This document shows positions 1-38,194 of a DNA stretch of 38,194 nt, piece after piece. Within the stretch, counting starts at the first letter, position 1. Every line of letters starts with the position of its first letter. Location of the stretch: NCBI GenBank assembly GCA_903847975.1, contig CAINFC010000151.1, positions 1 through 38,194 on the forward strand, read 5' to 3'. A program made the translations under genes and the position numbers. This stretch comes from an uncultured Acidobacteriota bacterium. GTDB lineage: Bacteria; Acidobacteriota; UBA6911; CAINFC01. The notes beneath the pieces are model-generated. The model was not told where the DNA came from, made no database searches, and saw nothing but the letters and a program-made list of their open reading frames with translations.

Positions 1-1590
1 CTCATCCTCCACGATCAGGATGCTTTCCCTGCCGGCGGCTGCCACCGATTTTTTCGTCTGTTCGTCCCTTCCGACCACCGGTTCGGTGGAGGCCGGAAGA
101 AAAACCTGAAAAGTACTTCCCTTCCCCGGCGCGCTGTCCACTTCGATCCAGCCCTTGTGCTGCTGCACAATCCCGTAGACGCTGGATAAACCAAGGCCGG
201 TGCCTTTTCCGGGCTCCTTGGTCGTGAAAAACGGTTCGAAAATATGAGGCATCGTTTCCGTGTCCATTCCCGTACCGGTATCGGAAACCCTCAGACAGAC
301 AAAATTCCCCATCCGTCTTTCCGTGTGCCGGGCAGCGGCTTCGCTGTTGATGGCGGTCTCCTCGACACACAAGGTCAAATGCCCTCCCTGGGGCATGGCA
401 TCCCGGGCGTTGACGCAAAGGTTAATGATCATCTGTTCCATCATAGAGGCATCCGCCACAACCGAGGGAATGCCGGAAGGGATTTCCAGTTTCAGGGTAA
501 TGTGTTCCCCCAGAAGCCTGACCAGCATTTTGAAAAGGCCGCGGAGCAGCTCCTGCAGGTGCAGGGGGTGCATCTCCACGGCCTGTTTCCGGCAAAAAGT
601 CAGCAGCTGCCGGACCAGGTCCCTGGCTCGTAAGGTTTCCCTTTCCATGTCCTTAAAAGCCTCCAGCAGGGATGCCGCCGGCTGCGGTGCATTCTGCAGA
701 AGTCCCAGCTGCATAAGGAGCACGCAAAGAATGTTGTTGAAGTCATGAGCGATCCCTCCGGCCAGCAGCCCGACCGCCTCCATCTTGTGGGACTGGAGCA
801 GCTGGGCCTCTATTTTCTTTTGCTCGGTGATATCGCGCACCGTGGCGATGACCCCCACGATCCGGTTCCGGGTGTCCCGAAGCGGAGCCATGGAGTCCGA
901 AAACCATCCCGCTTTGCCGGTCCTGGGATTTTGAATCGAGAACTCGACCGGACCCGGGAATTCGCCCTGCATCGTTTTCTCGAGCGTTTCGATGACCCCG
1001 GAGTTCTGAAGAAAAGGAAAAATGTCCTGAGGCCGGCGGCCCAGGACCTCTTCCGCACTGTACCCGGTATACTTTTCCATGGCCGGATTCCAGGACCGAT
1101 AGGTGAAGTCGGAACCATAAACGACGATTCCATCCCGGGCACAGCGAATGATTTCATGGCAAAAGCGATCCGCTTCGTGGAGTGCCTGCTGCGCTTCCCG
1201 GCGCTGCTCGCGGGCCCGGGCCTCGAAAAGCTCGCGTTCGACGGCGGGCACCAGGCGCAGCAGGTTGTCCTTCATCAGGTAATCGTGAGCCCCGGCGCGC
1301 ATCATCTCGACCGCCAGCTGTTCCTGGATGGCGCCGGACACAACGATAAAGGGAATATCTATTTCGGACTGCTGCAGGACTTCGAGCGCCCCCCGGGCGT
1401 CGAACTGGGGCAGGTTATGATCGGAGATCACCAGGTCCCATTGGTTCTGCTGCAGAGCGGCCTGCATCTCCCCGGCGGTTTCAACGCGGGCGCTGCGCAC
1501 CCGGAAGCCGGCCCTCTCCAGAACGCGAACCACCAGCGCGGCGTCGCTTTCCGAATCCTCGACCAGTAAAAGCGACAGGTCGGTGCTCAT
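1..1590 (-). CDS. Receiver-first hybrid histidine kinase (REC-PAS-HisKA-HATPase-REC), 3' end cut off by the window edge
   Basis: Soluble hybrid sensor kinase; no membrane segment is visible in the 530 residues present. An N-terminal receiver (about residues 5-120) has the acidic pair E11/D12 and phospho-acceptor D57 in SDHNLP. A PAS/PAC domain follows (about 145-260), then a HisKA region with GGIAHDFNNIL and phospho-acceptor H282. The ATPase domain shows the N box (INLCVNARDAMP), G1 box (VSDTGTGMD) and FFTTKEPGKGTGLGL. The last residues, ILIVEDE, begin a second receiver that continues outside the window. The ATG overlaps the stop of the upstream receiver gene by 4 bp (ATGA), so it is the third gene of a minus-strand operon. 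Phosphate could enter from its own kinase or through the upstream gene products; that routing is inference. Confidence 0.93.
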   Translation of the reverse strand, partial: MSTDLSLLLVEDSESDAALVVRVLERAGFRVRSARVETAGEMQAALQQNQWDLVISDHNLPQFDARGALEVLQQSEIDIPFIVVSGAIQEQLAVEMMRAGAHDYLMKDNLLRLVPAVERELFEARAREQRREAQQALHEADRFCHEIIRCARDGIVVYGSDFTYRSWNPAMEKYTGYSAEEVLGRRPQDIFPFLQNSGVIETLEKTMQGEFPGPVEFSIQNPRTGKAGWFSDSMAPLRDTRNRIVGVIATVRDITEQKKIEAQLLQSHKMEAVGLLAGGIAHDFNNILCVLLMQLGLLQNAPQPAASLLEAFKDMERETLRARDLVRQLLTFCRKQAVEMHPLHLQELLRGLFKMLVRLLGEHITLKLEIPSGIPSVVADASMMEQMIINLCVNARDAMPQGGHLTLCVEETAINSEAAARHTERRMGNFVCLRVSDTGTGMDTETMPHIFEPFFTTKEPGKGTGLGLSSVYGIVQQHKGWIEVDSAPGKGSTFQVFLPASTEPVVGRDEQTKKSVAAAGRESILIVEDE

Positions 1591-2036
1591 GACTGCCTGA
1601 CTTCGGGTGGAGGTTCGTTCAAAATGAGCCAGTACAATCCCAGCTGAAGGATGGCCTGGGTAAACCGGGTGAAATCCACCGGCTTCTGCACATAGCTGTT
1701 GGTGCCCAGATCGTATCCCGAAGCCATGTCCTGCTCCTCCACGGAAGAGGTCAGGATGACCACCGGCAGTCTCCGGGTTCGCTCCGCGCCGCGGATCCTG
1801 CGCAGAACCTCCAGCCCGCCGACCCGGGGCAGGTTGAGGTCAAGCAGCACCAGGGCGGGCAGCAAGTCCGGGCTCTGCCGGGCATATTCCCCTTCCCCGA
1901 AGAGGTAGTCCAGAGCTTCCTGGCCGTCTTCCAGTACCACCAGCTCGTTGCTGATGTGGTTTTTAACCAGCGCCCGGCGGGTGAGCTCGATATCGCTGTG
2001 GTTGTCTTCGATTAACAGAATTTTATTGGGTGTCAC
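1587..2036 (-). CDS. Single-domain response regulator, Rcp1-like
   Basis: Stand-alone CheY-fold receiver of 149 residues with no output domain. It shows E10/D11, phospho-acceptor D66 in LLDLNLP, the switch residue in VVILTSS, and the conserved Lys in YVQKPVDF. The long insertion before the phospho-Asp strand (LFGEGEYARQSPDLLP) and the YWLILNEPPP tail are typical of the Rcp1 subfamily, which partners phytochrome-type kinases with the SHDLRAPLR signature. The upstream kinase has exactly that signature. The start is GTG, overlapping the upstream stop (GTGA), and its own stop overlaps the next ATG, so all three genes look translationally coupled. It probably shuttles phosphate from the upstream kinase to a partner or to the downstream hybrid kinase; this is inference. 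Confidence 0.93.
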   Translation of the reverse strand: MTPNKILLIEDNHSDIELTRRALVKNHISNELVVLEDGQEALDYLFGEGEYARQSPDLLPALVLLDLNLPRVGGLEVLRRIRGAERTRRLPVVILTSSVEEQDMASGYDLGTNSYVQKPVDFTRFTQAILQLGLYWLILNEPPPEVRQS

Positions 2037-4282
2037 ATGGCCTCCGGAAGAGTAAAGTAAAAGGTTGCCCCCTGCTTCGGCTGGGCTTTCACCCAGATTT
2101 TGCCTCCATGGCGATGAACGATCCGCTGAATGGTAGCCAGGCCGATCCCGGTTCCGGGATACTCCGAGGACTTATGCAGCCTTTGAAAGGGGCGGAATAG
2201 TTTCCCGGCATAAGCCATGTCGAAGCCGATGCCGTTGTCCCGCACATAATAAACCGACTGGTCTTCCTCCCGGAACTTGCCGAATTCGATTCGGACAACC
2301 GGCTGCGTGCTGCTGTATTTAAGGGCATTGCTGAACAGGTTTTGCAGAGCCACCTCCATGAGTCGGGCATCGCCCGTGGTATGTAAATGAGGAAAGATAT
2401 GAAACTCGACCTGTCCGGCCGGTTTTTCTTCCTGAAGCTGTCGGGCGACGGATTGAGCCAGGCGGGACAGATCCACCTTTTCCCGGACCATCTCGGCGCG
2501 GGTCACACGGGAAAGCCGCAGCAGGTCGTCGATCAGCCGGCCCATGCGCTGGGATTCGGAACGTACGCGCTGCAGGTATCCGCGGCCTTTGGCGTCGAGC
2601 TGGTCGGGAAATTCCTCCTGCAGGGCCAGGCTCCAGCCGTCGATCCCGCGCAGAGGGGCTCTCAGGTCGTGGGACACGGAGTAGGCAAACGACTCCAGTT
2701 CTTCGTTGGATGCCTTCAGCTCTGCAGTCCTTTGCATGACACGCTGCTCCAGCTCCCGGTTCAGCCTTTCGATCTCCTCCTGGGCTTTACGGCGTTCGGT
2801 CACATCCCTCATCACCACCACGGCTCCTAGCCGGGCCTGGTTTTCGTCGAAGAAAGGGCCGCCGCTGGCCAGGAGGTGGCGGAGAGGCTGGCCCTGGGCC
2901 AAAATGGTCATTCCCACGTCGTGCACTTTCTCGCCCCGGAAAGCTCGCCGCAGCGGAATGGCATCCTCGGGCAAGGGAGTCTTTCCATCCTCCTGAAAAA
3001 GGCGGTAGCAGGCGGCCCATTGGTCCGGGGGTATTTTCTGCGCATCCATGCCGTGCCAAAGCCGGGCGCTGTGGTTGAAAAGGGCCAGGTTGCCCTGCGC
3101 ATCGCAGGCCACCACCCCGTCGGAGAGGTGATTGAGCAACGAGCGGGTAAATTCCTGCTCCCGGCGAAGGGAGGACTCCGCCTCCTGCACCTGCCGGCGG
3201 TGCCGGCGTTCGCTATATAATTCCCGCTGGAGAGTGCGGCTGTCGAAGCGGCGCCACACCAGACCCAGGCTCATGGCCGTCATCAGGAAGAGGCTGAAAA
3301 AAAGTCCTGCGGTCATCCAGGCCCGCAGACGAAACGGCGCATAGATTTCTTCCCGGTCGATCTTGGCGACCATGAACCAGGGAGTTCCCGGGATGTCTTT
3401 CAGCGCGGCGATCACCGGAATGGAGCGATAGTCGCTGGCCTCTACGATGCCGGTCCTTCCCTGTACGGCAAGAGCGGCCGGTATGGGAGCGCTTCCGCTG
3501 AGCGGCTGGCGAAAAGTCAGGGCGGTGTTCTTTCGATGGCGAAGCTCGTTGAGGAACACCACTTCTTCTCCTTCGCGCCTCACCAGCAGCGTTTCCGCCG
3601 TGTCGCTCCGGGTAGGCCAGCTCTGCACCAGGGGATATAAAAACCGGTACGGATCGATATGAAAGGAAAGAACCCCTTCGATTTTCCCGGAGGAATCCGC
3701 ATTGCGCCGGATCGGTACGACCAGGTCCATTTGAATCCCCGAAGTATCCTCGTCGCGCTGCAGATCCAGAAATGAGGATGCGGTCATCCGGGGCAGATCG
3801 CGCCACTCGGAGATCGGACAAGGGCTTATGCCCTTCGGAGAGACAGGGGAGCTCATAACGAGGTTTCCGGCGGCGTCGCAAAGCACGATCCGGGCGTAGT
3901 CGTAGGACTGCAGCTCGGTATCCATCCAGGTCTGCAGATCGCGGCGCAACAGGAGCTGTTCCGGATCAGCCAGTATCTGGCGTATGCGTTCGAGGAAGAG
4001 CGGATTGCCGGCAACAACAGTGGCATCCGCCTGTCTTTCCTTGTACCACGCCGCGATCTGCCGTACCTTCAAATCCGCAATGGCCAGGAGCTCTTTGTCC
4101 ACCATGCTCCGGGATGCGGCCAGATAACGATTGAGGGAATAAAAGCCGGCCGCTCCTGTCGCCAGCAAAAATGCCAGGAAGCCCCAGAGGGGACCCCGGA
4201 TCAGCCAGCCGGCAAAGGAAAGGCGACGCAAAGGGAAAGGAGAAGAGTCCGGCGCATGCGGCGCGAAGGCACCTTCTGGCAT
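2033..4282 (-). CDS. Membrane-bound sensor histidine kinase (extracytoplasmic sensor-PAS-HisKA-HATPase)
   Basis: Inner-membrane sensor kinase of 749 residues. TM1 lies near residues 30-50 and TM2 near 319-340; they bracket an extracytoplasmic region of about 270 residues that looks like a double-Cache ligand sensor. A PAS/PAC domain follows (about 370-490), then a coiled coil, HisKA with SVSHDLRAPLRG (H538), and an ATPase with VRDNGIGFD and GTGIGLATIQRIV. The SHDLRAPLRG form is the one usually paired with Rcp1-like receivers, matching the next gene. The start is placed at 4282 because a GGGAG ribosome site lies 9 nt upstream; an in-frame ATG at 4342 lacks one. It is the first gene of a three-gene operon with 4-bp overlaps. 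The ligand cannot be predicted. Confidence 0.92.
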   Translation of the reverse strand: MPEGAFAPHAPDSSPFPLRRLSFAGWLIRGPLWGFLAFLLATGAAGFYSLNRYLAASRSMVDKELLAIADLKVRQIAAWYKERQADATVVAGNPLFLERIRQILADPEQLLLRRDLQTWMDTELQSYDYARIVLCDAAGNLVMSSPVSPKGISPCPISEWRDLPRMTASSFLDLQRDEDTSGIQMDLVVPIRRNADSSGKIEGVLSFHIDPYRFLYPLVQSWPTRSDTAETLLVRREGEEVVFLNELRHRKNTALTFRQPLSGSAPIPAALAVQGRTGIVEASDYRSIPVIAALKDIPGTPWFMVAKIDREEIYAPFRLRAWMTAGLFFSLFLMTAMSLGLVWRRFDSRTLQRELYSERRHRRQVQEAESSLRREQEFTRSLLNHLSDGVVACDAQGNLALFNHSARLWHGMDAQKIPPDQWAACYRLFQEDGKTPLPEDAIPLRRAFRGEKVHDVGMTILAQGQPLRHLLASGGPFFDENQARLGAVVVMRDVTERRKAQEEIERLNRELEQRVMQRTAELKASNEELESFAYSVSHDLRAPLRGIDGWSLALQEEFPDQLDAKGRGYLQRVRSESQRMGRLIDDLLRLSRVTRAEMVREKVDLSRLAQSVARQLQEEKPAGQVEFHIFPHLHTTGDARLMEVALQNLFSNALKYSSTQPVVRIEFGKFREEDQSVYYVRDNGIGFDMAYAGKLFRPFQRLHKSSEYPGTGIGLATIQRIVHRHGGKIWVKAQPKQGATFYFTLPEAM

Positions 4283-4704
4283 GTTGCATTTCTCCCTTCG
4301 TGAAAAACAGGGGCATTTCCGGATGCCGATTTGCTCCGGCATCTTTATGTAACAATAGCGGAATCGGCAGGGAGTGGGAATCCGGTGGAATCCCTAACGG
4401 CGAGGTTGTTAATCACTTAAAGGCTGCCCCTTAAGGGATTTCCCCTAGCGGGCCGGGAGTTTGCATTGACGAAAAAGGCTTCGCTGAAAGAAACCGGTTC
4501 CGCACTTCCAACCGGTTTGTCATCCGGGATGGCTTCGTAAAAAGTTCCGTCTCCTGGCGACAAGCCCTTCCGCTTTTCTTCCCGCTCTTCCTTTCTTCCT
4601 GTAAACCCAATCATTTCACAGGAAGACGGGAAGATCTGGAAGGAAGAAAGAAGCCATCTGTGTATTTCAGAAGGGGAGAGGGACTTTTTACCGGGTCATC
4701 CCGC
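4283..4704. other. Intergenic region with repeat elements
   Basis: A 422-bp gap without a credible gene, between the 5' end of the membrane kinase operon and the 3' end of the NarL-type regulator. It holds a palindromic repeat (4595-4655) and, at 4528-4545, a single copy of GATGGCTTCGTAAAAAGT. The same 18-mer is present in reverse complement at 22585-22602, and a diverged form makes the terminal arms of the element at 33823-33980. Short open frames here have no ribosome sites and no recognisable sequence. The promoter of the kinase operon must lie here, but no clear -35/-10 pair was found. Confidence 0.6.
4595..4655 (+). repeat. Dispersed palindromic intergenic repeat, copy 1
   Basis: The core (4595-4633) starts CTTCCTGTAAACCCAATC and ends ACAGGAAGACGGGAAG, with arms CTTCCTGT and ACAGGAAG that can form a hairpin. 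Similarity to copy 3 (22890-22950, opposite strand) continues through the purine-rich GATCTGGAAGGAAGAAAG segment, giving about 61 bp of near identity. The copy lies 50-110 bp beyond the stop of the NarL-type regulator gene. Confidence 0.8.
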
Positions 4705-5357
4705 CTAGGGCTGGACGATTTTGTTGCGCACGGCGTAGAGCACCAGCTCGCTTACCGAGTGCAGATCCAGCTTGTTCATGATGTTGGTGCGGTGCGCTTC
4801 CACGGTTTTCACGCTCAGGGACAGACGGCCGGCAATCTGCTTGCTGCTGTTGGCTTCGGCAATCAGCTGAAGTATTTCCCGCTCCCGGGGCGTCAGCCGA
4901 TCTCCGGAGGCCGGGTCTGCTCCCCCCACGGTGCCGGGGGAAAGATATTGATGCAGCAGGATTGCGGAAACCTTGTCGGTGAAGAACGGCTTATGTTCGG
5001 CCAGGGTTTCCAGGGCGGGAATCAGCTGGTGCTTGGCATTGGTTTTCAGCAGAAAACCAAGGGCCCCGGCCGCCAGCACCTGGCGAATCAGCTGTTCCGA
5101 ATCGTGCATGGTCAGGATCAGGACTTCGGTACCGGGAAGCGCCTTGCGGATTTTCCGGGTCACCTCCAGCCCGTTGAGAACGGGCATGCTGAAATCGAGA
5201 ATGACGATGTCGGGTTTATGCAGCAGGGCCAGATCCAGGGCTTCCTGACCGGTACCGGCCTCCCCGCAGATGGTCCAGCAGGGCTGCCGCTGGAGCAGCA
5301 TCCGCAGCCCTACGCGAACGATATCATGGTCGTCGGCAATCAGAATTCTTAACGATT

Positions 5358-5361
<4 letters not shown>
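4705..5361 (-). CDS. NarL/FixJ-family response regulator (REC-LuxR HTH)
   Basis: DNA-binding response regulator of 218 residues, the usual family length. The receiver has D10/D11, phospho-acceptor D56 (ILDFSMP), T84 and K106. The C-terminal LuxR-type helix-turn-helix (about 153-212) contains LTPREREILQLIAEANSSKQ and a recognition helix around SVKTVEAHRTNIMNKL. Its ATG overlaps the stop of the upstream kinase by 4 bp (ATGA), so the two form a cognate pair in the NarX/NarL style. Phosphorylation is expected to cause dimerisation and promoter binding. Targets cannot be read directly; the divergently placed protease gene at 7545 is a nearby candidate only. Confidence 0.95.
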
Positions 5362-7286
<1,925 letters not shown>

Positions 7287-7316
7287 GATTCTCCTTGTGC
7301 GGGGTAGCCGTGGCCT

Positions 7317-7322
7317 ATTATA
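7317..7322 (-). promoter_or_regulatory. Candidate -10 box (TATAAT) for the NarX/NarL-type operon
   Basis: A perfect TATAAT on the minus strand lies 31 bp before the GTG at 7286. No good -35 hexamer sits 16-18 bp upstream; that stretch is occupied by two CCCGGG blocks around 7331-7348, which could be an operator or mean that an activator is needed. Transcription from here would give a leader of about 25 nt containing AAGGAG. Confidence 0.5.
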
Positions 7323-7380
7323 ACACGATCCCGGGTAAGAAGCCCGGGGCCGCGTCATCGCCTCTGACAGATGGCGTCAT

Positions 7381-7395
7381 TTTGTGTGACACAAA
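7381..7395. promoter_or_regulatory. Inverted repeat TTTGTG-N3-CACAAA, possible CRP/FNR-type operator
   Basis: A perfect 6-bp inverted repeat with a 3-bp centre sits between the divergent NarX-type kinase (start 7286) and the secreted protease (start 7545). The half-sites recur in the 17-bp palindrome at 11371-11387. The spacing differs from the classical CRP site, so regulator identity is speculative. Confidence 0.35.
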
Positions 7396-7544
7396 GCCGC
7401 ACGCACGTCCACCGCAAACAGGCTGAATCCGTTTATCCATATCATTTAAATGACTTTACGAATTACTCCACCTCCTGGCCCCCTTCTTGCTAATTCCAGC
7501 TCGTAACCGTTATGAATCCAAACATTTTAAATAGGAAGGTCACC

Positions 7545-9464
7545 ATGAAAAACAATTTCAAAACCAAAAACGTTCTCTTCTCTCTCGCGCTGCTCCTGGT
7601 CCTCGGGGCTTGCACCCTTTCCGCCCGGGCACAGATCAGACCCAGAATCACCGCTCCCCCCGAGTCCTTCACCCCCGCGCCCACCGACGACAACCTCAAC
7701 CTCATCGTCAAGTTCAAGGAAGGCAGCCAGGTACGCCTCCGCCAGGGCAAATTCGTCCAGGTCGTCCCCCGCCCCGCCGCCCAGAACCGCACCGAATCCG
7801 TTGAAGTTCTCTCCGAGTCCCCCGAAACCGCACGCCTTTCCCAGGCCGTCGACCCCTTCCTGGCCGACCAGCGCCTGCAGCGCCTCTTCCAGCGCAGCGA
7901 AGAGGTCCTCGACGCCGAAAAGGCCACCCTCGAACCCCTGGCCTCCGAAGAGCTCGCCGACCTCAACCTCTACTTCCGCATCGAACGCCTCTCGGCCGCC
8001 GAAGCCCATTCCCTGCTGACCCGCTTCCGCTCCTCCAACATGGTGGAAGCCGCCTATCTCGAGCCCAGGCCCGAACCGGCCGCCTTCCAGGATGCCCAGC
8101 CGCCGGCCACCTCCGACTTCACCCCCCGCCAGGGCTACCTCGATGCCGCCCCCGGCGGCGTCGATGCCCGCTACGCCTGGACCCTCAACGGCGGCCAGGG
8201 TAAAAACGTAACCGTCCTGGATCTCGAGGGCGCCTGGAATACCTCCCACGAGGACCTCAAAGATAAAGCCTCCGGCAATATCGTCGCCGGCTCCCCCTAC
8301 TCCGATACCGGCTGGATCAACCACGGCACTGCCGTGGTGGGCGAAATCGTCGGCCAGCAGAACAGTCTCGGCATCACCGGCATCGCTCACGGCGCCTCCC
8401 TCAAAATGGCCGCCATCGGCGGCATCGGTGTCGCCGCCGCCCTCGATGCCGCCGCCGCCACATTGCAGCCCGGCGATGTCCTGCTCATCGAACTGCATGC
8501 CCCCGGGCCCGCCTACAATTTCCAGACCCGCCAGGATCAGAAAGGCTACATCGCCGTCGAATACTGGACCGACGTCTACGACGCCATCCGCCGCGCCACC
8601 GCCAAGGGCATCGTCGTCGTCGAAGCCGCCGGCAACGGCGCCGAAAACCTCGACGACTCCATCTACAACAACGCCTTCCAGCGCAGCACCCGCGATTCCC
8701 GCGCCATCCTGGTCGGCGCCGGCGCACCCCCCAGCGGCTCCTACGGCGCCGACCGCTCCCGCCTCGGCTTCTCCAACTACGGCTCCCGCGTCGACGTCCA
8801 GGGCTGGGGCCGCGAGGTCTTCACCGCCGGCTACGGCGACTTCCAGGGCGGCAGCCAGAACGTCTGGTACACCAGCTCCTTCTCCGGCACCTCCAGCGCT
8901 TCCCCCATCGTCACCGGCGCCGCCGCCTGCATCCAGGGCGCCCTGAAGGCCGCCGGCAAGTCCGCCCTCTCCCCCGAAGCCATGCGCACCCTGCTGGCCT
9001 CCACCGGCTCCCCCCAGCAGTCCTCCACCTCCGCCCCCTCCTCCCAGAACATCGGACCCCGTCCCAACCTGCGCGCCGCTCTCGATTCCCTCAACCTCTC
9101 CTCCGGCACCCAGGACAACAATCAGAACAACAACCAGAACAACGACACCCGAAAAGAATGGCACTACGTCCAGGTCAGCGCCGGCTCCCCGCACCCGTAC
9201 CCCAACAACTACCAGAACGGTCACTACTACAGCCGCGAAGGCGCCGAAAAGGTGGCCATCCACTTCTCGCTCTTCGACGTGGAAGACGGCTGGGACTACG
9301 TCCTGGTCTACGACGGAAACAACCAGCTGCTGGCCGCCTACACCGGCACCCGGGCCCCCTTCTGGGTGGTGGCCTCCGGAACCTATATCAAGGTGCTGCT
9401 GGTCAGCGACGAATATGTGACCGGCTACGGCTACCAGATCGACCAGGTCGCCTACTACCAATAA
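7545..9464 (+). CDS. Exported subtilisin-like serine protease (S8) with C-terminal CUB-like domain
   Basis: Secreted or surface endopeptidase of 639 residues. The signal sequence has a lipobox-like LGAC (C23) and also a possible ARA-Q signal-peptidase I site (29/30), so it may be lipidated or released. A propeptide-like region (about 45-185) precedes the catalytic domain with Asp226 (VTVLDLEG), His260 (NHGTAVVG), oxyanion Asn364 (EAAGNG) and Ser450 (SGTSSASP), so the triad is complete. An Asn/Gln-rich linker (about 523-534) joins a CUB-like module containing PNNYQNGHYY and DYVLVYDG. The start at 7545 has AGGAAGG 5 nt upstream; the ATG at 7512 has no ribosome site. Third codon positions are strikingly C-rich, unlike the neighbours. 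Monocistronic, followed by a terminator hairpin. Confidence 0.93.
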   Translation: MKNNFKTKNVLFSLALLLVLGACTLSARAQIRPRITAPPESFTPAPTDDNLNLIVKFKEGSQVRLRQGKFVQVVPRPAAQNRTESVEVLSESPETARLSQAVDPFLADQRLQRLFQRSEEVLDAEKATLEPLASEELADLNLYFRIERLSAAEAHSLLTRFRSSNMVEAAYLEPRPEPAAFQDAQPPATSDFTPRQGYLDAAPGGVDARYAWTLNGGQGKNVTVLDLEGAWNTSHEDLKDKASGNIVAGSPYSDTGWINHGTAVVGEIVGQQNSLGITGIAHGASLKMAAIGGIGVAAALDAAAATLQPGDVLLIELHAPGPAYNFQTRQDQKGYIAVEYWTDVYDAIRRATAKGIVVVEAAGNGAENLDDSIYNNAFQRSTRDSRAILVGAGAPPSGSYGADRSRLGFSNYGSRVDVQGWGREVFTAGYGDFQGGSQNVWYTSSFSGTSSASPIVTGAAACIQGALKAAGKSALSPEAMRTLLASTGSPQQSSTSAPSSQNIGPRPNLRAALDSLNLSSGTQDNNQNNNQNNDTRKEWHYVQVSAGSPHPYPNNYQNGHYYSREGAEKVAIHFSLFDVEDGWDYVLVYDGNNQLLAAYTGTRAPFWVVASGTYIKVLLVSDEYVTGYGYQIDQVAYYQ

Positions 9465-9524
9465 GCAAGGAAAGTCAACGAAACCTCAGTAACCACCTGC
9501 CTCCCCCCTCCTCCTGACCCCCCG

Positions 9525-9566
9525 GCGGCGGGCTCCGGATCCGAACCCCGATCCGGAGCCCGCCGC
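9525..9566 (+). terminator. Strong hairpin downstream of the S8 protease
   Basis: Perfect 16-bp stem (arms 9525-9540 and 9551-9566, GCGGCGGGCTCCGGAT and its complement) with a 10-nt loop, 61 bp after the stop codon. The following bases (TCCTCGTTGGTTCTTCC) are T-rich but lack a continuous T run, so it may act as a weak intrinsic terminator or as a 3' stabiliser. Confidence 0.7.
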
Positions 9567-9734
9567 TCCTCGTTGGTTCTTCCTTCGCTATCGCCATCCC
9601 AATCGAAAAGACCCTTCTGCGAAATGGGCCGGTCGGTGTCGATTGGCAGCCCGGCTCTGCCGCCCCGATGGGACTTGGGTTGCCTCCCACCCAACCCGGC
9701 ACTCACGTGCCCGGCTATAATCTGCCGTCCCTTT

Positions 9735-9773
9735 CTTCCTGTGAGCCTAATCTTTTCAGAGGAGAACGGGAAG
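9735..9773 (+). repeat. Dispersed palindromic intergenic repeat, copy 2
   Basis: A diverged copy of the 39-bp core at 4595-4633: it begins CTTCCTGTGAGCCTAATC and ends AACGGGAAG. The right arm has decayed (AGAGGAG instead of ACAGGAAG) and similarity stops after GGGAAG. It lies 35 bp beyond the stop of the minus-strand beta-propeller gene. Confidence 0.7.
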
Positions 9774-9807
9774 TTTCGGCGGGGTATCCCCGGCGTATGG
9801 AGACGAA

Positions 9808-11079
9808 TCATTGGACGGCCATCACATCATAACACCACAGGACGTTGAGGTCGCGGATATAAAGTTTCCCATGGGCAAGGATCGGATAGGCCCAGGACTT
9901 TTCCATCGGATTGCCGTGCTCCGGACGGCCCGGCGGTGAAAAGCGACCGCGTTCCCGATATCCTTCCGGCGTCGCTTCCAGGAGGGCGACATCCCCCCCT
10001 TCGCCGTGCAAATAGAGCCGGCCGTCGGCATAGCACATCGAAGCAGGGGCGATGCTGCGCTCGGTCCACCTGGCCCGTCCGGTCTTGAACTCGACACAAA
10101 GGATATTCTGGTTGCTGCCGTAAAGATAATCTCCGACCAGGACAGCACCGCCGATTGCGGTGGGCAGCCCGGGGCCGGCGTAAACTTCTTCCGCGGAGAA
10201 GCCCCCCGGATCGGCCTTGAGCCGGATGAGCCCGCCACCCACGCGACCCGCCCCGCTGAAAACGAATCCTTCCCGGCTGACCGGTGTAAGCATGCTCATT
10301 CCCATCGCTCCCTTGGTCTTATCGTAACGCCACAGGAACTTCCCGGTCCCGGCATCGACGCCCACCAGGCCGCCGGCCGTATAGGCGACATACTGCTTGA
10401 CGCTTCCGGTGCCGGCGATAACCAGCGAGGCATAACCGGCCATATCTCCCTCCGGCAAGGCTGACTTCCAGAGGACCGTACCATTGTTTTTATCCAGGGC
10501 CACGATGGTTGCCTCCTTACCGCCGGGGGTAGCCAGCACCCGGTCGCCGTCCACCAGCGGCGATTCGGCGTAGGCCCAGGTAGGCGGCAATCCGTTGAAG
10601 TCGGTTCTGAGGCTTTTCTGCCAGAGAACCTTTCCCGTGGACGCGTCCAGGCAGGCCAGGTCTCCGTCGGATCCCAGCGCATAAACCCTTTTTCCATCCA
10701 CGGTCGGAGTGGACCGGGCCGCAGGAAAATTAGGCTTCTGGTCCGGATTGCCGACCTTGCCGATTCGAGTGGACCAGATCTGCGCGCCGTCTTTTGCCCG
10801 CAGGGCTTTCACGAACTCGTCCTGCAGCCCCTGGTTGCACATCAGGTAGATGATCCCGCCGGAAACGGAAGGTGTGCCATATCCGCTGCCCAGGTGCTCG
10901 ACCCGCCAGATCAGCCTCGGGCCCTCCTGGGGCCACTCTTTAAGCAGGCCTTTCTCCGCCGAGATACCATCCCGGTTCGGCCCGCGCCACTGCGGCCAGT
11001 CCTCCGCCCGTGTCCAGCCCGCCGCCTGCAGGATCATGGACGCAGCCAAAACCCCTATCCATCCGTTCTTCCTGGTCAT
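9808..11079 (-). CDS. Exported PQQ-like beta-propeller protein
   Basis: Periplasmic or exported protein of 423 residues with a signal peptide (basic MTRKNGW, hydrophobic core, cleavage near TRA-ED). The mature protein begins DWPQWRGPNRDGIS, the hallmark of a family of PQQ-like/BamB-like beta-propellers common in Planctomycetes, Verrucomicrobia and Acidobacteria. Propeller blades repeat patterns such as VYALGSDGDLACLDASTGKVLW, IVALDKNNGTVLW and VGVDAGTGKFLW. No catalytic residues of quinoprotein dehydrogenases are evident, so a binding or scaffold role is more likely than alcohol oxidation. The start at 11079 is chosen because AGGACAGGA precedes it; the in-frame ATG at 11100 has no ribosome site. 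It stands alone, convergent with the protease gene. Confidence 0.88.
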   Translation of the reverse strand: MTRKNGWIGVLAASMILQAAGWTRAEDWPQWRGPNRDGISAEKGLLKEWPQEGPRLIWRVEHLGSGYGTPSVSGGIIYLMCNQGLQDEFVKALRAKDGAQIWSTRIGKVGNPDQKPNFPAARSTPTVDGKRVYALGSDGDLACLDASTGKVLWQKSLRTDFNGLPPTWAYAESPLVDGDRVLATPGGKEATIVALDKNNGTVLWKSALPEGDMAGYASLVIAGTGSVKQYVAYTAGGLVGVDAGTGKFLWRYDKTKGAMGMSMLTPVSREGFVFSGAGRVGGGLIRLKADPGGFSAEEVYAGPGLPTAIGGAVLVGDYLYGSNQNILCVEFKTGRARWTERSIAPASMCYADGRLYLHGEGGDVALLEATPEGYRERGRFSPPGRPEHGNPMEKSWAYPILAHGKLYIRDLNVLWCYDVMAVQ

Positions 11080-11370
11080 AATTCCTGTCCTTTCCATCAA
11101 GCATCAAAGTCGGTTGTTTTCCGCAATACCTTTTCCGGGATCAATTCAGCACGGAATTCCGGACACGCTAACCGGAATTATCCTTGACCTTCGGCCTGCA
11201 ATCAATGACTTTCAAGTTATGGCAGGCATGGCTTGCGTTGACGCCTTCTGCCCAATACAGTGTTTCGCGAGCCATCATCCGACACGGCAAGCAGGCTCTC
11301 CACGGGCTGAAGCTGCCGGGCCCTGAAAAGGGGGCGCAAAGAACAAACGGTTCAGGACCGCACCCGGTCA

Positions 11371-11387
11371 TCACAAATTTTGTGATA
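11371..11387. promoter_or_regulatory. 17-bp perfect palindrome ATCACAAATTTTGTGAT, candidate operator
   Basis: Two 8-bp arms around a single central base, 22 bp upstream of a promoter-like -35 element and 159 bp before the hybrid kinase start. It shares CACAAA/TTTGTG half-sites with the inverted repeat at 7381-7395. The position fits an activator of the CRP/FNR class, but no such regulator is encoded in the window. Confidence 0.45.
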
Positions 11388-11408
11388 AATAAATCCACAA
11401 ATAAACGA

Positions 11409-11437
11409 TTAAATCCGCCACAAGCATTATTTATACT
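11409..11437 (+). promoter_or_regulatory. Candidate sigma-70-type promoter for the hybrid kinase gene
   Basis: TTAAAT (11409-11414), a 17-bp spacer and TATACT (11432-11437). The -10 is close to consensus and the -35 is weak, which suits activator dependence given the palindrome upstream. The predicted leader is about 100 nt. Confidence 0.4.
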
Positions 11438-11545
11438 ATTTGCCGCATAGATCTTTAAGGACTTTTCGAAGCAGGACACCGGAAGATCGATACAAGCTGA
11501 GAGAAAGCCGTACCTTTTCCTTCTCCTTTTTGAGGTTGTAACAAG

Positions 11546-15442
<3,897 letters not shown>

Positions 15443-15577
15443 TTGACGACGCCCCCGATAACCTGGATGTGCCGTTTTTCACCCGGACTTTCCGCACAGC
15501 AAAGGGGGATCGGATCCGCATGATATCGATTGACGCTCACCCTGGAACTCTGATGGAACATTTCCCAAACCGAAGGT

Positions 15578-15640
15578 GGCCATTTTACGGGCCGGGCAAC
15601 AAATCGGGTCTTTGTTTTCGATAGCGATTGGGCAACAAGC
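15578..15640 (+). repeat. GATAGC-type intergenic repeat, copy A
   Basis: Begins GGCCATTTTACGGGCCGGGC, continues with AACAAATCGGGTCTTTG and ends TTTTCGATAGCGATTGGGCA. It is a direct, slightly diverged partner of the copy at 15776-15850, about 200 bp away. Confidence 0.75.
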
Positions 15641-15645
15641 CGGGC

Positions 15646-15672
15646 AATCCGAAAGGGGATTCCGGATTTTTT
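15646..15672 (+). terminator. Weak terminator-like hairpin after the hybrid kinase
   Basis: AATCCG and CGGATT arms (15646-15651 and 15663-15668) with an 11-nt loop followed by TTTT. The stem is only 6 bp and lies 204 bp beyond the stop codon, so it is a modest candidate. Confidence 0.35.
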
Positions 15673-15715
15673 ACAGCACCCTCCTTCTCGACCTCCCGGC
15701 GAATAGCAGGTTTTC

Positions 15716-15736
15716 TCGCTATCGCTATCGCTATCG
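15716..15736 (-). repeat. Inverted GATAGC hexamer run
   Basis: Three tandem CTATCG units on the plus strand, that is CGATAGCGATAGCGATAGCG on the minus strand. It lies between, and is inverted relative to, the two direct copies A and B. Confidence 0.7.
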
Positions 15737-15775
15737 AAAGGATCCTTTTGCAATAAGACCAACGATCTGACGCAC

Positions 15776-15850
15776 GGCCATTCTACGACCCGGGCCGGGC
15801 AACGCGTCGGGTTCTTTGTTTTCGATAGCGATAGCGATTGGGAAGCAAAG
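15776..15850 (+). repeat. GATAGC-type intergenic repeat, copy B
   Basis: Matches copy A (GGCCATTCTACG, GGGCCGGGCAAC, CGGGTTCTTTGTTTTCGATA), with one extra GATAGC unit (CGATAGCGATAGCGATTGGG) and small insertions. Its end is 7 bp from the stop codon of the YfcC-type gene. Confidence 0.75.
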
Positions 15851-15856
15851 CCGCAC

Positions 15857-17239
15857 TTACCGGTAGCCGCCCAGATGGGCGAAAGCAAGCAGAACCAGGG
15901 CCAGCGCGAAAAAAAAGATCTGGGCCGGAAGCATCCAGCGAAACCAGCGGTCCCAGGGAATCCCGGCCAGGCCGAGGACGCCCATGGTCACCCCCGAGGT
16001 CGGCAGAATGGGGTTGATCCACCCTTCCCCGAACTGGAAGGCCAGGACCGCCGTCTGGCGGGAAATGCCGACCACCTCGGCCAGGGGAGCCATGATGGGC
16101 ATGGTCAGGGCCGCCTGCCCGGATCCGCTGTGCACAAAGAAATTGATGATCCCCTGGACCACAAACATGGTCTGGGCGGCCACCACCGGATGAAGATGGG
16201 TGATGACCGAGGAAAGCTGGTAAAGCAGGGCATCCAGGATCCTGCCGTCCTGGGAAACGACCAGGATGGCCCGCGCGCAGCTGATGATCAGGCAGACGCC
16301 GACCATATCCCGGGCGCCGGCCTTGAAGGCGTCGGTGATCTCCTCGGCGGACAACCGGCCGACAATCCCGCCCAGCAGGCCCAGCCCCAGGAAGAGCGCG
16401 GCTATTTCATTCATATACCAGTGCAGGACCAGGATCCCATAAACCAGCAGAACCACCGCGGCCCCGAAGATCAGCAGCACCCCTTGCTGGGGCCGGGTCA
16501 GGCGCACGCACCCTTCTCCGGCCGCGGATGGCTGCACGCGGGCCAGGTCGATATCGTATACCGGGCTGCTCCGGGGATCCCTTCGCAGCCGCGCGGCGTA
16601 AGCCATGACAAAGGCGATCATGCAGACGGTGCTCAACACCCAGATGACCATCCGGTAGCCCAGCCCGGAGTACATGGGCAGCTCGGCGATGTGCTGGGCA
16701 ATCCCGACCGTGAACGGATTCAGGGTGGAGCCGGCGAACCCGGCCGCCGCCCCCAGAAACGGGATCGCGGTACCGACGATGGAATCGTAACCCAGGGAGC
16801 GGGCCAGCGGAATAAAGATGCCGATAAACGGCAGGGTCTCCTCGCACATCCCGAAAATGCTGCCGCCCAGGGAAAACAGGGTCATAGTGATGGGAATAAA
16901 CAGCCGGCGGAGATGGGGCCGGTCGGCGCAAAGGGTTGCCAGGCGCTGCACGGCGGCGCTGATGGTGCCGGTCTTCTCCAGCACCAGAAACGACCCCCCG
17001 ATCACGAACAGGAAGGCGATAATCGGGGCGGCCTGCACGAAGCCGGTGACCGGCGCGACCAGGACCGCGCCGATCCCCTGCGGAACGGCCTCGGTTTTCC
17101 GGTAGGAATCCGGCTGCACCAGGGTTTTTCCCTCGACCACCACGCGCTGGTACTCCCCGCCGGGAACCAGCCAGGTGACGACGGCCACCGCCACCACCAC
17201 CGCGTAAATCATGAGCAGGGTATTGAAATGGAATTTCAT
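15857..17239 (-). CDS. YfcC-family membrane carrier
   Basis: Polytopic inner-membrane carrier of 460 residues, the usual family length, with about 11-12 hydrophobic segments. Family signatures include FGMCEETLPF (near 130), AAGFAGSTLNPFTVG, VHSGSGQAALTMPIMAPLAE and INPILPTSGVTMGVLGLAGI. These mark the YfcC/DcuC-like ion-transporter superfamily. Members are annotated as basic amino acid or C4-dicarboxylate carriers, often on weak evidence. It is the last gene of a three-gene operon, with its ATG overlapping the stop of the S51 peptidase gene by one base (TGATG). Next to a cyanophycinase-like enzyme and an M20 peptidase, uptake of arginine, aspartate or a dipeptide is plausible but unproven. 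GATAGC repeat copy B follows directly. Confidence 0.9.
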   Translation of the reverse strand: MKFHFNTLLMIYAVVVAVAVVTWLVPGGEYQRVVVEGKTLVQPDSYRKTEAVPQGIGAVLVAPVTGFVQAAPIIAFLFVIGGSFLVLEKTGTISAAVQRLATLCADRPHLRRLFIPITMTLFSLGGSIFGMCEETLPFIGIFIPLARSLGYDSIVGTAIPFLGAAAGFAGSTLNPFTVGIAQHIAELPMYSGLGYRMVIWVLSTVCMIAFVMAYAARLRRDPRSSPVYDIDLARVQPSAAGEGCVRLTRPQQGVLLIFGAAVVLLVYGILVLHWYMNEIAALFLGLGLLGGIVGRLSAEEITDAFKAGARDMVGVCLIISCARAILVVSQDGRILDALLYQLSSVITHLHPVVAAQTMFVVQGIINFFVHSGSGQAALTMPIMAPLAEVVGISRQTAVLAFQFGEGWINPILPTSGVTMGVLGLAGIPWDRWFRWMLPAQIFFFALALVLLAFAHLGGYR

Positions 17240-18105
17240 CAGTCGCCTTTCCTGGGAAGGGGCTTGCGCTTGGAGAGATCGAAGCGGTCGCCGGAGCGCA
17301 GCAGGTGCAGCTGCAGCCCGGCGGCCGCCAGGTTCCCGGCCGGATCCCGGGTGGTCTTCGAAGCTTTTGCGGCATCCAGGACCAGCACCGTGGAGTCGCC
17401 GAATACTTCGAACAGTCCTCCCGGCCGGACCACGACGGCCGTGGCTTCGTCAATGCCGATGCCCAGCAGCTGCGGGTGCTCCAGGACCAGGGTCAGCAGC
17501 CGGTTGTGGCGCTTTCGCCGCAGGAAATGCTGGTCGACAATGGCATTTTCCAGAAAGCCGAAGCCTTCCGCCGTCAGGATGTTGGTGCTGCGGATCATGA
17601 AGAAGCCGTTGTCCGGATCCTTGTTGAAGCGCTCATCCCCGGTGATCATCATCCGGCTCATCACCGCCGCTCCGGCGCTGGTGCCGCAGACCGCCGCCCC
17701 CGCCCGATACAGCTCGTGCAGGCGGCGGGCGGTTCTGGTGCCCCGCAGGACATCCATGAGGCGGCTCTGGTCCCCGCCGGCAAAATAAACGCCGGTGACT
17801 CCCTTCAGGCGCTCCAGGACGGCCTCGGAGTCGGCCTCGGCGCGGGAAAGATTTAAATAACGGACTTCACGGGCCCCCAGCCGCCGGAACTCCGCGGTCA
17901 GCTCCTCGCCCATGGTGGCGGCCAGCGAGCTGGCCATCGGAAAGACGGCAAGGACGGCCCCGCTTCCGCCGGCCAGGCGAAGGAATTCCTGCATGATGGC
18001 CGGCCCGCGGCTGCCGCCGCCGATGATCACCAGGGACCCCTTCGGTCCGGGCGCCGCAGCGGCCAGAGCCGGCAGCACCAGGGCCAACAGGAGGAACCGC
18101 AGCAG
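17239..18105 (-). CDS. Exported cyanophycinase-like peptidase (family S51)
   Basis: Serine peptidase of the cyanophycinase branch, which cuts cyanophycin (aspartate backbone with arginine side groups) to beta-Asp-Arg dipeptides. Seen: GSLVIIGGGS near the N terminus, GVYFAGGDQSRL (GGDQ about 110-113), the nucleophile elbow VCGTSAGAAVMS (S143), DQHFLRRKRHNRL and LGIGIDEATAVVV. A signal peptide (LRFLLLALVLPALAAAA) implies export. No ATG exists near the start. The best fit is CTG at 18105, preceded by GAGAGG within 3 nt and just after the upstream stop; an alternative CTG at 18102 has 6-nt spacing, and TTG at 18087 has no ribosome site. The ATG at 18258 would overlap the upstream gene by about 145 bp. 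Peptidase E is a less likely alternative. It is the middle gene of the operon. Confidence 0.86.
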   Translation of the reverse strand: MLRFLLLALVLPALAAAAPGPKGSLVIIGGGSRGPAIMQEFLRLAGGSGAVLAVFPMASSLAATMGEELTAEFRRLGAREVRYLNLSRAEADSEAVLERLKGVTGVYFAGGDQSRLMDVLRGTRTARRLHELYRAGAAVCGTSAGAAVMSRMMITGDERFNKDPDNGFFMIRSTNILTAEGFGFLENAIVDQHFLRRKRHNRLLTLVLEHPQLLGIGIDEATAVVVRPGGLFEVFGDSTVLVLDAAKASKTTRDPAGNLAAAGLQLHLLRSGDRFDLSKRKPLPRKGD

Positions 18106-18112
18106 AAACCTC

Positions 18113-19225
18113 TCAGGCGCGGACCAGCTCCACGGCGATCCGGAAGGTCGAATCGAGATCCTCCAGGAGGACGAACTCCTCCGCGGAGTGCGGCTTCTGG
18201 GCCCCGATACCGATGTTGACGGCCGGAACCCCTTTGGCATTGTACTGGTTGGCATCACTTCCTCCCGTGTAGCGGATGGGTTGCGGAACGCAGCCGGCGG
18301 CCCGGATGGCGCGGTCCAGATCTTTCACCACCCCGGCCGATCCCGGAAGCACATAGGGCTCGAAATCGACCTGGGTTTCAAACTCCAGCCGCCCCTGGCC
18401 CTGCACGGCATCCAGGAACGTCTGCCGGATGACCTCGAGCTGCTCCAGGATTCGCGGGGGATCGAAGGAGCGGACCTCCCCTTCCGCCACGACCTTTTCC
18501 GGAATGGCGTTGACCGCTTCCCCGCCCTGGATCCGGCCGACGTTTGCCGTGGTATTGGCGTCGAGCCGGCCCAGGCTCAGCCGGGCAATGGCCTGGGAAG
18601 CCATGACGATGGCGCTGGCCCCCTCCTCCGGGTTGACCCCGGAATGAGCCGCCTTCCCGAAAATCCGGGCGGTAAAAAGGTGCAGGCCGACCGACTCCTG
18701 GATGTAGATGCCCGGACGCCGGGAACAATCGAAAACCACCCCGCCGCTCACCCGGTAGGGGCTCAAATCCACGGTTCCCGCTCCCAGCAGTCCGATTTCC
18801 TCGGCCACAGTGAAGACGCAGAAAAAATTACGATACGCCAACTGCCCCGCGGCGCATTGCCGCAGGAGCTGTACCAGCACCGCCAGGCCCAGGCGGTTGT
18901 CCGCGCCGAGAATCCCGGTGCCGTCGGAGGTGATCCGGTCCGGGTGCACCACCGCCTTCTGCCGTCCGGTCGGAAGAACCGTGTCGAGGTGCGCGGTGAG
19001 CATCAGCGCCGGGCGACCGGAATCGAAGCCCGGGGGAAAGCAGAGCAGGTTTCCCGCATCTCCCCCCAGAACCGAGGCAGAGGAATCCTCCTCGACCCGC
19101 ACGCCGCTCCGGCCTAAAAGGCGGATCAGCTCATCGGCCATCGGCCGTTCTTTCAGGGAAACCGCGTTGATCCGCACCAGATCAAGAAACAGAGGAATCA
19201 GCCCGTCGGAGAATGGTTTGGTCAT
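18113..19225 (-). CDS. M20-family metallopeptidase (PepT-like)
   Basis: Cytoplasmic zinc aminoacyl or di/tripeptidase of 370 residues; no signal peptide. The co-catalytic metal site is complete: H79 and D81 (LTAHLDTV), D109 (LGADN), catalytic Glu142 and ligand Glu143 (TVAEEIGLLG), D166 (VVFDCS) and the final His in QKPHSAEEF. A dimerisation insertion begins near KAAHSGVNPEEGASAI. PepT and related M20 enzymes hydrolyse short peptides. First gene of the operon with the secreted S51 peptidase and the YfcC-type carrier, so it may split imported dipeptides; activity on isopeptide bonds cannot be predicted from sequence. The ribosome site is weak (AAGAAAAACAT before ATG). The divergent NtrB-like kinase starts 223 bp away. 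Confidence 0.9.
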   Translation of the reverse strand: MTKPFSDGLIPLFLDLVRINAVSLKERPMADELIRLLGRSGVRVEEDSSASVLGGDAGNLLCFPPGFDSGRPALMLTAHLDTVLPTGRQKAVVHPDRITSDGTGILGADNRLGLAVLVQLLRQCAAGQLAYRNFFCVFTVAEEIGLLGAGTVDLSPYRVSGGVVFDCSRRPGIYIQESVGLHLFTARIFGKAAHSGVNPEEGASAIVMASQAIARLSLGRLDANTTANVGRIQGGEAVNAIPEKVVAEGEVRSFDPPRILEQLEVIRQTFLDAVQGQGRLEFETQVDFEPYVLPGSAGVVKDLDRAIRAAGCVPQPIRYTGGSDANQYNAKGVPAVNIGIGAQKPHSAEEFVLLEDLDSTFRIAVELVRA

Positions 19226-19448
19226 ATGTTTTTCTTAAGCCGTCCATGGGCGGGAGGCATCGGCCCTCCCGGCCGGTTCGCGCATCCCCCCCGCCGATTT
19301 TAGGAATTCCCCCATGGGATGTCAAGCGGTCGGTGTTCGCCGGTTCCTTTTGCACCTCCGCAACGCCGACCGGAAGGTGCATCTTCCTTTCGTTCGCAGG
19401 TAAAACAGGGAATAATTGACGGAAACAAGGAACGTATGCTGAAACGCC

Positions 19449-20954
19449 ATGGCCCATAAAACCGCTTGCCCCCACTGTGGTCAACCGACGCCGGCCGCGC
19501 AGGCGCAGGAGCGACCCGCCGCCGCGGAACCGTCCCGCCCGGCGGAGGACCCCCTGGACCTGCAGAAAATCCTTTCCATCGGAAACGCGGTCAACGCCAC
19601 GCTGAACCTGGAGACCGTGCTCAAACTGGTCCTGGATTACTCCATGGAGATAACCCAGGCCCAGCGCGGATACATCTTTCTGCGGCAGGACAGCGGGGAG
19701 CTGGCGGAAACCCTGGCCCGGGATGCGGGGCCCGCCGCCCCGGATGGATCGCCGCGGAGAATCAGCCGCAGCGCGCTGGACTTCGTGCTGAAAAAGGGAA
19801 AAGTAGTCGCCACGCTGAATGCCCAGAGGGACGCCATGTTTTCGGACTCGCGCAGCGTCTTTGACCTGGGACTGCAGACCATCGTCTGCCTCCCCCTGCA
19901 GGCCGGCCGGGAAGCCGCCGAGTCCGCGGCCGCTCCGGCATCCCCTTCGGTCCGCGGCGCCATTTACCTGGACAGCTCCCTGCCCCTGCAGTACTACACC
20001 GCCCACAAGCAGTCCCTGCTGGAGGTCATGGCCAACAGCGCCGCCACCGCCATCGAAAACGCCCGGCTGTACCGTGCTGTGGAGCAGCAGAAGGTGGCCG
20101 TTCAGGCGGCCGCCGAAAACCTGGAAATTCAGGTGCACCAGAGGACGGCCGAGCTGGACCAGAAGAACCGGGAGCTGCAGGCCAAAATTCATGAGCTGCA
20201 CGAGCTGCAGTCCCGGCTGGTGCAGTCGGAAAAAATGGCCACCATCGGTACCCTGGCCGGGGGAGTGGCGCATGAAATCAACAACCCGCTGGGAGCCATC
20301 ACCAGCAATGTCCAGCGCATTCTGCGCTTCCCCTGCGCCGAAAGCCGCCACGCCGAAAGCGCCCGGCTGATCGAGGAAGGTTCCCGGCGCTGCACTTCCA
20401 TCGTGGAAAAACTGCTGGCCTATTCCCGTAAATCGGACAGCACCCTGATCCCGACGGATCTGAATTCGGTTCTGGAAAGCACGCTGGAACTCCTGCAGCA
20501 TCACTTTCGCATCGCCGACATCCGCCTGGAGAAGCAGTGCGCCCCGCTCCCGCCGGTCCTCGTCAACCGCAACGAGATGGCCCAGGTGATCAGCAACCTG
20601 CTGATCAATGCCAAGGATTCCATCGCCTCGGCGCGGAATGCCGAAAGGAATTCCGGGACGATCACCCTGCGAACCTGCTTTGACTCCCGGTCGGTCTTCC
20701 TGGAGGTCCGGGATGACGGCCCGGGCATCCCGCCGGAAGTGCTGCCCCGGATTTTCGATCCTTTTTATACCACCAAGGACGTCGGCGCGGGAACCGGGCT
20801 GGGCCTGTATGTCAGCCTCGGCCTGGTACGCCGCTACGGCGGACAAATCGAAGCCGAGTCGGCTCCCGGCGCCGGCGCGCTGTTCCGCCTGATTCTTCCC
20901 CGCGTCCCGGCTGCCGCCCGGCCGCCGGACGCCTCCCCGGGAGCGGGCCCATGA
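19449..20954 (+). CDS. GAF-domain histidine kinase, NtrB/ZraS-like
   Basis: Soluble sensor kinase of 501 residues. The N terminus MAHKTACPHCGQP carries one CPHC knuckle (C7, C10) without a visible second pair. A GAF domain (about 40-205) has VNATLNLETVLKLVLDYSMEITQAQRG-type features split by an Ala/Ser-rich loop. A coiled coil (about 210-262) leads to HisKA with GGVAHEINNPLG (H275). The ATPase shows NLLINAKDSI, VRDDGPGIP and FYTTKDVGAGTGLGL. The HEINNPLG class normally drives sigma-54 regulators, and an NtrC-type gene overlaps the 3' end by 4 bp (ATGA). No good ribosome site lies next to the ATG. The divergent cyanophycinase operon upstream is a possible but unproven target. Confidence 0.93.
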   Translation: MAHKTACPHCGQPTPAAQAQERPAAAEPSRPAEDPLDLQKILSIGNAVNATLNLETVLKLVLDYSMEITQAQRGYIFLRQDSGELAETLARDAGPAAPDGSPRRISRSALDFVLKKGKVVATLNAQRDAMFSDSRSVFDLGLQTIVCLPLQAGREAAESAAAPASPSVRGAIYLDSSLPLQYYTAHKQSLLEVMANSAATAIENARLYRAVEQQKVAVQAAAENLEIQVHQRTAELDQKNRELQAKIHELHELQSRLVQSEKMATIGTLAGGVAHEINNPLGAITSNVQRILRFPCAESRHAESARLIEEGSRRCTSIVEKLLAYSRKSDSTLIPTDLNSVLESTLELLQHHFRIADIRLEKQCAPLPPVLVNRNEMAQVISNLLINAKDSIASARNAERNSGTITLRTCFDSRSVFLEVRDDGPGIPPEVLPRIFDPFYTTKDVGAGTGLGLYVSLGLVRRYGGQIEAESAPGAGALFRLILPRVPAAARPPDASPGAGP

Positions 20955-22384
20955 GTGAAAAAATCCTGGTGGTCGACGACGACCCGCTTATGCTGCAGAC
21001 TCTCCGGCTGCGCCTCGGAGACGAGGGGTACCTGGTGCAGACGGCGCCCGACGGGTTTGCCGCGCTGCAAAGCTGCGACGGCGACGACTTCGACCTGATC
21101 ATCTGCGACGTGAAGATGCCCGGCATCGACGGGCTGGAAACCCTGCGCCGGATCCGCAAGACGCGGCCGCTCGTCAAATCCATCCTGATCACCGGATTTG
21201 CCGAAACCGAAGCCCCCATCCAGGCGATCCGCCTGGGAGTCAGCGACTACCTGTTCAAGCCGTTCGAGGACGAGCAGTTCATCCACCGGGTCCGCCAGGT
21301 CCTGAGGGAGCTGCGGCTGGAGCGGGAAAACCGGCAGCTCCTGGAGGAGCTGCAGGCCCAGAACCGGAAGCTGCAGATTCAAGTCAAGGTATTCCGCGAC
21401 CGCGAGAACCGGCAGTTCGATTTCGAAAACATGGTGGGGGGGGCGCCGCAGATGTCCGATCTGTTCCAGAAGGTGCGCCAGCTGGCCCAGACCCGCTCCG
21501 CCGTACTGCTGCTCGGCGAAAGCGGGACCGGCAAGGAGCTGGTGGCCCGGGCCATCCACAACGCCGGCCCCCGCAGCAGGGAATGCTTCGTGGCCATCAA
21601 CTGCTCGGCCCTCTCCCGGGAGCTGCTGGAAAGCGAACTTTTCGGCCATCGCAAAGGGGCGTTCACCGGCGCCGACAGCGACCACCGCGGACTGCTGGAG
21701 GAAGCCAGCGGGGGTACGGTCCTGCTGGACGAAATCGGAGACATGCCGCTGGAGCTCCAGGCCCGGCTGCTGCGCGTCCTGGAGCAGGGCACCCTGCGCC
21801 GCGTGGGGGAAAACACCGAGCGGCGCATCGACGTGCGCATCCTCTCGGCAACCAATATCGACCTGGCGCAGCGCATGGCCGAGGGGACATTCCGCCAGGA
21901 CCTCTACTATCGCCTCAATACCATTACTCTTCGAATTCCCTCGCTCCGCGAACGCCCGGAAGACATCCCCCGCCTGGCGGAGCATTTCCTGAAGCGCTTT
22001 TCCGCGGAACAGGGCAAGCGCCTGGCGGGATTTTCCGCTGAGGCCCGGCTGTGGATGCAGCGCTACCGCTGGCCGGGGAACGTGCGCGAGCTGCGCAACG
22101 CCGTCGAGCGGGCGGTCATCTTCGCCGAGGAGGGAGCGCCGGTCGCCGCGGAGAGCCTGGCCGCGGAGGAATTCCGCCCCCGGGAGGCCGCGGTTCCGGC
22201 CGCCGAGCCGCCCTCGGATCAAAACCTGGGCCAGCGCGTGGCTCTTTTCGAAAGGCGGCTGATCGCAGAAGCGCTGGAAAAGGCCCAAGGGCAAATTACC
22301 CAGGCCGCCCGGCTGCTGGGCATTTCCCGCACCAATCTGCACAACAAGCTCGCCAAGCACCGCATCGGCATCCGCGAGCCCTGA
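20951..22384 (+). CDS. NtrC-family sigma-54 response regulator (REC-AAA+-Fis HTH)
   Basis: Enhancer-binding activator of 477 residues, the normal family length. The receiver has D9-D11, phospho-acceptor D53 (IICDVKMPG), T81 and K103. The AAA+ domain has Walker A GESGTGKE (189-196), an intact GAFTGA loop contacting sigma-54 (236-241), Walker B GGTVLLDEIGD and the arginine-finger region FRQDLYYRL. The C-terminal Fis-type helix-turn-helix contains QAARLLGISRTNLHNKLAKH. It should couple ATP hydrolysis to open-complex formation at sigma-54 promoters. It overlaps the kinase gene by 4 bp, making a cognate NtrB/NtrC-type pair. No convincing -24/-12 promoter was found in this window, so its regulon probably lies elsewhere. 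Confidence 0.95.
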   Translation: MSEKILVVDDDPLMLQTLRLRLGDEGYLVQTAPDGFAALQSCDGDDFDLIICDVKMPGIDGLETLRRIRKTRPLVKSILITGFAETEAPIQAIRLGVSDYLFKPFEDEQFIHRVRQVLRELRLERENRQLLEELQAQNRKLQIQVKVFRDRENRQFDFENMVGGAPQMSDLFQKVRQLAQTRSAVLLLGESGTGKELVARAIHNAGPRSRECFVAINCSALSRELLESELFGHRKGAFTGADSDHRGLLEEASGGTVLLDEIGDMPLELQARLLRVLEQGTLRRVGENTERRIDVRILSATNIDLAQRMAEGTFRQDLYYRLNTITLRIPSLRERPEDIPRLAEHFLKRFSAEQGKRLAGFSAEARLWMQRYRWPGNVRELRNAVERAVIFAEEGAPVAAESLAAEEFRPREAAVPAAEPPSDQNLGQRVALFERRLIAEALEKAQGQITQAARLLGISRTNLHNKLAKHRIGIREP

Positions 22385-22457
22385 GGGTTGGCACAGGACT
22401 GTCATTCCGAGGCAAAGCCCCCAGGGGACGGTAGAACACTACACTACCCGCTTCGTT

Positions 22458-22602
22458 GAGAGTTCAAGCTTTCGCTGGTGGTACAAGCGGAAACCAGCTT
22501 GCAGCGCGCAGTCTAAAGACTGTACTCAAAACGGCTTTCGTTTGTGAGTTTGTTTCGGGGTGCTTTTGGGACTGGTGTTTTGGGACTTTTTACGAAGCCA
22601 TC
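22458..22602 (+). repeat. Stem-loop element related to the MITE-like element at 33.8 kb
   Basis: Shares CAAGCGGAAACC, GCTTGCA, CTGTACTC, AAACGG, TTTGTGAGTTTGTTT and GACTTTTTACGA with the reverse complement of 33823-33980. It contains CAGTCTAAAGACTG (22509-22522), where the other copy has CAGCCTGAAGGCTG. Its right end (22585-22602) is the reverse complement of the lone 18-mer at 4528-4545; its left terminal arm is degenerate. Confidence 0.75.
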
Positions 22603-22628
22603 AGGGAAGGTGAAAAGGAAAAGATGTC

Positions 22629-22780
22629 TGAAAGGGTTGCGCATGATCCAGCCATGCCGGGTATTTGCACAGCCCTTTCAGGGCTGGGTTTTAAACCAAT
22701 CCGCCTACCCGGTGTTTCGCCTATGCGGCGCAACCCCGGGCTATGTTCCGGAACCCCTTTGGGGTTCCTGCTACTTTTTG
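22629..22780 (+). repeat. REP-like composite repeat, copy 1
   Basis: Contains AGCCCTTTCAGGGCT (22671-22685) and GGAACCCCTTTGGGGTTCC (22750-22768) hairpins joined by GGGTTTTAAAC and CTATGCGGCGCAACCCCGGG. The same order occurs in reverse complement at 37922-38074, so this is a true composite repeat and not chance palindromes. Confidence 0.8.
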
Positions 22781-22889
22781 CACCTTCATAAAATAAGGAT
22801 AGCTTCGAAAAAAATCGTTTTTTCGTCCGGCTCGGCCGTCCCGACAGGGACTCGCCCCGCGCGGCACACACGCAGGTCCCGCAAGGAAC

Positions 22890-22950
22890 GGCTCCTTTCT
22901 TCCTTCCTGATCTTCCCGTCTTCCTGTGAAAAGATAGGGCTTACAGGAAG
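22890..22950 (-). repeat. Dispersed palindromic intergenic repeat, copy 3
   Basis: On the minus strand it reads CTTCCTGTAAGCCCTATC and continues to ACAGGAAGACGGGAAGATC then AGGAAGGAAGAAAG, close to copy 1 over 61 bp. It lies 15 bp beyond the stop of asd, where its hairpin would be in the 3' end of the asd transcript. Confidence 0.8.
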
Positions 22951-22964
22951 ATAAGGAAGGGCGG

Positions 22965-24053
22965 CTAGACGATGATCCCGCGCTGGGCCATCAGCTCCGC
23001 GGTGAGAATCGCGCCGCCGGCCGCTCCGCGCACGGTATTGTGGTGCAAGCCGACAAAGCGCAAATCGAAGACTTTGCAGGGACGCAGCCGGCCGACGACC
23101 ACCGCCATGGCCTGATCGATATCACGATCCTTGCGGGGCTGCGGGCGGTTGGGCTCATCGCGGTACACGATCGGCTCCTGGGGAGCCGAGGGCAGGTTCA
23201 GCTGCTGGGGCACCGAACGGAATCCGCGCCAGAGGCGGATGGTTTCCTCCAGCTCGGGCTTTCGGCCGTCAAAGGCGACGCTGACGCAGGCGGTGTGCCC
23301 GTCCACTACCGGCACCCGGTTGCAGTGGGCGGAAATCGCGAGTTCCGAGTCAGGAACGATCACCCCGTTCTCCAGGCGGCCGAAAATCTTGAGGGGCTCC
23401 AGCTCCGACTTCTCCTCCTCGCCTTTGATGAAAGGAATGATGTTGTCTACCATGTCCAGCGAGGGCACTCCCGGATATCCCGCGCCGGACACCGCCTGCA
23501 GCGTGCTGAGAACGATTCGCCGGGGATGATAGCCGGCCTGCATCCAGGCCCACAGCGGGGTCATGTAGCTTTGTATGCTGCAATTGGACTTGACGGCGAT
23601 GCACCCCTTGTCCCAGCCCCGGGCCCGGCGCTGGTGGGCGATCACCTCGAGGTGGTCGGGATTGATCTCGGGAATAATCATGGGAACATCGGGGGTCATC
23701 CGGTGGGCGGAATGGTTGGAAACCACCGCAAAGCCCGCCGCGGCATACGCGACTTCCAGGGCCTCCGCGGCTTTCTTGTCCAGGTCCACCGCCGAAAAAA
23801 GGAGCTGGCATTTCCCCTGGGCGGAGGACACCTCGTTGGCGTCCCCGACGACCAGGTTTCGGACCGGCTCGGGTACCGGCGTGGACATGAGCCAGCGGTC
23901 GGCGATCACCTCGGCGTATTTCCTGCCCGCCGACTGCGGTGAAGCCGCCAGGTACGTTATGGAAAACCAGGGATGATTTTCCAGCAATCGAATGTAGTTT
24001 TGTCCCACCATTCCGGTGGCACCCAGAATTCCAACCTGCAGCCTTGGGATCAT
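22965..24053 (-). CDS. asd: Aspartate-semialdehyde dehydrogenase (archaeal/fungal-type)
   Basis: Reduces beta-aspartyl phosphate to aspartate semialdehyde with NADPH, the branch point to lysine/diaminopimelate, threonine and methionine. The 362-residue protein has the nucleotide-binding GATGMVGQ (11-18), catalytic Cys158 in VKSNCSIQSYMTP and a His253 motif in CNRVPVVDGHTACV. SNCS-x-Q-x-x-x-TP and the length near 350 fit the archaeal/fungal-type Asd, not the E. coli enzyme. The start at 24053 follows GAGGG by 7 nt; the upstream in-frame ATG at 24185 would translate through a terminator hairpin. It sits downstream of the ABC importer genes, separated by a terminator, and palindromic repeat copy 3 follows its stop. 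Threonine synthase is encoded 12 kb away. Confidence 0.93.
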   Translation of the reverse strand: MIPRLQVGILGATGMVGQNYIRLLENHPWFSITYLAASPQSAGRKYAEVIADRWLMSTPVPEPVRNLVVGDANEVSSAQGKCQLLFSAVDLDKKAAEALEVAYAAAGFAVVSNHSAHRMTPDVPMIIPEINPDHLEVIAHQRRARGWDKGCIAVKSNCSIQSYMTPLWAWMQAGYHPRRIVLSTLQAVSGAGYPGVPSLDMVDNIIPFIKGEEEKSELEPLKIFGRLENGVIVPDSELAISAHCNRVPVVDGHTACVSVAFDGRKPELEETIRLWRGFRSVPQQLNLPSAPQEPIVYRDEPNRPQPRKDRDIDQAMAVVVGRLRPCKVFDLRFVGLHHNTVRGAAGGAILTAELMAQRGIIV

Positions 24054-24086
24054 AGACTTACCCTCACTCCCGTTGATCCTGTCGCT

Positions 24087-24104
24087 GGCCTGCCGTTGCA
24101 GGCC
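24087..24104 (-). promoter_or_regulatory. Short perfect hairpin in the asd leader
   Basis: GGCCTGC-N4-GCAGGCC, a 7-bp stem with a 4-nt loop, immediately after the T run of the terminator hairpin and 33 bp before the asd ATG. It may be part of an attenuator or a 5' stabilising stem for asd RNA. Confidence 0.4.
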
Positions 24105-24109
24105 TTTCG

Positions 24110-24147
24110 AAAAAAAGCCCGCTGCCGGACCGTTTCCGGCAGCGGGC
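24110..24147 (-). terminator. Intrinsic terminator between the ABC importer genes and asd
   Basis: On the minus strand a perfect 12-bp GC-rich stem (GCCCGCTGCCGG/CCGGCAGCGGGC, 7-nt loop) is followed by seven T residues. It lies 75 bp after the permease stop and 57 bp before the asd start, so it either ends the importer operon or attenuates asd. Confidence 0.88.
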
Positions 24148-24173
24148 CGTCCTTGTTCCGTTTCAACCCTTCT

Positions 24174-24202
24174 ATTGTAATACAAAACCGCCGGCGGACC
24201 AA
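24174..24202 (-). promoter_or_regulatory. Weak promoter candidate upstream of the terminator, reading towards asd
   Basis: TTGGTC (24197-24202), a 17-bp spacer and TACAAT (24174-24179) on the minus strand. If active, the asd leader would be about 113 nt and would include the terminator hairpin. The -35 match is poor. Confidence 0.3.
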
Positions 24203-24221
24203 AAAAAGCACCGCCGCTCCC

Positions 24222-25049
24222 TCACCTCTCTCTTCTCCTCGAAAGCCCCCAGCGTTCCCGGATCCATCGCTCCAGCAGGGCAAAAAGGCAGCGGTCCGTC
24301 AACAGCCCCAGCAGTACGATAATGACCATGACCGCCAGAACCTGGCTCATGTCGTTCAACTCGCGCCCCATGGTCAGCAGGTTGCCCAGACCGGGAAGCG
24401 CATAAAGGAGCTCCCCGGCCATGAGGGAGCGCCAGGCAAACGACCAGCCCAGCTTCATGCCCGTAACGATGCTCGGCAGGGACGCCGGAAGAACCACGGA
24501 AAAATAAAGCCGCCACCCGGAAGCACCCAGGTTCCGCGCCGCCTGGACATAGATCGGCGGCGTGTTGCGAATGCCGTCTTCGGTCGCCTGGGCAATGGAG
24601 AGCACCGCTCCCATCACCACCACGAAAAGAATGGCGCGCTCGTTGAGCCCGAACCAGAGGATAGCCAGGGGCAGCCAGCAAATGCTGGGCAGGGTCTGCA
24701 GCCCCAGCACCAGCAGCCCCAGGGTCTCCTTCAGCCACTGCAGCTGCCCCATCAGCAGCCCCAGCGCCAGACCGATTCCCAGGGCGATCCCGTAGCCGAG
24801 CAGCAGCCGCCTCATGCTGGCGGCAATCCCGATCAGGAAGCTGTGATGAAGCAGGCCGTGCGCCAGGGTGTCGAACACTTCCAGGGGGCCGGGGAACAGA
24901 TAGCCCGGCCAGAGCCGCAGCCGGAAGGCCAGCTCCCAGCCGAGCAGCAGGGCGGCAAAGAACAGCAGGCGACCCAGAAGCTTCCCGGAAAAACCGGTCC
25001 TTTCTCCCGCTGCCTCCCGCTCCGGCATATCGCGCTTTCCACCGGGCAT
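24222..25049 (-). CDS. ABC importer permease, SsuC/TauC type
   Basis: Inner-membrane permease of 275 residues with about six hydrophobic segments. The EAA loop that contacts the ATPase reads EDGIRNTPPIYVQAARNLGASGWRL-like, followed by VVLPASLPSIVTGMKLG, matching the SsuC/TauC/NrtB class for sulfonates, taurine, nitrate or related anions. Its ATG overlaps the stop of the ATPase gene by one base (TGATG), so this start is preferred over the in-frame ATG at 25100 inside the ATPase gene. Last gene of the importer operon; a strong terminator follows. The substrate cannot be fixed because no desulfonation or nitrate gene is nearby. Confidence 0.92.
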   Translation of the reverse strand: MPGGKRDMPEREAAGERTGFSGKLLGRLLFFAALLLGWELAFRLRLWPGYLFPGPLEVFDTLAHGLLHHSFLIGIAASMRRLLLGYGIALGIGLALGLLMGQLQWLKETLGLLVLGLQTLPSICWLPLAILWFGLNERAILFVVVMGAVLSIAQATEDGIRNTPPIYVQAARNLGASGWRLYFSVVLPASLPSIVTGMKLGWSFAWRSLMAGELLYALPGLGNLLTMGRELNDMSQVLAVMVIIVLLGLLTDRCLFALLERWIRERWGLSRRRER

Positions 25050-25792
25050 CAGGACACCTGCATTCCGGCCAGGATCTTCCCAGCCAAGGGAATGACGCAC
25101 GGATCCTCCATGCGGCGGGGGCGCGGCAAATCGATGCGATACTCAGCCAGAATGCGGCCCGGATGGGGGGACATGACCACCACCCGGTCTCCCAGGACGA
25201 CCGCCTCGCGCACGTTGTGGGTCACAAACACCATGGTTTTATGGGTGCGCAGCCAGAGCTCCTGCAAATCGCCGTGCAGCCGGTCGCGGGTAATGGCGTC
25301 CAGCGCTCCGAACGGCTCGTCGAGCAGGAGCACCTCCGGGTCCACCGCCAGGGCGCGAGCCAGAGCCACCCTCTGCTTCATCCCCCCGGACAGCTCGTGC
25401 ACCCAGGAGCGGCTGAATTTCTCCAGGTGCACCATTTCCAGAAGGCTTTCGGCGGTGCGGGCGCATTCGGCGGAAGGCAACCCTTTCATTCTTAAACCGA
25501 ATTCCGTATTGGCCTGCACGTTCAGCCAGGGGAAAAGGCCGGCATCCTGAAAGATAAGCACCCGGCTGGGATCGGGACCGGAAACGGGCACTCCGTCGGC
25601 CAGCACGGCGCCTTCGGAAGGAAAGTCGAGGCCGGCCAGGAGATTGAGGATCGTGCTTTTTCCGCACCCCGAAGGCCCGATCAGGCACAGGAATTCCTGC
25701 TCCGCTATGGCCAGATCGATCCGATCCAGGGCGGTAACGGACCGTCTGGGCCGCCGGAAAGTTTTGGAAACCTGTTTCAGTTCGAGATTCAT
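25049..25792 (-). CDS. ABC importer ATP-binding protein, SsuB/TauB type
   Basis: Cytoplasmic ATPase of 247 residues that powers the importer. Walker A GPSGCGKST (39-47), Q loop in LIFQDAGLFPWL, ABC signature LSGGMKQR (134-141), Walker B VLLLDEP (154-160), D loop GALDA and the H-loop His in VFVTHNVREAVVLGD are all present. FQDAGLFPWLNVQAN is characteristic of the nitrate/sulfonate/taurine family. It lies 32 bp after the binding-protein gene and overlaps the permease by one base. The ribosome site is weak. Confidence 0.94.
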   Translation of the reverse strand: MNLELKQVSKTFRRPRRSVTALDRIDLAIAEQEFLCLIGPSGCGKSTILNLLAGLDFPSEGAVLADGVPVSGPDPSRVLIFQDAGLFPWLNVQANTEFGLRMKGLPSAECARTAESLLEMVHLEKFSRSWVHELSGGMKQRVALARALAVDPEVLLLDEPFGALDAITRDRLHGDLQELWLRTHKTMVFVTHNVREAVVLGDRVVVMSPHPGRILAEYRIDLPRPRRMEDPCVIPLAGKILAGMQVS

Positions 25793-25824
25793 GCCTTTGG
25801 AGGCACCCGGAAAGCTGCTGCCGG

Positions 25825-26865
25825 CTAGCGCACTTCCGGCTGGCCCATATCCTTTAAAATTTCATTGAGCGGGGTCAGGTCATAAATGCCGGTCAGGTCC
25901 GGCTCGCTCTTGAGAAAGCCGGCGGCATAGGCCAGCCGAGCGGATTGCTGTAACGAAGAAGCAATGGGGTCCCATGTCAGGCGCAGGCGCGACCAGGCCT
26001 GGGCGAGAACCTCCGGGTGCAGCGGCTTGCCCGTCAGTTTCCCGATCTCCGCATTCAGCAGCCGCCTGGCATCCTCCGGATGCTCCGCCGCCCACTGCGT
26101 GATCTCCACATGGGCAGACAGAAAAGCCTTGACGATCCCCGGACGGGCCCGCAGAAATTCGGTGCGAGCGATGATGTGGGTGGTGACAAAATCCCCGCGG
26201 GGCCACAGGTCGCGCTCATCGAGAAAAAGCCTTCCCCGCCCTTCGACAATCAGGCGGCTGGCCCAGGGCTCAGGCACCCAGGCGGCATCGACCTGCTTCT
26301 GGCGGAACAGATCCAGGATCAGGGGGTTCTCGACGGGAATGACTTCCACCGATCCACCCCGCTCCAGGGTTGCCATCCGGTGCGAAACCAGGTAGCTTCG
26401 CAGCGCCACATCCTGGGTATTTCCGAGCTGGGGGGAAGCAATGCGCTTGCCGGGAAGATCCTCGGGCTTATGAATTCCGGATTCGGGATGCACGACCAGC
26501 GAGGCTCCGCCGCTGGTGCAGCCGGCCACGATGCGCAGGGCCTCCCCGCGGGACTGAACGAAGCCGTTGATCGCCGGATTGGGGCCGATGTAGGCCAGAT
26601 CAATCTGCCCGGCGAAAAGAGCTTCGATCACTGAGGGACCGGCGTTGAACTGCATCATACGCAGGGCGGTCCGGTCCCCGAGGACTTTTTGAAAATCGCC
26701 GCGGGCCGATCCCAGGATCGCCTGGGCGTGGGTGACGTTCGGGAAAAAACCGACGCGCACCACCGGCATCCCGCCACCGCTTTCCGGAGCGGTCCGGCAG
26801 GAGCAAAAAACCGGCAGGGCGATCAGGCAAAGGGCAACCCGGAGCATGTACGAATTTCGGTTCAT
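25825..26865 (-). CDS. ABC importer substrate-binding lipoprotein, SsuA/TauA/NMT1-like
   Basis: Periplasmic solute receptor of 346 residues, first gene of the importer operon. The N terminus (MLRVALCLIALPVFCSCRT) is a short signal sequence ending in a Cys-rich lipobox-like site. The mature part shows VRVGFFPNVTHAQAI, IDLAYIGPNPAINGF, IVAGCTSGGASLVV and RIASPQLGNTQDVALRSYL, patterns of the SsuA/NMT1-like binding proteins for sulfonates, nitrate or pyrimidine precursors. The ligand is not predictable. The ATG at 26865 is chosen as a conventional start although its ribosome site is poor; a GTG at 26886 and an ATG further in are alternatives. The divergent beta-helix gene starts 185 bp away. Confidence 0.9.
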   Translation of the reverse strand: MNRNSYMLRVALCLIALPVFCSCRTAPESGGGMPVVRVGFFPNVTHAQAILGSARGDFQKVLGDRTALRMMQFNAGPSVIEALFAGQIDLAYIGPNPAINGFVQSRGEALRIVAGCTSGGASLVVHPESGIHKPEDLPGKRIASPQLGNTQDVALRSYLVSHRMATLERGGSVEVIPVENPLILDLFRQKQVDAAWVPEPWASRLIVEGRGRLFLDERDLWPRGDFVTTHIIARTEFLRARPGIVKAFLSAHVEITQWAAEHPEDARRLLNAEIGKLTGKPLHPEVLAQAWSRLRLTWDPIASSLQQSARLAYAAGFLKSEPDLTGIYDLTPLNEILKDMGQPEVR

Positions 26866-26945
26866 CGGTGCCGTTGATAATATCACAATCCTGCGACAGA
26901 CGCGGGATTCTGAAGGATTTCAACTCCTGGACCGGAAGGCGCTTA

Positions 26946-26974
26946 TTGACGATCCCGGCGGCATCCATTACAAT
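26946..26974 (+). promoter_or_regulatory. Good sigma-70-type promoter for the beta-helix/MarC/kinase operon
   Basis: TTGACG (26946-26951), an exact 17-bp spacer and TACAAT (26969-26974), each 5 of 6 matches to consensus. Predicted start near 26981 gives a leader of about 70 nt, which has no clear Shine-Dalgarno sequence. Confidence 0.65.
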
Positions 26975-27050
26975 TTTCCGACAGTGTTATTTTTTGAATA
27001 TGCGCAAATCCTTTCCCATAATCCATTACCCTGATTCTACGCCTGATTCT

Positions 27051-30047
27051 ATGAAATTATCTCTGCGAAACTTGCTGGTTGCGAAAGCCTTCCTTTTCCT
27101 GTGGATCCTTGGGTCGGGGATTCCCCTTGGGGCCCAGGCCGATCCGCCCGACGGCAAGCTGCTGCGGGGCGAGGTCTGGCAGGAATTCCGCTATCCGGGC
27201 ACGACCGCGGATTTTTATGTTTCGCCGCAGGGAAACGACGCCTGGTCGGGAACCCTGGCGGAACCGAACTCCGGACGGACGGACGGGCCCTTCGCCACCG
27301 TGGCCCGCGCCCAAAAGGCAGTGCGGGAGCTCAAGAGCCGCACCTTCCTTCCCAAGACCGAGCCGGTGGAAAAGCGCTGGATCGGTTCTCCGCACCCCTT
27401 CGGAAAAGGAAAAGACATCCTGGTGCTCCTGCGCGGAGGCTGCTACGCTTTGCCCGAGCCGCTTCTTTTTTCGCCGGAGGACGGAGGGGAACGGATCGAA
27501 ACCAACCTGCCCAGCGGGGCTTTCGAGTATCACCACCTGAAAGACCACTACGTCACCTATGCCTCCTATCCCGGCGAAAAGGCGGTGCTTTCGGGAGGCA
27601 CGCCGGTGCCCTCCTGGACCCGCAAGGGAAACACCTGGACGGCACCCTTCTCCGGACCGGAAGCCCCCATGCTGGTGGTCAACGGGGAGAAGCAGATCCT
27701 GGCCCGCAGCCCCAACCGCGGCTATTTCCGCCCGGCGGAGCTTTCCAAAACCACCGGAGAGCTCCTTTTCCGTCCCGGGGAAATTCGGAACTGGCCGGAC
27801 ATGGCCGACAACCGCGTGGTTCTGCTGCTGCGATGGCACATCGGCATCAGCTCCATCGCCCGGGTGGACCCGGCCTCGGGGACCGCATTCTTCAAGGAGC
27901 CGCAGCCGGGGATCGTCATCGTGCCGCCCCGCTATTATGTCGAAAACGTCCCGGCCCTGCTGGATGCACCGGGAGAATGGTTCTGGGACCGCCGCGCCGG
28001 GGAAATCTCCTACATCCCCGCGGAGGGGATCGCAGATCCCGGCACAGCCCGGCCGTCCGTTCCGCGGCTGAACCGGCTGGTCGAGCTGCGCGGAACGGCG
28101 CAGAAGCCGGTTCGCAACCTGCGATTCTACGGCCTGCAGTTCGAAGCGGTGTCCCCCGGCCCGCCCGCGGGAAGCGCCCTGCGCTGGGAATATGCCCACG
28201 GCTGCGAGCTGGTGGATTCCTGGCTGCAATCCTGCGGAGGCGCCGGTGTGACCCTCGGCAAGGGCTGCTACCGGAACCGCCTTTTACGAAACCGCTTCCG
28301 GACCATCGACCAGGGAGGAATCGCCGTGGTCGGACAGGCCCGCCCCGCCCAGTTCGCGGATATCATCCGCGAAAACCGGATTTCCTACAATCGCCTCTCC
28401 GACTGCGGAGGGCTCACCGTGGCGGTCTCCGATGCCCTCTTCACCACCATCTCCCACAACCTCATCCACGCCACGCGGGGCAGCTACGCCCTTTCGCTGG
28501 GAGGCTGGTCCAACCTGGAAGAAGCCATCGACGGGGGATACCGGGTGGAGTACAACCACCTCTACGACGTCCAGAGGGATGCCGACGATTCCGGCGCCAT
28601 CCGCACCGCGGGCATGACCTACGATTCGGTGATCCGCCGGAATCTGGTCCACGACGTCCACGCGGGGTATTTCAACGACAACGTCGGCTTCTGGTTCGAC
28701 AACATGTCCTCCAACTGGATCGCCGAAGAGAACATTTTCTATAACCTCGGGCAGGGAGAGATGAAGCTGTGCGCCGCCAACCTGACGGACAACACCTATC
28801 GCCACAACTACCGGGTGGAAGCTCCGGCCGCGGCCCCCGAAGAGATCATCGACGGAGAGCCGCGCTTCTCCTTCCGCGACCTGGAGTTTTCCCTGCCGCC
28901 CGCGGAGGGCCGAACCGCCGCCCCCGGCAGCCCGCTTTCCGTGGCTGCCCTGGTCTACAATCAAGGATCCACCGGCATTCTGCCGGTTTACCTTTACCTG
29001 GACGGAAAGGTCGCGCAGCAGAAGCCCTTTCCGGTCATCCGCGGCAACGGGCGCAGGATTCAATTCGATTTCCGCGTCTATGAGCCCGGGGAGCACCAGG
29101 TGGCGATCGGCACCACCGGGCCGGCCTCCTTCGTGGTGAAAGGATCCAGACCCCTGGTTGCCGTAGAGGATCTGCGGCTTTCCGACCGCCGCCTTCCTCT
29201 GGGAGAAACGGTCCGCGCCCGCTCCGCCGTCACCAATCTGACCGGCCGGCCTCTGTCGGCTGAAATCCGACTGTTTATCGACGGCCGGGAGGCTCAGAAG
29301 AAAGTGGCGGCTTTGAAGGAAGGGGAGACCGGAGAAATCGAGTTTGCCTTCCAGCCGCCGCCCGGCAGCCACACGGTGCGCATCGAAAACGGCCGGGAGG
29401 AGAGCCTGTCGGTTTTCCCCCTGGAGCGTCTCGATCTCTCCCGGCGCCCGGTGCAGATCTACGGCTCCGCCAAGGCGGCGCCCTTCGAGGTGCAGGCCGA
29501 TGTGCCCGCCAACCGCTACCGGATCCAGGCCAGCGGGTCCGACTTCTATCACGCCGAAGACTCGTACGCCACCGCCTTCCTGGAAAAGATTCAGGGAGAC
29601 TTCGTGGCCACCGTCAAAATTAGCCGGTTCGGCAGCCGGACCCACGAATGGTTCCGCGCCGGCCTGTTCGTGCGCAACGACCTGCGCCGGAGCTTCGACA
29701 TCGAGCCCGGCAGCCTGGGCTCCATGCTGGTTTTCGCCACGCCCGGTAGGGCCGGGATCGAGTACGACGAGTTCGGCAATGGCTGCATGCACAAGGCCGA
29801 CAGCCAGAACATGCCCGAAAATACACCCTTCCCGGTCTGGCTGAAGCTGGTGCGGCGCGGCGACCGCTTCAGCGGCCACCTCAGCTACGACGGGATAAAC
29901 TGGGTTCTTGAAAAGAAATCCGTATCGCTGCCCGGGGTGGGCGCCGCCGTGGATCTAGGTCTGGCCGCGGGCTCCTGCGACAAGCAGGCCTACTGGGTGG
30001 AATTTTCCGACTGGACCGTGGAAATCGAAAAATCCGTAAAGCCGTGA
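27051..30047 (+). CDS. Secreted right-handed beta-helix protein with CARDB-like and ConA-like domains (possible glycoside hydrolase, GH141-like)
   Basis: Exported protein of 998 residues. Signal peptide MKLSLRNLLVAKAFLFLWIL ends near GAQA. The N-terminal module (about 50-330) has FYVSPQGNDAWSGTLAEPN, DGPFATVARAQKAVREL, LRGGCYALPEPLLFSPEDGG and YASYPGEKAVLSGG, a layout known from large beta-helix proteins that include GH141 fucosidases/xylanases. Beta-helix coils follow (about 350-585; NLIHATRGSYALSLGG, EYNHLYDVQRDADDSGAI), then two CARDB-like beta-sandwiches (about 613-700 and 701-790) and a ConA-like/DUF1349-type C terminus (about 805-998). It probably acts on or binds a polysaccharide; catalytic acids were not identified. 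The start lacks a Shine-Dalgarno but gives a perfect signal peptide. First gene of a three-gene operon. Confidence 0.85.
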   Translation: MKLSLRNLLVAKAFLFLWILGSGIPLGAQADPPDGKLLRGEVWQEFRYPGTTADFYVSPQGNDAWSGTLAEPNSGRTDGPFATVARAQKAVRELKSRTFLPKTEPVEKRWIGSPHPFGKGKDILVLLRGGCYALPEPLLFSPEDGGERIETNLPSGAFEYHHLKDHYVTYASYPGEKAVLSGGTPVPSWTRKGNTWTAPFSGPEAPMLVVNGEKQILARSPNRGYFRPAELSKTTGELLFRPGEIRNWPDMADNRVVLLLRWHIGISSIARVDPASGTAFFKEPQPGIVIVPPRYYVENVPALLDAPGEWFWDRRAGEISYIPAEGIADPGTARPSVPRLNRLVELRGTAQKPVRNLRFYGLQFEAVSPGPPAGSALRWEYAHGCELVDSWLQSCGGAGVTLGKGCYRNRLLRNRFRTIDQGGIAVVGQARPAQFADIIRENRISYNRLSDCGGLTVAVSDALFTTISHNLIHATRGSYALSLGGWSNLEEAIDGGYRVEYNHLYDVQRDADDSGAIRTAGMTYDSVIRRNLVHDVHAGYFNDNVGFWFDNMSSNWIAEENIFYNLGQGEMKLCAANLTDNTYRHNYRVEAPAAAPEEIIDGEPRFSFRDLEFSLPPAEGRTAAPGSPLSVAALVYNQGSTGILPVYLYLDGKVAQQKPFPVIRGNGRRIQFDFRVYEPGEHQVAIGTTGPASFVVKGSRPLVAVEDLRLSDRRLPLGETVRARSAVTNLTGRPLSAEIRLFIDGREAQKKVAALKEGETGEIEFAFQPPPGSHTVRIENGREESLSVFPLERLDLSRRPVQIYGSAKAAPFEVQADVPANRYRIQASGSDFYHAEDSYATAFLEKIQGDFVATVKISRFGSRTHEWFRAGLFVRNDLRRSFDIEPGSLGSMLVFATPGRAGIEYDEFGNGCMHKADSQNMPENTPFPVWLKLVRRGDRFSGHLSYDGINWVLEKKSVSLPGVGAAVDLGLAAGSCDKQAYWVEFSDWTVEIEKSVKP

Positions 30048-30078
30048 TCTTTTTGGGCACGAAGGAAGCAAGGTTGCC

Positions 30079-30701
30079 ATGAATCTTTTCGACAACGCTC
30101 TCATCAACCAGATCGCCACCCTGATCGTCACCCTGTTCATCATCATCGATCCGGTGGGAGGCGCGCCGATCGTATCCTCCCTGCTGCGGAAGTACGACCG
30201 CCCGACGCGGAACCGCATCATCCGCCGGGCCTGCCTGGTTTCCTTCCTGATCCTGCTGGGCTTTTCGATCAGCGGCCGCTCTATCCTGCAGCTGTTTCAG
30301 ATCGACATCCAGGTGTTCCGCATGGCCGGTGGGCTGCTGCTGCTGATCACCGCCATCGATATGATTTTTCACCTGCTGCCCCAGCGCGACCTCGACGAGG
30401 ACACCATCAGCATCATCCCCATTTCCTATCCCCTGCTGGCCGGGCCGGGAACCATGTCCATCCTGATGTTCAGCCTGGGCAAATCCGGCTTCCTGCAGGC
30501 CATCCTGGTGGCCTCGGTCAGCCTGGTGGTGGTCATCCTTCCCGTCTATTTCATTTTGCGGGCCTCCGACCGGATCTCCCGTTTCCTGGGAAACAAGGGC
30601 TCCATCCTGATCGAAAAGCTGATGGGCGTTCTGCTGACGGCCATCGCCCTGGACCTGATCGTCAAGGCCATCGTCTATTACCTGCGCCCCGGCTCCGCGT
30701 T

Positions 30702-30705
<4 letters not shown>
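30079..30705 (+). CDS. MarC-family integral membrane protein
   Basis: Membrane protein of 208 residues with about six hydrophobic segments. Family features include FIIIDPVGGAPIVSSLL near the N terminus, RMAGGLLLLITAIDM and ISYPLLAGPGTMS. MarC proteins have no settled function; some are proposed amino-acid or drug exporters, and the old link to multiple antibiotic resistance was withdrawn. It lies 31 bp after the beta-helix gene and overlaps the kinase gene by 4 bp (ATGA), which is an unusual setting for this family. Confidence 0.92.
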
Positions 30706-32648
<1,943 letters not shown>

Positions 32649-32658
32649 CCGTTTGCGC

Positions 32659-33519
32659 CTAACCTGTGGCAGGATCGGCAATGCCGCAGATCATCCCGGG
32701 AACGCCCGGCGCCGGATTGACCGGACGGAACATGCGCACCAGGTCCCGTACCGGCTTCATTCCACCGGCCGCGGCCAGGGCCGCCGCTTCGGCCTGCGCG
32801 TCGGGAATATCCCAGAAGAGAGGCCGGCCGCGGCAGTCCGCAGCCAGGGAGCTTACCAGGACCGGAAGGCTCTCCGGGTGGGAGGTGACCAGAGGCCCCA
32901 GATACGCGGCCACCATCCCTTTCCGGATCATTCCGTAGCCGAGTGCCCTGCCATCCACCCCGTAAGACACCCGAACCCGGTCGCTCTGCTGCGCCAGTAT
33001 TTTCAACAGCAACTCCCTCCGGCTTCCGAAGGCTGTGCCGTCCAGGTGAAGGAGTGCGGGCCAGTCCTCCTCCCCCGGGGCGCGCAGCTCGACGGCGGCG
33101 CTCTCCATTGCCGGCAGGCCCCAGACGTCCGCCTTCCACCGGCGCAGTTTCCATTCGTCCCGAAAGCCGAGCTGCTCGTACAGCGGCTTCCCCATGGGTG
33201 TGGCGTCCAGCTTCACACAGCCAATCCCCTTTTGATCCAGGAATTCCAGCGCCCGGACCATCAGGGCGCGGGCAATGCCGCGGCGGCGGAATTCGGGATG
33301 GACCAGCACCATGCCGATCCAGGCCAGGTCCGGCGGGAAGCAGGTGGTGGTCAGCGTGGCCGCCGGGAGGCCCGCCCATTCCGCCAGAAAGCATCCGTCC
33401 GGCTGGCAAAGCAGGTATCGTTTCCAGTCGCTTTCCGTCTGGTTCCAGCCGGCCACAGCGCGCAGCTGCTCCGCAAAAGGGAAATCCTGCTCGGTCATGG
33501 GGCGAATATGCAGATTCAT
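32659..33519 (-). CDS. GNAT-family N-acetyltransferase, probably tandem
   Basis: Acetyl-CoA-dependent acetyltransferase of 286 residues. The N-terminal half (about 1-140) is a standard GNAT domain with MNLHIRPMTEQDFPFAEQL, the acetyl-CoA loop VHPEFRRRGIARALM and the C-terminal KPLYEQLGF. The second half (about 145-286) looks like a diverged second GNAT fold (Acetyltransf_18-like: SYGVDGRALGYGMIRKG, AYLGPLVTS, PVRDLVRMFR). Substrate unknown. The start at 33519 follows AGGAG by 8 nt; the open frame extends upstream to 33867 but that part has no ribosome site and runs into repeats. Convergent with the kinase gene with a 10-bp gap. Confidence 0.9.
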   Translation of the reverse strand: MNLHIRPMTEQDFPFAEQLRAVAGWNQTESDWKRYLLCQPDGCFLAEWAGLPAATLTTTCFPPDLAWIGMVLVHPEFRRRGIARALMVRALEFLDQKGIGCVKLDATPMGKPLYEQLGFRDEWKLRRWKADVWGLPAMESAAVELRAPGEEDWPALLHLDGTAFGSRRELLLKILAQQSDRVRVSYGVDGRALGYGMIRKGMVAAYLGPLVTSHPESLPVLVSSLAADCRGRPLFWDIPDAQAEAAALAAAGGMKPVRDLVRMFRPVNPAPGVPGMICGIADPATG

Positions 33520-33742
33520 TTCTCCGGCTCCTTTCGCGGCGAAAAGCCGCTCTGTCTTTGGCTGCCACCCGTCATTATAGAAGCGGCAGGGGCCCGACGC
33601 AAGCTTTGGCCGGGGACGCGCCTGTTTTCCTGCGGGCTCTTCCCGTGTTTTCCGATCGATGACGAAACCGGACAGCGGGAAGAGGCAATCAGGGCTTTCC
33701 TCAGGTGGAATGGTTCTGCTTGCCGCTCCCTCATGAAACGCT

Positions 33743-33787
33743 GAACCCCAAAGGGGTTCCGGATCGCAGCCCTTGCAGGGCTTCCAC
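33743..33787. repeat. Partial REP-like repeat
   Basis: GAACCCCAAAGGGGTTC followed by CGGATCGCAGCCCTTGCAGGGCTTCC. The first hairpin and GGATC-N-CAGCCC match 37929-37958; the second matches GAAGCCCTTGCAGGGCTTTCC near 38137-38157. It is a fragment or rearranged form of the composite repeat. Confidence 0.65.
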
Positions 33788-33822
33788 GAGAACTCTCCAC
33801 TTTTCGCGGCGCCATCCTTTTT

Positions 33823-33980
33823 GACAATCTCGTAAAAAGTCTCAAAAACACCCCAAAACAAACTCACAAAAGAAAACCGTTTAGAGTACAGCCTTCAGGC
33901 TGCGTGGTGCAAGCAGGTTTCCGCTTGTGCTCCGCAAGCTAAAGCTTGTACTCTGAACAAAGACTTTTTACGAGATTGTC
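33823..33980. mobile_element. MITE-like element, 158 bp with perfect 20-bp terminal inverted repeats
   Basis: GACAATCTCGTAAAAAGTCT (33823-33842) is exactly the reverse complement of 33961-33980. CTTTTT flanks both sides (33817-33822 and 33981-33986), possibly a 6-bp target duplication; the direct repeat can be drawn as CCTTTTTGAC if it overlaps the ends. The interior holds three stem-loops, including CAGCCTTCAGGCTG (33889-33902). It has no coding capacity. A related, diverged copy lies inverted at 22458-22602. Confidence 0.65.
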
Positions 33981-34083
33981 CTTTTTGACTTCCCGCCGGT
34001 TTTTTTTTAGAATCGTAAGCGTTTAGGGTGCAGATCTCCCGCAACCAAAAAAGCAAGCCGTAAGCTGAAATTGGATAAAAGCG

Positions 34084-35190
34084 ATGCAGAACTTTCATTT
34101 CAATGCGATCCTTGAAATCCTGCTGAAGGTTTCCGATCGGATCTCCGATCTGAATTTCTCGGTATACCGGCCTCCGCAGGTCGAAATCGACGGGCTGCTG
34201 GTCCCGGTGAATATTCCCGGGCTTCCCCGACTCACCCCGTTCCAGACGGAAATGATTGTGCTTCATCTGCTCAAGGGCGATCCGGAACTGACGCGAACCC
34301 TGCTGACCACCGGATCTGCGGACCTTTCCTATTCCATTCCCGGAAAAACCCGGTTCCGGGTCAATATCTTTTCCCAGCGGGGAACCTACGCCATTGTGTT
34401 CCGGGTCATCCCGGAATCCATTCCCACCATCGAGCAGCTGGGCCTGCCCCCCGAACTGCATAACGTAGCCCGGCTAAAAAATGGAATCGTCCTGGTCACC
34501 GGCCCGACCGGCTCCGGAAAATCCTCCACACTGGCAGCCATCATTCACAAGATCAATTCGGAAAACTCCTTCCATATCATCACCATCGAGGACCCGATCG
34601 AATACATGCACAAGCACATCCACTCGACGGTGAACCAGCGCGAGGTGGGGTCGGACACCAAAAGCTTCGCCCTGGCCCTGCGCGCGGCCCTGCGGCAGGC
34701 GCCCAAGGTGATTCTGATCGGAGAGATGCGCGACGTGGAGACCATCGAAATCGCCATGGAAGCCGCGGAAACCGGCCACCTGGTGCTGAGCACTCTGCAT
34801 ACCATCGATGCCGCCAAAACCATCGACCGCATCGTCGGGGTGTTCCCCAAAGAGCAGGAGCTGCAGGTTCGAACCCGGTTTGCGCAGTCCTTCCGCTACG
34901 TGATCTCCCAGAAGCTTCTGCCCAAAACAGGCGGCGGACGCCTGGCGGTATGCGAAATCCTCAAGACCAGCATGCGCACCCGGGAGTATATCGTCAAGGG
35001 GGAAGGTACCGGCCGCTCTCTGACCGACGCCATGCACGACGGCAGCGACGACGGCATGCAGACCTTCGACGATCAGCTGGAAAAGCTGTGGCGGAACGGA
35101 TCCATTTCCAGGGAAGTGGCCCTGCTCTATGCGTCCAATCCTACCAACCTTGCCCTTCGCCTCACCGAAGACTTTTCCTCGCACGCATGA
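34084..35190 (+). CDS. pilT: PilT-like twitching-motility ATPase
   Basis: Secretion-type AAA ATPase of 368 residues in the PilT/PilU class that drives type IV pilus retraction. The N-terminal domain has ISDLNFSVYRPPQVEIDGLLV, the PAS-like fold of the family. Walker A GPTGSGKSS (140-148), the Asp box TIEDPIEYMHKH, Walker B VILIGEMRD (209-217) and the His box TGHLVLSTLHTIDAAKTIDR are intact, followed by a PilT-like C-terminal region (GMQTFDDQLEKL). No other pilus genes are present, so it may be a dispersed paralogue; function could differ from retraction. The ribosome site is weak (GGATAAAAGCG). First gene of an apparent operon, with the zinc-ribbon gene 51 bp downstream. Confidence 0.92.
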   Translation: MQNFHFNAILEILLKVSDRISDLNFSVYRPPQVEIDGLLVPVNIPGLPRLTPFQTEMIVLHLLKGDPELTRTLLTTGSADLSYSIPGKTRFRVNIFSQRGTYAIVFRVIPESIPTIEQLGLPPELHNVARLKNGIVLVTGPTGSGKSSTLAAIIHKINSENSFHIITIEDPIEYMHKHIHSTVNQREVGSDTKSFALALRAALRQAPKVILIGEMRDVETIEIAMEAAETGHLVLSTLHTIDAAKTIDRIVGVFPKEQELQVRTRFAQSFRYVISQKLLPKTGGGRLAVCEILKTSMRTREYIVKGEGTGRSLTDAMHDGSDDGMQTFDDQLEKLWRNGSISREVALLYASNPTNLALRLTEDFSSHA

Positions 35191-35241
35191 CCATGTCTAC
35201 CGGTCCAGGCACGATTCTCTTCATCCTTTCGGGAGTAGTCC

Positions 35242-35898
35242 ATGGCTAAAATCAATTGCAATTCGTGCGGAAAAAAGCTGCAGATTGATGAAACCAAGCT
35301 GCCCATGCAGGAAGTCAAGTTTGCCTGCCCGAACTGCAAGGCGCTCATCCTGTTCCATCGCGGCCAGTACGAGGAAGAGGCCGCCGTGCCGCCGCCTCCG
35401 GCCGGCAGCCCGGAAGCGGCCCGACCGGCCGCCCCTGCTCCGGCGGAGCCATCGCCCGCCGCGCCGCCCGTAGCCTCTTCCCTTCTCGGGCAACCGCAGG
35501 CGCTTTTTGTGGGCACGCCCCAGCCGGCCCTGGAGGCCGCGGTCAAGTCGATCGGCTTTTCCCTGCGGCATGTTGCCGATGCGGAAACGGCCCGCGATAT
35601 CATCTGCAGCGAACACCCGCTGCTGGTACTGCTCAGCCCCCGCCAGCTGACCGCGCCGCCCCTGGAAGAAATGGCAGCCCTGACGGCCCTGGTCCCGGCG
35701 GATCGCAGGGAAAGCTTCTTTGTCCTGGTGGCCCCGGAATTACGCACCGGGGACGGCGACACCGCCTTTTTTTATTCCGTCAACCTGGTGCTGGCTCCGA
35801 AGGATTTCGGCTCCTTCCGGCCGGTTTACCAGGAGGCCTATCGGGCTCATCAGCAATCGTACAAGCATTTCCGTGCCTTTCGCGGGCGGATGGAATGA
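35242..35898 (+). CDS. Zinc-ribbon protein with a receiver-like C-terminal domain lacking the phospho-Asp
   Basis: Cytoplasmic protein of 218 residues. The N terminus is an MJ0042-type zinc ribbon with C6/C9 and C29/C32 (INCNSCGKKL and FACPNCKAL). A Pro/Ala-rich linker (about 48-80) leads to a domain (about 85-215) whose beta/alpha pattern resembles a response-regulator receiver: PQALFVGTPQPALEAAVKSIG, VADAETARDIICSEHPLLVLLSP. The position expected for the phospho-acceptor Asp is Ser in LLSP and the N-terminal acidic pair is missing, so it would be a pseudo-receiver. Function is unknown. It starts 51 bp after the PilT-like gene and overlaps threonine synthase by 4 bp (ATGA), with CGGGAG 9 nt before the ATG. 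Confidence 0.85.
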   Translation: MAKINCNSCGKKLQIDETKLPMQEVKFACPNCKALILFHRGQYEEEAAVPPPPAGSPEAARPAAPAPAEPSPAAPPVASSLLGQPQALFVGTPQPALEAAVKSIGFSLRHVADAETARDIICSEHPLLVLLSPRQLTAPPLEEMAALTALVPADRRESFFVLVAPELRTGDGDTAFFYSVNLVLAPKDFGSFRPVYQEAYRAHQQSYKHFRAFRGRME

Positions 35899-37064
35899 GC
35901 TTCCTCACCCACCTGGAATGCAGCGTCTGCCGGGCGGCCCACGCCCCGGCGCAGGTACAGTCCTTCTGCCGCTCCTGCGGCAAAACCCTGCTGGCCCGGT
36001 ACGACCTGGAAGCCGCCCGCAAAGCCCACCCCCGGGGCTTTCCGGAAAGCGGCCCTCCATCGCTCTGGAAATATGCGCCCCTCCTCCCCATCCTCCAGCC
36101 GGAGAATATCGTCTCCCTGGGGGAACTCATTACCCCCCGGATTCCCTGCCAGCGAACCGGATCCCGGCTGGGGCTGCCGCATCTCTGGGTCAAGGACGAA
36201 GGGCTGCTGCCGACCGGATCCTTCAAGGCCCGCGGCCTGGCCATGGCGGTTTCCAAGGCACAGGAGCTGGGGATCCGTACGGTCTGCATTCCTTCCGCCG
36301 GCAATGCCGCCGGCGCCCTGTCCGCCTATGCCGCCCGCGCCGGGATGCAGGCCCATATCTACCTGCCGGAGGACACTCCTCCCGTGAATGTCAAGGAGTG
36401 CCTGGCATATGGGGCCGAGGTGCACCTGGTGCAAGGGAATATCAGCGATGCCGCCCGGCGGATGAACCAAGAGCGGAAAGATCATCCGGAGTGGTTCGAT
36501 GTTTCCACCCTGAAAGAACCCTACCGCCTGGAAGGGAAAAAAACCATGGGCTACGAGCTGGCGGAGCAGTTCGATTTCCGCCTGCCGGACGTCATCCTTT
36601 ATCCCACCGGGGGCGGGACCGGGCTGATCGGCATGTGGAAGGCGTTCGATGAAATGGAGAAGCTCGGCTGGATCGGCCCCCGGCGGCCCAGGATGATTTC
36701 CGTTCAGGCAGCCGGATGCGCCCCGATTGTGCGCGCCTTCCGGGAGGCCCGCCGGGATTCTCTCTTCTGGGAAAACGCACAGACCGTGGCGTCCGGCCTG
36801 CGGGTACCCAAGGCGTTTGCCGACCACCTGATTCTCGATGCGCTGTACGACAGCCGGGGCACCGCAGTGGCCGTCCGCGACGAGGAGGCTCTGGCCGCCG
36901 TGCGGGAGATCGCCGCCCGGGAAGGACTGTTCCTCTGCCCGGAGGGCGGGGCGGCCTTCGCCGCGCTTCCGGTTTTGCTTGACGAAAAAGCAATCTCGCC
37001 CGAGGATTCCATCCTGGTGTTCAATACGGCTGCCGGCATCAAGTATCCGGATCTGATTTCCTGA
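35895..37064 (+). CDS. thrC: Threonine synthase
   Basis: PLP enzyme of 389 residues that converts O-phosphohomoserine to threonine, the last step of the pathway. An N-terminal rubredoxin-like zinc ribbon (C9, C12, C25, C28) is typical of the class found in Archaea and many bacteria. The PLP lysine is K111 in PTGSFKARGLAMAV, with SAGNAAGALSAYAARAG for cofactor contacts and the glycine loop PTGGGTGLIGMWK. Related PLP lyases such as threonine dehydratase are less likely given the zinc ribbon and length. It overlaps the zinc-ribbon protein gene by 4 bp and is followed by a bidirectional terminator. The asd gene 12 kb away supplies an earlier step. Confidence 0.92.
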   Translation: MSFLTHLECSVCRAAHAPAQVQSFCRSCGKTLLARYDLEAARKAHPRGFPESGPPSLWKYAPLLPILQPENIVSLGELITPRIPCQRTGSRLGLPHLWVKDEGLLPTGSFKARGLAMAVSKAQELGIRTVCIPSAGNAAGALSAYAARAGMQAHIYLPEDTPPVNVKECLAYGAEVHLVQGNISDAARRMNQERKDHPEWFDVSTLKEPYRLEGKKTMGYELAEQFDFRLPDVILYPTGGGTGLIGMWKAFDEMEKLGWIGPRRPRMISVQAAGCAPIVRAFREARRDSLFWENAQTVASGLRVPKAFADHLILDALYDSRGTAVAVRDEEALAAVREIAAREGLFLCPEGGAAFAALPVLLDEKAISPEDSILVFNTAAGIKYPDLIS

Positions 37065-37083
37065 ATCCGCCCCCAGGGCAAAA

Positions 37084-37112
37084 AAAAGCGCAGGCCTGTC
37101 GCCTGCGCTTTT
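37084..37112. terminator. Bidirectional intrinsic terminator
   Basis: AAAAGCGCAGGC, a 5-nt loop and GCCTGCGCTTTT, symmetrical with A runs on one side and T runs on the other. It sits 20 bp after the thrC stop and 20 bp after the stop of the convergent small exported protein gene, so it can serve both. Confidence 0.88.
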
Positions 37113-37131
37113 GGACCGGAGCCGAGCTCTT

Positions 37132-37578
37132 TCATTCCGCGGGGACCGTAACTTTCAGCACTGCCTGCTGTTCGTTCCCTTTCCCCTTGGCCAGCTCGTT
37201 GGCCATCATCTTTTCACGCTTGGATTGGCCGAGGGAACCGGACACCTGGCTGTCTCCGGAGCTCACCTTGCTCAGAAAATAACTGTTTCCATATTTATGA
37301 AAGGTCAGCGAACTGCCTTCCGCAGCCGGGATCTGGTCTGAGGGCCTGGCAATCGCGTAAACGAATTCCGGGCCGTCCAGCTGCTTGATCACCATGGCTT
37401 GTCCCTGTCCCGCCCGGGTGACCAGGTACTGTCCCGCCGGCATTTCCTTGTTGTCGACATAAAAGCGGAACGGCACTTCCACGCGCAACGTAACTTTCGA
37501 ATATGCCTGGGCTACGCCAAGTACGAAAAGTCCGACTACCATCAGGGCCATTGTCATCTGAAATCCACGAAGTTTCAT
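37132..37578 (-). CDS. Small exported protein of an Acidobacteria-type family
   Basis: Exported protein of 148 residues with a signal peptide (MKLRGFQMTMALMVVGLFVLG, cleavage near AQA-YS). The mature part is short and beta-rich, with VPFRFYVDNKEMPAGQYLV and GNSYFLSKV. The F-x-F-x-V-x-N-K-x-x-P-A-G-x-Y pattern resembles small exported proteins that are expanded in Acidobacteria; no function is known. The C-terminal third is charged (QSKREKMMANELAKGKGNEQQ). The start at 37578 has AAGGAG 6 nt upstream, so the in-frame ATG at 37617 is not used. It is alone and shares a terminator with thrC. Confidence 0.87.
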   Translation of the reverse strand: MKLRGFQMTMALMVVGLFVLGVAQAYSKVTLRVEVPFRFYVDNKEMPAGQYLVTRAGQGQAMVIKQLDGPEFVYAIARPSDQIPAAEGSSLTFHKYGNSYFLSKVSSGDSQVSGSLGQSKREKMMANELAKGKGNEQQAVLKVTVPAE

Positions 37579-38194
37579 AACGTTCTCCTTTTGAACCGTC
37601 TCCGGTCTGGGTTGCATTGAATTTTAGACTCTGTTTCTTATTTGTTTCGCTTCGGATCGCTTTTCTCGTTTCGACCTTACAGTGGGGTATACGGGCAGGA
37701 AGGAGAAAAGATCGGTCTGATGGGATGAACTGCCGGGAGGGCGGTTTTAGAAGCAGGAATCGGAGGACGAATGGCTGCCGGTCGGTTTTTCCGGAGGCAG
37801 GAAACCGGCCGAGGTCATTTGAAAAAAAGAAAATCGTTCGCAGGCCCGGGGCGGCAGAGGCTTCCCGCCACAATCCGGATGCGACTTTCTACGAACGAAT
37901 CAGGGATGACGGCCCGGCAAAAAAGTCTGGAACCCCGAAAGGGGTTCCGGATCACAGCCCGGGGTTGCGCCGCATAGGCGCTACCCCGGGTGGGCAGATT
38001 TGTTTAAAACCCAGCCCTGTAAGGGCTGCGCAAACACCTGCCAATGCTGGGTTTTGCGCAACCCTTACAGGGTTGTTGCCTACGGGTGTCCCTACCCGGG
38101 GTAGGCGCGAAGCGCGCCACCCCCGGGCTGTGTTACGAAGCCCTTGCAGGGCTTTCCCCCACGGAAATCCACAGGTAGGGGACTTTTTAATTAC
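37579..38194. other. Intergenic region up to the window edge, with REP-like repeats
   Basis: 616 bp without a credible gene. The first 340 bp should hold the promoter of the small exported protein but shows no clear boxes. From 37922 onwards it is REP-like sequence, continuing past the main composite with ACCCTTACAGGGT, CTACCCGGGGTAG and GAAGCCCTTGCAGGGCTTTC hairpins. The final GGGGACTTTTTAATTAC resembles the start of the GACTTTTTACGA arm motif seen elsewhere. Confidence 0.55.
37922..38074 (-). repeat. REP-like composite repeat, copy 2 (inverted)
   Basis: The reverse complement follows the order of 22629-22780: AGGGTTGCGCA, CAGCCCTTACAGGGCTGG, GGGTTTTAAAC, CTATGCGGCGCAACCCCGGG and GGAACCCCTTTCGGGGTTCC. 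The hairpin loops differ (GAAA against TTT in the last one) while the stems are kept. Confidence 0.8.

Follow-up and report, generated by a model that had tools for sequence, protein, structure and literature searches.

Three ORFs on the minus strand of the window (the whole analyzed stretch of 38,194 nucleotides from an uncultured acidobacterium) encode an M20 family metallopeptidase, a predicted S51 cyanophycinase and a YfcC/DcuC-family carrier, transcribed in that order (Table 1). The original prediction described them as near-contiguous or overlapping, and the junctions agree. The M20 stop codon (TGA, 18115-18113) is followed by GAGAGG and then by two CTG codons in the S51 frame (18105 and 18102), which places the M20 stop about 8 bases from the S51 start. 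The S51 stop and the YfcC ATG have one base in common (TGATG). The M20/S51 junction region contains no ATG in the S51 frame, so S51 likely initiates at CTG or at a slightly later TTG, and the ORF start assigned mechanically (18258) probably lies upstream of the true one. Past the CTG codons the S51 frame continues with LLRFLLLALVLPALAAAAPGPKG, which is typical of an export signal, and the S51 protein likely carries a Sec signal peptide and would be exported. Long ORFs antisense to the operon (for example 15875-17788, plus strand) were treated as mechanical.

A single site with at least 9 of the 12 sigma-70 consensus bases precedes the operon, and shuffled sequences give 0.9. This sole promoter-like site is of the sigma-70 type, and one transcript from it through the tightly packed frames would make all three proteins together.

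Table 1. Features of the operon and its divergent neighbors in the window.
Feature	Position	Strand	Basis
M20 family metallopeptidase, PepT-like subfamily	18113-19225	-	ORF and profile searches
Predicted S51 cyanophycinase	17239 to ~18105	-	TIGR02069, PDB relatives, CphB-equivalent residues
YfcC/DcuC-family carrier	15857-17239	-	ORF, family profiles, conserved cyanophycinase linkage
Promoter-like site TTGACA-17-TAAAAT	19325-19297	-	11/12 consensus bases; ~70 bases before M20 start
Candidate Sec signal peptide of S51 (LLRFLLLALVLPALAAAA, then P)	18052-18105	-	Read from sequence; presumed CTG start at 18105
Histidine kinase	19449-20954	+	Divergent neighbor, profile search
Sigma-54-type response regulator	20951-22384	+	Divergent neighbor, profile search

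The S51 enzyme and its genome

Profile and structure comparisons were used to identify the S51 protein. It passed the curated cut-off of the NCBIfam cyanophycinase model TIGR02069 (193.9 bits, cut-off 126.6), and its nearest PDB entries are the cyanophycinases 7uqv, 3en0 and 7uqw. Eight CphB residues (Q101, S132, Q173, H174, R178, R180, R183 and E201), which include the catalytic Ser-His-Glu and substrate residues, have equivalents that are all conserved in the window S51 and invariant in 39 of the 39 S51 relatives checked. CphB numbering was counted along the 3en0 alignment, whose chain runs 20 residues ahead, so the catalytic serine is residue 132. The closest named cyanophycinases come from Acidobacteria metagenome bins (L042 and L043; 52-54% identity). 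A long exported protein resembling an M28-type peptidase is encoded a few bases before the cyanophycinase in both of these loci (~4100-5980).

The sequence evidence strongly supports the identity of the S51 enzyme as a cyanophycinase, and the secreted, cyanophycinase-like peptidase of the original prediction stands, with its signal peptide as a candidate. Peptidase E also belongs to family S51 and PepT-like M20 enzymes are general peptidases, so the operon might instead scavenge isoaspartyl or other aspartyl peptides of decaying protein with S51 as an aspartyl dipeptidase relative. This reading is improbable given a score well above the cyanophycinase cut-off, the fully conserved CphB residues and peptidase E matches in the PDB comparison that are about 100 bits weaker.

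The window genome (8.1 Mb, 99% complete) contains one S51 gene. Cyanophycin synthetase is absent from it, the best match to the CphA model being 94/850 bits with partial low scorers only. IadA is likewise absent from the genome (IadA-model matches of at most 35 bits against a cut-off of 331), and no arginine deiminase was found in it. Because the genome lacks cyanophycin synthetase, IadA, arginine deiminase and a second S51, it is that of a cyanophycin scavenger and not a storer, as had been proposed for this operon. There is one arginase-family gene, AspA-type matches are weak only, and the single PF01112 (asparaginase_2-type) enzyme is encoded on a contig other than the operon's and looks exported, with a Tat-like leader. 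The arrangement resembles a scavenging locus in that the cyanophycinase occurs without a synthetase and is overlapped by a transporter gene, the YfcC/DcuC carrier. Where such loci have a known isoaspartyl dipeptidase (IadA or IaaA) in the cluster, the operon has the M20 gene.

Linkage of the carrier, the cyanophycinase and candidate dipeptidases

The carrier matches DcuC (PF03606) with 331 bits, and its best NCBIfam match is YfcC (NF008611) with 378.9 bits, short of the equivalog cut-off of 500. These scores point to a YfcC-family carrier of a subfamily other than the NF008611 equivalog. Escherichia coli YfcC is a homologue with 37% identity; its gene sits between ackA-pta and yfcD, whereas the window gene adjoins the cyanophycinase. 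A PDB sequence search with YfcC returned zero matches, and an AlphaFold model from eight sequences was discarded (mean pLDDT 44).

Co-occurrence of the three families was a check set beforehand for the original prediction. For the 57 closest YfcC homologues, drawn from 396 genomes of the phylum, gene positions were set against those of the S51 and M20 genes in the same genomes. A cyanophycinase is present in the genomes of 46 of the 57, lies within 5 kb of the YfcC gene in 29 and within 250 bp in 12, and the check was passed. Among more distant YfcC genes only 6/68 have a cyanophycinase within 5 kb. The genome-level association of YfcC with S51 gives a Fisher p of 9e-15 across the 396 genomes, a value that ignores shared ancestry. 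On a quick YfcC tree, in which E. coli YfcC and a few other sequences sit on long branches, the S51 label requires 10 changes compared with a shuffled mean of 23.

The S51-YfcC link is also found in Oxalobacteraceae (L044-L050). In two further loci (L247, L251) the gene directly after S51 is a YfcC more distant in sequence (37% identity), and the link therefore extends beyond the main YfcC clade. In G244, G265 and G211 members of all three families of the operon are separated by no more than 10 kb, and in L171 S51, M20, YfcC and M14 genes are consecutive on one strand with gaps of ~130 and ~95 bases. The YfcC closest to the window's (L119, 62%) is on a 4-kb contig that has M20 and no S51.

Within the compared set, only the window has its genes in precisely the order M20-S51-YfcC, as would be expected if genes of unrelated function were adjacent by chance. 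This explanation is highly improbable: S51-YfcC, M20-YfcC and S51-M20-YfcC linkages recur in many families, the reading frames overlap, and the counts across the 396 genomes contradict it. The evidence supports both the idea that M20 and YfcC are non-classical partners of a cyanophycinase and the recurrence of the set in other genomes.

The dipeptidase slot was surveyed in ~70 YfcC neighborhoods. Within 6 kb of YfcC, IadA occurs in 11, an AspA-type enzyme in 7, a PepT-like M20 in 4 and a CPG2-like M20 in 4, and among the ~70, candidate cytoplasmic dipeptidases of two kinds never share a locus. Thirty of the ~70, mostly with a more distant YfcC, have none of these partners. The designs are S51 alone with YfcC (12 loci); S51, an exported-looking M14 carboxypeptidase, IadA and YfcC (8 loci, with a TonB receptor just upstream where mapped); S51, an AspA-type enzyme and YfcC (7 loci); IadA and YfcC with or without S51 (3 loci); a PepT-like M20 and YfcC (the window, L119, L162 and L163); and a CPG2-like M20 and YfcC (L158, L171, L191 and L192). 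IadA of the sister loci is identified by 499 bits against the cut-off of 331, and their AspA-type enzyme belongs to the aspartoacylase family, with PDB relatives 8ein/8eip, and has known cyanophycin dipeptide hydrolases among its relatives.

The exported-looking M14 zinc carboxypeptidase lies beside IadA or YfcC in L169, L170, L172, L177, L179, L180, L185 and L188 and likewise in L158, L162, L163, L171 and L175. In many Streptomyces loci, a CPG2-like M20 is encoded a few hundred bases upstream of a cyanophycinase on the same strand, with no YfcC match (L078, L079, L081, L083, L086, L092-L096, L098, L100-L103, L106, L111, L115 and L117).

The window M20 matches the PepT-like model TIGR01883 (211 bits, below the cut-off of 274), and its nearest solved structures are annotated as peptidase T or tripeptidase. 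Residues H79, D81, D109, E142, E143, D166 and H346 are invariant and place the protein in the M20 family; they correspond to the metal ligands and catalytic Asp/Glu residues of M20 enzymes. Inspection of the M20 sequence by eye revealed no signal peptide. The five most similar M20 proteins (39-46% identity) are all encoded beside or near a YfcC gene. PepT-like M20s in this position have the motifs D[SC]S.[RP]PG, GSDAN and G.GAQ[NK]PH in common, a set that is missing from unlinked PepT-like M20s. The first-motif arginine is replaced by proline in one YfcC-linked M20 (L119/L219), and proline is also found in the unlinked L221. Because it fills the slot of the IadA and aspartoacylase-type hydrolases of the sister loci, the M20 is the best candidate for the cytoplasmic beta-Asp-Arg dipeptidase. 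No report of an M20 enzyme cleaving beta-Asp-Arg was found in the accessible literature.

Proposed pathway and known systems

The three genes are probably a cyanophycin-scavenging operon in a bacterium unable to make cyanophycin. Exported S51 would cut environmental cyanophycin to beta-Asp-Arg dipeptides outside the cytoplasm, the YfcC-family carrier would move the dipeptide over the inner membrane, and the cytoplasmic M20, judged by its slot, would split the isopeptide bond to yield aspartate and arginine. We propose more tentatively that a YfcC subfamily is a dedicated importer of beta-Asp-Arg derived from cyanophycin and that at least two M20 subfamilies, PepT-like and CPG2-like, are new cyanophycin dipeptide hydrolases. 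If so, several unrelated solutions exist to one step, cyanophycin dipeptide hydrolysis.

The carrier is a candidate importer of either beta-Asp-Arg or arginine, and the main uncertainty of the mechanism is whether intact dipeptide or free arginine is the YfcC cargo. Alternatively, an enzyme such as an exported asparaginase_2-type protein may cleave the dipeptide before it reaches the cytoplasm, with YfcC importing free arginine by symport or by exchange against a different cationic amino acid and M20 acting as a general peptidase. The Tat-like leader of the genome's own PF01112 enzyme and its arginase-family gene fit such a scheme. ArcE, the closest characterized carrier found in the literature and presumably a member of the DcuC/YfcC superfamily, offers a precedent for the carrier. 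In the arginine deiminase operon of Streptococcus pneumoniae ArcE exchanges free arginine and ornithine, and its described substrates are arginine, ornithine, lysine and citrulline (PMC5300872). Like ArcE, the window carrier may be a secondary carrier that serves arginine catabolism with a cationic amino acid as cargo, a candidate role in the window. The context differs, since the window carrier is linked to a cyanophycinase and the genome lacks arginine deiminase; the absence of the deiminase led us to reject an arginine deiminase (ADI)-pathway role and weakens the reading as an ArcE-like exchanger. Cleavage outside the cytoplasm also fits poorly with the M20 gene lying within the operon, in the slot held elsewhere by isoaspartyl dipeptidases. 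IadA of the sister loci has no obvious signal peptide, which favors uptake before cleavage. Splitting outside the cytoplasm is accordingly the less likely course, and dipeptide import followed by M20 cleavage is preferred.

The accessible text of PMC10206079, citing Ben Hania et al. 2017, presents cyanophycin utilization loci in which a cyanophycinase is grouped with an isoaspartyl dipeptidase and amino-acid transporters. As far as that text goes, these loci and the cyanophycinase-iadA/iaaA clusters resemble the window operon: genomes lacking a synthetase combine cyanophycinase, dipeptidase and transporter genes, with the same proposed logic of cutting, import and splitting. The window differs from them in the M20 enzyme in the dipeptidase slot and in its YfcC-type carrier, the text giving no name for the transporter of its locus. 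Acidobacteriota with secreted cyanophycinases and without CphA are also known (PMC8528874, accessible part). Candidatus Sulfomarinibacter is like the window in its Sec-exported cyanophycinase, its lack of a synthetase and the proposed external use; unlike the window, it has an isoaspartyl dipeptidase in one genome, and the accessible part of the paper describes no M20/YfcC operon.

Aspartoacylase/M14-type enzymes are reported as isoaspartyl dipeptidases specific for beta-Asp-Arg (PMC10206079, accessible text), and this family of cyanophycin dipeptide hydrolases has been named CphZ (PMC12661447). They are metallo-enzymes encoded beside cyanophycinase, as the window M20 is, and in the Oxalobacteraceae loci the AspA-type enzyme adjoins a YfcC of the window's family. 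The M20 belongs to another enzyme family, and the window has no AspA-type enzyme.

Cyanophycin-scavenging loci are thus known as a kind; the YfcC and M20 partners are new here. Literature linking M20 or YfcC to cyanophycin was not found, a weak negative as few subscription papers were covered, and no beta-Asp-Arg importer is named in the accessible literature found. According to the accessible text of a survey of cyanophycin genes (PMC10206079), several lineages have isoaspartyl dipeptidases that are still to be discovered. The window locus and its relatives supply specific candidates for both the import and the dipeptide-splitting steps, and point to broad use of cyanophycin as food by bacteria that do not produce it.

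The divergent two-component pair and other window genes

The original prediction also placed an NtrB/NtrC-like pair 223 bp from the operon and suggested that it might respond to nitrogen supply. The distance is correct, with the kinase starting at 19449; the NtrB/NtrC identity failed, as the pair missed both the NtrB (80/240 bits) and NtrC (389/559 bits) cut-offs and scores best against AtoS/AtoC-type models. The nitrogen-responsive link is likewise unsupported: the kinase/sigma-54 activator pair does not recur beside other related loci, the gap (19226-19448) holds no sigma-54-like site, with window-wide matches at chance level, and the sole promoter-like site before the operon is of the sigma-70 type. 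The kinase and response regulator are probably outside the operon's function.

Elsewhere in the window, the minus strand at 22965-26886 encodes a TIGR00978 (asd_EA)-type aspartate-semialdehyde dehydrogenase and, next to it, an NMT1-type ABC importer with its full set of permease, ATPase and binding protein. On the opposite strand from the importer, 26868-30047 (plus) encodes a protein of 1059 aa, whose matches to beta-helix and DUF1349 families are weak.
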